Source of the DNA: Mycolicibacterium cosmeticum
Lineage (GTDB): Bacteria; Actinomycetota; Actinomycetes; Mycobacteriales; Mycobacteriaceae
Length of the DNA stretch: 64,000 nucleotides
Reading direction: 5' to 3'
Assembly (NCBI RefSeq): GCF_000613185.1
Contig: NZ_CCBB010000002.1
Location: 558,001 to 622,000, forward strand
This document shows positions 1 through 64,000 of the stretch, piece after piece. A program made the translations under genes and the position numbers. The stretch's first letter is position 1. The number at the start of each line of letters is the position of its first letter. The notes beneath the pieces are model-generated. The model saw nothing but the letters and a program-made list of their open reading frames with translations, had not been told where the DNA came from and did not search any database.

Positions 1-656
1 TCCTGCCGGCCAGGCTGACGGTGGACCTGTTCAAGGTCGCTCGGGGCGTGCCGACCACCGCCAAGCTCGCCCTGGTCCGCGACGGTCACCGGGTCCGCAA
101 CGCCGAGTGCGAGCTGATTCAGGACGGCGTGACGGTGGTCCGCGCGATCATGGTGCAATACCGCCTCTCGGAGCCGCCGCGCGGCCGGGAATGGGTGCCC
201 GCGACGAGCTTCCCGGGCCCGGTCGACCGGGACGACGCCAGGGGGATCGGCATCGGCAGCGATGACGTCGGTTGGACGGGGGCCATCGCCGATCACCAGA
301 ACACCTCGCGCAAACGTTTCGTCAACCGGACCATCGACGTCGTGGAGGGCGACCGTAACTCACCGTTCGTGCGTGCCGCCATGGCCGCCGAGGGCACCAG
401 CCTGGTCACCAATCTCGGCACGGCGGGCGTCGGTTACATCAACGGCGACCTGACCGTGGCGTTGTCGCGGCTGCCCCGCGACGAGTGGATCGGCGTTCAG
501 GCCGACTCGCACTGGACCTCGGACGGCATCTCGGTGGGGACGTCGACCCTCTTCGACAGTGCCGGGCCGGTCGGTACCGGCATGGTGACCGCCGTCGCCA
601 ACCCGGGCGCGCAGATCGACTTCGCCAACGACCCGTTTCCCGAACGGACCCGCTGA
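1..656 (+). CDS. Acyl-CoA thioesterase-like hotdog protein, 5' end cut by window edge
   Basis: The reading frame is already open at base 3 and reads LPARLTVDLFK, so the gene starts outside the window; the GTG at 21 is internal. The sequence resembles the actinobacterial thioesterase-like family with a double hotdog fold (TesB/4HBT_3 type). Signs are the LTVDLF segment and the C-terminal pattern with WIGVQADSHWTSDGI, then T.LFD..GP.G. This family hydrolyses acyl-CoA thioesters in the cytoplasm; the substrate here cannot be told. Its 3' 160 bp overlap the convergent esterase gene on the other strand. The family call is fairly safe, the exact activity is inference. Confidence 0.75.
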   Translation, partial: LPARLTVDLFKVARGVPTTAKLALVRDGHRVRNAECELIQDGVTVVRAIMVQYRLSEPPRGREWVPATSFPGPVDRDDARGIGIGSDDVGWTGAIADHQNTSRKRFVNRTIDVVEGDRNSPFVRAAMAAEGTSLVTNLGTAGVGYINGDLTVALSRLPRDEWIGVQADSHWTSDGISVGTSTLFDSAGPVGTGMVTAVANPGAQIDFANDPFPERTR

Positions 657-1624
657 GATCGGGTGACGTTCTTGGTGAATTCGCCGAGATGGCCGATGGC
701 GTGCCTGCCCTCCGGCAACACGTCGGCGGCGAGCGGAAAGTCGTGAATCTGCCCGTGCCACAAGTGCAGATCGCACGGCGTACCCGCCTCCACCAGCCGC
801 CGGAACATCAATTCCGCGTCGGGGAGCAGTATTTCGCTCATGCTGGCGTGGATCGCCACCGGCGGCATGTCCGACAGGTCGGCGTCGGCCGGCGAGAGTA
901 CCTCCCGGCCGTCCTCGGCGGGCAGCGTCATCCCTCCGCGGCGCACCGCCCTGGCGAACATCGACAGCGCCCGCAGCGGGAACATGGCACAGCTGCCTGC
1001 GCCGCGACGAGCCAGCTTGCGTTCGGGGTCCAGGTCGGTCAGCGGTGAGATCGCGGCCACCCCGGCGGGGCCCGGCCGGCCGCGCCGGATCAGTTCCAGC
1101 GTGGTGGCCAGGGCCAGATACCCGCCGGCCGAGTCGCCGGCGATGACGATCTCGTCCGGTCGGTAGCCACGCTGCCGCAGCCAGTCCATGCCGTCGAGGG
1201 CGTCGTCGACCGCCGACGCCAAACCGTGGGCGGGCAGCATGCGATAGGCGACGTTGAGCACCTCGGCATCGGCGGCCTTGGCCAACCGTGCCACCAACGA
1301 TCGGTGGGTGTTCAGCCCGCAGGTGAGGAAGGCGCCACCGTGCAGGTAGAGGATGGCACGGCGGCCGGAACCGCCGGTGCCGATCAACTCGGCGCGGCAG
1401 TTCGGCAGGGTGATGCGTTGGGTCACCGCGGATATCGGCTGCGGCAGCAGTCCGGCGATCCGATCGATGGAACCCATCGGCCAGCCCAGATCGGGGTGCA
1501 ACGCCCACAGCCGCACCGCGTTCTTCACGAAAACCCGGCACCACGCGCCGATCGCGACCGATTGCGGGCTCCTGGACGTGTGAATCCGGATCCCGCTGCG
1601 CACTGGCGCCACCATGTTGATCAA
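497..1624 (-). CDS. Alpha/beta hydrolase, hormone-sensitive-lipase family esterase
   Basis: A 375-residue serine esterase. The oxyanion motif reads HGGAF (about residue 95) and the nucleophile elbow GDSAGG (about residue 164). A DAEL acidic segment and the histidine of HGQIHDFPL complete a plausible triad. This is the mycobacterial Lip type of carboxylesterase acting on short acyl esters. The recognisable domain ends near residue 322 (HLGEFTKN). The last 50 or so residues are read antisense through the end of the thioesterase gene and look non-homologous, so the original stop codon may have been lost. The start is an ATG, and a later Met is possible. Confidence 0.8.
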   Translation of the reverse strand: MINMVAPVRSGIRIHTSRSPQSVAIGAWCRVFVKNAVRLWALHPDLGWPMGSIDRIAGLLPQPISAVTQRITLPNCRAELIGTGGSGRRAILYLHGGAFLTCGLNTHRSLVARLAKAADAEVLNVAYRMLPAHGLASAVDDALDGMDWLRQRGYRPDEIVIAGDSAGGYLALATTLELIRRGRPGPAGVAAISPLTDLDPERKLARRGAGSCAMFPLRALSMFARAVRRGGMTLPAEDGREVLSPADADLSDMPPVAIHASMSEILLPDAELMFRRLVEAGTPCDLHLWHGQIHDFPLAADVLPEGRHAIGHLGEFTKNVTRSQRVRSGNGSLAKSICAPGLATAVTMPVPTGPALSKRVDVPTEMPSEVQCESA

Positions 1625-1685
1625 CTCCTGCCTCGACGTGCGGCGGGAATACCCTTGTGGCCGTGGGTTAAACGCGCGACGAATC

Positions 1686-2228
1686 TCAATCCGGCAGGCA
1701 GTTCGAACAATCCGTGACGGTGGCCCGCATATTGCGTTGCATCATGTCCAGCGCTGCCCGCCCGAGATCCGCGTCGATGTGGGCCACCGCATCGGCGGGT
1801 ATCACGATGTCGAAGTGCCGGACGTAGGCGTCGAGTGCGCTGTACAGGATGCATTGTTCGGTGACTTGGCCGGTGAGGATGACCGTCTTGGTGCCCAGTC
1901 GCTGCAGCAGGTAGTCCAGCGGTGTGGCATAGAAGACGCTGTGGCGCACCTTCGCCACGAACAGCGATTCGGGCGCCGGTACCAGTGGCTTGACCAGGTC
2001 GGGGCGCTGACCGTCCACCGCGCCGCGCACGATGTCGTCGGTGCTCGCGGTGAAGTCCCCGCGGTTGTCGTTGACGTAAACGAGGTCCACTCCGTCGTGG
2101 TCGCGGGCGCGGTCGGCCAAATCGGCCAGCGGCGTCACGATGGGCGCGACATTGGCGGCCAGCGCGCCGGCGTCTTCGTGCCGGTAGTCGTTGAACATGT
2201 CGACGACCAGCAGGGCGCAATCACTCAT
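1686..2228 (-). CDS. Isochorismatase-family cysteine hydrolase
   Basis: A 180-residue protein with the catalytic triad of the isochorismatase-like superfamily: Asp in LLVVDMFND at the N terminus, Lys in VAKVRHS, and Cys in TGQVTEQCILYS, followed by the usual ALDAYVR helix. Members hydrolyse amides or N-carbamoyl groups (nicotinamidase, ureidoacrylate hydrolase and similar); the substrate is not deducible. The start chosen is MSDCALLVV, where homology begins. An in-frame GTG 45 bases further upstream is possible, but no good ribosome site supports either. It sits alone, facing away from the haemophore gene. Confidence 0.8.
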   Translation of the reverse strand: MSDCALLVVDMFNDYRHEDAGALAANVAPIVTPLADLADRARDHDGVDLVYVNDNRGDFTASTDDIVRGAVDGQRPDLVKPLVPAPESLFVAKVRHSVFYATPLDYLLQRLGTKTVILTGQVTEQCILYSALDAYVRHFDIVIPADAVAHIDADLGRAALDMMQRNMRATVTDCSNCLPD

Positions 2229-2512
2229 CTGGGCTGGGTACCCGCATAACGATTGGGTCACGCCTTCTGTCACGATCGGTTAAGAATTCGGGCGCAACCT
2301 TGAGAATTGTTCAGGAATTCCGCGGGGTTCTAGGCGGCTCCTCAGCAGTGCCGGCGAAAATGCGAGCCATCTCACGGCCCCCGGCTGTAACGCTCGAAAC
2401 GGTGGGCCGACAAGCGAGTTCGCGGGTTCTCGACGGGTTTCGATGGTCACGTACGGTGGAATCCGGGTCGGGTAAACCACATCTGAACGACTCGAAGGAA
2501 CACCCAGTCATC

Positions 2513-2905
2513 ATGAGCTTCATGCCGAATCCCCGAATGACCATCGTCGCGCTGGCCGCGGGAAGCCTGCTCAGCGCGGGCGCGGCCACCCTGGCGCCGA
2601 CGGCCTCGGCCGCACCGGTCGATTGCAGCCGCCCAGCGCTGGACGCGACGGTGCAGCAGACCACCGGTGCCGCGCAGGGCTACCTGAACGCCCATCCGGG
2701 CGCCAACCAGGCGGTGTCCGCCATCTACACCCAACCGCGGGACGTGGCCTCGGCGAACATCCGGGCCTACTTCAACGCCAACCCGCAGGAGTACTACGAC
2801 CTGCGTGGCATCCTCGCGCCGATCGGCGACAAGCAGCGTGCGTGCAACACGCAGGTGCTCTCACCCGAATTAGCTTCGGCCTACAGCGAATTCATGGCCG
2901 GCTGA
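2513..2905 (+). CDS. Secreted haemophore-related haem-binding protein
   Basis: About 130 residues: a Sec signal peptide (MTIVALAAGSLLSAGAATLA, cleavage after ASA) and a small helical domain with two cysteines (VDCSRPALDATV and RACNTQV). The domain carries the pattern of the mycobacterial haemophore haem-binding family (Rv0203-like; QGYLNAHP and NANPQEYYDLRG). Such proteins bind haem outside the cell and pass it to MmpL transporters. None of those transporters is nearby, so the role in haem uptake is from family knowledge only. An ATG at 2522 (MPNPRM) is an alternative start. Confidence 0.8.
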   Translation: MSFMPNPRMTIVALAAGSLLSAGAATLAPTASAAPVDCSRPALDATVQQTTGAAQGYLNAHPGANQAVSAIYTQPRDVASANIRAYFNANPQEYYDLRGILAPIGDKQRACNTQVLSPELASAYSEFMAG

Positions 2906-2962
2906 CGACACTCGGTCGCGTCGGCCACCCACATCCGGGTGGCCGACGCCACCGTGCTCACA

Positions 2963-3436
2963 TCAGGTTCTGACGACCTGCGTGCCACCGGCCAGATCGT
3001 CGTGCGTGCCTTGGCGCCATGGACTGTTCTTGATCGACACCGCGATGAGCACGTAGGCGATGAAGGCCAGCAGCCAACCCAGGTACGGGATCATCGCCAG
3101 CAGGGTGAACGAATTGCGGATCGCCGACTGTTTCAGGTCGGGATGCGGGCGGCCATGCGGGCCGCGGACCTCGAGCCCCAACAACTTCTTGCCCGGCGTC
3201 CAGCCGACCGCCACCTCGAACGCCACGAAGTAGACGAATGTCAGCAGGCCCGAAAACAGGCCGGTGACAAGGATATTGGACAACCCGTCGAGTGACACCA
3301 CGGCAAAGACGCTGGCAACGTTGACGATGACACCGTCGATGACGCGTGCGAAGAAGCGCCGGCCGAGATTGCCGGCAACGGCGGGTGTGGGGGCCGGCGA
3401 CCGCCATGGCTGCGGTCCGAGATCACCAGTGGTCAT
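2963..3436 (-). CDS. RDD-family integral membrane protein
   Basis: A 157-residue protein with a short Pro-rich N terminus, then GNLGRRFFARVIDG, the Arg-Asp signature of the RDD family in the first helix. Two further hydrophobic helices follow (about residues 50-75 and 110-135). The conserved WTPGKKLLGLEV loop lies between them. RDD proteins are small membrane proteins often linked with ion exchange or secretion, but the role of single-domain mycobacterial copies is not settled. It is divergent from the RhtA-like exporter gene. Confidence 0.85.
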   Translation of the reverse strand: MTTGDLGPQPWRSPAPTPAVAGNLGRRFFARVIDGVIVNVASVFAVVSLDGLSNILVTGLFSGLLTFVYFVAFEVAVGWTPGKKLLGLEVRGPHGRPHPDLKQSAIRNSFTLLAMIPYLGWLLAFIAYVLIAVSIKNSPWRQGTHDDLAGGTQVVRT

Positions 3437-3535
3437 GGCGCCAATCTACGCATAAACGATTGTTTGAGTTCAGCGAACGATATGTCCGCAAATATCACGT
3501 GGACATGAACATTCCGGCTGCCGTTCAATGCAGGG

Positions 3536-4408
3536 GTGACCACCTCAACCGCCCGGGACGGCGCCCTCATGGCAATCGCCGCAATGTGCTCGGTCCAGCT
3601 CGGTGCCGCGATCGCGGTCGGGCTCATCGACGATATCGGCGCCGAGGGCACCGCCTGGTTGCGCCTGATGTGGGCCGGTGTGTTGATGCTGGTCCTGGTC
3701 CGGCCTCGACCCTCGGCGTTCAGCCGATCGGCCTTCGCGACGTGCGTCGTGCTCGGAGTGGTCACCGCCGGTATCACCCTGCTGTTCATGATGGCCCTGG
3801 CCCGGATCCCGCTGGGAATCGCCAGTGCGCTGGAATTCCTCGGGCCACTCGGCGTCGCGGTGGCCAAGGGCTCCGGCCGGCACCGGCTGCTGTGGCCCGG
3901 ACTGGCGGCCGTCGGGGTGCTGCTGTTGACCGAGCCGTGGACCGGATCGGTCGACCCGGTGGGCGTGCTGTATGCGCTGGGTTCGGCGGTGTGCTGGGGG
4001 CTGTACATCCTCTTGACCCAAAGGGTGGGCGACGCGGTGGCCGGCATCACCGGCCTGGCGGTGTCCATGCCGGTGGCGGGCCTGGTGGCGACCGCCGTCG
4101 CAGGTCCGACGGTGTTCGGCCGGGTCACCCCCGAGATCCTGTTGATCGGGGTCGGCCTGGCCATCCTGCTGCCGGTCATCCCGTTCGCGCTGGAACTGCT
4201 GGCGCTGCGCCGGCTCACCACGGCGTCGTTCGGCACGCTGATGAGCCTGGAGCCGGCCTTCGCGATGCTGATGGGGCTGATCATCCTGCACCAGGTGCCG
4301 GCGCCGCCTGCCGTGCTGGGCATCATCGCCGTCGTCGCGGCCGGGGTCGGCGCCGCCCGCTCCGGCGCCCGGTCCGCCCCACCGGTCCCCGCCGAAGCCA
4401 TGACGTGA
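3536..4408 (+). CDS. EamA/RhtA-type inner-membrane exporter (DMT superfamily)
   Basis: 290 residues with ten predicted helices arranged as two EamA repeats. The segment [20 protein letters not shown] and the second-repeat [12 protein letters not shown] are typical of RhtA (threonine/homoserine exporter) relatives. It probably exports an amino acid or similar small metabolite through the cytoplasmic membrane. The start is GTG at the beginning of TTSTARDG. A nested palindrome starts 11 bases after the stop and probably ends the transcript. Confidence 0.8.
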
Positions 4409-4418
4409 CGGTTTTTCA

Positions 4419-4480
4419 GGCGAGCGGCCGTGTTTGTACACCGACACTCCGTGTCAGGCGTACAAACGGGGCCGCTCGCC
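4419..4480. repeat. Nested palindrome, copy 1 (REP-like element or terminator)
   Basis: Three stacked inverted repeats share one centre. The outer arms are GGCGAGCGGCC / GGCCGCTCGCC, the middle arms TTTGTAC / GTACAAA and the inner arms GACAC / GTGTC around a 3-base loop. The same design, with diverged sequence, recurs at 4865-4934 on the other side of the Ddn-like gene. It could fold as RNA downstream of the exporter gene and end transcription. Confidence 0.75.
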
Positions 4481-4511
4481 GACCGAGTGCAGCGCCGATA
4501 CCCTCGGAGGA

Positions 4512-4862
4512 ATGGCTCAGTATTTCTCCGCGTCCTCGTTCGTCCGCGCCTTCAACACCGGCTTCGTCGCGCTGATGCACGCACCGGTGGTGGGCGGCCT
4601 GCTGCGCCGCGGCACCGTCGTCATCCGGTATCAGGGCCGCAAGTCCGGCCGGACCGTCGAGCTGCCGGTCGGCTACCGACGCTCCGGTGACACCGTCACC
4701 GTCGCGGTCGCCCTGCCGGACAAGAAGAACTGGTGGCGCAATTTCACCGGGGAGGGCGCACCGTTGGTGTTCCTCGGCCTCGACGGCGCCGACCGTCCCG
4801 CGCATGCGGTGGCAACCCGGGACGCCAGGGGAGCCGTCTCGGTCACGGCGACGTTGAGCTGA
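4512..4862 (+). CDS. Ddn-like nitroreductase/F420-dependent family protein
   Basis: A 116-residue split-barrel protein. GTVVIRYQGRKSGRTVELPV is the hallmark of the mycobacterial deazaflavin (F420)-dependent nitroreductase (Ddn) family, and KKNWWRNF is the usual second motif. Relatives bind F420H2 and reduce quinones or nitro compounds, but many paralogues have no known substrate. The start is the ATG of MAQYFSAS. A GGAGG lies only one base before it, so an upstream start cannot be excluded. The gene is bracketed by two nested palindromes and looks like a one-gene cassette. Confidence 0.75.
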   Translation: MAQYFSASSFVRAFNTGFVALMHAPVVGGLLRRGTVVIRYQGRKSGRTVELPVGYRRSGDTVTVAVALPDKKNWWRNFTGEGAPLVFLGLDGADRPAHAVATRDARGAVSVTATLS

Positions 4863-4864
4863 AT

Positions 4865-4934
4865 CTTCGGCGAGCGTGCGCATTTGCACACGTGTGACGG
4901 CGTGTCGGTGTGCGAACGCGCACGCTCGCCGAAG
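4865..4934. terminator. Nested palindrome, copy 2; probable bidirectional terminator
   Basis: A perfect 16-bp stem, CTTCGGCGAGCGTGCG against CGCACGCTCGCCGAAG, encloses near-complementary TTTGCACAC / GTGTGCGAA arms. It fills the 77-base gap between the convergent stops of the Ddn-like gene and the potC-type gene, so it can serve transcripts from both sides. The layout matches the element at 4419-4480, which suggests one repeat family. Confidence 0.75.
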
Positions 4935-4939
4935 AAACG

Positions 4940-5770
4940 TCAGGCCTCGATGCGCTTGCGGCGGTAGAGCGTTCCGACGCCGAGCAGGATCAGGCTGATC
5001 ACCAGGATGGCGGTGGCCAGCACGTTGATCTGTGGTGGCACAGCGGCCTTCACCGCCGCGTTGACGTAGAGCGGGTAGGTCACGGTGGAGCCGCTGACGA
5101 AGTAGGTGATGATGAAGTCGTCGAGCGAGAGCGCGAAGGACAGCATGCCCGCCGCGATGATTCCGGGCACGATCAGCGGCAGGGTCACCTTGAAGAAGGT
5201 CCGGGTGGGGCTGGCGCCCAGGTCCATCGACGCGTCTTCCAGGGTCCAGTCGAAACCGCGTACCCGGGCCCGGACGGTCATGGCGATGAAGCTGACCTCG
5301 AACGCCACGTGCGCGATGACGATGGTGGTGTAGCCCGCGGCCCAGTGCAGGTCGAGGAACAACGTCAGCAGCGAGGCGCCCATCACCACCTCGGGGGCGG
5401 TCAGCGGCAGCACCATGAAGGTGTCGACCGCTTTGCTGCCGCGGAAGCGCTGGCGTACCAAGGCGATCGCGATCAGCGTGCCGAGCACCAACGCGATCAA
5501 CGTGGACACGAACGCCACGTTGAGACTGAGTTTGAGGGCGTCCACCAGGGCGGGGTATTTGAACGGGTGCAGCCAGTTGTCCAGGGTGAATCCCTGCCAG
5601 CTGTAGTTGAACTTGCCCGCCGGGTGGTTGAACGAGAACAGCACGATCACGAAGATCGGCAGGAACAGGTACAACAACACCAGCCCGGCGACGATCCGCA
5701 GCACCAGGTCTCCCCATTTCGGGCGGGCCCGAACGGATTTGACCACCGACGGTTCGAGGGTGGTCGTCAT
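4940..5770 (-). CDS. potC: Spermidine/putrescine-type ABC permease, PotC-like
   Basis: 276 residues with six predicted membrane helices. The EAA loop that contacts the ATPase is visible as LEDASMDLGASPTRTFFKVTLPLIVP. Typical PotC features include FVIVLFSFN near the N terminus and LSFALSLDDFIITYFVSG. With the PotB-like partner it forms the membrane channel for polyamine or related cation uptake. The ATG overlaps the PotB stop by four bases (ATGA), which fixes the start and indicates coupled translation. Last gene of the four-gene operon. Confidence 0.9.
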   Translation of the reverse strand: MTTTLEPSVVKSVRARPKWGDLVLRIVAGLVLLYLFLPIFVIVLFSFNHPAGKFNYSWQGFTLDNWLHPFKYPALVDALKLSLNVAFVSTLIALVLGTLIAIALVRQRFRGSKAVDTFMVLPLTAPEVVMGASLLTLFLDLHWAAGYTTIVIAHVAFEVSFIAMTVRARVRGFDWTLEDASMDLGASPTRTFFKVTLPLIVPGIIAAGMLSFALSLDDFIITYFVSGSTVTYPLYVNAAVKAAVPPQINVLATAILVISLILLGVGTLYRRKRIEA

Positions 5771-6642
5771 ACCAGGTCCTCCGTGCCGAGCGCGCGGGTG
5801 TAGAGCAGCACGCCGATCAGGATCAGCACCATCAGCCCGAGGCTGAGTGCGGCGGCGACGGGGTAGTCCTTGACCACCAGGAACTGTTTCTGGATGACGT
5901 TGCCGATCATCGTGGTCTGGGTGCTGCCCAGGTAGTCGGCGTTGATGAAATCGCCGACGGCCGGGATGAACACGAGCATGCTGCCGGCCAGCACCCCGGG
6001 CAGCGACAACGGCAGGATGACCTTGCCGAAGCTGCGGGTTCCCGAGGAGTACAGGTCGCGGGACGCTTCCAGCAGTCGTGGGTCGATCTTTTCCAGGCTG
6101 ACGTACAACGGCAGGATCATGAAGATGATCCAGTTGTAGATCAGACCGCCGATCACCGCCCAACTGGTCGAGAGCAGCCGGCCCTCACTGGGCAGCAGAC
6201 CGATGGTGTTGAGCAGCCCGACCACCCAGCCATCGTCGGCCAGGATGGTTTTCCAGGCCAAGGTCCGGATCAGGAAGGTGACGAAGAACGGCAGGATCAC
6301 CAAACCCAGGATCAGGTTCTTGAATCTGCCTGCCTTGAAAGCGATCACATACGCCAACGGGAACGCCAGCAACAGGCAGACCACCGTCGCGACGGCCGCA
6401 TACCCGAACGAGCGCAGGATCTGGTCCTGATACAGCTCGAACGCCTTGCCGAAGTTGCCGACGTTCCAGTCGAAGGTCAGCGTCGGCAGGTACACCGATC
6501 CACCCGAACTGGACAGCGACGTGCGCGCCAGCGAAAACAGCGGCACCACAAAGAACACCGCGAGATAAGCCAGCCCGGGCAAGATCATCAGGTACGGTGC
6601 GATCTTGCTGCGCTGCCTGCTACTGGTAGCGACACCAGCCAT
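5767..6642 (-). CDS. potB: Spermidine/putrescine-type ABC permease, PotB-like
   Basis: 291 residues with six helices. The EAA motif reads LLEASRDLYSSGTRSFGKVI followed by LPLSLPG; other PotB/PotH family segments are FFVTFLIRTLAWKTIL and FIPAVGDFINADYLG. It pairs with the PotC-like permease and lies 31 bases after the binding-protein gene. The start MAGVATSSRQRSK gives a normal length and a short cytoplasmic tail before the first helix. Confidence 0.9.
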   Translation of the reverse strand: MAGVATSSRQRSKIAPYLMILPGLAYLAVFFVVPLFSLARTSLSSSGGSVYLPTLTFDWNVGNFGKAFELYQDQILRSFGYAAVATVVCLLLAFPLAYVIAFKAGRFKNLILGLVILPFFVTFLIRTLAWKTILADDGWVVGLLNTIGLLPSEGRLLSTSWAVIGGLIYNWIIFMILPLYVSLEKIDPRLLEASRDLYSSGTRSFGKVILPLSLPGVLAGSMLVFIPAVGDFINADYLGSTQTTMIGNVIQKQFLVVKDYPVAAALSLGLMVLILIGVLLYTRALGTEDLV

Positions 6643-6673
6643 CTATGCTGCTCTCCTCTGCACGACCATCCGC

Positions 6674-7864
6674 TCAGCCGCCGGTGACCGCGGCGTACAG
6701 GTTGTTGAACTCCTGCGTCTGCTCGTCGGTCAACGCCGCCCAGCTCTTCAACCGCGCCTGCACGTCGGCCGGCGGGTTGATCAGGGGGTTGGCGCCCAGC
6801 TTCGGGTCGATCTTGTTCAGTTCGTCGGTCATATCCGAGAGCACCGGCACGTACTGCGTGAACGCGACCAGCTTGGCGTAGTTGGCGCGGTCGTAGACGT
6901 AGTTGATCCACGCCTCGGCGGCCTTCTGATTCTGGGTGGTGTACGGGATCACCTGGGTGTCGATGAACCAGTCGCCACCGGACTCCGGGACGATGAACTT
7001 GAGATCGGGGTTGTCGGCCTGCAACTGGACGACGTCACCCGAATAGGCTTGCGCGATGGCGATATTGCCGGCCGCGAGGTCGTCGGAGTAGTCGTTGCCG
7101 GTGAAGCGGCGGATCTGGCCCTTGTCCTTCTGCTCCCGCACCAGATCCACGGCCTTGGTCACCGTCTCGGTGGTCGGGTTCTCCGGCGAGTTGCCCTGGG
7201 CCTGCATGATCATGCCGAGGGCGTCCTGCACGTCGGAGAACAGGCTGACCCGGCCCTTGAACGCCGGATCCCACAGATCGTCGATCTTGGTGATGTCGCG
7301 CTTGGTGGCGGCCTTGTTGTAGGCCAGGCCGACCATGCCGGTCATGTACGGCGCGGTGTATTTACGGCCGGGATCGCCCGAGGCGTTGAGCAGGTCGGAA
7401 CGCAGGTTCTTGCGGTTGGGGACGCCGGCCTCGCTGATCTCGTTGAGCCAGTTCAGACCCTTGAGTCGCAGCGCCATGAACTGCGTGGGCACCACCAGGT
7501 CCGCGCCGATGTCCTGCTTGCGCGACAGCGGCTCCTTGACCTTGGCGAACCACTGCTCGTTGTCGTTGAAGTCCTCCTTGTAGTCGACCGTGATGCCGGT
7601 CGCCTTCTGGAACTCCGCGACGAAACCGTCGGCCATGTACAGCGGCCAGTTCGAGATCCGCAGCGTGCCCGAGGCCGGGCCGCTGTCCTGGGTGGTGCTG
7701 CTCGGCGCCGAGCTGCCGCCGCCGTTGGAGCCGCAGGCCGCCAGGAAGGACGGGCCCAGGATCGCCGCCGCGGCCGCGGCCGCACCGCCGCCGATGAAGC
7801 GCCGCCGGCTGGTCCGGTTGGCGGCCAGACGCGAGAACAGGCGAGGGTCGATCTCGTTGGACAT
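6674..7864 (-). CDS. potD: Polyamine ABC transporter substrate-binding lipoprotein, PotD-like, Tat-type signal
   Basis: 396 residues. The N terminus holds RTSRRRFIGGG, a twin-arginine motif, then an alanine-rich stretch and the lipobox FLAACG. The protein is therefore probably exported folded by Tat and lipid-anchored. The mature part has the PotD-type pattern (GTLRISNWPLYM, DLVVPTQFMALRLKGLNWLN, APYMTGMVGLAYN, WINYVYDRANYAKLV). It would present spermidine, putrescine or a related amine to the PotBC channel. It lies between the ATPase and permease genes of one operon. Confidence 0.88.
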   Translation of the reverse strand: MSNEIDPRLFSRLAANRTSRRRFIGGGAAAAAAAILGPSFLAACGSNGGGSSAPSSTTQDSGPASGTLRISNWPLYMADGFVAEFQKATGITVDYKEDFNDNEQWFAKVKEPLSRKQDIGADLVVPTQFMALRLKGLNWLNEISEAGVPNRKNLRSDLLNASGDPGRKYTAPYMTGMVGLAYNKAATKRDITKIDDLWDPAFKGRVSLFSDVQDALGMIMQAQGNSPENPTTETVTKAVDLVREQKDKGQIRRFTGNDYSDDLAAGNIAIAQAYSGDVVQLQADNPDLKFIVPESGGDWFIDTQVIPYTTQNQKAAEAWINYVYDRANYAKLVAFTQYVPVLSDMTDELNKIDPKLGANPLINPPADVQARLKSWAALTDEQTQEFNNLYAAVTGG

Positions 7865-7920
7865 GCGGGACCTTTCGTGAAATCTGATCAGGTTGGGGGA
7901 CAGGAGAACTCGCGACCGGT

Positions 7921-9063
7921 TTACGAGTCGTCGAGCATCTCCTCGAGGTCCTCGGTGGTCGGGATGTCGGCGGCGGGCAGCACCAGCGAGGACTCCGGCG
8001 TCCAGCTGACGTACACCTGGTCACCGGGCCGCAGCAGCGGCAGATTCTGTTCGGGGCCGACGTGGGCGACGACCACCGATTCGTCGGGGGCCACCACGGC
8101 CAGCCGCACCACCGGACCCTGGAAGGTCATATCGCGCACCGTGGTCAGCACCGAGACCACGTCGCCGGTGGGCGCTTCGGTGGACACCCGGACCCGTTCG
8201 GGCCGGATCATCAGCGTGGCCTGCCCACCGGACTCGATGGCGGTGTCGCCCGGGCGGGACTTCAGCGTGGACCCGAGCACCTCGATCTCGACGAAATCAC
8301 GGTTGGCCCGCCCGGTCTGGCGTCCCGACCAGAGGTTGGCCTGCCCGATGAACCCGGCCACGAACACCGTCGAGGGCCGGTCATAGATCTCGGTGGGGGA
8401 GCCGATCTGCTCGACGTTGCCGGCGTTCATGACCGCGATGCGGTCACTCATCGTCAGCGCTTCCTCTTGGTCGTGGGTCACGTAGATGAAGGTGATCCCG
8501 ACCTCGCGTTGGATGCGTTTGAGTTCGAACTGCATGGCGTGGCGCAGTTTGAGATCGAGCGCGCCCAGCGGTTCGTCGAGCAGCAACGCGCTGGGGTAGT
8601 TGACCAGGGCGCGGGCCAGTGCCACCCGTTGCTGCTGGCCGCCGGAGAGCTGGCCGGGCTTGCGCTTGGCGAAATCGGTGAGCCGCACGATCTCCAGGAT
8701 CTCGTCGACCGAGCGCTTGATCTGCGCCGCGTCTTTGCGCTCGGACTTCTTGCGGCTGCGCGGCCCGTAGGCCACGTTGTCCCACACCGTCATGTGCGGG
8801 AACAGCGCGTAGTGCTGGAAGACGGTGTTCACGTTGCGCTTGTGCGGCGGGACCGTGGAGACATCGACGCCCTCGAGGCGGATCGCCCCGGAGGTCGGCG
8901 TCTCGAATCCCGCGATCATCCGCAGCGTCGTGGTCTTACCGCAACCCGACGGGCCCAGCATGGAGAAGAACTCCCCGGAACCGATGGTGAAGTCGGCATC
9001 GGCCACCGCGACGTAGTCGTCGAAGCGCTTCGTCACGTGGTCGATCTCGATGACCGGGGCCAC
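7921..9063 (-). CDS. potA: Polyamine ABC transporter ATPase, PotA-like
   Basis: 380 residues with the ABC core: Walker [10 protein letters not shown] (about residue 38), Q-loop [15 protein letters not shown], signature LSGGQQQR, Walker [13 protein letters not shown] and H-loop [10 protein letters not shown]-terminal TOBE domain of about 110 residues follows, as in PotA. It powers the PotBCD importer and is the first gene of that operon. The GTG start leaves the normal N terminus. The frame stays open upstream to about 9129, next to an AGGGAGGA ribosome site, so a longer form from a non-standard codon is possible. Confidence 0.9.
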
Positions 9064-9273
9064 CTTCTTGATGGCGGCTCCGTCCTCTCCCGTCGCGTTG
9101 CCAGCGGCGGTGATATTTGTGCCGGTCAGGGCCCGTCCTCCCTCAGCGTCATGTTCGATGCGCTCTCAACCTTGGTCCATCGTCGGGGTCTTCGCAAGCG
9201 ATTCCGCAACGAATTTACATTCAGACAATGGAATCCATAGGCAAGATGCCAAATATCGGCAGAATCCGCCGCC

Positions 9274-9299
9274 CCGATGGGTTCAAACCCCGTCATCGG
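9274..9299. promoter_or_regulatory. Imperfect inverted repeat in the potA / NCS1 permease divergent region
   Basis: CCGATG and CATCGG arms enclose GGTT and AACC, in the 281-base region between the divergent PotA-like and NCS1 permease genes and 45 bases before the permease ATG. Shape and place suit an operator controlling the permease. No regulator is encoded beside it. Confidence 0.35.
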
Positions 9300-9344
9300 T
9301 GGTGAGGCGTCAGGCCGCTGTCTCGACCGTGATCGAATGGTCGC

Positions 9345-10784
9345 ATGACAAGTGGGACCACAGGCACGTTCCGGGGACTCGACGCCGAACCGTTCACCGG
9401 CCGCACGCCCAGCGGCGCCGGCGATCTGTCGGTCGAGACGCACGGCATCGCCCCGGTGCCGGCCGACCGGCGCTACGGCACCCCGGCGCGGCTGTTCACC
9501 GTGTGGTTTGCCCCGCAGGTCAACATGACGGGGGTGTTCACCGGGACCCTGGCCATCACCCTGGGGCTGGGATTCTGGCTCGGCCTGATCGCGATGATCA
9601 TCGGCACCGTGCTCGGCGGGCTGGTGGTCGGCTATCTCTCGACCTGGGGTCCGCGCACCGGCACCGCGCAGCTTCCGGCCTCACGGCTGGCGTTCGGACC
9701 CGGCGTCGCCCTGCCCGCCGCCCTGCAGTGGCTGTCGTCGATCGCCTGGGACGCCCTGGTCGGGCTGTTCGGTGGCGAGGCGTTGTCCGTGCTGCTGGGC
9801 ATCCCGTTCTGGGCCGCGGTGCTGATCGTGCTGGCCGTCCAGGGCGCCGTCGGATTCTTCGGCTACGAACTGATCCACCGTCTGCAAGCCGTCCTCACGG
9901 TGGTGCTGTTGGTGACCTTCGTGGTGTTCGCGGTCAAGCTGGTGGCCGGCCATGACGTGGTGACGGCGGCGACGGTCGCCGGCCCCGATCTGGCCGGTGC
10001 GTTCGTCCTCGAGGTGACCATCGCGCTCAGCCTGTCCATCTCGTGGGCGAGCTATGCCGCGGACTTCAGCCGCTACCTGCCCGCGCAGTCGTCCCGACCG
10101 AAGGTGTTCGGCTACACCTTCGGCGGTGTCGTGCTCGCCTATGTGTTCGTCCAGGCCATCGGTATCGCGGCGGCCGGCGTGATCGGTGACCAAACCGCCG
10201 CCGGGGTCCGCGACGTGATGGGCGGCGGCGTCATCGGCGCGCTGGCGTTGCTGATCATCGCGCTGGCCTCGATCGGATCCGGGGTGATGAACGACTACAG
10301 CGGATCGCTGGCCCTGCAGACCATGGGCGTGCGGGTGCGCCGGCCGTACTCGGCCGCGCTGGTCACCGCGGTGGCGTTCGCGCTCATCCTGTGGCTGCAC
10401 GGCGGCGACACCGCCACCCGATTCCAGAACGTGCTGCTGCTCGTCAGTTACTGGATCCCGGCGTTCGTCGCCATCGTCGTCATCGACTGGCGACTGCGTA
10501 CCAGGGGCCGCACCACAGTCGCCGTCGACGTCACCACCGAGCCGACCGGCCGTCGCGACGCGCTGGCCGCGCTGGTGGTGTTCGTCGTCTCCTACGCGGC
10601 GGCCATCCCGTTCATGAACACCACCCTGCTGCAGGGACCGATCGCCGTCGCCTGGCACGGTGCCGATATCGCCTACTTCGTGAACTTCGCCGTCGCGGCG
10701 GTGCTCTACGGCGGCTACCGGCTCGCCACATCCCCCGGTCGCTTCGCTCTCCCCCGCAAGCGGGAGGTGCCCCCAGCCCGCTGA
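9345..10784 (+). CDS. NCS1-family purine/cytosine-type permease
   Basis: 479 residues with about twelve predicted helices. The N terminus carries GIAPVPADRRYGTPARLFTV then W(F)APQVNMTG, the family hallmark before helix 1. Helix 1 to 3 features and LPASRLAFGPG match cytosine/purine/thiamine/allantoin permeases (CodB, Fcy2, Mhp1 fold), which take up nucleobases or hydantoins by cation symport. The substrate cannot be read from the sequence. The gene is divergent from the polyamine importer; uracil-type substrates would suit the URC operon further along. The ATG at 9345 gives the normal length. Confidence 0.85.
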   Translation: MTSGTTGTFRGLDAEPFTGRTPSGAGDLSVETHGIAPVPADRRYGTPARLFTVWFAPQVNMTGVFTGTLAITLGLGFWLGLIAMIIGTVLGGLVVGYLSTWGPRTGTAQLPASRLAFGPGVALPAALQWLSSIAWDALVGLFGGEALSVLLGIPFWAAVLIVLAVQGAVGFFGYELIHRLQAVLTVVLLVTFVVFAVKLVAGHDVVTAATVAGPDLAGAFVLEVTIALSLSISWASYAADFSRYLPAQSSRPKVFGYTFGGVVLAYVFVQAIGIAAAGVIGDQTAAGVRDVMGGGVIGALALLIIALASIGSGVMNDYSGSLALQTMGVRVRRPYSAALVTAVAFALILWLHGGDTATRFQNVLLLVSYWIPAFVAIVVIDWRLRTRGRTTVAVDVTTEPTGRRDALAALVVFVVSYAAAIPFMNTTLLQGPIAVAWHGADIAYFVNFAVAAVLYGGYRLATSPGRFALPRKREVPPAR

Positions 10785-10788
10785 CGAT

Positions 10789-11934
10789 TCAGCGGACGGT
10801 CGCGAAAAAGCTCCTGACATCGGCCACGAACAGTTCGGGCTGCTCGAAGGCGGCAAAGTGGCCACCACGCGGCATGGTGGTCCAGTGGGTGATGTTGTAG
10901 CCGTCCTCGCACCAGCTGCGTGGGGCGCGCGAGATCTCCTTCGGGAAAGCCGCGATCCCGGTGGGCAGTTCGACACGCTCGCCGGCCCCGAAACTGGTGA
11001 AGCTCTCCCAGTACAGCCGCGCCGACGAGGCGCCGCTGCCGGTGATCCAGTAGAGCATCACGTTGTCGAGCAGCTCGTCGCGCGTCAGGACGTTCTCGGG
11101 GTGGCCGTCGCAGTCGGACCACGCCCAGAACTTCTCGGTGATCCACGCGAGCTGGGCCACCGGTGAGTCGACCAGGCCGTAGCCCAGCGTCTGCGGCCGG
11201 GTGGACTGTTGCTTGGAGTAGCCGGTGCCCCATTTGCGGTGTTCCTTGAGCGCGGCGAGCGCCGCGAGGTCCTCTTCGGTGGGCGCTTCCAGGCTGGCCG
11301 CCGGCGGACGCCCGAGCGGCATGTTGAGGTGGATGGCCATGCACCCGTTAGAGCTGTTGCGCCCGATCTGCGTGGTCACCGCCGCGCCCCAGTCCCCGCC
11401 CTGCGCGCCGTAGCGGTCGTAGCCCAGCCGGCGCATCAGCGTGTCCCAGGTTTCGGCGATCTTCGGCACACCCCAGCCGGTCGAGGTCGGCTTACCGGAG
11501 AAGCCGTAGCCGGGCAGCGACGGGCACACCACGTGGAAGGCGTCCTCGGCGCGGCCGCCGTGCGCGGTGGGATCGGTCAGTGGGCCGATCACCTTGTGGA
11601 ACTCCACCACCGACCCCGGCCAGCCGTGCGTCATGAGCAACGGCAGCGCGCCGGCGTGCGGTGAGCGCTGATGGATGAAGTGGATGTCGAGGCCGTCGAT
11701 CTCGGTGACGAACTGGGTGAAGCGGTTGAGTGCGGTCTCGCGCGCTCGCCAGTCATAGTCCTGCGCCCAGTACCGAGCCAGTTCCCGGGTGTAGGCCAGG
11801 GGGATGCCCTGACTCCAGTCGTCGACGCATTCGGGCTCCGGCCAGCGGGTGGCGGCCAGCCGGCGCCGCAGATCGTCGAGGTCGTCATCGGGCACCGCGA
11901 TGCGGAAGGGCCGGATCTCACTCACGCTGCTCAT
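10789..11934 (-). CDS. Epoxide hydrolase with EHN N-terminal domain
   Basis: 381 residues. The first 110 match the epoxide hydrolase N-terminal (EHN) domain (IRPFRIAVPDDDLDDLRRRL, then WPEPE and YW). The alpha/beta hydrolase core has the oxyanion motif HGWPGS and the nucleophile Asp in GAQGGDWGAAV; the catalytic His is probably in MPRGGHFAAFE. It opens epoxides by way of a hydroxyalkyl-enzyme ester. Its start overlaps the stop of the adenylate cyclase by four bases, so the two are made together. Mycobacteria carry several EphA-F paralogues; which one this is cannot be fixed. Confidence 0.88.
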   Translation of the reverse strand: MSSVSEIRPFRIAVPDDDLDDLRRRLAATRWPEPECVDDWSQGIPLAYTRELARYWAQDYDWRARETALNRFTQFVTEIDGLDIHFIHQRSPHAGALPLLMTHGWPGSVVEFHKVIGPLTDPTAHGGRAEDAFHVVCPSLPGYGFSGKPTSTGWGVPKIAETWDTLMRRLGYDRYGAQGGDWGAAVTTQIGRNSSNGCMAIHLNMPLGRPPAASLEAPTEEDLAALAALKEHRKWGTGYSKQQSTRPQTLGYGLVDSPVAQLAWITEKFWAWSDCDGHPENVLTRDELLDNVMLYWITGSGASSARLYWESFTSFGAGERVELPTGIAAFPKEISRAPRSWCEDGYNITHWTTMPRGGHFAAFEQPELFVADVRSFFATVR

Positions 11935-13484
11935 CGTGGCACGAACACCTGCGTCGGTTCGGCCCGCCCGCGCAGCACGATGTGCTCATGCGGGGTCCAG
12001 CACCGGCGCTCGGCATCGTCGGCGCGGGCCACCACCGCACCCGAACTCGCGATGCGCTCGGTGGTGGTCTTGGCGGCGTCGGCGAGCCGGGCGGCTTCGT
12101 TCACCGGATCGCCGATGACGGTGTACTCGTACCGGTTCTCCGCCCCGATATTGCCCGCGAAGACGGGGCCGGCCGACACGCCGACCCCGTAGTCGAGCTC
12201 TTGCCGGCGCAGCCCCGCCGCCAGGTCGCGAGCGGTGGCCAGTGCCGCCGACGCGGCGGCCAGGGAGGGGATCGGTGCACCGAAAACGGCCAGTGCCGCG
12301 TCACCTTGGAACTTGTTGATCAGCCCGTCGTGCGCGTCGACGGCGGCCACCACGATGCGGAAGAAGACGTTGAGCACCTCGGCCACCTCGGCCGGGGTGC
12401 GATTCATGGCCAGCTGCGTCGAGCCGGTCACGTCGACGAACAGCACCGCAACCTCCCGGACATCGCCCGAGAGCACGTCCTCGTCCGCACCGGCCATATC
12501 GATGGCCAAGCTCACGACGTCCGGGCCGACATGGTGGCCGAACAGCTCGCGTAACCGGTCACGCTCCCGCAGCCCCGCGACCATGCGGTTGAATCCGCTT
12601 TGCAGCCGCCCGATCTCGGACTGCTCGTAGACATCGACCTGCTTGCCCATGCGGCCCTGTTCGACGTCGGCCATGGCGTCGATGATCTCCCGCAATGGAT
12701 CCGAGATGGAGATGGAGACCAGGATCAGCGAGCGCACCCCGAGAAACACCGCGACCAGCGACAGCAGCACGACCGGTACGTCCACCGAGGCGTTGCGGGG
12801 GATGAACCAGCCGTTGGCACGGCAGACGACGAGCAGGGCGATGGTCACGCTGGGCAGTGCGGTGGTGAGCGTCCACATCAGCAGCAACCGCGCCTGCACC
12901 CCCGGTGCGGTGGTGCGACTCTCGAATTCCCTTGTGGCAGCAGCGACCAACGGCCGCGTGACACGCTGGGTGAACAGCAGGCTGCTGCTCACCGTGGAGA
13001 TGCCGCCGAACAGCACGGACAACCCGACGAGCACCATCGGCGCCCACCCGGCGGCCCGGTTCACGACGATGAACACCACCCCGCCCACCAGCCAGATGGC
13101 CAGCAACAGCATCGACTGGTGCCTGATCATGTTGATGGCCGCGCGGCGCTGCCCGGCGTCGGGCTCGATGCCCGCCTCGTACCAACGCAGCGCCGGCGCG
13201 ATGATGCGGTGTCCACCCACCGCGGCGGCACCGGTGCCCAGGGACACCACCACCAGCAGGGTCAGCAGATTGGTCGGGGTGACCAAGGGCAGCGCCCCGC
13301 TCAGGGTCTGCCGGCTCAGGGACACCAGGATTGCGACCACTTCCGCGGTGGTCAGCAGATGCGCCGACACCAAACCGGAAACGAAACGGGTTTCACTGCG
13401 CGACAGCGCATTCCCGCGTCTCACCGATCGGTCATCTGCATCGGCGAACGACGGGCCCGGATCACCGGTGACCCCATGCATCAT
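11931..13484 (-). CDS. Membrane adenylate cyclase, HAMP plus class III cyclase domain (Rv1318c type)
   Basis: 517 residues. Six hydrophobic helices (about residues 30-250) lead into a HAMP linker (ISDPLREIIDAMADVEQG) and a class III cyclase domain (about 335-515). Metal-binding aspartates lie in VLFVDVTGSTQL and NKFQGDAALAVFG. The Lys of NKFQGD suits ATP over GTP, and NRYEYTVIGDPVNEAARL carries the transition-state residues. The architecture matches the Rv1318c-Rv1320c group, which makes cAMP at the membrane. MM at the N terminus leaves 13484 or 13481 as start. It is the first gene of an operon with the epoxide hydrolase. Confidence 0.88.
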   Translation of the reverse strand: MMHGVTGDPGPSFADADDRSVRRGNALSRSETRFVSGLVSAHLLTTAEVVAILVSLSRQTLSGALPLVTPTNLLTLLVVVSLGTGAAAVGGHRIIAPALRWYEAGIEPDAGQRRAAINMIRHQSMLLLAIWLVGGVVFIVVNRAAGWAPMVLVGLSVLFGGISTVSSSLLFTQRVTRPLVAAATREFESRTTAPGVQARLLLMWTLTTALPSVTIALLVVCRANGWFIPRNASVDVPVVLLSLVAVFLGVRSLILVSISISDPLREIIDAMADVEQGRMGKQVDVYEQSEIGRLQSGFNRMVAGLRERDRLRELFGHHVGPDVVSLAIDMAGADEDVLSGDVREVAVLFVDVTGSTQLAMNRTPAEVAEVLNVFFRIVVAAVDAHDGLINKFQGDAALAVFGAPIPSLAAASAALATARDLAAGLRRQELDYGVGVSAGPVFAGNIGAENRYEYTVIGDPVNEAARLADAAKTTTERIASSGAVVARADDAERRCWTPHEHIVLRGRAEPTQVFVPR

Positions 13485-13488
13485 TAGT

Positions 13489-13505
13489 ACGGTAGCCCGT
13501 ACCGT
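13489..13505. promoter_or_regulatory. Inverted repeat ACGGTA-5-TACCGT before the cyclase gene
   Basis: Perfect 6-bp arms with a 5-base spacer, lying between the cyclase start at 13484 and the stop of the upstream lipoprotein gene at 13509. It could be an operator for the cyclase/epoxide hydrolase operon. It is short for a terminator and has no following T run. Confidence 0.45.
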
Positions 13506-13508
13506 TGG

Positions 13509-14108
13509 TCAAGCCTGCGGCACGTCGGTGTAGGTCAGCTGGTAACCGTCGGTGGCGAAGGTGAATCCCTTGCCGCTGGATTCGCTGCCACACGACACGC
13601 CGGATGCCTCCTGCACATTACAGCGGAACCCGGCGACGGCCAGCACGGTGCCGAACGGCAACGTGGCCGCCGGACCGGGCTGCAGACTGAACGGGTCACC
13701 TTCGGCCGCAACGAATTGCGCATCATCGGTGCGGTCGATCACCAGCGCGGTCGGTTTCACCTGGGTGCCGTCGGCAGCGGGCACCGCCGTCGGCGCCCCG
13801 GCGATCGGCAACGCGGTGGAGCCCGCCGCCTGGCAACCGGCCTGCGCGTGCGGGACGATGGCGCAGTGCCATCGGCCGCTGGGGGTGGCGAAGTAATACG
13901 CCTGTTGGTCACCCGAGGTCGCGTAGAACTCGTCGGCGTTCGCCAGATGGGCATTGCTGGTGTAGGGCGGCAGTCCCGGTGGTGCCGCGGAGGTGGTGAC
14001 GGGAGTGTGCGGTTCGCCGGTGTTGACGACGGTGGGTGTGCCGCACGCCGACGCCACGATCGCCGCCGTCAGCGAGAACCAGCCGATGGCCTGTGTGCCG
14101 CGTGCCAT
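13509..14108 (-). CDS. Secreted lipoprotein of unknown function
   Basis: 199 residues. The N terminus MARGTQAIGWFSLTAAIVASAC ends in a lipobox (VASAC), and a Thr/Pro linker follows. The mature part has paired cysteines (WHCAIVPHAQAGCQ and FRCNVQEASGVSCG). Its layout (FATPSGRWHCAI then GFTFATDGYQL) recalls the DUF6636-like secreted mycobacterial proteins seen also at 37634. The frame is open far upstream, but the lipobox and loss of homology fix the start at the ATG used. Function unknown; cell-envelope location is well supported. Confidence 0.75.
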   Translation of the reverse strand: MARGTQAIGWFSLTAAIVASACGTPTVVNTGEPHTPVTTSAAPPGLPPYTSNAHLANADEFYATSGDQQAYYFATPSGRWHCAIVPHAQAGCQAAGSTALPIAGAPTAVPAADGTQVKPTALVIDRTDDAQFVAAEGDPFSLQPGPAATLPFGTVLAVAGFRCNVQEASGVSCGSESSGKGFTFATDGYQLTYTDVPQA

Positions 14109-14198
14109 GGGCACAGCGTAGGGGACCGGATGCCGCGCGATTAACGCACGCTGAATGCAACCGGTGACGCCGAACCGGATCGCGGGCAGGCTACCGGC

Positions 14199-15650
14199 GT
14201 GACCCGCGTAATTCGATTCAATGCCTTCGACATGAACTGTGTCGCCCACCAGTCGCCCGGTCTGTGGCGGCACCCGGACGACCAGTCCTGGCGTTACAAG
14301 GATCTGCAGTACTGGACCGAGTTGGCGAAACTGTTGGAGCGCGGCAGGTTCGACGGGCTGTTCATCGCCGACGTGCTGGGCACCTACGACGTGTACGGCG
14401 CCAGCGACGAGGCCGCCATCCGGCAGGCCGCACAGATCCCGGTGGGCGACCCCCTGCTGCTGGTCTCGGCGATGGCGCTGGTCACCCAGCATCTGGGTTT
14501 CGGTATCACCACCGGAACCGGTTTCGAACACCCTTACCCGTTCGCGCGCCGCATCTCCACCCTGGACCACCTGACCGGCGGACGGATCGGATGGAACGTG
14601 GTCACCGGTTACCTGCCCGCCGCCGCCCGGAACATGGGCCAGACCGATCAGCCCGCCCATGACGCCCGCTACGACCACGCCGACGAGTACCTCGAGGTGC
14701 TCTACAAGCTGTGGGAGGGTTCCTGGGAGGACGACGCGGTGATCCGCGACCGGGATCGTGGGGTGTTCACCGATCCCGACAAGGTGCATCACATCGGTCA
14801 CGAGGGCACCCACTTCAGCGTCCCGGGGGTGCACCTGGCCGAACCGTCGCCGCAGCGCACGCCGGTCATCTACCAAGCCGGCTCCTCGCCGCGCGGCGTG
14901 CGGTTCGCCGCGGAGAACGCCGAAGCCATCTTCACCGCAGCTCCCACCAAAGCGATTCTGCGCGAGACGGTCTCGACCATCAGGTCCGAGCTCGAGCTGG
15001 CCGGGCGCGATCCCTACTCGGCGAAGATCTTCAACCTGTCCACCGTGATCACCGCCGCGACCGACGAGGAGGCGCACGCCAAGCACGCCGAGTACCTGTC
15101 CTACGGCGACCCCGAGGGCGCCCTGACCTTCATGTCCGGCTGGATGGGGGTGGACCTGTCCCGGTACGGGCTGGACGAGCCGGTGGGCAACGTGGACTCC
15201 AACGCCATCCTGTCGGCGGTCCAGGCCTTCCAGTCCGCCGACCCGGACGGCGGCGAGTGGGCCGTCCGCGATATCGCCGAATGGGGCAAGATCGGCGGGA
15301 TGGGACCGCGGATCGTCGGTTCGGGTGCCCGGGTCGCCGACACACTGCAGGAATGGGTCGACGAAACCGATGTGGACGGGTTCAACCTGGCCTATGCGAT
15401 CACACCGGGCTCGTTCGCCGATTTCGTGGACCATGTGGTGCCGGTACTGACCGAGCGGGGCGCCTACCAACAGGACTACGCCCCCGGCACCCTGCGCAAC
15501 AAGCTCAACGGTAAGGGCGATCGGCTGCCCGAGGAGCACCGGGGAGCCAGTTACCGTGTGGGGGGCCGGAATTCGACGATCATCGAGCGCCCGTCGACGC
15601 GGCCGTCGTCGTCGGACTCGGTGGCCTCGCAACCGGCGCGGGGGCGGTAG
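14199..15650 (+). CDS. FMN-dependent monooxygenase, NtaA/SnaA/DszA family (first copy)
   Basis: 483 residues of the bacterial luciferase-like TIM barrel. Family marks are HQSPGLWRHPDDQS, FDGLFIADVLG, the HLGFGITTGTGFEHPYPFARR strand-loop, GRIGWNVVTGYLP, and VIYQAGSSPRG near the FMN phosphate site. Relatives use FMNH2 and O2 to open sulfones, nitrilotriacetate or similar compounds. A second family member lies at 21334 beside a MetQ-type binding protein, so an organosulfur substrate is likely here too (inference). It starts with GTG and is followed after 17 bases by a GNAT gene. Confidence 0.85.
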   Translation: MTRVIRFNAFDMNCVAHQSPGLWRHPDDQSWRYKDLQYWTELAKLLERGRFDGLFIADVLGTYDVYGASDEAAIRQAAQIPVGDPLLLVSAMALVTQHLGFGITTGTGFEHPYPFARRISTLDHLTGGRIGWNVVTGYLPAAARNMGQTDQPAHDARYDHADEYLEVLYKLWEGSWEDDAVIRDRDRGVFTDPDKVHHIGHEGTHFSVPGVHLAEPSPQRTPVIYQAGSSPRGVRFAAENAEAIFTAAPTKAILRETVSTIRSELELAGRDPYSAKIFNLSTVITAATDEEAHAKHAEYLSYGDPEGALTFMSGWMGVDLSRYGLDEPVGNVDSNAILSAVQAFQSADPDGGEWAVRDIAEWGKIGGMGPRIVGSGARVADTLQEWVDETDVDGFNLAYAITPGSFADFVDHVVPVLTERGAYQQDYAPGTLRNKLNGKGDRLPEEHRGASYRVGGRNSTIIERPSTRPSSSDSVASQPARGR

Positions 15651-15667
15651 CCCCGTAGAGTGGCCGG

Positions 15668-16141
15668 ATGGATGCTGCACCGATCCGTCCGGCCACCGGC
15701 GCCGATCGCCCCGCGGTCCACCGTGTCGTCACGGAGGCGTTCGAGAAGTACGTCGACCGGATGGGGCGGCGCCCAGCCCCGATGGACGCCGATTTCACTG
15801 CAGCACTGAATGATTCGCGGGTCTGGGTGATCGAGCACGACGGCGGGCTGCAAGCCGCGTTGGTGCTCGAGTACGCCGACGACCATGTGCTGATCGACAC
15901 CGTCGCCGTTCTGCCCACCGCGCAGGGCCGCGGGTACGGCGCGCTGCTGCTGCGCCGGGCGGAGTCACGGGCCCGCGACCTCGGGCTGGCCGAGGTGCGG
16001 CTCTACACCAATGAGGCGATGTCGGAGAACCTCGCGTACTACCCGCGGCAGGGCTACCAGGAGACCGCACGCCGAACCGAGAACGGATACCGCAGGGTGT
16101 ACTTCCGGAAGCGGATTTCCCCCGCCCCTTTCAAGGTATAG
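15668..16141 (+). CDS. GNAT-family N-acetyltransferase
   Basis: 157 residues with the GNAT fold. The start IRPATGADRPAVHRVV is typical; motif A, IDTVAVLPTAQGRGYGALLL, holds the Q-x-x-G-x-G/A acetyl-CoA pyrophosphate loop. AEVRLYTNEAMSENLAYYPR and GYQETAR give motif B. The acceptor is unknown. It follows the flavin monooxygenase by 17 bases and is probably cotranscribed with it. Confidence 0.85.
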   Translation: MDAAPIRPATGADRPAVHRVVTEAFEKYVDRMGRRPAPMDADFTAALNDSRVWVIEHDGGLQAALVLEYADDHVLIDTVAVLPTAQGRGYGALLLRRAESRARDLGLAEVRLYTNEAMSENLAYYPRQGYQETARRTENGYRRVYFRKRISPAPFKV

Positions 16142-18553
<2,412 letters not shown>

Positions 18554-18557
<4 letters not shown>

Positions 18558-19285
18558 GCGGGGACCTTTCGGCGCAGGGACAGGGCGGTGTGGCCCCGAC
18601 GGTGCGGGGTGGTGAAGCGGACGAGTGCGTCACCGGCGAGCTGGACGAGCGCGACGGTGATGACGAGGATGACGATGGTGGCCAGCATGACGCCCTGATC
18701 GAAGCGTTGGTAGCCGTATGTGACTGCCACATAACCGATTCCGCCCGCACCGATGGTTCCGGCGATCGCGGAGTATTCGATCATCGCGATGATGTTGATC
18801 GTGAGGCCGCCGATGATCGATGGCACCGCCTCGCTGAGCTGCGCGGTGCGGATGATCTGCAGCCGGGAACCGCCGGAGGCCCGGGCCACCTGGACCACGG
18901 CCGGCGGCACCGAACGAAGCGAGTTCTCCACGATTCTGGTGAAGAACGCGATACCGGCCAGCGACATCGGCACCACCGCGGCGGCGATGCCGATGTTGGT
19001 ACCGGTGATGAACCGGGTGAACGGCATGATCGCCGCCATCAGGATGAGGAACGGCAGCGACCGCCCGATGCTGATCACCCAACTCAGGGTGGTGTGCAGG
19101 GCCGGGTTCTCGAAGAGCCCGCCGGGGGCCAGGTTGTGGATCAGTGCACCCAGCGGGACACCCACCAGCACCACGATGGTCATCACGATGCCGACCATGA
19201 TCAGGGTGTCCAGCAACGCCGGGAAGAGCAGACCCGGCAGCTCGTCGAACCGCACTTTGGCGTTGGCCAAGACGGATTCGGTCAT
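18554..19285 (-). CDS. metI: Methionine-type ABC permease, MetI-like
   Basis: 243 residues with five to six helices. Family signs are GRSLPFLILMAAIMPFTR near the middle, the coupling loop RIVENSLRSVPPAVVQVARA with GGSRLQII, and IIGGLTINIIAMIEYSA with IGAGGIGYVAVTYGYQRFD. It forms the MetNI membrane dimer. The ATG overlaps the metN stop by four bases and its own stop overlaps metQ, so the three genes are translated as a coupled unit. Confidence 0.9.
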
Positions 19286-20292
19286 GCCACCACTTCCAGC
19301 TCGGGCTCGATCGCCGCACCGGTGTTGGCCGACAACCCGAATCCGGCCAGCACGCCGGCCACCCGGGCGCCGACATCGGCCGGAATGCCCAGTGTCGCTC
19401 CGCCGATCGTCACACCGGCGACCACCTGCACCGAGGCGCCGAGCACCGCCAGCGGCACACCGAGCTCGGCCGACGCCCGCCCGATCCAGTCGGCGGGGAC
19501 GTCGGGCGAGTCGTAGACGATATTCCAGACCTGCAGCCCCGCAGCGGGTGTGGCGTCGACACGGTGCGGCCGCAACTCCGAACCCAGCGCCGATTGCGGG
19601 TCGGTGAGCAGGTCGACGAGGCGGCCGGATTCGGCGATGGTGCCGTGGTCGAGGCGGGCCACCGAGTCGGCGATCTTGAGGACGGTGTCCATCTCGTGGG
19701 TGATGAACACGATCGACAGGTCCAGGTCGTCACGCAGTTCGCGCAGCAGATCCACCACCGAGGCGGTGGTGGTGGGATCCAGCCCGGCGGTGGCTTCATC
19801 GGAGAGCAGCACCGACGGCCGCAGCGCCAGCGCCCTGGCGATGCCGACCCGCTGGCGCTGCCCGCCGGACAGCTGGAACGGATAGTGCTGCGCCCGCTCG
19901 GACAATCCCACCCGGTCGAGCAGTTCGGCGACGCGCTTCTGGGTCTCCGCGGCGGTCACCCCCAGGTACTCCAGGGGCAGCGCGACGTTCTCGGCGGCGG
20001 TGCGCCGTTCCAGCAAGCCGGACGACTGGAACACGGTGCCGATCCGCCGGCGGGCGACGCGTAGCTTGCGCGCCGAGAGCGTGGTGAGGTCTTCGCCGTT
20101 GACCACCACCGAGCCCGAGGTCGGCGGGGTGAGCAGGTTGATACATTGCGCCAGAGTGCTTTTGCCGGCTCCGCTGGGCCCCACCACGGCGAGGATCTCG
20201 CCGGCCTCCACCCGGAAGTTGATCCGATCCAGCACCACCGTGCGCTGCGCACCGTGGCCGTAGGCCTTGGTGACGTCGGTGAGTTCGATCAT
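19282..20292 (-). CDS. metN: Methionine-type ABC ATPase, MetN-like
   Basis: 336 residues. ABC core: Walker A GPSGAGKSTL, Q-loop FQSSGLLERRTAAENV, signature LSGGQRQRVGIARAL, Walker B VLLSDEATAGLDP and H-loop ITHEMDTV. The C-terminal 90 residues look like the NIL (ACT-like) regulatory domain of MetN, which binds methionine and shuts the transporter when the cell is replete. The start chosen is the ATG of MIELTDVTKAYG. A GTG 18 bases upstream is equally possible; longer in-frame extensions lack homology. Confidence 0.9.
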   Translation of the reverse strand: MIELTDVTKAYGHGAQRTVVLDRINFRVEAGEILAVVGPSGAGKSTLAQCINLLTPPTSGSVVVNGEDLTTLSARKLRVARRRIGTVFQSSGLLERRTAAENVALPLEYLGVTAAETQKRVAELLDRVGLSERAQHYPFQLSGGQRQRVGIARALALRPSVLLSDEATAGLDPTTTASVVDLLRELRDDLDLSIVFITHEMDTVLKIADSVARLDHGTIAESGRLVDLLTDPQSALGSELRPHRVDATPAAGLQVWNIVYDSPDVPADWIGRASAELGVPLAVLGASVQVVAGVTIGGATLGIPADVGARVAGVLAGFGLSANTGAAIEPELEVVA

Positions 20293-20425
20293 GGATGTCG
20301 ACGGTGACACAGTGGCCTGCTGTGGGCCATCATTGCGCTCACCGTGAGCGCAGCCACCCTTGGTTGGCGCCAGGCTGAGCCGAATCCTTGAGGCCGGCGT
20401 CGCCCGCGGACACACTCGACGCGTT

Positions 20426-21337
20426 ATGACCATCGAAGAATCTCCGGCCGACACCAACTCTCACGGCTTCACCCTGCAGAAGCGCCGAAAATGGCCGCTG
20501 ATCGCGATCGCCGTCGCGGTGGTGGTGGCGATCGCCGGGTACTTTCTGCTGTTCCGCGGCAACGGGTCCCATTCGGCGAACGAGACCGCCGGCGCCACGC
20601 TGGGTGTGGTGTACCTGGATTCCAACCCCGCCGAGAAGGCCATCATCGAATACATCGGTGCGCACATCGCCCCCGACTACGGCGTGAAGGTTGCCGCGGT
20701 CGGGCTGGGCGACAGCACCCAGATCAACAGCGCCATCAGCGACGGCCGCTACGCCGGCACCATCTTCCAGCACCGGCACTGGTTGCGACAGGTGCTCGAC
20801 GCCAACCCCGGATTCAAGGAACAGGCCGCCACCGGTCCGTTCTTCCACTGGGTGTTCGGCATCTGGTCGGACAAGTACAGATCGGTGCAAGATCTGCCCG
20901 ACGGGGCCACGGTGTCGCTGCTCGCCGACCCGGCCAACAATGCCCAGGGCATCTGGTACCTGGCCCAGGCCGGCCTGATCACCCTGCGGCCCGGTGCCGA
21001 CGTCACGGCACTGACACAGAAGGACATCGCCACCAACCCGAAGAACCTCAAGTTCACCCTGCTCGACTTCGGGGCACAACCGCGCGCCTTGCCGGACCTG
21101 GACGCCATCGTCGGGTACGCCGAATCCTTCCTCGCCGCAGGCGTATCCGAGGACAAACTGATCTTCGCCCCCAAGTCACCGGACGAGTTCGCCTCGGTCC
21201 TCACGGTCGGCAGCAACTACATCGACACGCCGAACGTCCAGAATCTGATCAAGGCGTTCAAGGATCCCCGGGTGCAGAGTTTCATCGCCGACGACCCCGA
21301 GGTGAAGAAGTTGGCGCTGCCGGGTGATCCGGCATGA
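20426..21337 (+). CDS. MetQ/NlpA-type substrate-binding protein, membrane-anchored (second copy)
   Basis: 303 residues, clearly paralogous to the protein at 17649 (IEYIGAHIAPDYGVKVAAVGL, FQHRHWLRQVLDANPGFKEQ, GIWSDKYRSVQDLPDGA). It likewise replaces the lipoprotein signal with one N-terminal helix (WPLIAIAVAVVVAIAGYFLLF). It is transcribed divergently from metN, 133 bases away, and its stop overlaps the start of a flavin monooxygenase (ATGA). It may widen the substrate range of MetNI. The start is fixed by the ATG of MTIEESPADTN. Confidence 0.85.
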   Translation: MTIEESPADTNSHGFTLQKRRKWPLIAIAVAVVVAIAGYFLLFRGNGSHSANETAGATLGVVYLDSNPAEKAIIEYIGAHIAPDYGVKVAAVGLGDSTQINSAISDGRYAGTIFQHRHWLRQVLDANPGFKEQAATGPFFHWVFGIWSDKYRSVQDLPDGATVSLLADPANNAQGIWYLAQAGLITLRPGADVTALTQKDIATNPKNLKFTLLDFGAQPRALPDLDAIVGYAESFLAAGVSEDKLIFAPKSPDEFASVLTVGSNYIDTPNVQNLIKAFKDPRVQSFIADDPEVKKLALPGDPA

Positions 21338-22716
21338 GCGGTGCCCGACCACAAGCCGGCGACCGCCAACTCCATTTCGGGTTGAACGTGCTGTCCGACG
21401 GGATGCACCCGGCGGCCTGGCAGCATCCGTCGGCCGAGCCGACCTGGTTCACCGACCCGGCATATTGGATCAACCTGGCCCACATCGCGGAGCGGGGCAC
21501 CCTGGACGCCCTGTTCCTGGCCGACAGTCCGTCGTTGTTCCAGCCGCCGGACCAACCGCTGGTGGCACCGCCGCTGGCGCTGGACCCGATCGTGCTGCTG
21601 TCGACGCTCGCCTCGGTGACCACGCATCTGGGCCTGATCGGCACGGTGTCCACGTCGTTCGAGGAGCCCTACAACCTGGCGCGGCGATTCGCCTCACTGG
21701 ACCATCTGAGCCGCGGGCGGGTCGCATGGAACGTCGTCACCAGTAGTGATCCGTACGCCTGGAACAACTTCGGCCGGGCCGGCGGCACGTCGGTGCAGCC
21801 GCCGCGGGACGAGCGGTACCGCCGCGCGGCGGAGTTCGTGGATGTCGTGCGTGCGCTCTGGGACTCCTGGGATGACGACGCGGTGCTGGCCGACAAGCGC
21901 ACCGGGGCGTTCAGCCGCGTCGGGTCGATCAACACCATCGGCCATCGCGGCGAGTTCTACCGGGTGGACGGGCCGTTGACGCTGCCGCGCCCGCCGCAGG
22001 GACATCCGGTGCTGTTCCAGGCCGGTGGCTCCGCGGGTGGGCTGGACCTGGCGGCCCGCTATGCCGACGGGGTGTTCGCCGCGCAGGCCTCGCTGCCGGA
22101 TGCCCTGCACTATGCCGAAGAACTGCGGGCCAGGACCGCCGCCCATGGTCGGCCGCGGGACGCCATCCGCATCATGCCGGGGTTGTCCTTCGTGCTGGGC
22201 AGCACGGAGGAGGAGGCACACCGGCGCCATCGGGAGCTCAACGAGCTGGCGGGGGAGCGGCGGCTGGCGCATCTGGCGGGCCAGCTCAGTGTGGATCCTG
22301 CCGAACTGGACTGGGACAAACCGTTGCCGCAGTGGCTGATCGACGGAGCCGAGACGACCGTCGGGTCGCAGGGTGCCCGCGATATCGTGGTGAACCTGGC
22401 CCGCCGTGAGCGCCTGACGGTGCGGCAACTGCTGGATCGGGTGATCACCTGGCACCGGTTGGTGGTCGGGTCTCCCGAGCAGCTCGCCGACGCCATCGAG
22501 GAGTGGTTCGTCGCGGGCGCGGTGGACGGGTTCAACCTGATGCCCGACGTCTTCCCCTCCGGGCTGGAACTTTTCGTCGATCACGTGATTCCCATCCTGC
22601 GCGACCGTGGGCTGTTCCGCCGGGAGTACCGGCACACCACGTTGCGCGGACATCTGGGATTGTCGCGGGTTCCCGACCGCAGGGCCGCGCTCACCGCGCA
22701 CGCCAGTGGCCTGTGA
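21334..22716 (+). CDS. FMN-dependent monooxygenase, NtaA/SnaA/DszA family (second copy)
   Basis: 460 residues, luciferase-like. Signs are FGLNVLSDGMHPAAWQHP, TLDALFLADSPSLF, HLGLIGTVSTSFEEPYNLARR, GRVAWNVVTSSDPYAWNNFG and VLFQAGGSAGGLDLAARYADG. The enzyme would use reduced FMN from a partner reductase, which is not encoded nearby. Its ATG overlaps the stop of the second MetQ by four bases. Binding protein and oxygenase are therefore made together, which argues that the imported compound is the substrate (inference). Same family as 14199 but not a recent duplicate. Confidence 0.85.
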   Translation: MSGARPQAGDRQLHFGLNVLSDGMHPAAWQHPSAEPTWFTDPAYWINLAHIAERGTLDALFLADSPSLFQPPDQPLVAPPLALDPIVLLSTLASVTTHLGLIGTVSTSFEEPYNLARRFASLDHLSRGRVAWNVVTSSDPYAWNNFGRAGGTSVQPPRDERYRRAAEFVDVVRALWDSWDDDAVLADKRTGAFSRVGSINTIGHRGEFYRVDGPLTLPRPPQGHPVLFQAGGSAGGLDLAARYADGVFAAQASLPDALHYAEELRARTAAHGRPRDAIRIMPGLSFVLGSTEEEAHRRHRELNELAGERRLAHLAGQLSVDPAELDWDKPLPQWLIDGAETTVGSQGARDIVVNLARRERLTVRQLLDRVITWHRLVVGSPEQLADAIEEWFVAGAVDGFNLMPDVFPSGLELFVDHVIPILRDRGLFRREYRHTTLRGHLGLSRVPDRRAALTAHASGL

Positions 22717-22719
22717 CGT

Positions 22720-23295
22720 TCAGGCGGCGCGGACGTCGAATCTCAGCACGTGGCCCCGCAATCCGGTCGCGATCTCGGGACGCAGGCCGACCGCGGCGCA
22801 GCCCGCGCCGAACTCGTCGACGGTGAACAGCCGGAACGGTGATCGGTCGACCCGGTGGATCGCGGTGGCCAACGGGGTGCGCACCAGGTCGTAACCGACG
22901 AACACGCCGCCGGGTCGCAGCACGCGGGCGACCTCGGCCAGCGCGGCCTCCCAATCGATCACGTGGTGCAGCATCAGGGCGCTCAGCACCGAATCGAACG
23001 ATGCGTCCGGGAACGGCAGCGCGGTGGCGTCGGCGGTCCGCACCGTCGCGTTGGGCACAGGAGCGAGCCGCGCGGTGGCCGCTGTGACCATGACCGGATC
23101 CAGATCGGTTGCGGTGATCGTGATTTCCCGGCGTTCGCGCGCGAGCCGTTCCGCGACCGCCCCGTTCCCCGAGCCGATCTCGAGGACCTCGTGCCCGAGC
23201 GTCGCCGCCGGCAGGCTCCGCACCACCGCGCCGGTGCCGGTGCGCCACAGCGCTCCACAGCAGAATGCCCGTTCCACCTTCGACATCGCCGGCAT
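22720..23295 (-). CDS. Class I SAM-dependent methyltransferase
   Basis: 191 residues. The SAM site motif I is VLEIGSGNGAVAERLA, motif II/III TATDLDPVMV and TADATALPFPDASFDSVLS, then LMLHHVIDWEAALAEVARVLRPGGVF. This is the UbiE/Methyltransf_11 group; the substrate is unknown. The start MPAMSKVERAF has an AGGAGGG ribosome site seven bases upstream. It lies 83 bases after the AraC gene on the same strand and may be the last gene of the URC operon, though a link with pyrimidine breakdown is not obvious. Confidence 0.82.
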   Translation of the reverse strand: MPAMSKVERAFCCGALWRTGTGAVVRSLPAATLGHEVLEIGSGNGAVAERLARERREITITATDLDPVMVTAATARLAPVPNATVRTADATALPFPDASFDSVLSALMLHHVIDWEAALAEVARVLRPGGVFVGYDLVRTPLATAIHRVDRSPFRLFTVDEFGAGCAAVGLRPEIATGLRGHVLRFDVRAA

Positions 23296-23378
23296 GTCCG
23301 TTCCCTCCTGGGTGTTGGTGCTGCCAGCCTGCCGCGCACCCGCGCGGTCCGCTTGTACGGATCCGTCCTTGTTCGGCC

Positions 23379-24119
23379 CTATTCGGCGAAGTTGCGCGCC
23401 AGCCGGCTCGGGGCTGCGCCCAGCAGCTCCCAGCAGGCACGGTTGGCGTGTGCGCCGTCGGTGAATCCGGCCGAGTGTGCGGCGTCTGTGACCGATCCGC
23501 CCGCGCGCAGCCGCTCGAGTCCGGCGACCAGGCGCAACCACCGAGCGGTGGCCGAGAACGACGTCCCGGTCTGCTCTTTGAACAGTCGGCCGAGGTAGTC
23601 GGGCGACAGGGCCACCGCCCGTGCGGCCGAGACCAGGTCGACGGGTCCGGTCCTGAGCAGATCGATGGCTTGCCGCAGTTGCGGATGGCCTTCGCGGGCG
23701 GCGGTTCGTGCGCCGAGTTCGGCGACCAGCCGGCGGGCGGCGGCCGGCAGCCCTTCCGCGTCGAGTACACGGGCAACGTCGTCGCAGAGCGCGTCGTCGT
23801 CGATCACCCAGATGTCCCCGCGGGCTCGCGCGTTGATTCCGCCACCCGGCCCGATGTCCGGCCGCAGATACAGCGACAGCGGCGTCACCCCGGCCGCGCA
23901 GCCGAGCGCGTGTCGGGTGCCACCGGCGATGGCGACCGCCCGGCACGTGCGGGTCGAGCCGTCGGCGGTGGTCACCTCGATGGGGCCATCCAGCCCGACG
24001 GCCACCTGGACCGCCGGGTGGTGGTGCAGGGCGACATCGCCGAACGAGCCGGCGATGGCGAATTGGATGCCCAGCTCGTCATCGTCGGCGGCGACCCAGG
24101 TGCCGGGCATGACGTTCAC
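23379..24119 (-). CDS. AraC-family regulator, probable controller of the URC operon
   Basis: 246 residues. The N-terminal half has a cupin-like sensor pattern ([32 protein letters not shown]). The C-terminal 90 residues form the double helix-turn-helix ([20 protein letters not shown] then [21 protein letters not shown]). The ATG overlaps the upp stop by four bases, so it is translated together with the pyrimidine genes. An inducer such as uracil or a breakdown product would fit, but this is inferred only from position. Confidence 0.82.
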
Positions 24120-24745
24120 TTGGTCCCGAAGATGCGGTCACCGACGTCTCCGGCGCCGGGCACGATGTAGCCGTGCTCGTCGAGGGCACGATCGACGGCC
24201 GCGGCGAAGATCGGCACGTCGGGATGGGCATCGTGCAATGCCGCCACACCCTCGGGGCAGGTCAGCAGGCAGACGAACTTGATGGACCGGGGCGAGTACT
24301 CCTTGAGCCGGTCGACCGCCGCGATGGCCGAGTTGCCGGTGGCCAGCATCGGGTCCACCACCACGATGTCGCGTTCGTTCAGATCGCTTGGCATCTTGAA
24401 GTAATACTCCACGGCGATATGGGTTTTCGGATCGCGGTAGAGGCCGATATGCCCCACACGGGCACCCGGTACCACGTCGAGCATGCCGTCGAGGATGCCG
24501 CTGCCGGCTCGCAGGATGGACACGAACACCAGCTTCTTGCCGTCGATGACCCGCCCCGTGGTGGCCTCCAGCGGGGTCTGCACCTCGACCTCCTGGGTGG
24601 GGATGTCGCGCAGCACCTCGTAGGTCATCAGGGTCGCGATCTCATGGAGCAGGGTGCGGAAACTGTTGGTGGAAGCGTCTTTTCTGCGCAGCAGGGTCAG
24701 CTTGTGCTGCACCAGGGGGTGATCGATCACGTGCACGCCCGTCAT
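24116..24745 (-). CDS. upp: Uracil phosphoribosyltransferase
   Basis: 209 residues, normal length for Upp. It joins uracil to PRPP to give UMP and pyrophosphate. Visible are [18 protein letters not shown] at the N terminus, [14 protein letters not shown], the PRPP loop [19 protein letters not shown], and [18 protein letters not shown] at the C terminus. The start is the ATG of [10 protein letters not shown], four bases after the URC4 stop; a start 24 bases upstream would overlap URC4. In the fungal URC pathway a uracil phosphoribosyltransferase is required together with URC1 and URC4, which fits this operon. Confidence 0.93.
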
Positions 24746-24749
24746 GTGT

Positions 24750-25915
24750 CTAGAACACCGTCCCGTCACTGATGATGGTCAAAGGGGGAAGACCGCCGCG
24801 CAGCCGGTGTGCGGTGGCGCGGCCGGCTTGCCAGGTACCGCCCTCCAGGACGCATGCCAACGGCACGTCGGCACCCAGTTCGGCGCATACCAGCGGCGCG
24901 AGTTCGTCCAGCAGCGCGACGGTGAGCGCCCGCCACTCCACCACCAGCTCGTCACCGACCGACCAAGCACGTTGGGTGACAGCCACATCCCGCAAGCCGA
25001 GCACCCCGGTGTCGATCAGCAGACCGCCGTTGCGGTACTCCGGCAGGCCGGTCAGCTCGTCGATCCCGGTCACCCGGGCACCCGCCCACCCGAACGGCTC
25101 CAGCAGTGAGTACGTCAGCCACTGCGACAGTTTGTGGAACGGCATCCAGCCCGCACTCGCACCCGGGCCCGGTACCGCGGGGTGCCGCCAGACGTCGCCG
25201 AGCGCCTGGCCCCCGATTGCGTTACCGGACGGCCAGACCTCCGACAGGGTGGACAGCAACGCCGAAAGGATGGCGTGGGCGGACACCACATTGTCGGATC
25301 CGACGAGTGCATCGAACATCGCTCCGGGTCGCCCGTCGGGTCCGTACACCGCAGGGTTCGCGGCCAGCGCCGCACCGAGCCGGCGCAGCAACCCGGCGCG
25401 GCCGTCCAGGCCGACCAACTGGTTGTCGTCGCCGACCTGGAAGGCAGCGGCGAGCGCCTCGGGTGTCACGGCCCGCAACCCGGTGGCGTCGGCGCGCAAC
25501 GGCTGGTCGGGGTCGCCGGAGAACAGGCCGTCGGTGAAGGCGTGCCAACTGGCCACGCCCAAGCCCTCGGAGCGGGTGAAGGACAGTCCCGTGGCGTGCT
25601 CGTCGTAGCGCCACTGCGGGCCGGCACCGGCGTCGAGCAGCACGCTGACCACCGCCAGGTCGATCATCGCGGGCGCGTCCAGGCCGGCCCCGCGTGCCAC
25701 CCCGCCCGCCTCGAAGTGGCGCCACCGGCTGTGGAACGGGACGTTCAGGTCGGGATAGCGGTTCCGGGTCACCGTCGCGACCTCGGCGGCGGTGCCCGGT
25801 AACGCGTCGTCGTCGACGGTGAACCAGGCCGATTCACCTGCGCGGGCCCGGGCCAGCAGAAAGCGGGCGCGATCGCGGATGGCGGCGGTGGTGCGCAGTT
25901 CGGCGATCGGGTCGG

Positions 25916-25919
<4 letters not shown>
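24750..25919 (-). CDS. URC4/urg3-like protein (DUF1688), uracil catabolism
   Basis: 389 residues. Family marks are [42 protein letters not shown] then [19 protein letters not shown], and [15 protein letters not shown]. The C-terminal [21 protein letters not shown] is also typical. This is the DUF1688 family, named for Lachancea URC4 and Aspergillus urg3, which is needed to use uracil as a nitrogen source by the URC route. The biochemical step is not established to my knowledge. The ATG overlaps the URC1 stop by four bases, and upp follows after four bases. Confidence 0.85.
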
Positions 25920-27172
<1,253 letters not shown>

Positions 27173-27290
27173 CGGAGCTCCTCTCCGCACTGGAAACCCC
27201 AGCAGGGGAAGGCGCCAGCTTAGCGACTCGACGTGACCGGCGCCGCGCGATACCGCTGACAGCGGGCCCGACCTGCGGCACAGTTGCGTC

Positions 27291-27677
27291 ATGAGCAGTC
27301 AGAAGATGCCGAAACCGAGCGATCTGAGGGCCGCGGCGCAGGCGGCGGTCGACTCCGCCCAGGCGGCGGTGGAGGCGGCGCAGGCGGTGGCCGGGGGTGC
27401 GATGCGCATCCCGCCCGCGTCGGTTCAGCTCGCCGCGCAACTACCCGATCTCATCGAGAACCTGGCGATCGCGACGGAGCGCCTGAACACCACCATCGAC
27501 CGCACCGAACGCTATATGGCGATGGCCGATCCGATGTTCCGCACCCTGGACCGGCTGCTCCCGCAGTTGGAGGCGCTCGTCGCGACGGGCAATGAGGTGT
27601 TCCGGATGTTGTCGAGCATTCCGGGAGTGTCCCGGCTGGGCAAGTTCACCGGGAAGTCCTCAGACGACCGGAGCTGA
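27291..27677 (+). CDS. Small helical protein of unknown function
   Basis: 128 residues. An Ala-rich amphipathic stretch (LRAAAQAAVDSAQAAVEAAQ) is followed by LAAQLPDLIENLAIATERLN and TIDRTERYMAMADPMFRTLD, which look like coiled-coil helices. I do not recognise a characterised family; similar short helical proteins are common beside acyl-CoA genes in mycobacteria. It is divergent from URC1 and its last 18 bases overlap the convergent TetR gene. Confidence 0.6.
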   Translation: MSSQKMPKPSDLRAAAQAAVDSAQAAVEAAQAVAGGAMRIPPASVQLAAQLPDLIENLAIATERLNTTIDRTERYMAMADPMFRTLDRLLPQLEALVATGNEVFRMLSSIPGVSRLGKFTGKSSDDRS

Positions 27678-28352
27678 ACCACCCGGCGCCGGCTTGACCG
27701 TGGTCCGGCGCCGCTGCCGGCGTTCACCGATCGCGCCGAACCGCATCTTCAGTCCGTCGATGAACGCGGTGAGCGCCAGCTCGAAACTGGCCGTGTCGAT
27801 TTCGTCGGCCTTGCCGCGTAACAGATGAGCCTGGTGCATGTGCGGATAGCGGTCTCGGTAGACCTGCACATCGTCGGCGAAGCCCTGCGAGAACGACCCG
27901 ACGGTGGATCCCAGCACCAGTGATCGGGTGGCCGCGCCGATCAGGGTGGCTTCCCGGGGCGGCCAACCCGCACCCACCAGTCCACCGTGCACGGCATCGG
28001 CGATCCGCAGGCTGGCATCGCGCCTGCCGATGCCGCTCGCCAGGTACGGCACCAGGTTGGGGTGGGCGGCCAGCACAGCCCGGTAGGAGCGGGCCCAGTC
28101 CGCCAACCCGGCCGGCCAGTCCGCACCATCGTCGAAGGCGGTGGTCTCGACGTCGCTGACCACTCGACTGGCGACGTCGTCGAGCACGTCGTCCTTGGTG
28201 GGGTAGTGCTTGTAGAGCGACGCGGCCTGCACCCCCAACACGGTCGCCAGCTTGCGCATGGACAGTCCGTCCAGACCGTCCCGGTCGATCATCTCCAGCG
28301 CCGCATCGCGGATGCGCTCGCGGCTGAGCAGGGGTATGCGCGGCCGCCCCAT
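27660..28352 (-). CDS. TetR-family repressor of the adjacent acyl-CoA dehydrogenase
   Basis: 230 residues. The N-terminal helix-turn-helix is RERIRDAALEMIDRDGLDGL then SMRKLATVLGVQAASLYKHY. The larger C-terminal ligand domain carries the TetR_C_1 features of TetR-class proteins. It is divergent from the acyl-CoA dehydrogenase at 28461. Two matching operators lie in the 108-base gap between them (28385-28399 and 28416-28432), so self-regulation and control of the dehydrogenase are likely. The start is the ATG of MGRPRIPLLSRE. Confidence 0.85.
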   Translation of the reverse strand: MGRPRIPLLSRERIRDAALEMIDRDGLDGLSMRKLATVLGVQAASLYKHYPTKDDVLDDVASRVVSDVETTAFDDGADWPAGLADWARSYRAVLAAHPNLVPYLASGIGRRDASLRIADAVHGGLVGAGWPPREATLIGAATRSLVLGSTVGSFSQGFADDVQVYRDRYPHMHQAHLLRGKADEIDTASFELALTAFIDGLKMRFGAIGERRQRRRTTVKPAPGGSAPVV

Positions 28353-28384
28353 GACGCGCCTCACTTCCCGGCAACCTTGCCCTG

Positions 28385-28399
28385 GCTAACGCCGTTAGC
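28385..28399. promoter_or_regulatory. TetR operator 1, GCTAACgccGTTAGC
   Basis: Perfect 6-bp arms with a 3-base centre in the TetR/acyl-CoA dehydrogenase divergent promoter. A second copy follows with its centre 32 bases away, three helical turns, which would place two dimers on the same face of the DNA. Confidence 0.75.
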
Positions 28400-28415
28400 T
28401 TAAACTGTGCACATA

Positions 28416-28432
28416 AGCTAACACTGTTCGCT
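28416..28432. promoter_or_regulatory. TetR operator 2, AGCTAACactGTTcGCT
   Basis: Same pattern as the site at 28385, with one mismatch in the right arm. It lies 28 bases before the acyl-CoA dehydrogenase ATG, where a bound repressor would block transcription. Confidence 0.7.
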
Positions 28433-28460
28433 ATTGGGCGCCAGCCCAGAGGAGATACCG

Positions 28461-29618
28461 ATGCGCAGGACCGTTTTCACCGAAGAGCACGAGGACTTCC
28501 GCTCGATGATCCGGGCGTTCATCGAATCCGAGGTCGTCCCGGTCTACGACAAGTGGTTCGAGGAGGGCATCGCACCTCGCGACTTCTACTACAAGCTCGG
28601 CGAACTGGGCATCTTCGGAATCGAGATCCCCTCCGAATACGGCGGCGCTGGGCTCGACTCGTACAAGTTCCAGGCCATCATCACCGAGGAGTGTGCCCGC
28701 GCCGGCGTCTCCTTCGGCGGCTCCAGCGTGCACATCGGCCTCTGTCTGCCCTATCTGAAGGCGCTGGCCACCGAAGAGCAGAAGCAGCGCTGGTACCCGG
28801 GCATGCTCAGCGGCGAGACGATGTTCGCCATCGCGATGACCGAGCCGGGAACCGGTTCGGATCTGGCCGGAATGCGCACCACCGCAAAGCCTTCCGGCGA
28901 CGGCACGCATTACGTGCTGAACGGGTCGAAGACCTTCATCACCGGTGGCGTGCACGCCGACCGGGTCATCGTGTGCGCGCGCACCGCGCCGCCACGCGAG
29001 GACGACCGCCGGTTCGGCATCACCTTGCTGGTGGTGGACACCAAGTCCGCCGGGTACCAGGTGGGCCGCAAACTCGACAAGCTGGGTCTGCGGGTGTCCG
29101 ACACCGCCGAACTGAATTTCACCGACGTGGTCGTGCCCGCCGAAGACGTGCTCGGCGAGGTCAACATGGGATTCTCCTACCTGGGGCAGAACCTGCCTCG
29201 GGAACGCCTCGGTATCGCCGTCGGCGCCTACGCCCAGGCCAAGGCCGCGGTGCGGTTCGCCGCGCAGTACACCCGGGATCGCACGGTGTTCGGCAAGCCG
29301 GTCGCGTCGTTCCAGAACACCAAGTTCGAGCTCGCGGCGTGCCAGGCCGATGTGGATGCCATGGAGGCCGTTGTCGACCGGGCCATGGAGGCGCACGACC
29401 TCGACGAGCTGACCCCCGCCGATGCCGCCTCGGCCAAACTGTTCTGCACCGATGTCGCCTCCCGCGTCATCGACCGCTGCCTGCAGTTACACGGTGGGTA
29501 CGGGTACATCAACGAGTATCCGATCGCCCGGCTCTACGCCGACAACCGCGTGAGCCGCATCTACGGCGGGACCAGCGAGGTGATGAAGATGATCATCGCC
29601 AAGAACATGGGACTGTAG
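28461..29618 (+). CDS. Acyl-CoA dehydrogenase (FadE type)
   Basis: 385 residues, the usual length. It removes two hydrogens from an acyl-CoA with FAD. Signs are LGIFGIEIPSEYGGAGLDSY, the FAD-binding AMTEPGTGSDLAGM, LNGSKTFITGG, RTVFGKPVASFQNTKFELA, and C-terminal LQLHGGYGYINEYPIARLYA with IYGGTSEVMK. The catalytic base is not obvious at the usual position (IYGGTSEV carries Gly-Gly-Thr), as in short-branched or isovaleryl-type subgroups that place it elsewhere. AGAGGAG precedes the ATG. Two TetR sites precede it. Confidence 0.9.
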   Translation: MRRTVFTEEHEDFRSMIRAFIESEVVPVYDKWFEEGIAPRDFYYKLGELGIFGIEIPSEYGGAGLDSYKFQAIITEECARAGVSFGGSSVHIGLCLPYLKALATEEQKQRWYPGMLSGETMFAIAMTEPGTGSDLAGMRTTAKPSGDGTHYVLNGSKTFITGGVHADRVIVCARTAPPREDDRRFGITLLVVDTKSAGYQVGRKLDKLGLRVSDTAELNFTDVVVPAEDVLGEVNMGFSYLGQNLPRERLGIAVGAYAQAKAAVRFAAQYTRDRTVFGKPVASFQNTKFELAACQADVDAMEAVVDRAMEAHDLDELTPADAASAKLFCTDVASRVIDRCLQLHGGYGYINEYPIARLYADNRVSRIYGGTSEVMKMIIAKNMGL

Positions 29619-29621
29619 CGG

Positions 29622-29963
29622 TCAGGGAGTCCAGGTTCCGTACGGGACAAGAGGATTGGTCCCGTATGGAATGTGCGGGTTGGCGCCGCCCACGGCCTGA
29701 TCGCGTGGTATCACGATGGTGGGCACATGCTGGTTCGGGCTACCGGCGACAGGTTGCGGCCGCAGTTCGGCCGGCACGTGCGGTGGCAACACCACCGCGC
29801 CCCCTGGCCCGGCATCGGAGACCGCGGTCGGTCCGTGCGGAGCGGCCGGGTCGTTCAGTGGCAGCGGGTCCGCGCCCAGGAAGGTTCCCACTCCGACAAT
29901 GATTTTCGCCGCTCCCGCGGTCAGCATCTCGATCATGGCTTCCACGATGCCGTAGATCGCCAC
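29622..29963 (-). CDS. Short Pro-rich protein of unknown function
   Basis: 113 residues. A hydrophobic helix (IYGIVEAMIEMLTAGAAKII) is followed by a Pro-rich tail with PLPLNDPAAPHGPTA, VVLPPHVPAELRPQP and two IPYGT/VPYGT repeats at the end. No family recognised. The helix could hold it in the membrane with the tail outside. It is convergent with the acyl-CoA dehydrogenase, three bases apart. Confidence 0.55.
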   Translation of the reverse strand: MAIYGIVEAMIEMLTAGAAKIIVGVGTFLGADPLPLNDPAAPHGPTAVSDAGPGGAVVLPPHVPAELRPQPVAGSPNQHVPTIVIPRDQAVGGANPHIPYGTNPLVPYGTWTP

Positions 29964-30001
29964 GACCGGCCGCTATCTCTAAGCGACCTCATATCAACGC
30001 A

Positions 30002-31183
30002 TCAGGGATGCAAGACGACCTTCACCGCGCCGTGCTCCTTCTTCTGCAGCGCTTCGTACGCCCACGGAGCCTGCTCGAGGGGGAGCACATGGGTGGCGAA
30101 ATCGTCGACGCCCAATGGGTCCTCGTCGACCAGCAACGGCATGATGTCGGGCACCCAGCGCTTGACGTTCGCCTGGCCCATCCGCAACTGCACCTGCTTG
30201 TCGAACAGGGTCAACATGGGCAGGGGATCGGCGGCACCGCCGTAGACCCCGATGATCGAGATGGTGCCGCCGCGGCGCACCGCGTCGATGGCGGTGTACA
30301 GCGCATCCAGCCGATCGATCCCCGCCTTCTGCATGAGTGGTTTTGCCACGGCGTCAGGAAGCAGCGCGGTCATCTGCTGCAAGGCTTTTGCGATCGGCGA
30401 GCCATGCGCCTCCATGCCCACCGCGTCGATCACCGAATCGGCCCCGCGTCCGTCGGTCCGGGCACGGATGACCTCACCGATCGGCGCATCGGCCGTGCCG
30501 GCGTCGATCACCTCGACACCCCGTCCCGCCGCCCGCGCCAGCCGCTCCGCAACCAGGTCGACGCCGATCACCCGGTAGCCCAGTCGCGCCGCGATGCGGG
30601 CCGACATGTCGCCGATGGGACCGAGCCCGAGGACGGCCACCGTACCGCCGTCGGGGATGTCGGCGTAGGCGACGGCCTGCCAAGCGGTCGGCAGCACGTC
30701 GGACAGATAGACGAACCGGCTGTCCGGCGGTCCGTCCGGCACCTTGATATGGGTGAAATCCGCGTGCGGTACGCGCAGGAACTCGGCCTGCCCGCCGGGT
30801 ACCGAACCGTAGAGTTCGGAATAGCCGAACAGAGCGGCACCGGTGCCGTGTGTGCGCACCTGGGTCGTTTCGCACTGCGTGTACAGCTGCCGATCACACA
30901 TGAAGCAACTGCCACAAGAGATTTGGAACGGTATCACCACACGGTCGCCGACCGCGAGGTTCGTCACGTCGCCGCCCACCTCGCGCACGATGCCCATCGG
31001 TTCGTGCCCGAGGATGTCGCCCGGTCGCATGAAGGCTCCGAGGACCTCGTACAGGTGCAGATCGGAACCGCAGATGTTGGTGGAGGTGACTTCGATGATC
31101 GCGTCGCTGGGCTCTTCGATCTTCGGGTCAGGGAAGGTCTCCACGCGGACGTCCCGTTTTCCTTGCCAGCTCACCGCTCGCAT
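30002..31183 (-). CDS. Zinc-dependent dehydrogenase, formaldehyde-dehydrogenase-like MDR
   Basis: 393 residues of the medium-chain dehydrogenase family. The catalytic zinc site has Cys in NICGSDLH and GHEPMGIV. The structural zinc cysteines are in CGSCFMCDRQLYTQC. The NAD(P) fold is VAVLGLGPIGDMSARIAARLG. A long insertion near residue 270 is typical of the glutathione-independent formaldehyde dehydrogenase-like group; the substrate is uncertain. The start MRAVSWQGKRDVRV has an AAGGAG site six bases upstream, although this lies inside the 3' end of the FAD-Rieske gene, overlapping it by 56 bases. Confidence 0.85.
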   Translation of the reverse strand: MRAVSWQGKRDVRVETFPDPKIEEPSDAIIEVTSTNICGSDLHLYEVLGAFMRPGDILGHEPMGIVREVGGDVTNLAVGDRVVIPFQISCGSCFMCDRQLYTQCETTQVRTHGTGAALFGYSELYGSVPGGQAEFLRVPHADFTHIKVPDGPPDSRFVYLSDVLPTAWQAVAYADIPDGGTVAVLGLGPIGDMSARIAARLGYRVIGVDLVAERLARAAGRGVEVIDAGTADAPIGEVIRARTDGRGADSVIDAVGMEAHGSPIAKALQQMTALLPDAVAKPLMQKAGIDRLDALYTAIDAVRRGGTISIIGVYGGAADPLPMLTLFDKQVQLRMGQANVKRWVPDIMPLLVDEDPLGVDDFATHVLPLEQAPWAYEALQKKEHGAVKVVLHP

Positions 31184-32732
31184 CTGAGGCTCCTTCCGCG
31201 CCACCCGGCGCCTGACCGATGGGCGAAAGTCCCTTGGTTGCAGGACCTTCCAGTAACGAACCGTCGGGTGCGAATCGCGAACCGTGCAACGGGCATTCCC
31301 ACGCCCGGTCGACGTTGTTCCACCGCACCACGCCACCCAGGTGCGGGCAGACCGCCGACACGGTGTGCCGGGCACCGTCTACCACACAGGTGGCGTGCGG
31401 TCTCCACAGCGGGCCGCTGACCACACCGCCACCGTCGAGTGGTGCCGATGCGCTCGACATGACCGGCGTCAACCAGCCTTTCGCAAGATTGATGCCGACT
31501 TCCAGGTTGTCCTTGACCGCCGTGGTCAACCCGGCCAGCTCGTGAGTGCTCCAGCTGCCGAACGCTTGCGACCAGTCCATCCGTCCGCCGAGGATGCGCG
31601 AGGACAGGGCCAGGGCGGCGGCCACCCCGTTGGTCATGCCCCATTTGTCGAATCCGGTCGCGACGAAGATGCGGTCGGTTTTCGGCAGCAGCGGACCGAC
31701 ATAGGGCAGTTCGGCGGCGGGGTGGTAGTCCTGCGCCGACCAGCGGTGCGTCTGGACGGCGCCCGGGTAGTGCAGCGCTGCCCAGCGGGCGAGTTCGTCG
31801 ACGGCGGCGGCCTCGTCACCGCCGCGGCCGACCGGATGGCCGGCGCCGCCCACGATCAGCTTGTCGCCCTCCGGGGTGGGGGCATAGCGCACCGATCGGG
31901 TGGGGGAGTCCACCGAGATGTACATCGACCGGGTGATGTCCCCGGGGACGTCGAAGGCCATGCAATAGGAGCGTTGCGCTTTGAGGCGCGCGAAGAACCC
32001 GCCCCGGTCCAGGATGGGCGTGCCGGTGGCCAGGACGCAGCGGTCGGCCCTGACGAAGAACTGCCGGTCCCGGGTGTCGTCGGCGGCGTGGCTCACCCGC
32101 AGGTCCACCCGCAGTGGCCCACTGCCGGATATCGAAGTGGCGCGCACGCCCTGCAGCACGGCACCGCCGTGCGCTTCGAGTTCCACCACCAGGCTGTCCA
32201 GAAACGGGATCGGGTCGATCTGGGCCTGATCGCGCAGCCGGACACCACCGGCGAACGGGAAGGGCACGTCGGCCGAATCCAGCCACTCGGGATCCAGGCC
32301 GGCACCGCGGCAGGCATCGAGCACCGCTCGCACCGTGGGCAGGCCCTGGGCGGTCTGCGCGTACGCGTGATCGTCCTCGCGCTGGGCGGTGAGGCCGTGG
32401 TCGGCGCAATGGCGCAGCAGCCAGTCTCGGCCCTCTTTGTTGCCCGTCACGTAGGCCTCCAGCACCGAGGTGCCATGTTTGGCCGCGATGCGGGCCAGTT
32501 TGCTGCCCTGGAGCAGGGTGACCTTGCCGGTGGTGTTACCGGTGGTGCCCGCACCGATGTGCCGGGCCTCCACCACGGTGACCCGCTTGCCCGCGCGGGC
32601 CAGCAGGACCGCCGTGGTGAGGCCGGTCAAACCGGCGCCGACGACGACCACGTCCACCGCTTCGGGTGTGGCTGTCAACTCCGGTGCCGGTGTCGCGGTC
32701 TCGATACGGTCGGTGGTCCACAGCGACGACAT
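31128..32732 (-). CDS. FAD oxidoreductase fused to a C-terminal Rieske domain
   Basis: 534 residues. The DAO-type FAD domain begins DVVVVGAGLTGLTTAVLLARA, with GNTTGKVTLLQGSKLA close behind and VATGFDKWGMTNGVAAALA near the substrate side. The last 90 residues are a Rieske [2Fe-2S] domain with ligands in AVCPHLGGVV and WECPLHGSRF. This two-domain layout is known in mycobacteria, but the substrate is not settled. The last 50 or so residues after LLEGPATKGLSP overlap the dehydrogenase start, and the two genes are probably cotranscribed. Confidence 0.85.
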   Translation of the reverse strand: MSSLWTTDRIETATPAPELTATPEAVDVVVVGAGLTGLTTAVLLARAGKRVTVVEARHIGAGTTGNTTGKVTLLQGSKLARIAAKHGTSVLEAYVTGNKEGRDWLLRHCADHGLTAQREDDHAYAQTAQGLPTVRAVLDACRGAGLDPEWLDSADVPFPFAGGVRLRDQAQIDPIPFLDSLVVELEAHGGAVLQGVRATSISGSGPLRVDLRVSHAADDTRDRQFFVRADRCVLATGTPILDRGGFFARLKAQRSYCMAFDVPGDITRSMYISVDSPTRSVRYAPTPEGDKLIVGGAGHPVGRGGDEAAAVDELARWAALHYPGAVQTHRWSAQDYHPAAELPYVGPLLPKTDRIFVATGFDKWGMTNGVAAALALSSRILGGRMDWSQAFGSWSTHELAGLTTAVKDNLEVGINLAKGWLTPVMSSASAPLDGGGVVSGPLWRPHATCVVDGARHTVSAVCPHLGGVVRWNNVDRAWECPLHGSRFAPDGSLLEGPATKGLSPIGQAPGGAEGASDASGELARKTGRPRGDLP

Positions 32733-32773
32733 GCGCTGTGCTTACCCGGTCGCCGGGTCGTCAAACGCGCCAG

Positions 32774-33040
32774 TCAGCATCGCAACTTGTGCGGTGCGGT
32801 CGGCACCGCTCGTGGTCCCCGATGGTGGCGTCGCGCCGAGGCGGCCACGGCCGTGGTCCGGCCATCGGCTTCGAGCATGGTGACGTCCCAGCCGGCGGCC
32901 ACCAGGGCGGCCGCTGCGGTGACGCCGTGGCGGCCGGTGCCGATGACGACGGCGTCGGGTGTGTTGATGGGTGGCAAGGGAGAGCACTTCCTGATCGGTG
33001 TCTGCACGTTGGGTGTGCCGGAATCGCCCGTGGCGAGCAC
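32774..33040 (-). pseudogene. Remnant of an FAD/NAD-binding oxidoreductase N terminus
   Basis: An 88-codon frame holds one Rossmann dinucleotide fold, PDAVVIGTGRHGVTAAAALV followed by AAGWDVTMLEADGRT. The order and spacing are those of phytoene-desaturase-like or amine oxidase-like flavoproteins. The rest of the protein is absent and the reading continues into low-complexity Arg/His codons. It is most likely the stump of a deleted gene next to the intact FAD-Rieske gene. Confidence 0.55.
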
Positions 33041-33097
33041 CCGTGGTACCTCGTGTGGGCTGCGGTAAACCCATGAGGGCGAGCCGGGCCCGGTGTG

Positions 33098-33442
33098 CTA
33101 CCTCACATCAGGGACAGTCGTGAGGCAGCCGCCGGCGGCCCGCCATTGGATCAACCCGCCGCTCATGTTGACCGCGTCGAAGCCGTTCTCCACCAACAGA
33201 TTTGCCGCACCCGCCGAGCGCAGGCCGCCGGTGCAGAAGGCAATGAGCAACCTGTCCTCCGGCAACTCGAGGCAGCGCTGTGGCAGCGCTTCCAGTGGAA
33301 TGTGCACGGCACCCGGAATATGCACCCGGTTCCATTCGAAATCGCGCCGGACATCCACCACGAGCGCGCCCTCGGCCACCAGTCGGACCGCCTCGGATGC
33401 GCTGACCGCGGGCGGGCGCTTGAGGAAATGGCGAAAACTCAT
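33098..33442 (-). CDS. Single-domain rhodanese-like protein
   Basis: 114 residues. The rhodanese fold is seen in EAVRLVAEGALVVDVRRDFE then HIPGAVHIPLEALPQ. The active-site loop is IAFCTGGLRSAGAANLL with the catalytic Cys. It moves sulfur through a Cys persulfide, for example from thiosulfate to cyanide or a thiol. The ATG overlaps the preceding stop by four bases. It is the last gene of a three-gene overlapping operon with two small membrane proteins, which may link sulfur handling to the envelope. Confidence 0.85.
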   Translation of the reverse strand: MSFRHFLKRPPAVSASEAVRLVAEGALVVDVRRDFEWNRVHIPGAVHIPLEALPQRCLELPEDRLLIAFCTGGLRSAGAANLLVENGFDAVNMSGGLIQWRAAGGCLTTVPDVR

Positions 33443-33705
33443 CGATTGGTCGCCTCCCACCGCACGTTCATCATGGTGAGGGGGCCGCTGAGCACGGGTA
33501 TCACGGCTGCGACGCGGGTTCGCGCAGCCAACCCGCGGCCCAGCAGCGCGGTGACCGCCACCGCGAGATAGAGCGCCCCGTGCATGGGCCCCAACACGCC
33601 CGCCACCGTCCGGTCGTGCACCGTGCCGAGATTGATCAGCAGGGCCAGCACGCTGGCGAACTCGAGGAGGGAGAGCACCCCGAGGGTGCGCAGCAGCGGG
33701 TTCAT
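33439..33705 (-). CDS. Small membrane protein, three helices
   Basis: 88 residues: hydrophobic segments TLGVLSLLEFASVLALLINL, GALYLAVAVTALLG and RVAAVIPVLSGPL. It recalls small DUF3817-like proteins (LGPMHGALYLA). Start and stop overlap both neighbours by four bases, so the three genes form a coupled unit. No activity known. Confidence 0.65.
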   Translation of the reverse strand: MNPLLRTLGVLSLLEFASVLALLINLGTVHDRTVAGVLGPMHGALYLAVAVTALLGRGLAARTRVAAVIPVLSGPLTMMNVRWEATNR

Positions 33706-34142
33706 CCGAGATGCGCCCCGGGCCGCACCACCATGAGGATGACGACGAGCGCCCACAGCAGGTTGAAGATGCCGGCCAGCATGCCGAGCCGCCGCAGCGC
33801 GGTAGCGGCGGGGGGCGCGTCCAGCGCCTCGCGTTGCCGGGGCGCGATCTGCAGTGCGAGCAGGCCGCCGGCGGCCGCCGTCAGCACCATCGCGACGATG
33901 ATCCAGATTTCGGTGGCCCGGCCCTGCACCATCGCGAGCAGCACACCGACCAGTGGCACCACCAGCGCGAGCGTGCCGTAGACCCGGGTGATGCGGTACA
34001 GCATCGCGGCGATATCGGCGTTGCCGTGCCCGCCCTCGCCGGCCACCGGAGCGAAGCGGGGAAACAGACTGGTGGACACGGCGATTGGGCCCACGAACAG
34101 GATGCCGGCCAGCACGTGTACCGACAGCAAGAGGGATTCCAC
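33702..34142 (-). CDS. Four-helix membrane protein, DUF2269-like
   Basis: 146 residues with four helices (LLLSVHVLAGILFVGPIAV, RVYGTLALVVPLVGVLLAMV, IWIIVAMVLTAAAGGLLAL, LAGIFNLLWALVVILMVV). The HVLAGILFVG start with a conserved His resembles DUF2269 or CopD-like proteins that may bind haem or metal. It starts with GTG directly next to a palindromic operator, so its mRNA may be leaderless. First gene of the rhodanese operon. Confidence 0.65.
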   Translation of the reverse strand: MESLLLSVHVLAGILFVGPIAVSTSLFPRFAPVAGEGGHGNADIAAMLYRITRVYGTLALVVPLVGVLLAMVQGRATEIWIIVAMVLTAAAGGLLALQIAPRQREALDAPPAATALRRLGMLAGIFNLLWALVVILMVVRPGAHLG

Positions 34143-34165
34143 AACCTTCAGGTTAACTGAAGGTT
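34143..34165. promoter_or_regulatory. Palindromic operator touching the start of the rhodanese operon
   Basis: Perfect 9-bp arms, AACCTTCAG and CTGAAGGTT, separated by GTTAA. It touches the GTG start of the membrane protein gene at 34142 and ends ten bases before the stop of the MarR gene. A bound protein would block the operon promoter; the MarR regulator next door is the natural candidate. Confidence 0.75.
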
Positions 34166-34175
34166 GGCCGGGAGG

Positions 34176-34595
34176 CTACTCCGGCGGGGTCACCATCCGC
34201 GCGAAGCCGGCCCGCAGCGCCTCGGTCAGTTCTGGATGCTGGACGGCGAACTCGGCGTCGAGCCCACCGACCACCTCCGCGGCCCTGGCCAGGAGCGACT
34301 CGGCCTCGGCGGTGGTACGCAAGGTGGACGCGGCGCCCGCGTGGGACGTCCCGTCGTCGACCAGTCCGGCCTCGACCAAGGCCGCCACCGCGGCGTGGGC
34401 GCTCTGCACCGTGATACGAGAACGACGGGCCAGCTCGCTGAACGAGATTCCCGGCGTCCTGCGGATGTGCCCCAGCAGGCCGTACTTGCGGATCGTCAAT
34501 CCGAGCGGTTTGAGCGCCTCGGTGAACGCCGCCTCCCAGACCCGGCTGACGGTGAGGAGCCCGACGGTCGGGCTGAACGGAGGCGGCTCGGCCAT
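34176..34595 (-). CDS. MarR-family regulator
   Basis: 139 residues of winged-helix type. The recognition region reads TPGISFSELARRSRITVQSA followed by HAAVAALVEAGLVDD, and flanking dimer helices are present. It lies upstream of the rhodanese operon on the same strand, with a 23-bp palindrome between them. It probably controls that operon and perhaps itself by read-through. The inducer is unknown; oxidants or sulfur species are possible given the rhodanese. Confidence 0.82.
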   Translation of the reverse strand: MAEPPPFSPTVGLLTVSRVWEAAFTEALKPLGLTIRKYGLLGHIRRTPGISFSELARRSRITVQSAHAAVAALVEAGLVDDGTSHAGAASTLRTTAEAESLLARAAEVVGGLDAEFAVQHPELTEALRAGFARMVTPPE

Positions 34596-34804
34596 GCAGG
34601 CAGGTTACTCGGCCCGTGCCGACCGGCCGGCAAGGTCGTCACCCACGCCCTCCCGACCGCACCGAACCCGCTGCCACACTTCGAGGTTCGTGAGCGGGAC
34701 GGGATGATCGAGGTGCTCGCACCGCCACCGCCGAGCCAACCGGCATGACGGGCGTGATTTAGTGATCCGGTGACCGTTGCAACATTGCGCTTTTCGGGCC
34801 GGCG

Positions 34805-35692
34805 GTGAGCGCACGCGGCTGGCTGCTGTTCGCGGCGATGAGTGTGATCTGGGGCATCCCGTATCTACTGATCAAAATCGCGCTGGAGGGGCTGTCGGTA
34901 CCCGTGCTGGTACTGGCCCGCACGTTGATCGGCGCCGCGGTGCTGCTGCCGCTTGCGGTGTCACGGGCCAACATCGCGAGCGTCATCGCACACTGGAAAC
35001 CGTTGCTGGCCTTCGCCTTCTTCGAGATCATCGCGGCGTGGCTGCTGCTCTCCAACGCCGAACATCACCTCAGCAGTTCCACGACGGGCCTGCTCATCGC
35101 CGCGTCGCCGATCATCGCTACGGTGCTGGACCGGATCACCGGAAGCACACATCATCTCGGTGCCGGCCGACTGGCCGGGTTGGTGGTCGGCATCGTCGGC
35201 GTGGCGGTGCTGGCGGGGCCGGGCCTGTCCGGCGGGGGAGCCTGGCCCATCGCCCAGGTGCTGTTGGTGGCCACCTGTTATGCAATTGCCCCGCTGATCG
35301 CCGCGCGGCACCTCACCGACGTCCCGGCCCTGCCGCTGACCGCGAGCTGTCTCGCCGTCGCCGCACTGGTGTACGCCGTGCCGGCGGCGTTGCGGTGGCC
35401 GACCGACATGCCGAGCACGCGGGTGCTCGTGGCGACCGTTCTGCTCGCCGTGGTCTGCACGGCGCTCGCCTTCATCGTGTTCTTCGCCTTGATCCGCGAA
35501 GTCGGCCCGACCCGCGCGCTGGTGTTCACCTACGTGAATCCGGCGGTGGCGCTGGTGGCCGGCGTGGTCGTCCTCGCCGAGCCCCTCACGGTGTTCAACG
35601 TGGCCGGCCTGGCGCTCATCCTGGTGGGCTCGGTGCTGGCCACCCGTCGCTCGGCGGGGGAGCCGGTGCCCGCGCCGCCGGCCGCCGGTTGA
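34805..35692 (+). CDS. EamA-type membrane transporter (DMT superfamily), second copy
   Basis: 295 residues with ten helices in two EamA repeats (MSVIWGIPYLLIKIALEG, SSTTGLLIAASPIIATVLDR, LVFTYVNPAVALVAGVVVLA). It likely exports a small metabolite. Start GTG. It differs clearly from the RhtA-like protein at 3536 and belongs to the plain EamA group. Confidence 0.82.
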   Translation: MSARGWLLFAAMSVIWGIPYLLIKIALEGLSVPVLVLARTLIGAAVLLPLAVSRANIASVIAHWKPLLAFAFFEIIAAWLLLSNAEHHLSSSTTGLLIAASPIIATVLDRITGSTHHLGAGRLAGLVVGIVGVAVLAGPGLSGGGAWPIAQVLLVATCYAIAPLIAARHLTDVPALPLTASCLAVAALVYAVPAALRWPTDMPSTRVLVATVLLAVVCTALAFIVFFALIREVGPTRALVFTYVNPAVALVAGVVVLAEPLTVFNVAGLALILVGSVLATRRSAGEPVPAPPAAG

Positions 35693-35702
35693 CCGCTCCG
35701 GG

Positions 35703-36212
35703 CTAGGGCCGTCGCGTCACGGGATGGACCTGCAGCCGGCAGGTCTCGATATGGGTGGCGACGGTGATCGGATCGGTGGTGTCCGGCGGGATGACGTGCA
35801 AGTCGGTGTATGTGGGGCACGGGTGGTCGGGATCGGCGCTGTCGACCGCCGCCCCTTCGACGACGGCATAGCCGGGCTGCCCAGCGGATACCGACACGAC
35901 CGGCGGCGTATCAGGTGCCGCCCCACCCATGTAGCCCGCGCGCGTCCAGTCCGCTTGGACCACCGGTCCGCCGGACCCGGACACGACACCCGGGTAACCC
36001 GTCAGTGTGCAGGGTGCGCCGGCCACCAGGCTGAACACCAGCAGCACCCTGCGGTGTCCGGCGGCGGCTTGCTCGCCGCCGTTGCTCACCTGGAGCTGCC
36101 CGACCGAGCACGCCTGCGGGGTGCCGGCCCGGGCAACCGCTCCGGAACCGAAGGAGAGCATTGCCGCCAATCCGAGGGTGATCGGGATGGCTTTCGCTGC
36201 AGCGTGTTTCAT
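35703..36212 (-). CDS. Secreted DUF4232-type protein
   Basis: 169 residues. A Sec signal (AIPITLGLAAMLSFGSGAVARAG) is followed by a DUF4232-like domain: CSVGQLQVSNGGEQAAAGHR, LVFSLVAGAPCTLTGYPGVV, then CPTYTDLHVIPPDTTDPI and a last Cys. Such domains are beta-rich envelope modules of unknown role in actinobacteria. The ATG overlaps the stop of the preceding lipoprotein gene by four bases, so the two are cotranscribed. Confidence 0.75.
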   Translation of the reverse strand: MKHAAAKAIPITLGLAAMLSFGSGAVARAGTPQACSVGQLQVSNGGEQAAAGHRRVLLVFSLVAGAPCTLTGYPGVVSGSGGPVVQADWTRAGYMGGAAPDTPPVVSVSAGQPGYAVVEGAAVDSADPDHPCPTYTDLHVIPPDTTDPITVATHIETCRLQVHPVTRRP

Positions 36213-37510
36213 GACCGGCCCGGCTCCGGATAGAGGATGGCCTCGGTGACACCACCGCCGTTGACGGACGGGCCGAGCAGCACGGTCGAGGAGTTGGTGG
36301 CCGGGTCGTAACTCACCAGCGCCGTCCCACCGCCGCACCCCAGGTGGCCGTGTAGCACCAGCTTGTCGGCGGTCGCCCCGATCACGAAAACGCTGTCGGA
36401 CATGCCGGGAACGTCCACCCGGGTGGTGTGGCCGTCGGCCGTCAGGCGAGACAGGAAAGCGGTGCCGCAGGCGCCGGCGGATTGAAGGAACGTTCCGGTG
36501 GGCAGTTCCCACGCGATCCCGTCGCCGAGGTCCCCGCCGAAACCGGGATCATCACCCTGACCGGAGTTGAGCGCGGTGAGCGGGGTGGCGGTGCCGCCGT
36601 CGAGGGGCACCCGCCACAACTGGGTGGCAGAGCCGTGTTCGGCCGAGCAATCGGCCAGCACCACCTCGGCTGCCCACCAGCGCACCGGCGCACAGGCGGC
36701 GTTGGCCATCGGCGTCGGGAGCGTCCGCAGGATTGTGCCGTCGTTGCCCACGACGACGAGGCTGTCGTCGCTGCGGGGGACGAGTTCGTTGCCGAGGTTG
36801 GCGGTCGCGAGCACGAGTCGCGTCCCGTCCGGTGAGGCGAGGTAGCGGCCGCTGAACTGGCCGGCGCCGCCGAGCTCGTCGGTCGGGTACCGCTGCTGCA
36901 CGGTGCCGTCCAGGCCGATGCGCGTCAGTGTCCCCGGCGTGCCGCCCATGAACGGTGTGGAGACCAGCAGCGCCTGCCCGGTGGGCCGGGTGAAGCGGGG
37001 ATAGCCCTGGGCCGCGATGGTGGTCTGGGTGCCGGTGTGCAGATCGACCGCGATGATCTTCGACGGCCCGGGATACTCGGTGGATGTGAACAGTGCCGTA
37101 CTGCCGTCACCGGACCAGTCCGTCAACCGGAGCCGGGCGTCGGCGCCCGCCAAGGTGGCGATCGTATAGCGGTTGCCTGCGGGGTCCACCAGAAACAGTG
37201 TGGTGGTGGCGGTTTCGGGATCCGCCTCGCCGGGCGCACGCTGTTCACCGGGGCGATGGGCCGTGACCGGGCTCCAGGTGGCCAGTGTCCAGCCGGCTCC
37301 GACCTGGTCCCAGGGAACCTCGCCGATGGCGGCCGCACCCTCCCGCGCGGCGACCGGCGCGGCAGGCGCCGGTGCCGGTGTGCGGGCCGAGGTCGCCGCC
37401 CCGGGTGGTGGTGCCGTCGGTGTCGACGTCTCCGAGGTGCATCCGGCCGCCAACACCGCCGCGGCGACGGCAACGGTCAGCTGGATGCCTACCCGCGATG
37501 TACGGATCAT
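36209..37510 (-). CDS. Lipoprotein with TolB-like beta-propeller repeats
   Basis: 433 residues. The N terminus (IQLTVAVAAAVLAAGCTSE) has a lipobox, then a Pro/Ala-rich linker. The main part holds repeated strands of propeller type: TLFLVDPAGNRYTIATLAG, LRLTDWSGDGSTALFTSTEY, KIIAVDLHTGTQTTIAAQGY, YLASPDGTRLVLATANLG. It is probably a periplasmic or surface protein that binds a partner. It starts the operon with the DUF4232 protein. Function not known. Confidence 0.7.
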   Translation of the reverse strand: MIRTSRVGIQLTVAVAAAVLAAGCTSETSTPTAPPPGAATSARTPAPAPAAPVAAREGAAAIGEVPWDQVGAGWTLATWSPVTAHRPGEQRAPGEADPETATTTLFLVDPAGNRYTIATLAGADARLRLTDWSGDGSTALFTSTEYPGPSKIIAVDLHTGTQTTIAAQGYPRFTRPTGQALLVSTPFMGGTPGTLTRIGLDGTVQQRYPTDELGGAGQFSGRYLASPDGTRLVLATANLGNELVPRSDDSLVVVGNDGTILRTLPTPMANAACAPVRWWAAEVVLADCSAEHGSATQLWRVPLDGGTATPLTALNSGQGDDPGFGGDLGDGIAWELPTGTFLQSAGACGTAFLSRLTADGHTTRVDVPGMSDSVFVIGATADKLVLHGHLGCGGGTALVSYDPATNSSTVLLGPSVNGGGVTEAILYPEPGRS

Positions 37511-37633
37511 GCTGGTGCTCCTCGGTGCGATGTGGTCACTGGTCCCGATGGTGCGGCAGCCGGCTTGACGGATTCTTGGATCCTTGACGCGCGCCGATAC
37601 GATCGGCTCGCGCCCGTCCGGGCGACCGCGTCG

Positions 37634-38113
37634 TCAGCCGAGCTCGTAGGCATCACGGGACACCCGGAAGAAGTGCCCACCGGCGGTGTCGGTGCAGGTC
37701 ACGCCGGTGGGTTCGCTGCGGCAGGTGAGGGTCCCCACGGTGTGGGCTTGCCCGTACGCGAGCGGGGCCGGCGCGTATTGGCCGGTGAAGAAGATCTGGC
37801 TCATCACGAATCCCAGGCAGGGGGCTTGGCCCTGGCTGAGCTGGACATCGTCACCGCCGGGTTCGCCGATGGCGCCGGGCAGGTAGGCCAGCGGGCAATA
37901 CCCGGTGGCCGGTGCTGCCCAGGCGTGGTTTTGCACCTTGCACCAGGCGTACCCCGTGCCGTCGGCGCGGCTGTCCATATGGCAGGCGATGTTCCCCGAC
38001 GGGGACAGGAACTGGAAACGGTCGCTGGGTTCGGCGTGTGCGGTTGCCAGTGCGGTGGCGGTCAGTGCCGCGGAGGCGATCAGCGCGGATGTGGCGGCCT
38101 TCATCGTGGTCAT
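37634..38113 (-). CDS. Secreted DUF6636-type protein
   Basis: 159 residues with a signal peptide (SALIASAALTATALATAHA) and the DUF6636 pattern FQFLSPSGNIACHMDSR. Six conserved cysteines follow, including YAWCKVQNH, GYCPLAY and LTCRSEPTGVTCTD, then HFFRVSRDAYEL at the end. The family is common in mycobacteria; its task is unknown. The cysteines suggest a disulfide-stabilised extracellular fold. Confidence 0.75.
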   Translation of the reverse strand: MTTMKAATSALIASAALTATALATAHAEPSDRFQFLSPSGNIACHMDSRADGTGYAWCKVQNHAWAAPATGYCPLAYLPGAIGEPGGDDVQLSQGQAPCLGFVMSQIFFTGQYAPAPLAYGQAHTVGTLTCRSEPTGVTCTDTAGGHFFRVSRDAYELG

Positions 38114-38172
38114 GGACCGAGTAAAGGCCGTCCGGCCGGCTTACCGATCACAAACAGCCGACATGGCCGGCC

Positions 38173-39000
38173 TCAGACAGCTTCACCGTCGGAGACCGAG
38201 GTGAGCCGCTCGACCAGGTCGACGGCCACCGCGCGCAGCGGGACGTTGGTGTCCTGGCTCTCGCGGCGCAGGCGGTCGAAGGCTTCGTCGGCACTGATGC
38301 CATGGATGGCCATCAACATGCCTTTGGCCTGTTCGATCGGGGCCCGCGTCTCCAGTGCCCGCTGCAGCCCGGTGGCCACGTCACGGGCCGAGCGGTACCG
38401 CGTGAAGTCGCCGATGGCGCGCGACACCGATTCGGTGAGCAGGTCCAGTACCTCGGCATCGAAGCTGTCGAACGCCGATCGGGAGCGGCCGTAGAGGTTG
38501 AGTGATCCGAGGGTCTGATCCGCGGTCACCAGCGGCGCGGCCAGGAAGCTGCGGATGCCTTCGGCTCGGGCGGCGGCGGCGAACTGCGGCCAGGTGGCCG
38601 CCGCCTCCTCCGCATCGACGAGCATGATCTGGCGGGTTCGCGCGGCCTCCAGGCACGGGCCCACGCCACTGTCGTATTGCTCGGTGTCCACTCGAAGGGT
38701 GCGCTGGTCGGTGTGCACGGCGGTGTAGGTGCGTCCGCCCAGGTCAATGGTGACGCCGGTGCTGTCGGCTCCTGGAATGGCCTCCTGCGCGATCTGGGCG
38801 AGATTCTGCAGCAGGCTCAGCAGTTCGTCCTCGTCGGCGACGCTGCGGTTGACCGCCAGCAGCATCCGGCCAAGCTCGGTGGCGCTGATCTGCTGCACGC
38901 CGACGGCCGCCGCGACCACCAGGTCCGCCGCTTCACCGGCGTCCTGGTTGGCCGCCGCTGCCGGCAGCGAGGCATCGGTGCGCCGATCGGAGGACGTCAT
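38173..39000 (-). CDS. GAF-ANTAR response regulator
   Basis: 275 residues. A GAF sensor domain spans about residues 40-190 (LLSLLQNLAQIAQEAIPGAD, YDSGVGPCLEAARTRQIM, SFLAAPLVTADQTLGSLNLY). An ANTAR RNA-binding domain is at about 205-262 (RAPIEQAKGMLMAIHGISAD, DEAFDRLRRESQDTN). ANTAR proteins bind paired hexaloop RNA hairpins and prevent termination. No such hairpin pair was noticed close by, so the target lies elsewhere. The start MTSSDRRTDA begins just upstream of conserved sequence. Confidence 0.88.
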   Translation of the reverse strand: MTSSDRRTDASLPAAAANQDAGEAADLVVAAAVGVQQISATELGRMLLAVNRSVADEDELLSLLQNLAQIAQEAIPGADSTGVTIDLGGRTYTAVHTDQRTLRVDTEQYDSGVGPCLEAARTRQIMLVDAEEAAATWPQFAAAARAEGIRSFLAAPLVTADQTLGSLNLYGRSRSAFDSFDAEVLDLLTESVSRAIGDFTRYRSARDVATGLQRALETRAPIEQAKGMLMAIHGISADEAFDRLRRESQDTNVPLRAVAVDLVERLTSVSDGEAV

Positions 39001-39308
39001 CCAGTCAGTGTGGCACAGCCGGTACCCTCCGAACGAGCCGCAGTAGGGCTGCTGACCTGCGGCGGCCCGGTCCCGGGGGCCGCTTGGACAGGTCGTGACG
39101 GCACGGCCCAATCCGCGGGGAACATGCATGATTCGTCGCATCATTCGCGAATCATCCTGTTGTGCTGCTGTATTCAGCGTTCTATGAGGACGCAATGAAC
39201 GTCATGTGCGGATGGTGTGGTGTGGATTCCCTATGAGTCCGGGAAAGGCGGGTGATCTTGACCTTAGGGTTAACGCGGATGAACCGAATGGCAAAGGAGG
39301 CTTGATCC
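39001..39308. other. Intergenic region without a gene
   Basis: 308 bases between the divergent GAF-ANTAR and small secreted protein genes. No coding frame with homology is seen. It holds a 10-bp palindrome, ATTCGCGAAT, near 39142-39151 and a good ribosome site (AAAGGAGG) at its right end for the next gene. Promoters for both genes must lie here. Confidence 0.6.
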
Positions 39309-39632
39309 GTGAGGAACGTTTCGGCATGCGTAGGTGTGGTCGTTGCAGGGTTCGGCGTGGGACTGCACGCCAGCGGATCAGCTTCTGCCGCACCATCTTC
39401 GGAGTTATCCGCCCGTGACACCATCAGCCAGTTGGAGAGCGAGGGGTATCGGGTGATCGTGAGTAGGGTGGGCAGTGGATCGATGGACGACTGTTCGGTC
39501 AGCGCCGTCCGGCAGGGCCGCTCGGTGACCGGGCCCCAGCCGCCGCTGGCCACTGCGGGTATGACGGTTCTGGGCCCCGGGCAGGTGCTGCAGTACACGA
39601 CGATGCACGTGGATCTGGTGTGCAAGCGCTGA
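39309..39632 (+). CDS. Small secreted protein of unknown function
   Basis: 107 residues. A signal peptide (VSACVGVVVAGFGVGLHASG, cleavage near SASAA) precedes a short domain with TISQLESEGYRVIVSRVGSG and cysteines in DDCSVSAVR and HVDLVCK. This pattern is common in small exported mycobacterial proteins of unknown role. It starts with GTG nine bases after AAAGGAGG. Confidence 0.7.
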   Translation: MRNVSACVGVVVAGFGVGLHASGSASAAPSSELSARDTISQLESEGYRVIVSRVGSGSMDDCSVSAVRQGRSVTGPQPPLATAGMTVLGPGQVLQYTTMHVDLVCKR

Positions 39633-39670
39633 GGTGATCCGCGTCCGGCCGTCGACTGGGGCAGATCCGC

Positions 39671-40309
39671 TCAACGTGCGCGCTTGTACCGGGACAGGAA
39701 CAGCGTCACGGCCTCGCGCACCACGTAGTCGCACCGGTCCGCATCGAGCTCAACCGTCGGTGTGGCGACAAGCCGACCCAGCAACATCTCGCCGAGTATG
39801 ACGTCGATGAACTGCGTCGTTGCCAGATCGGGGTCATCGATCCGAAAGCCGCGCTCCCGGGCGAGTCGGCGCACGTAAGCGTTCACCGCGCGTCGCGCCG
39901 GACTTCGTCCGTTGTCCATCAGGCCATGGCCGAGCTCGGGGAATCGCGGGCTTTCCCAGATGACCAGCCGGAGAAACGCCACGGCTTCCGGGGGCGACCA
40001 GAAGTCGGTGATCGCCCGGCCGATGGCGTACAGGACCTCCTCGGGCGGCCCGACGCGGTTCGTCGCGTCGACGATGGCGTCCAACGGCATGCGGTTCCAC
40101 AGCTGCGCCATCGTCGCCTCGAAGAGCAGTTGCTTGCTCGCGAAGTGGTTGTACAGCGTACGGCGAGCCACCCCGCACTCCAGCGCGATCTCGTCCATGC
40201 TCGAGTGTCCGTAACCGTGGGCGAGAAACACCCGACCGGCTGTGCGCAGAATCAACCCACGTGTCGATTCTGGTTCCAGCGGAGAGGCCGGGGGGGCGAC
40301 GGGGGTCAT
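39671..40309 (-). CDS. TetR-family regulator, candidate controller of the acetolactate cluster
   Basis: 212 residues. The helix-turn-helix is GYGHSSMDEIALECGVARRT with LYNHFASKQLLFEATM. A larger effector domain follows (AetR/TetR_C_7-like). It is on the same strand as the cluster that ends at 40405, 95 bases downstream of it, and is the only regulator inside that region. The pair of TGCACTGTACAGTGCA operators at 43158 and 48128 is likely its target, by position only. Confidence 0.82.
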   Translation of the reverse strand: MTPVAPPASPLEPESTRGLILRTAGRVFLAHGYGHSSMDEIALECGVARRTLYNHFASKQLLFEATMAQLWNRMPLDAIVDATNRVGPPEEVLYAIGRAITDFWSPPEAVAFLRLVIWESPRFPELGHGLMDNGRSPARRAVNAYVRRLARERGFRIDDPDLATTQFIDVILGEMLLGRLVATPTVELDADRCDYVVREAVTLFLSRYKRAR

Positions 40310-40404
40310 GCCCTTACGTTACGTCGCACCGTCGGTCGACTCACTCGGGGAGTCCATGTCGGGTCCACGTCCCCCGCCACGGCGTGGGCCCGGAATTCGC
40401 GGCG

Positions 40405-41232
40405 CTACTCGCCGTAACGGATGAGCAAGTCGGGCCGACCACGATCGTCGGTCCAGCTGATGTACTCGCTCTGGTCGTGGGTGCAGAACATCTCAATCTC
40501 GTCGGGGTGGGCCAACCGGAGTTCGCGCAGCTTGGCCAGCGTTGCCACCCGCTTGGCGTAATCGGTTTGAAACGCGATCTCCAGCGGCAAGCCCGGGGCG
40601 GGGGAGAGGAAGTTCATCCTGTGATCGAAGTAGGAATCACCGGCATGCAGCGACCACTTGCCGTTCTCGCGGTAGGCGACACCACAGTGCCCAACCGTAT
40701 GACCGTGTAAGGGAACGAGTTTGGCGCCCAATTCCGCAGGAAGGTCAAGCGTTCGGGCGGGTAGCCCGAACCATGTCTCCTCAGTCGGTGCGTACGTCTT
40801 GAACTTCGTCTGGTGCGACACCTGGTAAGGCATGTAGGGGCCGCGCTTCTGCGTGCTGTCGTAGGCGGCCAATTCCTCGGACGCGACGTGCACCACAGCG
40901 TGCGGGAAGTCGTGCAAGCCCCCGACGTGATCGTTGTCCAGATGAGTGACGATGATGTCGGTGACCTGTTCGGGCTCGATGCCACGTGCCCGCAGGCGAT
41001 GCAGGGCGGTCAATCGCGGATCGATGAGGATGCCCAACTTGAACAGGGCGTCCGTTCCGAGAAGATTCTGCGGGTCCGCCATTTCCTGGGTGCCGAAACC
41101 TGTGTCGAGCAGGATGACGCGATCACCGATGTGGAAGATCACGCAGTGGATCGACATCGACGTCGTCGCGGTGTGCGCAAGCGGACCCATCAACCCGAAT
41201 GTCGCATGCTCGATCTCGATTCTGGATGCCAT
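40405..41232 (-). CDS. Metallo-beta-lactamase-fold hydrolase, lactonase-like
   Basis: 275 residues. The metal site begins IIVTHLDNDHVGGLHDF, so the usual HxHxDH reads HxDxDH with Asp for the second His. Further ligands are in PLHGHTVGHCGVAY, LHAGDSYFD and MFCTHDQSEY. The overall layout (HCVIFHIGDRVILLDTGFG) is that of N-acyl homoserine lactonase-like enzymes, which open lactone rings. The Asp variant may change metal content or substrate. Last gene of the right-to-left operon with the CMD-type and FrsA-like genes, one base after CMD. Confidence 0.82.
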   Translation of the reverse strand: MASRIEIEHATFGLMGPLAHTATTSMSIHCVIFHIGDRVILLDTGFGTQEMADPQNLLGTDALFKLGILIDPRLTALHRLRARGIEPEQVTDIIVTHLDNDHVGGLHDFPHAVVHVASEELAAYDSTQKRGPYMPYQVSHQTKFKTYAPTEETWFGLPARTLDLPAELGAKLVPLHGHTVGHCGVAYRENGKWSLHAGDSYFDHRMNFLSPAPGLPLEIAFQTDYAKRVATLAKLRELRLAHPDEIEMFCTHDQSEYISWTDDRGRPDLLIRYGE

Positions 41233-41233
41233 C

Positions 41234-41851
41234 TCAGTTTCCTTCAACCGCTCGGGCCTCGTCGGGCGTGGGAATCTGGAACGCGTTGAGCAGTGCACAG
41301 GTGAGCAGGTACAGCCCGACCAGATAGACGAGATCGACCAACGTGGCTGAACCGAAGTGCTTTTCGGCCTCCCGATACAGCTCGTCGTCGACTCTGTACT
41401 CCCGGGTGAGTTGGCTCGCGAACCTGTGCGCCAAGAGCTGGCCGGGGGTCAGCTCCGCCGGCGTCTCGCCACGGCACAGTCCCGCGATGGCCGCCTCGGA
41501 TAGGCCGACCGTCCGTGCGACAGCGGAATGGGCGTACATCTCGTAGGGCGTCCTCCAGATGGCGCCGACCGTGAGGATGACCACCTCGTGCGTCTGCTTG
41601 TCCAGGGAGGTGTGTTTCGAGTCCGCCTGCATCCACGCCAGGAAACCCGGCGTGATGCCCGTGCTGTACAGGTACGGGTTGAACGGCCCGATGAGCTTGC
41701 CGTCGTCGGTCATCCCTCGGAAGCCATTGCTGTCGGCCCACGTGATGAGGGTCGAGCGCATCGTCTGGTAGAGGTCTTTCTGGTCGCCGCTCAGGGTGGC
41801 CGGGTCGATCAACGGCAATCGCCCGCCGAGCGTCGAATCGGTATCGGTCAT
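41234..41851 (-). CDS. Carboxymuconolactone decarboxylase-fold protein
   Basis: 205 residues. The AhpD/CMD region reads LDKQTHEVVILTVGAIWRTP then YEMYAHSAVARTVGLSEAAI, where the usual Cys-x-x-Cys is missing. This places it with CMD/lactonase-related members and not with AhpD thiol peroxidases. The His in YAHSAVA is conserved. It may act with the lactonase-like enzyme next door in opening or decarboxylating a ring compound, which is inference. The start MTDTDSTLGGR lies 34 bases after the FrsA-like gene. Confidence 0.75.
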   Translation of the reverse strand: MTDTDSTLGGRLPLIDPATLSGDQKDLYQTMRSTLITWADSNGFRGMTDDGKLIGPFNPYLYSTGITPGFLAWMQADSKHTSLDKQTHEVVILTVGAIWRTPYEMYAHSAVARTVGLSEAAIAGLCRGETPAELTPGQLLAHRFASQLTREYRVDDELYREAEKHFGSATLVDLVYLVGLYLLTCALLNAFQIPTPDEARAVEGN

Positions 41852-41885
41852 GATGGTTCCTTCGGTCAGCAGATGGAGGTGGCGG

Positions 41886-43085
41886 TCAGGCCTTGAGGTT
41901 GTCGTCGAGCCAGTTGAAGACCACTTCGTCCTTGTAGGCCAACGCACCTGACTGGCAGTGGTTCTCGGCCCCGTCCTCCTCGTGAAAGGCGACGAAGGCC
42001 TTGGGCGCCTTCAGTTCTTGGTAGACGTGTTCGGGCTGACCGCGGAAGAACTGATCCCCGTCGGCCTCCATCACCAAGGTGGGGCAGGTGATCCCGTCGA
42101 GCACGCCACCGTCCAGGGTCATCTTCTTGCACTCGACCATGAAGTCGTATGGGGTCTTCTGACCGAAACTCCACGTGCCTTGGGTGAAGGTCCACCGGAC
42201 CTGGGTGTTGGCGTCCATCGCCTGTTGAGCCAGCGTGTTGAAGGTGGCCGCGTCTTCGTCATCGAGGGCCTTACCCGCCCCGGGAGGCATGATCCCGACA
42301 ATGCTGTCGTAGAGGCTCCAGACCCCGTCGAACAGAATCGCCGCTTTGAACCTCGGCTCGAACGCGGCCGCCCGGGCGGCGAGGTAACCCCCGAGGCTCA
42401 TGCCCTTGAGCGCCAGTCGGTCGGCGTCCACATCGGGTCGGGACACCGCGTAATCGACTACCGGTGAGACGACCTTCTCCCAGTCGTACCGGAAGTACAG
42501 CTTCTGCTCACGCACCGGCATGCCCTGGCCGGGACCGTCGAAGGTCAGACAGTTGTAGCCACGCCGGGTCGCGCCGGCGGCGGCGAAGTAGTACAACTCT
42601 TCGACGCTCGAGTCGAAGCCACCGTGGAAAATGAGGGTGGGCCGCGGCTCCGGGGAGTCGTCCGGTTTGTAGAAGTAACCCGGCAACGTCGTACCCTCAT
42701 AAGGGATTTCAATGGGCTCCCAGGTGGGACCCATCAGTTCGGCAGCCTTTGCGTAGGCGTCCTGCGAGGCCTTGGCATCGGCGAGAATGCGGGGATCATC
42801 CGGATTACCGTGCAGATAGAACTCCGACATCCGGAAGTATGTCGACGCACGCAGCAGCGCTTCCCGAGCACTGACGAGGTGGCCCCCGGACAGGTAATCA
42901 CGCGCTCGCCCCAGCACCCGTTCGCCACGGTTGTGCCAGCTCTGGTACCAGCTGTCGAAGTCGCCCTCGACGATGGTGTCGACCGTGGCCATGATCTCGG
43001 CGATATCGGCACCACCGTAATACGTGAACCCCAGATTGCGAACGAGTTCGAATGCGAACGAGTCGTCTTTGAAACCGACCTTCAT
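41886..43085 (-). CDS. FrsA/pseudooxynicotine-hydrolase-like alpha/beta hydrolase
   Basis: 399 residues. An N-terminal helical cap (about residues 1-120) precedes the hydrolase core with PTLIFHGGFDSSVEELY (oxyanion), nucleophile Ser230 in LKGMSLGGYLA, acid in VMEADGDQFF and His in GAENHCQSGA. Helical cap plus this core is the layout of 2,6-dihydropseudooxynicotine hydrolase and FrsA, some of which split carbon-carbon bonds of beta-dicarbonyls. The ATG of MKVGFKDDSF lies 66 bases after operator 1. First gene of the operon with CMD and MBL. Confidence 0.8.
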   Translation of the reverse strand: MKVGFKDDSFAFELVRNLGFTYYGGADIAEIMATVDTIVEGDFDSWYQSWHNRGERVLGRARDYLSGGHLVSAREALLRASTYFRMSEFYLHGNPDDPRILADAKASQDAYAKAAELMGPTWEPIEIPYEGTTLPGYFYKPDDSPEPRPTLIFHGGFDSSVEELYYFAAAGATRRGYNCLTFDGPGQGMPVREQKLYFRYDWEKVVSPVVDYAVSRPDVDADRLALKGMSLGGYLAARAAAFEPRFKAAILFDGVWSLYDSIVGIMPPGAGKALDDEDAATFNTLAQQAMDANTQVRWTFTQGTWSFGQKTPYDFMVECKKMTLDGGVLDGITCPTLVMEADGDQFFRGQPEHVYQELKAPKAFVAFHEEDGAENHCQSGALAYKDEVVFNWLDDNLKA

Positions 43086-43150
43086 GACTGCTCCTTGAGA
43101 TCGAATATCGATGGTGTGAGTGGAGGATCCAGCGGGTGGTACATCAGTCG

Positions 43151-43176
43151 ACTGCATTGCACTGTACAGTGCAGTC
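43151..43176. promoter_or_regulatory. Operator 1 of the acetolactate cluster (core TGCACTGTACAGTGCA)
   Basis: A 16-bp perfect palindrome at 43158-43173 with further partly symmetrical flanks (GACTGCA on the left, GCAGTC on the right). It lies 66 bases before the FrsA-like start. The same core with nearly the same flanks recurs at 48128-48153. Confidence 0.85.
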
Positions 43177-43311
43177 GGAGCCGCCGACAAGGCGAAAAGT
43201 GGCTTCGCGCCTCAGTTTTCCGGTTTGCCCTACGCTGCTTTTACGGCTAGCACTACCTGCGCCCGCGGGTGACGGCAGGGGTGGTGGCAGATGGGTGCCC
43301 GCCTTCGGTTG

Positions 43312-44988
43312 CTATTCGAAGGCGTCGTCATGAAGGTCGGCGCCCAGCTCACCCGATCGGCTGTAGTCCACGGGCACGTCGATCACGGTGACGCCACCGG
43401 CGCCGAACGATGCGCGCAATGCCGTCCGAAACTCCGCCAGTGTGCTCACCCTGACGCCGTGCGCTCCGAAAGCTGCTGCGAACGAGGCGATGGCGTAGTC
43501 ACCCAGTTCGACGCCGTTGGCCCGTCCATACTTCTGGACCGCCTGAAACTTCACCATGTCGTAGGAGTTGTCGCGCATGATGACGTGTGTGAATTTCAGG
43601 CCCAGGCGGCGCGCCGTCTCCAGTTCCTGCGCGCTGAACAAGAAGCCGCCGTCGCCGGACACCGAGACGATCTGCGTTCCCGGCCGCACCATCGATGCGG
43701 CCATGGCCCACGGAAGCGCGACACCGAGGGTCTGTTGACCGTTGGAGAACAACAGATGGCCGGGCTGATAGGTGCGGAGGTGCCGGGCGAGATAGATGTA
43801 GTGCGTACCGATGTCGCTGGCCACGGTGGCCTCGTCGTCGAGCAGCTCCCGCAGGGTCAGCACGAGTGCCACCGGGTCCACGAGCGCGCTTTCCGCCTCA
43901 CCCGCGCCCGACACGTCGTCGACGCCCTGCAGGACAGCGCGCTGTTCGTCGACGATGGCCGCGGCGGGATCGGCCAGGCACAGACCGGTCAGCCGCGAGC
44001 TCAGCGCGGCCACCGTGGCGGCGATGTCGCCACGCAGTTCGGCCACCGGTTGATAGTGGTTGTCCCAGTCGGCCGGTGCGGTGTCGAGGTGGACGATGCC
44101 GCGACGGTCGGGATCGGTGTTCCAGAGCCGGGGGTCGTATTCCACCGGGTCGTAACCCACTGCAAGCACCAGGTCAGCACGACTGAGCACGATGTCACCG
44201 GGTTGATTGCGGAACAGGCCGACGCGCCCGAGGTAGTGCGACTCCAGGGCCCGGGAGACGATGCCCGCCGCCTGGAAGGTCTCGACGACGGGCAGGTCCG
44301 CCACTTCCAGGAGGCCGCGAATCGCAGCACATGCGGCAGGCTCGGCGGCGCGCATCCCGGCCAGTATCACGGGGAATTTCGCCTGTCGGATCCGGTCGCC
44401 CACTGCGGCGATGGCGTCGCCGGGCGCCGGCCCGAGGCGACCGGGAGCGGCCAATCGCGACACCCCACTGGTGGTGCCGGCCTTGGCGACGTCCTGAGGT
44501 AGGACCACTGCCGCGGCGCCCTGCGGAACGCTCACGGCGGCTCTGAGGGCATTGGCCACCGCCTCATTCACATTGTCCGGGTCGTCCACCTCGGCAACGT
44601 ATTTGGTGAACGGCCGCAGAGCCTCCACCGTCGCCATCGACTGGTGGGTCCTCTTGATCCGGTCGGCGCGGTCGACGGCACCACAGATCGCGATCACCGG
44701 ATACTGCTCGGTGTTGGCCGTGAGCAGACCCGTGGACAGGTTGCTCGTACCGGGACCCGATGTCACCAGCACGGCACCGGGGGTGCCGGTGAGCCGGCCC
44801 ACCGCCGCGGCCATGAACGCCGCGTTCTGCTCGTGGCGGCAGATCACCAATTCGGGTCCGCCGTCGAGCAGGCAGTCGTACACGGCATCGATCTTCGCTC
44901 CGGGGACACCGAAGATGTAGCGCACCCCGAAGGCATCGAGGGTGTCCACGACGCGCTGCGCGGACCGGACAGCAGGCAACGTGATCAC
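43312..44988 (-). CDS. alsS: Catabolic acetolactate synthase, thiamine-diphosphate enzyme
   Basis: 558 residues, close to Bacillus AlsS length. It joins two pyruvates to acetolactate and CO2. Visible are FGVPGAKIDAVYDCLLD, the catalytic Glu in CRHEQNAAFMAAAVGRLTG, SGPGTSNLSTGLLTANTEQ, the ThDP/Mg site VSGDGGFLFSAQELETA with RDNSYDMVKFQ, and C-terminal VIDVPVDYS. These match the catabolic, FAD-independent group. The GTG has AGAGGA upstream. An ATG 60 bases earlier overlaps the alsD stop and would give 578 residues. Acetolactate decarboxylase precedes it, so acetoin is the expected product. Confidence 0.88.
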   Translation of the reverse strand: MITLPAVRSAQRVVDTLDAFGVRYIFGVPGAKIDAVYDCLLDGGPELVICRHEQNAAFMAAAVGRLTGTPGAVLVTSGPGTSNLSTGLLTANTEQYPVIAICGAVDRADRIKRTHQSMATVEALRPFTKYVAEVDDPDNVNEAVANALRAAVSVPQGAAAVVLPQDVAKAGTTSGVSRLAAPGRLGPAPGDAIAAVGDRIRQAKFPVILAGMRAAEPAACAAIRGLLEVADLPVVETFQAAGIVSRALESHYLGRVGLFRNQPGDIVLSRADLVLAVGYDPVEYDPRLWNTDPDRRGIVHLDTAPADWDNHYQPVAELRGDIAATVAALSSRLTGLCLADPAAAIVDEQRAVLQGVDDVSGAGEAESALVDPVALVLTLRELLDDEATVASDIGTHYIYLARHLRTYQPGHLLFSNGQQTLGVALPWAMAASMVRPGTQIVSVSGDGGFLFSAQELETARRLGLKFTHVIMRDNSYDMVKFQAVQKYGRANGVELGDYAIASFAAAFGAHGVRVSTLAEFRTALRASFGAGGVTVIDVPVDYSRSGELGADLHDDAFE

Positions 44989-45044
44989 GTCGTCCTCTCG
45001 AGAGTCGTCAACAATCCTGTATCCCGGCACGGGCGCTCGCGGAC

Positions 45045-45839
45045 TCATCCACCTTCGGTCCGCCCGATATCGGCGTCGAGGTCTGCCCGGTCGAGGTGCG
45101 CGTTCAAGAACTCCGCGGTGGTCGGCAAACTGAGGTGCAGATCCGAGCGCACGCTGATCTCTACGCGGGCCGCGGTGATCTGGAAGTCGAGGGCGTGGCC
45201 GCCCCGGGCATGCGCGGCATCGAGAAAGTGCAGATGGTAGCCGGCGACGCTGATGCCCTGCTCATAGTCGGGCATGCGGAATCCCGCCATCACCCCGGAG
45301 GTGTCCTCGAGGACGGTCTCGCTCTGGTTCTTCGTCGCCTCGGTGAAGCCACGATAGGGGCGGGTTTGCCGAGACACGGTTCTGGTGTGAATTCTGCTGA
45401 AATGTCCGGAAATACGGACCGCGTAGATGAGATTGGCACTTTCGATCCGAGCATCCACCGCTGCCGTGAGGCCGGCGCGATCAGTCGGTGCGTCGAGGTC
45501 GAACACGTGGTCGGCGCGAAACCAGGTCACTGCCGCGAAAGGCGTCCGGGCCTGCAGATCGGCGCGGTTCACCGTGCCGTCGGCATGCAGCTGGTAGCAC
45601 ACGCCGTCGAGGATCACCATCTCCCCGTCCAGCTGATTGAAGGTTCCGAGCCCGAAGTCGCCGTGCTCGAGCACCTCCTGGATGGTCATGTCACCGTCGT
45701 AGATGCCGTCGAGCAGAGCACCCATTGTGGATCTCTGGTACACAGCCCGGCCGTGCTCGCCATCGTGATGCACACCATGCGGTTGCACCCAGTGCGCGAG
45801 CCAGGTTCGCATCCACTGCGCGTTCTGGTCGAATGTCAT
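45045..45839 (-). CDS. alsD: Alpha-acetolactate decarboxylase
   Basis: 264 residues, a normal length. It turns acetolactate into acetoin. Signs are STMGALLDGIYDGDMTIQEV, HGDFGLGTFNQLDGEMVILD, VRISGHFSRIHTR, and the zinc site GYHLHFLDAAHARGGHALDF with His202, His204 and His215. It is placed between the MetX-like hydrolase and alsS in one operon. Acetoin formation is rare in mycobacteria, so this pair is a notable acquisition. The ATG of MTFDQNAQW follows the upstream stop by 31 bases. Confidence 0.9.
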   Translation of the reverse strand: MTFDQNAQWMRTWLAHWVQPHGVHHDGEHGRAVYQRSTMGALLDGIYDGDMTIQEVLEHGDFGLGTFNQLDGEMVILDGVCYQLHADGTVNRADLQARTPFAAVTWFRADHVFDLDAPTDRAGLTAAVDARIESANLIYAVRISGHFSRIHTRTVSRQTRPYRGFTEATKNQSETVLEDTSGVMAGFRMPDYEQGISVAGYHLHFLDAAHARGGHALDFQITAARVEISVRSDLHLSLPTTAEFLNAHLDRADLDADIGRTEGG

Positions 45840-45870
45840 ACCGACAACGGTCCTTCCTCACCACGGCACG

Positions 45871-46887
45871 TCATGACCCGTGATGGCCATCAGTCGTCCA
45901 CGCGAGGATTTCCCGCACGTGGTGCGCCCAGAGACGGGCGTTCTTGAGTGACAGATGTCCGTCCGACCCGGGGCCGGTCGGGACGATGACGGCTCTTCCC
46001 CGTGCGACGCGCTCGACGGCGTCCCGGAGAACATCCGGCCCGCTCGGGTTCACCTCGTCGTCTTCGAAATTGACCGCGAGCAGGGGCGCGGTGATGTCGC
46101 TCAGCCGAGCGCTGGGGTCGTAGTCGAAAGACGCGGCGAACTCCCAGATGGTGTCGTTCGCATCCTGCAGCCGGACGGCGTCGTCGGCCGCCTTCTGGAC
46201 GTACGCATCCGCGGTCGCAATCGAATCGATGGCGCGTTCGAGTGCGGGTACTCCGTGCGTCAACAGCGCGAAGATGTTGAAAGCGAGACCGACCGAACGG
46301 GGCTGACTGTCGTAGGCGCCGTCCCGATACGCGGGGTCGGTGCGAATGGCGTCGATGAGCAGACGACGGTACAACAAGTTCCGTCCCCGAACACGCTGCG
46401 GCAGCGCGGCTATCGGCATCAGCGCACGCATTGTATCCGGGTACATCTGGCCCCACATCCAGGTCTGCATCCCGCCCATCGACGTACCGGCGACCAACCG
46501 CAGCGTCCGGATGCCCAGGTGCTCGGTGACCAGTCGATGCTGGGCGGTCACGATGTCGACATAACCGTACTGCGGGAACCGGTTGCCCAACCCGTCACTG
46601 GGTTTACTGGAACCCCCGTGCCCGAGTGCGTCCGGAAGGATCACGTAGTGGCTGGCGAGGTCGAGTGGCCGGCCCGGCCCGAACAGATGGTCCGCGGTGC
46701 TCGGAATCAGGAACTGTGTGCCGCTGCCCGTCGTCCCGTGCAGCAACAGCACCGCGTTGACGACATCGCCGTCGGCGGCACGTCGAGGTGTCCCCAGAGT
46801 CCGGTAGTTCTGCGTGACGGCGGCCAGCGTGTCACCGCAGGTGAACCGGAAGTCGGTCAACGTGACGTGTGCCTCGGATACTTGCAT
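45871..46887 (-). CDS. MetX-like alpha/beta hydrolase (homoserine acetyltransferase fold)
   Basis: 338 residues. The core has AVLLLHGTTGSGTQF, ILPDALGHGGSSKPSDGLG, the nucleophile in VAGTSMGGMQTWMWG, an acid in NFEDDEVNPSG and His in GPGSDGHLSL. The layout is that of homoserine O-acetyltransferase, but many relatives are plain hydrolases, and no methionine genes are near. It lies three bases after the DUF3500 gene. Probably a hydrolase in the route fed by the cluster. Confidence 0.8.
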   Translation of the reverse strand: MQVSEAHVTLTDFRFTCGDTLAAVTQNYRTLGTPRRAADGDVVNAVLLLHGTTGSGTQFLIPSTADHLFGPGRPLDLASHYVILPDALGHGGSSKPSDGLGNRFPQYGYVDIVTAQHRLVTEHLGIRTLRLVAGTSMGGMQTWMWGQMYPDTMRALMPIAALPQRVRGRNLLYRRLLIDAIRTDPAYRDGAYDSQPRSVGLAFNIFALLTHGVPALERAIDSIATADAYVQKAADDAVRLQDANDTIWEFAASFDYDPSARLSDITAPLLAVNFEDDEVNPSGPDVLRDAVERVARGRAVIVPTGPGSDGHLSLKNARLWAHHVREILAWTTDGHHGS

Positions 46888-46890
46888 CGG

Positions 46891-48069
46891 TCAGCGGTGG
46901 GCGACGTTCTCGTAATGGTGCTTGAGCAGATCTATACCGAAGTCCCGCACAGGGTTACGCAACACCGAGTGGACGTGGTTGCCCTTGCGCTGGGTGTTGT
47001 CATACTCGTAGAGAAACTCGGTGCCCGCCTGCAGCCGAAAGTAGACCGGCGCGCCGTCAAGGGGTCCGCCCCAGGCAACATGCATTCCCGCCAGCCGATC
47101 GGGACCGATCGGCGCCAAGTCGAGGTGGATGCCCGACGACGCCGCGGCCACCAGGCTCTGCAAGAGCTGTCGTTGATCGGGGGACAGGTCGGCCGCGGAG
47201 AGGCCCTTTGGCTTGACGGTGTAGGCCATCCGGCGGTGGTCGGCTTTGGTGAACCCCGACTGTTGCTCACCTTCGGCGTAGATGCCGTCGGCCAGCTTGA
47301 GCAGTTCCGGCTTTTCGAGTTTGCCACGGAACAGGTTCCGGGTGACCATCATCTCGTCACCATCGGCGAGCCGGTCCCGGTTACCGCTCACGATGTCGCC
47401 GACGGCCCGGTCGAGCAGTTGCATCTGTGAGCGCTGTGCGCCGTCGAGCGAGGCGGCGAATTGGAAGGCCAGATCTTCGATGCCGCCGAGTGGGGCGTAA
47501 TGCGCGCCACCCGGCAGCGGTGCCGAGGCCGGATCGGCGCCGAGGAAGAGGGGAGTGGTCGCCGCGACCTCACCGTCGATCACCAAGAAGTTGATGGACA
47601 GATGGTGGCCGCCGAACCGCCAACTCCACGTGGCGCTTTCACGAGGATCGCCGAAGATGCGCAGGTAGTACCGGCCGGTGTCGCGACCGCGCGGGAAGTC
47701 CCACTGGATGCTGAAGTCTTCGTAGAGATCGAGGATGTTCTCCAACCCGACGATGGCCGCGGCCGCCACGTAGCCCTCTCGGCTCAGGCCGGTGGCGAGC
47801 AACATCATCGCCAACTGCCGTTGGTGCGGGTCTTGCTGCTCCAGGGTGAGCCCACCGTGATCGGTGGGCACATAGAAGAATCTCCGCCGCTCGCGATCGG
47901 CATCCTCCTGCGATGGAGCGGGGAACAAGGCCGTTCGAATCTGGCTCTCGGAGAGCGTATTCAGCCAGATGCGTGCCCTGTCGGCCATCTCCGTTGCGCG
48001 CGCCCGTGCTGGGCTTTCGCCATCGGATGAGGGCGCGGTTGTTGAGGGGTTCGAACTGTTGGCAGACAT
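46891..48069 (-). CDS. DUF3500 family protein
   Basis: 392 residues. Family features are LNTLSESQIRTALFP, REGYVAAAAIVGLENIL, RYYLRIFGDPRESATWSWRF then GGHHLSINFLVIDG, and the C-terminal YEYDNTQRKGNHVHSVLRNP with FGIDLLKHHYE. DUF3500 proteins are found in many bacteria and fungi without an assigned reaction. The many His residues (GGHHLSIN, GNHVHSV) suggest a metal site. The start MSANSSNPS lies 58 bases after operator 2. First gene of the operon with MetX-like, alsD and alsS. Confidence 0.82.
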   Translation of the reverse strand: MSANSSNPSTTAPSSDGESPARARATEMADRARIWLNTLSESQIRTALFPAPSQEDADRERRRFFYVPTDHGGLTLEQQDPHQRQLAMMLLATGLSREGYVAAAAIVGLENILDLYEDFSIQWDFPRGRDTGRYYLRIFGDPRESATWSWRFGGHHLSINFLVIDGEVAATTPLFLGADPASAPLPGGAHYAPLGGIEDLAFQFAASLDGAQRSQMQLLDRAVGDIVSGNRDRLADGDEMMVTRNLFRGKLEKPELLKLADGIYAEGEQQSGFTKADHRRMAYTVKPKGLSAADLSPDQRQLLQSLVAAASSGIHLDLAPIGPDRLAGMHVAWGGPLDGAPVYFRLQAGTEFLYEYDNTQRKGNHVHSVLRNPVRDFGIDLLKHHYENVAHR

Positions 48070-48127
48070 CACGCCGGTATTCCCTTCGATCCGCGAAGCT
48101 GAGGTCGTTGAGCACTTCACCAGAGCC

Positions 48128-48153
48128 TGCACTGCACTGTACAGTGCAGTGCA
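48128..48153. promoter_or_regulatory. Operator 2 of the acetolactate cluster, perfect 26-bp palindrome
   Basis: Arms TGCACTGCACTGT and ACAGTGCAGTGCA meet without a spacer. It lies in the divergent promoter between the DUF3500 gene and the cupin gene. The central 16 bases equal those at 43158-43173. Confidence 0.88.
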
Positions 48154-48220
48154 ATCGAGGTTCAACACTTACTTGATTCACGTTCCCGCATCCGTGTCCG
48201 CCTACCCGCAGAGGATGACC

Positions 48221-48925
48221 ATGTCCGATACACCTCCACACGGTCTCGAACCCACCAGCGACGCGCGCAACGTCGCCACACCGACCGTCTCCGAGGCCGG
48301 CTTCCCGCCACCGCCCGCCATCCCGATCAAGCCGGGTATCGGATCACCCTGGCTCGGTCTGCCGGCCGCCGGGTCCAAGCCGGAGCCCGGCTTGGACCCG
48401 GACCACCCCCACGTCTTCCATCTACAGTCCGCACCAGGCAATTTCATGCCCGGAGGAAGCCTGCAGGGCGCGCATGCCGAGAACTTCCCGATCCTTCGCG
48501 GACAGAAGGCGGCGACCTATCTGATCCACCTCGCGCCCGGCGGGATCCGCGAGCCGCACTGGCACCCCAGTGCGTGGGAAGTCAACTTCGTCATCGCCGG
48601 TACCACCCGATGGAGTTTCGTCGGGCCCGACTCGACCCAGGATCGTTTCACCGTCGGCGCCGGTGACCTGGTGTTCGCCCCTCAGGGTCATTTCCACTAC
48701 TTCGAGAATGTCAGCGACACCGAGGACCTCTATGTGCTGGTGGTGTTCAATGCCGAGACCACCGAACCCCAGGACGACGTGCCACTGGCACAGTCGATCT
48801 CATCGGTGCCTGCCGACGTTTTGGGTGCCGTGTTCGGCGTCGACCCTTCCGTGTTCGCACAACTTCCCGTGATCAAGCACCGCAAGCCCGTGGTGCAGAA
48901 ACCCGGATTCGGCGACAGTCGTTGA
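48221..48925 (+). CDS. Cupin, oxalate-decarboxylase-like single domain
   Basis: 234 residues. The cupin metal site is in GGIREPHWHPSAWEVNFVIA (HxH...E) and FAPQGHFHYFENVS. The leader HVFHLQSAPGNFMPGGSLQG resembles bicupin oxalate decarboxylases, of which this would be a half-size single-domain version. AGAGG lies six bases before the ATG used; an ATG two codons upstream is less likely. It is divergent from the DUF3500 operon and shares operator 2. It may act as a decarboxylase or dioxygenase on a pathway intermediate. Confidence 0.8.
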   Translation: MSDTPPHGLEPTSDARNVATPTVSEAGFPPPPAIPIKPGIGSPWLGLPAAGSKPEPGLDPDHPHVFHLQSAPGNFMPGGSLQGAHAENFPILRGQKAATYLIHLAPGGIREPHWHPSAWEVNFVIAGTTRWSFVGPDSTQDRFTVGAGDLVFAPQGHFHYFENVSDTEDLYVLVVFNAETTEPQDDVPLAQSISSVPADVLGAVFGVDPSVFAQLPVIKHRKPVVQKPGFGDSR

Positions 48926-48955
48926 GGCTGTGATCGACCGCCGACGTGGACCGGC

Positions 48956-50224
48956 TCAGCAGGCGATCTCGATGTCGATCCATTTCGCATCGGCCTCGGC
49001 GACAAAGCCGGGCGGCAACACCTCGTCGCCCTTGTCGCTGCGCGCATAGCTGATGTCGTGCTCCCCGAGCGCCTTCAGCAGATCCTCGAGCGGAATGTTG
49101 TTGCGATAGTTTCCGGAGCCCTCCTGCGTGGACACCATCGCCGGGATCTCACGCGGCAGCACCTTCTCGACGAGCGTCTTGGACGTCGCGTTGTGGCTGC
49201 CGTGGTGGCCGACCTTGAAGAAGGTGGCGCCGCGCAGGAGGGAGCGCGCTTTGTTGTTCGCCAAAATGCGCTTCCAGGTTCCCCATTCGGCGTCGCCCGG
49301 CAGCAGCAGACGGGCGTCGCCGATCTCGAGTACCAGCACCAGGCTCGTCGAGTTGATCATGTCGTCGACGGCCTTCGCGGCCAGCAGCGCGTCGGCCGAG
49401 TGCGCGAGTCCTTTCAGACGCTTGAGGTCTTTGGCGGCGAGCTGCGGTCCCGCGTCGGTTTCAGGCACGCGCCACTGCTCGGAGAACGGGGCTGCAACCG
49501 CCTGGGCCAGGACGCCGGCGGCCCTCAACATGAGTGCTTTGTAGGTCTCGTCGTCATTGGCGGGGTCGAGTTCCTCGATCTCGTCGGGATCACGCGGTGG
49601 CCCAAGGACGTGCACCTTCATTCCGGTGATCACGCTACTTTCGAAGGTCTCCGGAAAGACGTTGCTTTCGGGCAGGAACCGCGGATCCAGTCGGTCGCGG
49701 TGCCTGAACCCGTCGTGCAGCGTCTCCAGCGCTCCCTGGTTGCTCCACGCCGCCAGCTCGGCATCGGCCGCCAGGTTGGTGATGTCTATCCCGGCGTTCC
49801 ACAGCAGGAAGTCGAGTTCCGCATTGTCCTCCGGCGAGAGCCCGAAGCTCGGGGCCGCCTCGGCCAGCCTCATGGCGAAGCCCTGCTGCTTCTTCCAGAG
49901 TTTGGTTGCGTCGGGGTTGTCGCGGTCCTCGACCCAGGGCATCCAGACCTCGCCGATGTCGAGCTTCTTCCATTCCGCCGAATTGAAGGCGAACACGTGA
50001 TCCTGATGGCGGTGCGTCGCGATCACGACGTCGATGCGCGGTTCACCGCTGTGTGCTTCCGCGTCCGCCGCGATTTGCTTGGCGAGGTCATTGCCGGTGA
50101 ACGCACCCTTGCCCTGACTGTGGAAGCCCGCGTCCACGAGAATGGTCTTCTTGCCGGGCAGCAGTAGCAGGAACGAGTCGCCGAAGCCGACGTTGTACAT
50201 GCGGATCGTCATCGTGGAGCTCAT
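48956..50224 (-). CDS. ComEC/Rec2-like metallo-beta-lactamase-fold hydrolase
   Basis: 422 residues. The metal motif HxHxDH is in VVIATHRHQDHVFAF; LVLEIGDARLLLPGDAEW and FFKVGHHGSHNATSKT supply the other ligands in ComEC-like style. No signal peptide is seen, so it acts in the cytoplasm, perhaps on nucleic acid or a phosphodiester. The ATG of MSSTMTIRMYNVG has GGAGG ahead and overlaps the stop of the metallopeptidase by four bases. Third gene of the patatin/peptidase/MBL operon. Confidence 0.82.
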   Translation of the reverse strand: MSSTMTIRMYNVGFGDSFLLLLPGKKTILVDAGFHSQGKGAFTGNDLAKQIAADAEAHSGEPRIDVVIATHRHQDHVFAFNSAEWKKLDIGEVWMPWVEDRDNPDATKLWKKQQGFAMRLAEAAPSFGLSPEDNAELDFLLWNAGIDITNLAADAELAAWSNQGALETLHDGFRHRDRLDPRFLPESNVFPETFESSVITGMKVHVLGPPRDPDEIEELDPANDDETYKALMLRAAGVLAQAVAAPFSEQWRVPETDAGPQLAAKDLKRLKGLAHSADALLAAKAVDDMINSTSLVLVLEIGDARLLLPGDAEWGTWKRILANNKARSLLRGATFFKVGHHGSHNATSKTLVEKVLPREIPAMVSTQEGSGNYRNNIPLEDLLKALGEHDISYARSDKGDEVLPPGFVAEADAKWIDIEIAC

Positions 50225-52071
50225 CGCCACCTCCGTGCGTCCATGGCCCGCGCCGAGTATGCGGCGGCAATCCGGTTGGGTTTGGGATCAGCTGGGGCCC
50301 AGCCCATCCCGTACGTGTCGTCGAATGCGGTGACCCGGTCGCGCAGGGCCTGCTTCCGGTCCTCGCAGAACGGCTTGCGGATGTAGTAGCGGACCTGCCC
50401 GTCGATGTTGGCCACGAGTGTCAGTCCCGCGCGGTAGTGCAATCCGCCGAGATCGTCTTCCAGGCGCATGGTCTGGACAATCTGCGCGACCATCTCGACC
50501 AGCAACTCGCCCGTGGCGGCGATCCGGTGCACCGGATGGAATTCGACTGCAGCGGGAATGTCGGGATCGAGCTGGAGCCGGCGGCGGTTCGCCTTCACCC
50601 AGGATCCCAGCCTCCCGCCCAGGCTGCGCCAATCGTCGTCCGGTTCCTCCGTCTCGGGGATCTGCGCGTCTTCTCTCGGTGGCTCCGAAAGCGACTGGTA
50701 TTGCTGCGCGTCCCAGTCGGAACGGCTCGTCACCTCACGTGCGCGTGGCTGCCGGTATGTGCTGGTGGATGTCGCCGGGCCCGTCGTCCGGCCGAGCTCG
50801 CGCGCACCAACCTCGACCAGGTCCGCGACGATCCTCGCGAGATCGCTGTCCTTCGGCGCGTCATCGGGCTCCACCTCAAGGAGCAGTGATTCGACAGCCA
50901 GCGAGCCCACGGCCTGGGGCTGTATGCCGCGCTGGCGGAAAGCCTCGATCATCGAAGCGCGGACACCCGAGACGTCCGAGCGATTCAGTTCGAAGTCGGC
51001 CGTGATCATCGCCCGCAGGTAATCGCTGAACGTCGGATCGACGGGCGGCAGGTAGTCGGTGGCGCGGATGCACATCGACAGGACCGTCTGCGCCGTGCGG
51101 ACGCACTCCCCGGCGAGCCGGTTCACCAGGTCCGGATGCAACTCCCCGTCCGGCAGCTTGCCGCTGCCACCTGTCGCGATGCGGACGAGGTCGCGCGTGC
51201 GTCGCTCGTAGGTGTCCACGAACCCGTCGTACACCGCCGACACGAGGATCCATCCGAGGGCATGCGGCTCGGTGGTGGAGGCGACTTTCGACGGATCGCG
51301 CGTGGCCGCAATGCTGCGCAGCGCATGGCCTTTCCCGGCGGCAGAGCCGAATTGCGCGCCGATGTCCAGTAACCGTCCCTGCGGATCCAACAGATTGTTG
51401 CGCGTCTCACGGATTGCAGTGCTCACGACTTCCGGAAACGTCAGGCGCTGGAACAGCGCGACGATGTCGGCGAACGCCTCATGCAGAGCAGGAACCTGAG
51501 GGTTGGTGGGTTCGTTGTACCGGCGATGCAGACGGCTCAACGCCGCGTGCGCGACCTCGTGGGCCACGATGTCGTGCGAGAGGCAGGTGAAGATCAACTG
51601 TCCCGGCAAGTTGGGACCGGGATCGTCCACATCAGCGGAGAAGTAGCCGAAGAGCACGGCGTTCAGGTCGTCGTCGAAATACGCGTTGCTGCCCTGAAAA
51701 GCGTGCGGCATGAGTCGCAGCCGCTCGCCGCCCCAGAATCGCAGGCGTCGACCGAGCGCGCGGTCGAAGTTCTCGAGCACGCGCGAGGCGACCGCGTACA
51801 CCATCTGTTGGTGGAACTGGGGATCGGATTCCGACGGCTCGATGCCCTGCTGCATCGCGATCGCGGCGTCGTCGAGGTCGACGGCTTTGTAGTACACGTC
51901 AGCGGCAGCGTCGTAGTCGACCACCTCGAGCCGGTCGTCCCAGAAGGAGCGCTCGATCCGGTCGAGCTTGCGATAGGGCACTTCGACGGTGACGCGATGG
52001 TCTCCGGCCCGCGAGATCATCGGGTCGAAGGCGAATATCCGCAACGCTCTTCGTTCGGGGGCTTTGCGCAT
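50221..52071 (-). CDS. Large gluzincin-type metallopeptidase
   Basis: 616 residues. The zinc site is HEVAHAALSRLH (residues 171-175 HEVAH), with the third ligand probably Glu198 in ALHEAFADIVALF, the gluzincin arrangement. Upstream are YFDDDLNAVLFGYFSA and downstream a long helical C-terminal part of unknown fold with a flexible Ser/Thr/Pro-rich stretch near 450. No signal peptide. AAGGAGG precedes the ATG of MRKAPERRAL. It lies 29 bases after the patatin gene. I know no characterised homologue; substrate and function are open. Confidence 0.78.
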   Translation of the reverse strand: MRKAPERRALRIFAFDPMISRAGDHRVTVEVPYRKLDRIERSFWDDRLEVVDYDAAADVYYKAVDLDDAAIAMQQGIEPSESDPQFHQQMVYAVASRVLENFDRALGRRLRFWGGERLRLMPHAFQGSNAYFDDDLNAVLFGYFSADVDDPGPNLPGQLIFTCLSHDIVAHEVAHAALSRLHRRYNEPTNPQVPALHEAFADIVALFQRLTFPEVVSTAIRETRNNLLDPQGRLLDIGAQFGSAAGKGHALRSIAATRDPSKVASTTEPHALGWILVSAVYDGFVDTYERRTRDLVRIATGGSGKLPDGELHPDLVNRLAGECVRTAQTVLSMCIRATDYLPPVDPTFSDYLRAMITADFELNRSDVSGVRASMIEAFRQRGIQPQAVGSLAVESLLLEVEPDDAPKDSDLARIVADLVEVGARELGRTTGPATSTSTYRQPRAREVTSRSDWDAQQYQSLSEPPREDAQIPETEEPDDDWRSLGGRLGSWVKANRRRLQLDPDIPAAVEFHPVHRIAATGELLVEMVAQIVQTMRLEDDLGGLHYRAGLTLVANIDGQVRYYIRKPFCEDRKQALRDRVTAFDDTYGMGWAPADPKPNRIAAAYSARAMDARRWR

Positions 52072-52100
52072 CAAGTCCTCCTTGCCGGCCGCCAAAGGTG

Positions 52101-53531
52101 CTACTGCAGTGGAACGATGGGCTGTTGGGGTGGCGGTGATGCCGGGTCGTCGCTGGGATTGCTTTGCCCCGGACTTGGTGTGACCAGCCGGCGGAACTGA
52201 TCGATCGCCGGTATCCCCACGAGCGGATAGCCGAGCAGCACGTGACAATTGACCATGCTCAGGATGTAGCCGTGCCGGATCAGCGATTCGGCACGACGCG
52301 GGGCGACCCGCGACAACGTCGTCTTGACGCGTCGGTTGCGATCGGCCTCCGCTTCCCAGAACTGTCTGTCCAATCCACCCAGCGCCGCGATTGCTTCACG
52401 AGCGCGGGCAGCCAACGAATCCGAACCGCTCACATAGGCGTCGGGTATCGAGAATGGACTCTGGCTTATTTGAATCGTCGTGCCGCGCAACGACTCCTTC
52501 AACACAGACGCTGTGTGATGAATGTGGCCGAGGTCGTCGTCGCGAGCGATACGGTAGCGCGTATTGAGCAGCCGGCGACGCACGGCGGTTGTCTGGCGGT
52601 ACATCACGTCCTTGACCGCAAGGAGACTGCGAATCTCGCCGATCAGTGGAACCGTGATCGACGGGCGCAGAACGACATCGTCTCCGGCGGACGCATTGAC
52701 CACGACCACTTCTTCGACCGGGTGCAGGCCGGGCGGGGGAGATCCTTTGAGCCGGTCATCCAGTCCCAACAGCCACTCGGAGCCCATGTTGTCGTACACC
52801 CCGCCGTCGAGAAGTTTGAAATGGCGGGGGGCTTGCCGGTCGGGCATACCGCCCTGGGGCAGACCGAAGCGGCTCAGCGGCATTGATACGACGCTGAATG
52901 CTCCAGGTAACGCGGCCGACGCCTGCGCCGCCCGCGCGATGCTCAGGTCACCCGGTGTGCCCCAGCCGGTCCGCCACGAATTGACGAACTTGCTCGAGAA
53001 GTACACCGCCTGACCCATCTGAAGATCGGTCGCGCACAAGACATGTGACACAACGGAGTTCATCGACGTCAGCGGTCTGCGATGGAACAGCGTGGTGTCG
53101 AAGGCGTGCGCGACCACAGTGCTGCGCCACTGGGCCATCCACCCGCACAATGCAATCACGGTCATCCACACCACGACGCACAGCCAGCCCAGGCCCGCGA
53201 AACTGAGGGCGGTTGCGAGCGCCAGCAACGCCGCGATGCTGCCCAGGTACAAGTAGGTGACGGGGGCGGCCCATAGCGTTCCTCGACTGGCGATCTGGGT
53301 CGCAAAAGCGCGGGCGTGCGTCCACATCGTCGCGGAATCTACCGTCGTCAGGTCCGCCGCGTAGCCGAGGTAGGCGTTGGTAAGCGATCCGCCCGACACG
53401 GACGACACCGACCGCAGTTCGGGACCCTTGCCGGCGTCGATGAGGTACAGCAGAGCGCCCAAGTTGAATAGTGCCGCCCGGTGACCGCCCCCGGACAGTG
53501 CCACCCCGATACCGGGTACATCGTGTGCCAT
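52101..53531 (-). CDS. Membrane-anchored patatin-like phospholipase
   Basis: 476 residues. Patatin motifs: glycine loop VALSGGGHRAALFNLGALL, nucleophile Ser46 in VSSVSGGSLTNAYLG, and the Asp of LLDGGVYDNMGSEW. Between them two adjacent helices (SIAALLALATALSFAGLGWL and VVVWMTVIALCGW, about residues 95-135) would fix it in the membrane. Patatins split acyl groups from phospholipids, and several act as membrane-destroying effectors in phage defence. The start is the second Met. First gene of the operon with the metallopeptidase and MBL hydrolase. Confidence 0.82.
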   Translation of the reverse strand: MAHDVPGIGVALSGGGHRAALFNLGALLYLIDAGKGPELRSVSSVSGGSLTNAYLGYAADLTTVDSATMWTHARAFATQIASRGTLWAAPVTYLYLGSIAALLALATALSFAGLGWLCVVVWMTVIALCGWMAQWRSTVVAHAFDTTLFHRRPLTSMNSVVSHVLCATDLQMGQAVYFSSKFVNSWRTGWGTPGDLSIARAAQASAALPGAFSVVSMPLSRFGLPQGGMPDRQAPRHFKLLDGGVYDNMGSEWLLGLDDRLKGSPPPGLHPVEEVVVVNASAGDDVVLRPSITVPLIGEIRSLLAVKDVMYRQTTAVRRRLLNTRYRIARDDDLGHIHHTASVLKESLRGTTIQISQSPFSIPDAYVSGSDSLAARAREAIAALGGLDRQFWEAEADRNRRVKTTLSRVAPRRAESLIRHGYILSMVNCHVLLGYPLVGIPAIDQFRRLVTPSPGQSNPSDDPASPPPQQPIVPLQ

Positions 53532-53913
53532 CACCCTCCCTTTTGGCGCTAGGTTGAGGTGATCCCGAACGAGTGCTCCGCCAGCGGCCGAGACCCTGTC
53601 CGCCAGTGGTGATGTTCAGTGTCACGTACCGTCTGCCGGCACATGCGAGTAGCGCGGTACTCGAATTGCAATCGGCAGTGGCGAGCCGAACCTCGGGAGA
53701 GCCCGTGCACGCCGCATCCTCGGTTCGACGCGGGGGATAGAAGAACCCTTCCTTTCAATGCGGTCACGAACGCGAGGGAGCGTTCTGCCGCCGCCGCTTG
53801 GGCAAAGACTTCTAATCGCATGACGCTTGAACCCGCCTCGACCACGTCGGTGCCGTCGGGGAGGTTGACCTGGGAGTCGGGCGTTGAATGGGCAATGGCC
53901 CAGCGGGACATGC
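53532..53913. other. Region without a clear gene upstream of the patatin operon
   Basis: About 380 bases leading to the patatin gene. A 120-codon frame on the minus strand (53549-53911) begins with a plausible stretch (DGTDVVEAGSSVMRLEVFAQ) but ends in Arg-rich codons and matches no family I know. It could be a decayed gene. The promoter of the patatin operon must lie here. Confidence 0.4.
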
Positions 53914-53935
53914 CAATTCGTCACTGTGACGTTTT
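53914..53935. repeat. 22-bp direct repeat, left copy
   Basis: Identical to 54462-54483. It contains the dyad CGTCACTGTGACG. The two copies flank the VOC gene at a distance of 548 bases and could be recombination or target sites. Confidence 0.7.
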
Positions 53936-54030
53936 AGCGGGCTACCAGCCCCAAGTGAGGGACACCGGCGTCACGGACAGGGGATGCGGCTTCGGCTCCG
54001 GCGTCAGCTTCCACCAGTTACCATCAGGCC

Positions 54031-54429
54031 GTGCTGGGTCATCTCGGCGTCAACGTGCCCGACCTCGCGGCGGCTCGACGATATTACGACGAGCTCATGC
54101 CGCTGGTTGGATTCGAGCCGTTCCTCGACGCGGACGATCAGATCGCGTTCCGGCCAACCGGAGGCAAGCCGGGGACCTACATTTTTCTCTACCCGTCAGG
54201 TGAACCGGGTGATTATTCGCGCCACCGACCGGGTCTTCAGCACCTGGCGTTCATGGTCGGGACACGGTCGGCGGTTCCCCGTGTGCACGAGGCCGTAATC
54301 CAACTCGATGGCGTCGTACTCCATGAGCCGCAATCGTTCCCGGAATACCCGCCGCCGTACTTCGCCACGTTCTGGCTGGACCCTTTCGGCCTCATGCTGG
54401 AAGCCGTGTGCCATCACGACCGAGACTGA
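54031..54429 (+). CDS. VOC-family (glyoxalase/dioxygenase fold) protein
   Basis: 132 residues with two beta-alpha-beta-beta-beta units: LGHLGVNVPDLAAARRYYDE then LMPLVGFEP, and HLAFMVGTRSAVPRVHEAVI. The C terminus FATFWLDPFGLMLEAVCHHD is typical. Metal ligands would be His4 and the late Glu. Substrate unknown; members include glyoxalases, antibiotic-binding proteins and dioxygenases. GTG start. It lies between two 22-bp direct repeats, as if it came as a small cassette. Confidence 0.75.
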   Translation: MLGHLGVNVPDLAAARRYYDELMPLVGFEPFLDADDQIAFRPTGGKPGTYIFLYPSGEPGDYSRHRPGLQHLAFMVGTRSAVPRVHEAVIQLDGVVLHEPQSFPEYPPPYFATFWLDPFGLMLEAVCHHDRD

Positions 54430-54461
54430 AGCCCGTCGCAGCGCACCGAGACGCTCGAGGT

Positions 54462-54483
54462 CAATTCGTCACTGTGACGTTTT
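54462..54483. repeat. 22-bp direct repeat, right copy
   Basis: Identical to 53914-53935, beginning CAATTCGTCACTG. Lies 32 bases after the VOC stop. Confidence 0.7.
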
Positions 54484-54815
54484 GACGTTGACGAGAGGCG
54501 TTGGGAGAGAGCTGGAATGGGTTCGACCATCGACAGTTCGGCCGACGGCGGCCGATGCGCCCGGGCCGCCAACGGTGCCGAGCGTCCAGGCAAGCCCGCT
54601 GGTCATGGCTGACGACGAACGCGCATAAAACAGCCGCACTCCGCGACGATCGCCGAATCAGCAGCGGGGCCAGGCGCTCGAATGGTCACGCGGTCGCAGC
54701 GCTATGCGGTCCGCCTGTTCGGATACGCCCACCGTGATATGTGCCGATAAGCCACATTATGTCAACTAAATCAATATAAGTTGCCGTGCCGCCCAGGGCT
54801 TTTGAAGTCAAACAG
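54484..54815. other. Region without a gene; AT-rich patch and inverted repeat
   Basis: No coding sequence recognised. At 54739-54757 ATGTG and CACAT flank a 9-base spacer (CCGATAAGC), followed by an unusually AT-rich run to about 54783. Such a shape would suit a recombinase site or the scar of an excised element. Confidence 0.4.
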
Positions 54816-55076
54816 TCAGATGGCCCCCTGTTCCAGAACCCATTGGTGCCGGAACGGTAGTACCTCTGCGGCAACCTCAAAGTCGGCGTCATAGTGAATC
54901 AGCGTCACATCATGAGCCTCTGCGAGGGTAGCGATCAGGAGGTCGGCCATGCCGACGGCGCGGTGGCGCCCAGTGCTGGCCAGCTGGCGAGAGCAGGCGC
55001 CATCGTGAAGCCCGGCGACCCGCGACATCCTTCGAGAAGCGACAGCGCGAGCCTCGAATTCTACGCTGTCTCAATG
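54816..55076 (-). pseudogene. VapC-like PIN toxin, C-terminal fragment
   Basis: The frame reads ASTGRHRAVGMADLLIATLA then EAHDVTLIHYDADFEVAAEV and ends WVLEQGAI, the end of mycobacterial VapC toxins with two of the acidic PIN residues (ADLLIA and HYDADF). The N-terminal half with the first catalytic Asp is missing, and no VapB antitoxin is seen beside it. A TAG stop precedes the fragment in frame. It is therefore a dead toxin-antitoxin remnant. Confidence 0.7.
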
Positions 55077-55181
55077 TCATTGACTCGGACATGGCTTAGC
55101 CAATGTAGAGGTCCCCGGATGGCTTTGTCGCGAGCTACTCCCCGGCCAACCGACGCGGGAGTTGGGCGTTGCTGACGAATA

Positions 55182-56102
55182 TCAGTGGACTAGTGCGATT
55201 CCTGTGGCGGCACCGGCCAGGACGGCGATGACTCGCGTGTTGCCGGTGGACAGGTCGACTTGCCGGATGGCGCCGGATAGGTCCGAGACGTAGGCAACGT
55301 TGTTGGGCAGGTCGAGTGCCACGCCGATGGCTTCGGAGAAGCCGTGCGCGATGATGTCGGGGGTTACTCCCCTGTCGCCCGGTTCGGGAACGTGGGCACG
55401 GTTGAGCGTGTTGCCGTTGGGTGGTGTTCCCCGGTCGGTCCAGTACAGGATCTGGTGTTCCTCGTTGAGTTCCAGGTCGATTGGTTCGGGCAGACCGTCC
55501 CATAGAATTTCGATGTCCGTCCGTGCCTCTGGCGGTGTCCCCTGCGGAATGTCGAGTGGGGCGCGCAGTATTCGGCCTTTGCCGCCGTCGGACGGCCCCT
55601 TCTGGGTCCAGTACAGCCAGTCGTTCGTGGGGTCGACCGCAATGCCGACGCATTCCCGCTCAGCGGCTGGAAGGTCTGCGTTCGCGTTGTCGATCAGGCG
55701 GGTGACCGCGGTGCCATCACGCTCGCAGCGGTAGACCGCACCTCCTTCCCGGTCACACCAGAACAGCCGGCCTGTTCGTGGATCAGTGGCCAGTTGTTTT
55801 CCTGTTGTGAAGCGTCCCCTGTCGACGACGATCTCGGGTGCTCCGCCGGTGAGTGCTACCCGTTGGATGGAGCCGTTGCGTGCGGTGAATGGTGGTTCGT
55901 GTGCTGGTTCCAGCGGCGTGTCCGGCCGACCCATGAGGGTGAAGTAGGCGTAGCCCTCGGCTTCGTCGACGATGATGCCGTCCGGTGCCTCCTCGAGCCC
56001 GGTGGCCAGGTCGTGACTCTCGCCTGTGGCGACGTCTATGCGGTGGACGCTGCCGCGAATCAGGTCCAGTGCGTAGAGCCGGGGTGGCGGTTCGGTTGTC
56101 AT
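55182..56102 (-). CDS. YWTD/SMP-30-like beta-propeller protein
   Basis: 306 residues of repeated propeller blades: RLYALDLIRGSVHRIDVATG, GRLFWCDREGGAVYRCERDG, DWLYWTQKGPSDGGKGRI, HQILYWTDRGTPPNGNTLNR and NVAYVSDLSGAIRQVDLSTG. The YWTD blades recall LDL-receptor type propellers; bacterial relatives may be lactonase-like hydrolases. No signal peptide. It lies two bases after a TetR gene on the same strand and opposite a 3-hydroxyacyl-CoA dehydrogenase. Such propellers are in my memory found beside, or fused to, that enzyme type. Confidence 0.75.
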   Translation of the reverse strand: MTTEPPPRLYALDLIRGSVHRIDVATGESHDLATGLEEAPDGIIVDEAEGYAYFTLMGRPDTPLEPAHEPPFTARNGSIQRVALTGGAPEIVVDRGRFTTGKQLATDPRTGRLFWCDREGGAVYRCERDGTAVTRLIDNANADLPAAERECVGIAVDPTNDWLYWTQKGPSDGGKGRILRAPLDIPQGTPPEARTDIEILWDGLPEPIDLELNEEHQILYWTDRGTPPNGNTLNRAHVPEPGDRGVTPDIIAHGFSEAIGVALDLPNNVAYVSDLSGAIRQVDLSTGNTRVIAVLAGAATGIALVH

Positions 56103-56104
56103 GG

Positions 56105-56731
56105 CTACTCCTGTGTGCGCGTCGACCGGGTCGGGGCTTGTTCTGAGATTCCTTTGAGTGCTGCAAGGAAGGCGTTGCGGCGCAAAGCCTGTGTGGGGTC
56201 GTCGATGATCGCCAGCTGCAACACTGCTCCGACGTTGGCCGCGATGACGACCTGTGCGGCGACGTCGAGGGCAACGGTCAAACGCCGGCCTGCCGCCCGC
56301 ACAGTGGCATCGATGAACGGTTCGATGCCTTGGCGAAGTTGATCGCTGTGTGACCGCAAGGCTGCTGCGATGTCCTCGCGGCCGCGCGCGCGCACCGCGA
56401 AGGACGCGCGAATCACATACCAGTCGACGTCGGCCGGGATGAGGTCCACGAGCGCGTCGGCGGCTTCCTCCAGCGTCGCGGTCGTGGTCTGCGGCGAGGC
56501 GTCGGCCATCCGCGCGAGCAGGTCGGCGCTCGCGCGCTCGTAGAGGGCGAAGAAGACATCCTCGACGGTCTTGAAATTCGAGTAGAACGCGCCCCGGGTG
56601 AATCCTGATGTGCGACAGATGTCGTCGATGGAGACCTGGGTCGTTCCGTGCCGGGCGAACAATTCCGCAGAAGCATCCAGCAGCCGGTTGCGGGTGTTCG
56701 TCCGCTTGCGTTGGACTGTCTCGTCGGTCAC
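56105..56731 (-). CDS. TetR-family regulator of the propeller/dehydrogenase pair
   Basis: 208 residues. The helix-turn-helix is TTQVSIDDICRTSGFTRGAF then YSNFKTVEDVFFALYE. The C-terminal domain has no recognised ligand motif. It is divergent from the 3-hydroxyacyl-CoA dehydrogenase with 68 bases between, holding one large dyad (56754-56790). It is cotranscribed with the propeller gene. It probably represses both directions. Confidence 0.85.
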   Translation of the reverse strand: MTDETVQRKRTNTRNRLLDASAELFARHGTTQVSIDDICRTSGFTRGAFYSNFKTVEDVFFALYERASADLLARMADASPQTTTATLEEAADALVDLIPADVDWYVIRASFAVRARGREDIAAALRSHSDQLRQGIEPFIDATVRAAGRRLTVALDVAAQVVIAANVGAVLQLAIIDDPTQALRRNAFLAALKGISEQAPTRSTRTQE

Positions 56732-56753
56732 TGCTGACCCCTTTCCGGCTCGG

Positions 56754-56790
56754 TCCGATTCATAATATACTCAATACATTCTGAATCGGA
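56754..56790. promoter_or_regulatory. Operator dyad TCCGATTCA ... TGAATCGGA
   Basis: Perfect 9-bp arms separated by 19 AT-rich bases that also show partial symmetry (AATATAC..., ...ATACATT). It fills the TetR/dehydrogenase divergent promoter and ends ten bases before the dehydrogenase ATG. Confidence 0.7.
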
Positions 56791-56799
56791 AGGCTCGCC

Positions 56800-57678
56800 A
56801 TGAATGTCACACCCCCCACCAACGTCACTGACCGCCCCGTTACCGTCATCGGCGCCGGCACCTTGGGTCGACGCATCGCCGCGGTATTCGCCGCGGCGGG
56901 CAGCGCCGTCCGACTCGTCGATACAGACGCCGGGCAGCGCGACGATGCGCTGCGGTATGTGGCCGATCAACTGCCCGCGCTGACCGCACGCACCGGGCGA
57001 CAACCGGGCCGGGTCTCGGCCGAGGCCGACATCGATGCCGCCGTGCCGGGAGCGTGGCTGATCATCGAGGCGGTGCCGGAACGTCTGGACATCAAGCGGC
57101 CCCTGTTCGGAGCACTGGATCGAGTGGCCGACTTCGACGCCATCCTGGCTACGAACTCCTCGTCCTACGCCTCTCGTTTGATCGTCGACGAGGTGGCACA
57201 TCGCCATCGGGTGCTCAACATGCATTTCGCCCTGCCTCCGCAGAACATGGCGGTCGAACTGATGTCGGACGGCGAGACCGATCCTGCGGTCATCGATTTC
57301 CTCGAGTCACGGTTGCCCGAGTTCGGTTTGTTGCCCTTCGTCGCACGCAAGGAGAGCACCGGATTCATCTTCAACCGCATCTGGGCAGCCATCAAACGGG
57401 AGTCTCTGCAGGTGGTGGCAGAGGGGGTGAGCACACCAGAAGAGGTGGACGCGATCATGGTCGCGAACATGGCGATCGCCGAGGGCCCGTTTCGACTGAT
57501 GGACCGGGTGGGTCTTGACATCGTCCTGGATATCGAAGATCACTACGCGGCCGAGAATCCCCACCTGCCCGATGGCCCTCGGCGACTGTTGCACGAGTAC
57601 GTGGACTCCGGCCGGCTCGGAGCCAAAACTGGCCAAGGGTTCTATGAGTGGCCCGACCAATCCGCTGCGCGGAGGTAA
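56800..57678 (+). CDS. 3-hydroxyacyl-CoA dehydrogenase-type enzyme
   Basis: 292 residues, single-enzyme length. The NAD fold is VTVIGAGTLGRRIAAVFAAA, then LIIEAVPERLDIKRPLFGAL and ILATNSSSYASRLI. The catalytic His is in VLNMHFALPPQNMAVELMSD, close to the HFFNP pattern, and the C-terminal dimer domain has ESTGFIFNRIWAAIKRESLQ. It oxidises a 3-hydroxyacyl-CoA or a related hydroxy acid. The atypical HFALPP could mean another substrate. Divergent from its TetR. Confidence 0.85.
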   Translation: MNVTPPTNVTDRPVTVIGAGTLGRRIAAVFAAAGSAVRLVDTDAGQRDDALRYVADQLPALTARTGRQPGRVSAEADIDAAVPGAWLIIEAVPERLDIKRPLFGALDRVADFDAILATNSSSYASRLIVDEVAHRHRVLNMHFALPPQNMAVELMSDGETDPAVIDFLESRLPEFGLLPFVARKESTGFIFNRIWAAIKRESLQVVAEGVSTPEEVDAIMVANMAIAEGPFRLMDRVGLDIVLDIEDHYAAENPHLPDGPRRLLHEYVDSGRLGAKTGQGFYEWPDQSAARR

Positions 57679-57829
57679 GCCAACGCTGTGCCGGTACGTC
57701 GTGAAGGGGTCGCGGCTCGCTCGGCGGCGGCGGAGTGTTGTCCTCCTCCCGGTGCGGTGGGCGGATAACGGGCCGCCGTCCGGCATCTGTTGTTTCCCAG
57801 ACTCGCTGTTTCTTACTGAGAACGATTGG

Positions 57830-58055
57830 AGTCGCCCGTGTCGCGATGACGGCGCCGACCACCCCGACCGGTTCCTTGACCACCAGGGTCTGGCCGTAGG
57901 GATTCGTGCCAGGATCGCGCGTCGGCGAAACCGGCGTAATCGACGACAGGGACCTGGCCCTCGTAGCGGTTGCGTGCGTCGTCGTAGTTCCCGGGCAGGG
58001 GATCGTCAGACGCCGTGATGCATGGTCTACACCGCGTGCCTCAGTCATGGGAGCA
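57830..58055 (-). pseudogene. Aldehyde dehydrogenase N-terminal remnant
   Basis: One minus-strand frame gives NPYGQTLVVKEPVGVVGAVI, the classic segment of NAD aldehyde dehydrogenases just before the PWN motif. It is joined by a frameshift to GNYDDARNRYEGQVPVVDYA and SWHESL in another frame, and is cut off soon after. The catalytic Cys and Glu regions are missing. The rest of 57679-58171 holds nothing else that I recognise. Confidence 0.5.
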
Positions 58056-58171
58056 CCTTTCGTCGTCTGGCGCCGCAACGGTGGTGCGGTTGTTGAGCGC
58101 CACCGCAGGTTCGGCGGGTCAGCGGCGGCCGGTGTTGGTGGGTGGTCGAGGGGTGTGGTCAGGGCTGCGGG

Positions 58172-59203
58172 TCAGCGCAAGACGGGTACGTACGGGAACG
58201 TCGTGGTGGGTGGTGTGGTGACCGATTCCTTGCCGATGCCGAGGCTGACTGGTGTGTTGGTGACGAGGCTGAACATCACGTCAGGGGCGTTATCGATCAG
58301 TGAGCGGCCGTTGAAGCCGGCGAAGCTGAAGGCGGCGGGTGTGCCGACGGTGTAGGGCAGAATGTTGGGGAACAGCCGGGCGGCGATGACGGCGCCGTGG
58401 GTTTGGGGATCGGTGGCGGTGCCGTGGGCGGCAATGACGGCGGCCAATTTGGCGGCCACGGAGGGGCCGTAGGTGGCGTAGTCGTCGCGGGGTTGGCCGG
58501 CGTTGAGGTCGTCGCCGAGGCGTTCGTCAAATTGGGTGAACAGGGGATGGATCATCGGGAGCCCGACTCGGTTGATCGAGCGCCACCCGCCGGCGTCGGT
58601 GCCCAGTGAGGCGACCGCCCACACTCCGATGCGGCCGTCGTCGCGGCGCGAGGTCAGTTCAGTGTCGGGCACTTCCAGCACCAGCGAGTACACGCTGTGG
58701 CCGGCGAACAGGTTGGTGGCCTGCTCGCGGCGCCAGCCGGACAAGTCCAGGGCAGTGCCGTCCTGCACGGCGTGGCCTATGGCGTGCAGGACGTCGGGTT
58801 CGATCCAGAACGGGTCGCCGGCGCGGCCGGCCCAGACTCGGATACCAGTGGCGCCGGTGGTCTCCTGGCCGGTGGTTCCGGCGAGCAGACGTGTTCCGTC
58901 GGCGAAGGGATCGCTCGCCTGTGCGCCGGAGGTGCGCAGCAGGGTGAAGTCCTGGCGCTCGTCGGGAGTGCGGTCGGTGAAGGTGAAACGGTACGTGAGG
59001 TCTTCGATCGCGTCACCGTCGAGGTCGATCTTCAATTCGTACATGCCTTCGGGGTGAAAGCCCGGTGCGGGAATGTCGCCGCCCATGGAGTGACAGACGT
59101 TGATGATCAGCACTGTGCCGCTCTCGCCGCGGAACAGATAGAGGTCGGTGATGTCGAGGCGGATGTCTTGGCGGGCGATGGGCGAGTCGAGATGGTGGGA
59201 CAT
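58172..59203 (-). CDS. DUF4331 family protein
   Basis: 343 residues, beginning MSHHLDSPIARQDIRLDITD then LYLFRG, the family hallmark. TVLIINVCHSMGGDIPAPGF, YELKIDLDGDAIEDLTYRFT and WRSINRVGLPMIHPLFTQFD follow. DUF4331 proteins are widespread in actinobacteria with no known reaction. The start is the ATG before SHHLDS; longer frames lack homology. No signal peptide is seen. Confidence 0.82.
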   Translation of the reverse strand: MSHHLDSPIARQDIRLDITDLYLFRGESGTVLIINVCHSMGGDIPAPGFHPEGMYELKIDLDGDAIEDLTYRFTFTDRTPDERQDFTLLRTSGAQASDPFADGTRLLAGTTGQETTGATGIRVWAGRAGDPFWIEPDVLHAIGHAVQDGTALDLSGWRREQATNLFAGHSVYSLVLEVPDTELTSRRDDGRIGVWAVASLGTDAGGWRSINRVGLPMIHPLFTQFDERLGDDLNAGQPRDDYATYGPSVAAKLAAVIAAHGTATDPQTHGAVIAARLFPNILPYTVGTPAAFSFAGFNGRSLIDNAPDVMFSLVTNTPVSLGIGKESVTTPPTTTFPYVPVLR

Positions 59204-59231
59204 GGTGTGGGCTCCGGTTGGTGTCGTGGGG

Positions 59232-59318
59232 TCATGCGTGTTCGGCGGTGATGTGGGCGTCGTTGAGGACGGTGATTTGCTCGCGGTAATAACGACATCC
59301 GCTGAGCACCTCGGTGCC
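59232..59318 (-). pseudogene. Possible C-terminal gene remnant upstream of DUF4331
   Basis: A short frame, GTEVLSGCRYYREQITVLND then AHITAEHA and stop, has the look of a genuine protein C terminus but is preceded by an in-frame TAA. It may be the tail of a deleted gene. No family recognised. Confidence 0.3.
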
Positions 59319-59415
59319 TTAAGCGCCGAGCAGGGGCACCGGTGATCCGCGGGGTAGCCGCAGAGTGCGGCGCCGCGCGAGAACGCAAACCTCGGCGGCT
59401 GTGCCAGGCGCGCCG

Positions 59416-60387
59416 CTATGTAGCGCGTCGTCCCGACATCGACGCCGCGACCGCGTCCGCGGCGAACTGGTCGCGGTGGGTGCTCAGGTAGTCGCGCAGC
59501 GATATCGGTTCGCGCCCGATGAGTGCGCGCAGGGCATCCGGGTCGGCCGGCAGCGACGCCGCTCCGAGCACCGACACCGCGTGACCGATCGACGAAATAT
59601 GCTGCGCCATAGCCTCGTTGACGACCTCTTCGCCGACGCGGCCGGACATGTCGACGAGTTCTTGGTGCCAATCGTGCTTGTTGATCGGCTCGAAAGTGAT
59701 CTCGGTGTCCAGCACGTCGCTGAGGATATCGGCAACCTCGTAGTGGCTGAACATCTCGAAGCCCTGGGGCCAGACCACAGCATCGGTGAACCGTGCGGGG
59801 TGCAGCAGCGCGACGACACCGAGTTCGGCGGCGTCCTGGCCGCTGATCCACGCCATCTTCACCGACCCGAAAGAGTTGCGGAACCGCTGCTCGCGCCGGA
59901 TCGACGACGCGTGCAACACTTGCAGATTCTGGTGAAACAAGGCACTGACCCGCAAGATCGTCAAATCCAAACCGGCCCACTCCATGACTTGCTCTGCCAG
60001 CCATTGCGCCTTGCCCAGATCACTGGGATGGTCCTTTTGCGCCGGCCCCATCGACATGACCACTGTGCGCGGAAAGCGGCCGACATCGCGCACCGCGGCT
60101 GCGTAATTCGCCGCCGCGTCCACCACTCCCGCGGCGATCGGATAGGTGAAGTACGCCAAGTCGACGCCATCGAGCGCGGGCACAAGGGTGCGTCGATCAT
60201 GAAGGTCACCGACCACCACCTCGGCGCCCAATCCCTCCAGTCGTCGGGTGCGCTCACTGCGCGTGCGGGCCAACACCCGCACCACCTGCCCTTCCTCCCG
60301 CAGCCGCGCCACCAGGTACTCACCAGTGTTGCCGTGGCGCCCGGTGGCGCCGATCACCAAGATCGGGTGGTCGTTGCTCTTAGCCAA
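59416..60387 (-). CDS. NmrA-like NAD(P)-binding oxidoreductase
   Basis: 323 residues of atypical SDR/NmrA type. The nucleotide loop is ILVIGATGRHGNTGEYLVAR, then ARTRSERTRRLEGLGAEVVV and GDLHDRRTLVPALDGVDLAY. It has no classical Tyr-Lys pair, as in NmrA redox sensors and azoreductase-like relatives. The start is TTG (LAKSNDHPIL) behind GAAAGGAAAG, since no suitable ATG lies near. It is divergent from the gene at 60540 across an operator that matches one before the next TetR. Confidence 0.78.
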   Translation of the reverse strand: MAKSNDHPILVIGATGRHGNTGEYLVARLREEGQVVRVLARTRSERTRRLEGLGAEVVVGDLHDRRTLVPALDGVDLAYFTYPIAAGVVDAAANYAAAVRDVGRFPRTVVMSMGPAQKDHPSDLGKAQWLAEQVMEWAGLDLTILRVSALFHQNLQVLHASSIRREQRFRNSFGSVKMAWISGQDAAELGVVALLHPARFTDAVVWPQGFEMFSHYEVADILSDVLDTEITFEPINKHDWHQELVDMSGRVGEEVVNEAMAQHISSIGHAVSVLGAASLPADPDALRALIGREPISLRDYLSTHRDQFAADAVAASMSGRRAT

Positions 60388-60508
60388 TGTTGCTTTCCTT
60401 TCATGCAATACGCCGCCGGCTTCTATCGCGATTGCATGAGGTCCGCACAAATGCGCGGCGGCGTCAATGAACGTGTCGGCGGTGACGCTACCGCGCAACG
60501 TCAAGGTT

Positions 60509-60531
60509 GTAAACCGATCTGTATGGTTTAC
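60509..60531. promoter_or_regulatory. TetR operator, site A: GTAAACC-9-GGTTTAC
   Basis: Perfect 7-bp arms around GATCTGTAT, in the divergent region between the NmrA-like gene and the gene at 60540, eight bases before the latter's GTG. It aligns with site B at 61359-61381 in 16 of 23 positions, including the shared CTGTATG. Confidence 0.75.
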
Positions 60532-60539
60532 TTGGGCGT

Positions 60540-61280
60540 GTGACCGACACCCGACTTGCCGCCTTGCTCACCGACGTCCTCGACGCCCACGGCGGCCTCA
60601 CCCGTTGGCAGGCCTACGATCACCTCGACGCGGAACTGGTCAGCGGCGGCCTGCTTTACGACCTTAAAGGCCAGCACACCGACCAAACCCCACGGCGCGT
60701 GCGAGTGCGGCTAGGTCGGATTGCCACATCCATCGAGCCATTCGGCGCCGCTGATCAGCGACTGAACTTCACCGCAACGCGCACGGCCATCGAGAAACTC
60801 GACGGCACTGTCGTCGCCGAAGGCGCCGACGTACGGCCCAGCTTCGCCGGCCACACAATCAGCACCTCCTGGACAGCGCTGCAGCGCGCCTACTTCAGCG
60901 GGTATGCGCTGTGGAACTACCTCAACTGCCCATTCCTGCTCTCGCTTCCCCAAATCCGTCTGCACCCGCTGGAACCAGTCGAGCACCGCGGCGTAGACTT
61001 GGTCGGCATCGGGGCCGAGTTTCCGGCCAACGTCCCTGCCCACAGCCGCCGACAGCGGTTCTACTTCGACGCCGGGCGCCTGCTGCGCCGCCACGACTAC
61101 CGCGTTGACATCGCCGGCTCCTTTCCCGCCAGCCAGTTCCTCAGCGACTACACCATCGCCGACGGATTCCCGGTCGCCCTGAGCCGCCGCGCCTTTCGCA
61201 CCAACGACACCAGCGATCTCGTTTGCTCCGACACCCCCATGGTCGCCATGCGCTTCACCGACATTCGCTTCAGCAAGTGA
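60540..61280 (+). CDS. Protein of unknown function in the NmrA regulon
   Basis: 246 residues. No family recognised with confidence. It reads LLTDVLDAHGGLTRWQAYDH at the N terminus, then beta-rich sequence (VRVRLGRIATSIEPFGAAD, YFSGYALWNYLNCPFLLSLP, RQRFYFDAGRLLRRHDYRVD). This layout recalls periplasmic lipoprotein-type folds of the LolA/DUF6503 kind, but it has no signal peptide. The GTG lies eight bases after operator site A, so its mRNA may be nearly leaderless. Confidence 0.65.
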   Translation: MTDTRLAALLTDVLDAHGGLTRWQAYDHLDAELVSGGLLYDLKGQHTDQTPRRVRVRLGRIATSIEPFGAADQRLNFTATRTAIEKLDGTVVAEGADVRPSFAGHTISTSWTALQRAYFSGYALWNYLNCPFLLSLPQIRLHPLEPVEHRGVDLVGIGAEFPANVPAHSRRQRFYFDAGRLLRRHDYRVDIAGSFPASQFLSDYTIADGFPVALSRRAFRTNDTSDLVCSDTPMVAMRFTDIRFSK

Positions 61281-61358
61281 TCACACCACCCACCCATCGG
61301 CGCATAGAGATCGATCACGTGCAAAGCGGGTTAACGCACTGCGCGCGTTGCCACTGGT

Positions 61359-61381
61359 AGACAATTCTGTATGCTTAATCG
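61359..61381. promoter_or_regulatory. TetR operator, site B, before the tetR gene
   Basis: GTAGACAATTCTGTATGCTT matches site A at 60509 in 16 of 23 positions. It ends two bases before the GTG of the TetR gene, which implies self-control. Confidence 0.6.
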
Positions 61382-61383
61382 CT

Positions 61384-62007
61384 GTGAGCAGCTCAGCGGC
61401 AACTACTCCCGGAACCCGACGAAAGGGCCGGGGCGCCCGCGAACGCATCACCGCAGCGGCCTCGGAACTGTTCTACCGCCGCGGCATCCACGCCACCGGC
61501 GTCGACGCGCTGATCGCGCAGGCTCAGGTGTCCAAGCGCACGTTCTACCAGCACTTCGCCAGCAAGAATGACCTGATCGAAACGTATCTGCGCGATATCG
61601 AGGAGCGCGGTGGCTCCCCCATGGAACGACGCCTGCAACTCGACCTTGCCCCCCGCGAACGCCTACTGGCCATCTTCGACGCCGCCACGGTGAAGCGGTT
61701 TCGCGGCTGCCCGTTCCACAACGCGGTCGTTGAGATCGCCGGCGAACTCGACGCTGTCGACGACATCGTGCGCGCCCACAAACAGCGCTTCACCGAACAG
61801 TTGACCGCCGTCGCCGGCCGCGCCGGCGCGCTGGATCCATGGCAACTTGCGCAACAGCTCCTCGTGTTGTTTGAAGGCGCCACCGCCCTGGCCACCACCC
61901 TCAACGACCTCTCCCCCATGGTGCACGCCCGTACCGCGGCCGCCCAGCTCATCGACAACGCATGCCGCCAGAGCGCCGACGACCCGCGACAGACCCCGAA
62001 CGACTAA
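61384..62007 (+). CDS. TetR-family regulator of the NmrA regulon
   Basis: 207 residues. The helix-turn-helix is ASELFYRRGIHATGVDALIA then QAQVSKRTFYQHFASKNDLI. The C-terminal domain has FRGCPFHNAVVEIAGELDAV, with a Cys-Pro-Phe as in YcfQ/LfrR-like groups. The GTG lies two bases after site B. It would bind sites A and B, governing the NmrA-like gene, the unknown gene and itself. Confidence 0.83.
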   Translation: MSSSAATTPGTRRKGRGARERITAAASELFYRRGIHATGVDALIAQAQVSKRTFYQHFASKNDLIETYLRDIEERGGSPMERRLQLDLAPRERLLAIFDAATVKRFRGCPFHNAVVEIAGELDAVDDIVRAHKQRFTEQLTAVAGRAGALDPWQLAQQLLVLFEGATALATTLNDLSPMVHARTAAAQLIDNACRQSADDPRQTPND

Positions 62008-62227
62008 GCACCCACTCCGCCGTCGCAGCCGGGCTGCGAAGACACCGAGCGCCGGACGGTCTCACTGCGCAGACGGCAGTGCGTCCAGCCCGCATTCATA
62101 GAACGGCCCCGCTCGTGCAGCCGAGTCTGTCGCCATACGGAAGTGACAACTTCATTGAGACAGATCAGACCAAGAACGTCTCAGTTAAGCTGGCAGCTTC
62201 GCAGGTGGCGGATGCCAACCTGACTGA

Positions 62228-62536
62228 GGCCGGACAGTCTTCACCCATCACTTCCAAAGGTTTATCTCCTTGGAGCAAGCTGACTTTCGCGTCAGTCCTC
62301 GCTATCCCGATTTGCAGAAACCTCGCACGGACGATGTCCTGATGATCGAAGCCGTGCCTTCGTCAGGGACCGCCGAAGACAGGAAGCGCTCGCTGCTCTC
62401 TGCAATCGTGACTCACCTGCAGACGGCTGGAATCAACCCCGACGACGTCATGGTCTTCTTCGGCGAGATCGACCGGGCCAACAGTTCCTTTGGTGGTGGC
62501 AGCCCCGCCCTGCCCGTCGAGGTAGTTCCTGACTAG
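62228..62536 (+). pseudogene. Tautomerase-family protein without its N-terminal third
   Basis: The frame reads VFTHHFQRFISLEQADFRVS and RTDDVLMIEAVPSSGTAEDR, then GINPDDVMVFFGEIDRANSS and FGGGSPA, clearly the tautomerase superfamily (MSAD or 4-OT-like). The N-terminal strand with the catalytic Pro is not found: TGA at 62225 stops the frame and no other frame supplies it. A TTG at 62270 could start a short product, but it would lack the catalytic residue. Confidence 0.65.
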
Positions 62537-62567
62537 GGGCGCGCGCGACAACGGCTCAGCCGTGTGT

Positions 62568-63646
62568 TCAGTAGCGGGCCGCGTTGGCGTGCAACAACGG
62601 CGAGACGGACGAAGGGATTCCGTCCACCGTGGCCCCGGCGAACTGCAGCGACCGCGATAGCATTCGGTTGTTGTGTGCCGGGAAGTTCAACGACGGCGTT
62701 GACACCTCGTCCAGCGTGGCTCTCTGGGTATCGGTGAGCGTCAAGTCGAGGGCGGCGAGATTGGCTTGGAGTTGGTCCAAGCGGCGTGCGCCGAGCAGGG
62801 TCGAGGTGATCCCTGGCCGACCCAGTATCCACGCCAGGGCCACCGCGGCAGAGCTGGCGCCTACCTCGTGGGCAACCTCGTTGAGAACGTCGATTACGGC
62901 GTAGTCGGCAGTGCTTGGCGCGCCGACCAACTGGGCGCGGGTGGTGTCCACCGCGCCGGTGGTGCTGCTGGAGTACTTGCCCGATAGAAATCCGCTTCGC
63001 AGCGGACCCCACGCCATCACCCATACCCATCGCCCGGGCCATGGGTATCAACTCTCCTTCCGAGGTCCGTTCGAGAAGGTTGTACTCGAGCTGCAGTGCG
63101 ATGACGGGAGCCCAGCCCGGGTGCGCGCAATAGTGGCCGCCTCCGCCGTCGCCCACGCGGGGACGTCGGAGAAACCGACATAGCGGATCTTGCCGTCGCT
63201 GACCAGATCGTCCAGCGCTCGCAGGGTCTCCTCCACTGGCGTGGTCGGATCGAAATTGTGCATCCAATAGACGTCGACGTAGTCGGTGCGCAAACGGCGC
63301 AACGAGTTTTGCAGCTGTTGCACGATCGCCTTACGGCCGGGTCCACCCCGTTCGGGTCGTTCTCGTAGAGGTTGGCGAAGAACTTCGTGCCGATGACGAC
63401 CCGGTCGCGTAGCGCGGACTTGCCGTAGAAGTATTCGCCGACGATCGCCTCGGCATGGCCGTTGGTGTAGATGTTGGCCGTGTCGATCGAGTTGCCTCCT
63501 TGGTCTAGGTAGGCCGCCAGGATCGACTTGGAATCCTCCGGGCTGCTACCCCAGCCGTGATCTTCGCCGAAGGTCATGGTGCCGAGGGTGAAGGGGCTGA
63601 TTCGCAATCCCGAGCGGCCGAGTGTGGCGTAGGAACTCAGCGACAT
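62568..63646 (-). pseudogene. Aldo/keto reductase gene broken by several frameshifts
   Basis: Adding three frames rebuilds an aldo/keto reductase of normal length. The first frame gives ATLGRSGLRISPFTLGTMTF with Asp/Tyr in [14 protein letters not shown] and Lys in VIGTKFF. The second gives [20 protein letters not shown] then [20 protein letters not shown]. The last gives MMAWGPLRSGFLSGKYSS and ITSTLLGARRLDQLQANL. At least two shifts (near 63320 and 63110) and a further break near 63020 separate them. All four catalytic residues are still visible, so the damage is recent, or sequencing errors are possible. Confidence 0.8.
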
Positions 63647-63745
63647 GGTGGGTCCTCAACCTTCGAGTCATGGAGCCGGTGGACACGTTGTGTGGCATCT
63701 GAAGTCAACTACCTTGAGCCTCGGTGACCTAGACAGATGTGTGCA

Positions 63746-63760
63746 GATCGTTGAACGATC
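63746..63760. promoter_or_regulatory. Dyad GATCGTTgAACGATC before the AraC gene
   Basis: Perfect 7-bp arms around a single base. It lies between the broken aldo/keto reductase start and the AraC gene, 59 bases before the latter's ATG. Possible operator for the AraC protein. Confidence 0.45.
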
Positions 63761-63819
63761 CGCTCAACTTTGTTCGAATCGTGCACCGCACCGGCAGGTG
63801 CCCATGCATCACTGGGCCG

Positions 63820-64000
63820 ATGGACCACCTGGGCAAACTGCGTGCGCGTATCGCGCGACTAGCCGCGACGGGCGACGGGCCGGTGTGCGTCGAGGGAATC
63901 ACGGTCTTGTCGACTGAGCACCCGACTGAACCAGTGGGCTCGATCAACGAACCGGTGTTCGCCCTCGTTGCCCAAGGGGTGAAGCGGGTCGTCGTCGGCG
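63820..64000 (+). CDS. AraC-family regulator, N-terminal part, cut by window edge
   Basis: 60 codons are present and the frame is open at the edge. It reads MDHLGKLRARIARLAATGDG, then VEGITVLSTEHPTEPVGSIN, EPVFALVAQGVKRVVVG. This is the AraC_N (PF06719-type) sensor start, where EP...LVAQG is typical. It is divergent from the aldo/keto reductase remnant, a common pairing, so it probably once controlled that gene. The start is the ATG of MDHLGKL. Confidence 0.75.
   Translation, partial: MDHLGKLRARIARLAATGDGPVCVEGITVLSTEHPTEPVGSINEPVFALVAQGVKRVVVG

Follow-up and report, generated by a model that had tools for sequence, protein, structure and literature searches.

A candidate TetR-controlled ring-opening branch with acetoin-forming enzymes in Mycolicibacterium cosmeticum

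Organization of the Cluster

In a 64,000-nucleotide stretch of Mycolicibacterium cosmeticum DNA (the window), one small repressor of the TetR family probably controls eight adjacent genes for enzymes by way of a rare site that is present twice. It is proposed, with a probability of roughly 0.4, that these genes form an aerobic ring-opening branch in which a DUF3500 protein, a metallo-beta-lactamase-fold (MBL) hydrolase and an FrsA-like hydrolase would act in that order, AlsS and AlsD would form acetoin, and a cupin would serve in addition. The features are given below in window coordinates, with model scores set against their cut-offs.

39671–40309, minus strand: TetR repressor, predicted binder of both palindromes (PF00440; PF14246, AefR-type C-terminal domain)
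40405–41232, minus strand: MBL-fold hydrolase, lactonase-like (PF00753)
41234–41851, minus strand: carboxymuconolactone-decarboxylase-family (CMD) protein (PF02627, 25.3 against 23 bits, barely over the cut-off)
41886–43085, minus strand: FrsA-like alpha/beta hydrolase, candidate C–C (beta-diketone) hydrolase (PF06500; PDB relatives 2jbw, AntI and Yg1-like)
43158–43173, no strand: predicted operator 1, core palindrome preceding the FrsA–CMD–MBL operon
43312–45048, minus strand: AlsS, catabolic acetolactate synthase (NF006378, 750.2 against 510 bits; TIGR02418, 680.7 against 551.1 bits)
45045–45839, minus strand: AlsD, acetolactate decarboxylase (TIGR01252, 271.3 against 180.65 bits; PDB relatives)
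45871–46887, minus strand: MetX-like alpha/beta hydrolase of the PRK06489 family (NF005071, 420.5 against 305 bits)
46891–48069, minus strand: DUF3500 protein, candidate ring-opening enzyme (PF12006, 201.1 against 27.2 bits; PDB relative Amc20)
48128–48153, no strand: predicted operator 2, perfect 26-bp palindrome between the DUF3500 and cupin genes
48221–48925, plus strand: single-domain cupin related to oxalate decarboxylase (PF00190)

The gene spacing fits two operons, with 34 and 1 nt between the genes of FrsA–CMD–MBL and, in DUF3500–MetX-like–AlsD–AlsS, gaps of 3 and 31 nt followed by a 4-nt overlap. The G+C content of the cluster genes is 0.61–0.67, equal to or slightly under the window mean of 0.667, and a scan for promoters and terminators gave nothing above chance (1 against 1.0 and 4 against 4.2 expected, respectively).

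Operator Sites and the TetR Repressor

A search of the window for the 16-bp core TGCACTGTACAGTGCA returned exact copies at 43158–43173 and 48133–48148, the latter forming the centre of the perfect palindrome at 48128–48153. The first-pass annotation had reported the core at 43158 and inside a 26-bp palindrome at 48128, ahead of the two operons and the divergent cupin gene, and both the positions and the placement were recovered exactly. With the start codons that we chose, each site lies 58–72 nt upstream of them; operator 1 is 72 nt upstream of the FrsA-like ATG (43085), and operator 2 is within the 151 nt that separate the ATGs of the DUF3500 gene (48069) and the divergent cupin gene (48221). 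When up to three mismatches were allowed, the core gave four matches in the window, two of which are register shifts of operator 2, while 100 shuffled sequences averaged 0.10 matches and never had more than 2. Taken by itself, the 12-base centre was found twice at up to two mismatches against 1.29 expected, which is not above chance. A scan of the whole 6.46-Mb genome for the core, as the first-pass annotation had suggested, returned the places of operators 1 and 2 and no third copy at up to two mismatches, where a model of the window base composition predicts 0.0006 exact copies and 0.9 copies at that tolerance. In the genus, the site is present in 7 of 396 genomes, and we know of no operator with the sequence of these palindromes.

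The local TetR protein is very probably the binder of both operators, since in a chosen panel its orthologues are confined to site-bearing genomes with an FrsA-like gene or its remnant. In this panel of 80 genomes, which was not random and in which no more than 38 TetR candidates were scored per genome, the orthologue was found in exactly the six of this kind and in none of the remaining 74; the site occurs in 6/6 genomes with the TetR gene and in 1/74 without it (Fisher p = 2e-8 for this chosen panel). In G055 and G137 the TetR gene is upstream of the FrsA gene, both genes point the same way and the site separates them, while G196 has kept the site at FrsA and carries the TetR gene about 1.06 Mb away. 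The regulatory half of the earlier proposal, in which a single DNA site ties the eight genes together, thus gains strong support from genome comparison, where orthologue and operator co-occur and are once about 1 Mb apart. TetR would bind both palindromes and repress FrsA–CMD–MBL, DUF3500–MetX-like–AlsD–AlsS and the divergent cupin gene, and this repression would be relieved by an inducer, most likely either the substrate itself or a pathway intermediate.

Enzymes and Proposed Catalytic Route

The DUF3500 protein aligns with positions 3–296 of the 297 in the PF12006 profile, above the gathering cut-off, and Amc20 is its only solved relative. Relatives at the weaker level of E 1e-20 were found in 11 of 248 genomes, that of M. 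cosmeticum included. In three further lineages, DUF3500 and AlsD seem to be encoded on one contig (5,336,433, 873,433 and 13,776 bases), as read from the equal-sized longest contigs listed for both protein clusters; the 5,336,433-base contig bears the name Mycobacterium sp. WMMD1722 in both. In addition, five mycobacteria have a second DUF3500 operon with an RraA/aldolase-like gene (Pfam assignment on one of the five), and the plasmid neighbourhoods of DUF3500 genes are mixed in gene content, with no partner in common.

It has been proposed that a fungal DUF3500 protein converts 1,2,3,5-tetrahydroxybenzene to 5-hydroxydienelactone (PMC12388069, PMC13094099), so that the ring-opening role of DUF3500 in fungi is itself a proposal. 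Passages of another report, which do not name DUF3500, describe that Aspergillus niger still grew on gallate after deletion of 17 classical ring-cleavage genes (PMC10512348). In the proposed route, the M. cosmeticum DUF3500 protein would open a polyhydroxylated ring, the MBL protein would open the lactone formed in that step, and the FrsA-like hydrolase would cleave the resulting beta-diketone to pyruvate, together with malonate; AlsS and AlsD would then convert excess pyruvate to acetoin, while a small acid such as oxalate may be handled by the cupin. As we have drawn it, intradiol cleavage would give 2,4-dioxoadipate (malonylpyruvate), and its hydrolysis would yield either pyruvate with malonate or oxalate with acetoacetate. 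A DUF3500 product of this type, a beta-diketone able to yield pyruvate, would explain the presence of AlsS and AlsD.

The FrsA-like protein has GXSXG, Asp and His motifs that are conserved in all five orthologues aligned (six sequences in all); the G196 sequence has an internal stop outside these motifs. It was rejected as FrsA esterase at 46 bits against an NCBIfam cut-off of 477. In the PDB, the MBL protein matches organophosphorus hydrolases and lactonases (E 7e-10 to 1e-3), and its HLDNDH motif is conserved in both orthologues aligned, while the CMD protein has no PDB relative at E 0.01. The longer cupin reading frame (47969–48925), used as the PDB query, matched the SLL1358 protein best (3e-28), followed by oxalate decarboxylases (1e-24 to 4e-22); the protein has one cupin domain and scored 81.7 against 254.2 bits for bicupin oxalate decarboxylase, below the cut-off of that class. 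It may still work like one, and its HWH...E...H region, which we take to hold the ligand residues, can be aligned to the second, C-terminal domain in OxdC. The protein called MetX-like in the first-pass annotation falls short of the MetX homoserine acetyltransferase model (104.9 against an NCBIfam cut-off of 500 bits), and that identity was rejected.

AlsS and AlsD both score above curated equivalog cut-offs, and the alignment of AlsS to catabolic acetolactate synthases in the PDB, either solved or designed, runs along the length of the protein. The HxH...H stretch of AlsD, presumably the metal ligands, is conserved in the alignment to solved AlsD. The pathway had been called uncommon in mycobacteria; AlsD, found in 42 of 248 genus genomes (E 1e-30), is a minority trait but not a rarity. 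An acetoin/butanediol dehydrogenase is encoded elsewhere in the genome, unlinked to the cluster, at 343.5 against 304.35 bits, a cut-off that 2 of 14 control genomes pass as well. In three of 40 other AlsD loci, including those of M. angelicum and M. szulgai, the genes immediately ahead of AlsD encode acetaldehyde dehydrogenase and the pyruvate-releasing 4-hydroxy-2-oxovalerate aldolase, and the M. fragae locus has fumarylacetoacetate-hydrolase-type and hydroxylase genes upstream. In the other 37, no homologue of this one aldolase type was found within 7 kb upstream, some contigs being short. A general membership of mycobacterial AlsS/AlsD in aromatic operons was rejected on these counts, three of 40 loci plus M. 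fragae.

The earlier suggestion of a route from a putative lactone or diketone through pyruvate to acetoin is plausible. It gains support from the DUF3500 protein, from the kinship of the FrsA-like protein with C–C hydrolases and of the MBL protein with lactonases, and from the canonical AlsS. It is a further and rather doubtful claim that the cluster corresponds, in bacteria, to the 1,2,3,5-tetrahydroxybenzene pathway of fungi, with unrelated downstream enzymes (an MBL lactonase and an FrsA-like C–C hydrolase) brought together in mycobacteria, an acetoin end and one TetR operator. The partners of DUF3500 in the fungal pathway of Martins et al. (2024) reportedly include a flavin monooxygenase and a fumarylacetoacetate-hydrolase-like protein. 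Among the ten cluster proteins scanned, neither a flavin ring hydroxylase nor a match to the fumarylacetoacetate-hydrolase type (PF01557) was found; the FrsA-like hydrolase could replace the latter. By eye, the nearest FAD monooxygenase-like reading frame is 16172–17674, 22 kb away.

Alternative Explanations

The two operons may instead be two modules under one repressor: an older FrsA–CMD–MBL cassette for detoxification of a lactone or polyketide, with the DUF3500 operon and the cupin brought under its operator to serve another step or to act on a second substrate in parallel. We consider this unlikely, yet several genomes speak for it. G168 has the trio with the TetR gene and the site and no second operon, and G207 has the trio alone, with no TetR match and no site at up to three mismatches in 20 kb; since neither genome has a DUF3500 or AlsD match, the two operons need not form one pathway. 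G055, G137 and G196 likewise have FrsA with the site and the TetR gene somewhere in the genome, and in G377 the site precedes a zinc-type oxidoreductase gene about 4 kb from a decayed trio, so the content of the regulon changes. Moreover, of 396 genomes, only that of M. cosmeticum gave a DUF3500 match as strong as E 1e-100. Against separate modules, the perfect palindrome, the longer of the two sites, belongs to the second operon, and a single chemical logic would accommodate the enzymes of the two operons.

AlsS/AlsD and oxalate decarboxylase consume protons, and the regulon might answer acid or weak-acid stress, with AlsS/AlsD balancing pH or pyruvate overflow and the oxalate-decarboxylase-like cupin as a second proton consumer. 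A Na+/H+ antiporter-type gene (Pfam assignment on one member) does lie within 7 kb upstream in 20 of the 40 other mycobacterial AlsD loci. However, in 19 of these 20 the order is AlsS–AlsD, the reverse of that in the window (the remaining one has no AlsS nearby), their AlsDs stand apart from that of the window in the tree, although the deep split is weakly supported (70/85), and none of the hydrolases, CMD or DUF3500 is known to take part in a stress response of this kind. This explanation is improbable. Similarly, there is little likelihood that the cluster makes or tailors a secondary metabolite, with DUF3500 in the role of the Amc20 protein. The name Amc20 resembles that of a biosynthetic gene (among the literature matches listed it had only unrelated uses), a Streptomyces plasmid carries DUF3500 among P450 and cupin genes, and AntI and Yg1 act in pigment synthesis; yet no polyketide- or peptide-type synthase was found among the ten proteins scanned, and AlsS and AlsD are of catabolic types.

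AlsS-type enzymes have some side activity, and the cluster offers no obvious reason for acetoin as such, so AlsS might join a non-pyruvate 2-oxo acid from the pathway to give another product. This idea, also raised in the first-pass annotation, found no support and seems improbable given the equivalog scores of both enzymes and the alignment of AlsS described above. Quenching of a neighbour's lactone signal by the MBL and FrsA-like proteins is very improbable, as the weak matches to acyl-homoserine lactonase models are all far under their NCBIfam cut-offs (best AidB, 52.9 against 360 bits, an identity that was rejected) and AlsS/AlsD and DUF3500 would be left unexplained.

If the proposed ring-opening branch is correct, a route described as currently seeming restricted to fungi (PMC13094099) would extend to bacteria, DUF3500, with more than 1000 related proteins in one search alone, would gain a testable bacterial role, and acetoin, which is neutral and volatile, would be a destination of ring carbon. 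Should the proposed chemistry prove wrong, operator and repressor would still mark out a small regulon, and the inducer of that regulon would disclose what the substrate is.

Comparison with Known Systems

The TetR protein is similar to TetR repressors with an AefR-like C-terminal domain in its domain content and in the palindromic operator near the genes it is predicted to regulate. The FrsA-like protein is related to 2,6-dihydroxypseudooxynicotine hydrolase (2jbw) across the cap and hydrolase domain (query residues 46–257), the GXSXG serine, Asp and His are common to it, 2jbw, AntI and Yg1, and AntI cuts a C–C bond by a retro-Claisen reaction; unlike those of these distant relatives, its gene forms a trio with the ones for CMD and MBL. 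As in the acetoin operons alsS-alsD and budBA, AlsS and AlsD exceed their cut-offs and are adjacent in one operon, whereas in M. cosmeticum the order is AlsD–AlsS, the pair stands behind DUF3500 and the MetX-like gene, and its operator is common to the hydrolase genes as well. Finally, the cluster shares DUF3500 with the fungal tetrahydroxybenzene pathway, and in both, ring opening would lead to an acid with a beta-diketone structure, for which a C–C hydrolase is needed, while the M. cosmeticum cluster is bacterial, may use the FrsA-like hydrolase and the MBL protein as substitutes, and ends in AlsS/AlsD.

Operator Sites and Their Candidate Regulator

The first-pass annotation had placed two copies of one TetR-type operator before two operons and a divergent cupin gene, and sequence search of the window located both at the positions it gave:

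39671–40309 (-): TetR, an AefR-type repressor gene
40405–43085 (-): operon 1, a trio encoding an FrsA-like protein, a carboxymuconolactone-decarboxylase family protein (CMD) and a metallo-beta-lactamase fold protein (MBL)
43158–43173: site 1, a 16-bp perfect palindrome, 72 nt before the FrsA-like ATG
43312–48069 (-): operon 2, encoding DUF3500, MetX-like, AlsD and AlsS proteins
48128–48153: site 2, the core centred in a 26-bp perfect palindrome, within the 151 nt that separate DUF3500 from the divergent cupin
48221–48925 (+): cupin gene

The genome scan for the core that the same annotation proposed found no third copy with up to two mismatches in the 6.46-Mb genome; under a chance model of the window's base composition, 0.9 genome matches are expected at this threshold and 0.0006 exact ones. 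Two exact copies, 5 kb apart and both at promoter positions, are not chance. Across the genus, the site (≤1 mismatch) occurs in 5/248 genomes, and in seven when the set is enlarged to 396 genomes that contain the 248; the seventh, G354, has neither a TetR match nor a cluster-gene match in the 20 kb round the site, which is probably a chance occurrence there.

TetR was searched for in a panel of 80 chosen, non-random genomes. It took in the 7 site-bearing genomes, an overlapping set of 39 FrsA-positive genomes, 10 of 11 DUF3500-positive ones, and others. Beyond the source genome, orthologues at 63–68% identity are present in G055, G137, G168, G196 and G377, the last with an additional partial match (83% over residues 60–179). 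The site is present in 6/6 genomes with TetR vs. 1/74 of the others (Fisher p = 2e-8, for this chosen panel with at most 38 candidates scored per genome). In G196, TetR gene and site are about 1.06 Mb apart, and the co-occurrence pattern is therefore not accounted for by linkage alone; in G055 and G137, TetR and FrsA are co-directional, with TetR upstream and the site in the intervening DNA. TetR is thus very likely the binder of both sites, with a probability that we put at roughly 0.9. The regulatory claim of the first-pass annotation is therefore strongly supported by this co-occurrence, with binding predicted, and the cluster is a real candidate TetR regulon, unusual and well delimited. 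No such cluster was found in the literature searched, whose coverage excluded most subscription papers.

Past the cupin, at 48956–53534, lie genes for a second MBL protein, a 675-aa protein and a patatin. The second MBL protein has weak matches to the defence-system MBL proteins LmuA, RT-associated MBL and Avs1a, while the 675-aa protein carries an HExxH motif, seen by eye, and has no Pfam match; this trio is possibly defence-like.

Composition of the Candidate Regulon

The best FrsA-like orthologues among the 248 genomes (72–80% identity) are those of G137, G055, G196, G207 and G168, and in 4/5 of these the site lies no more than about 155 nt before the FrsA match; for G207, the 20 kb searched hold no site at up to three mismatches. 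The full FrsA-CMD-MBL trio is found in the source genome, G168 and G207. CMD is reduced to a 33-residue match in G055; for G137 and G196, a search of the 20 kb round FrsA detected neither CMD nor MBL. The G196 FrsA frame has one internal stop. In G377, a trio remnant adjoins a TetR gene with an open frame; some 4 kb off, the site precedes a gene for a zinc-type oxidoreductase (start codon set by hand), with VOC, amidohydrolase, SDR and luciferase-like genes in the vicinity. Since a DUF3500 relative at E ≤ 1e-100 occurs, among 396 genomes, only in the source genome, operon 2 and the cupin seem to have been added to the candidate regulon.

In protein collections, close relatives of DUF3500 (71–87%) and AlsD (71–83%) were found, and in three cases a DUF3500 and an AlsD entry have an equally long longest contig (5,336,433, 873,433 and 13,776 bases), both entries of the first case being named Mycobacterium sp. 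WMMD1722. The matching lengths suggest that the two genes share one contig in these cases. The window AlsD and seven of its close relatives form a clade with support of 100/100, which, together with the matching contigs, indicates that DUF3500 and AlsD probably move as a pair. The cupin, too, has close relatives (91, 85 and 67% identity), but the name WMMD1722 is absent among the best 120, most of them nameless entries, so it may have joined later.

Enzyme Identities and the Proposed Route

Pfam and NCBIfam scans were run on the longest ORFs. AlsS and AlsD score above curated cut-offs and can be aligned to catabolic enzymes of known structure. The closest PDB relatives of the FrsA-like protein are 2,6-dihydroxypseudooxynicotine hydrolase and, equally close, 3fnb, named as an acylaminoacyl peptidase; AntI and Yg1 are more distant relatives. 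Ser, Asp and His motifs of the FrsA-like protein are conserved in the six sequences aligned. Passages of one report describe AntI as an enzyme with a Ser-His-Asp triad that cleaves a C-C bond in a retro-Claisen reaction (PMC11165489). By PDB search, MBL is kin to lactonases and organophosphorus hydrolases; the cupin is single-domain and related to oxalate decarboxylase, and CMD is a marginal family member for which no PDB relative was found. MetX identity was ruled out for the MetX-like protein, a member of PRK06489 by NCBIfam. The GHHxSxN and NHxH residues of DUF3500, candidate metal ligands, are invariant and also present in Amc20, its relative in the PDB.

In passages of PMC12388069, a DUF3500 protein of A. 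nidulans is proposed to convert 1,2,3,5-tetrahydroxybenzene to 5-hydroxydienelactone. Intradiol cleavage of tetrahydroxybenzene, as we draw it, would lead to HOOC-CH2-CO-CH2-CO-COOH, a beta-diketone, whose hydrolysis would give pyruvate and malonate at one bond, or oxalate and acetoacetate at the other. Such an intermediate would provide tasks for the lactonase-like MBL, the C-C hydrolase, AlsS/AlsD and the oxalate-type cupin, with CMD and the MetX-like protein left without a clear step; this one-intermediate route is an argument from fit. The earlier chemical proposal, degradation of a lactone or diketone to pyruvate and then acetoin, is partly upheld and can be put more sharply. No ring hydroxylase is encoded in the cluster, so the ring must come from a compound taken up or from an enzyme encoded elsewhere.

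Other DUF3500 loci offer hints. Five mycobacteria, among them the source genome, possess a second operon of this kind, in which an RraA/aldolase-like gene is accompanied by SDR and VOC genes; in the one of the five genomes annotated (Pfam, NCBIfam), aldolase models fall below cut-off for this gene. The loci (L078–L082, in G185, G077, G245, G109 and G000) show a LysR-DUF3500-RraA-like operon with divergent SDR, VOC and PNPOx-like genes, a candidate for another DUF3500 pathway. In Rhodococcus qingshengii RL1, a table of PMC8416521 gives a DUF3500 gene a locus tag close to that of a 3-hydroxyphenylpropionate-type hydroxylase gene. Plasmid DUF3500 neighbourhoods are mixed. In G213 (L084:5781–9343), a DUF3500 gene lies next to two Rieske fusions, whose fusion partner is a thiamine-diphosphate enzyme in one and a glutamate-synthase-type domain in the other. 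MT835972.1, a 14.4-kb record from human faeces labelled Bacteriophage sp. and perhaps a mislabelled bacterial contig, encodes a DUF3500 protein (8227–9324; 46% identity).

Comparison with AlsS/AlsD Loci of Other Mycobacteria

AlsD is present in 42/248 genus genomes. The comparison covers 40 fetched loci and G144 from the 43 AlsD places outside the source genome, G073 and G226 being left out; G144 has a 73% AlsD piece and no AlsS nearby. Counting M. fragae as well, which brings the 40 loci to 41, AlsS precedes AlsD in 25, AlsD precedes AlsS, as in the window, in 12, and AlsS is not nearby in 4. At one locus (L011), AlsD-AlsS adjoins formate dehydrogenase-like and FdhD-like genes, as judged by eye. 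The cluster's contig also encodes, about 0.6 Mb away, an acetoin/2,3-butanediol dehydrogenase that scores above the TIGR02415 cut-off (G000:C2:5788–6549, L143); the model has matches in 14/14 control genomes, above cut-off in 2. Upstream of AlsD lies an Na+/H+ antiporter cluster gene at 20/40 loci and a rifampin-monooxygenase-type flavin gene at 11/40, each annotated in one member. At 3/40 loci, acetaldehyde dehydrogenase and 4-hydroxy-2-oxovalerate aldolase genes are followed directly by AlsD, and in M. fragae fumarylacetoacetate-hydrolase-type and hydroxylase genes precede it; because of these arrangements, the idea of AlsS/AlsD as a pyruvate sink has precedents, in a minority of AlsD loci.
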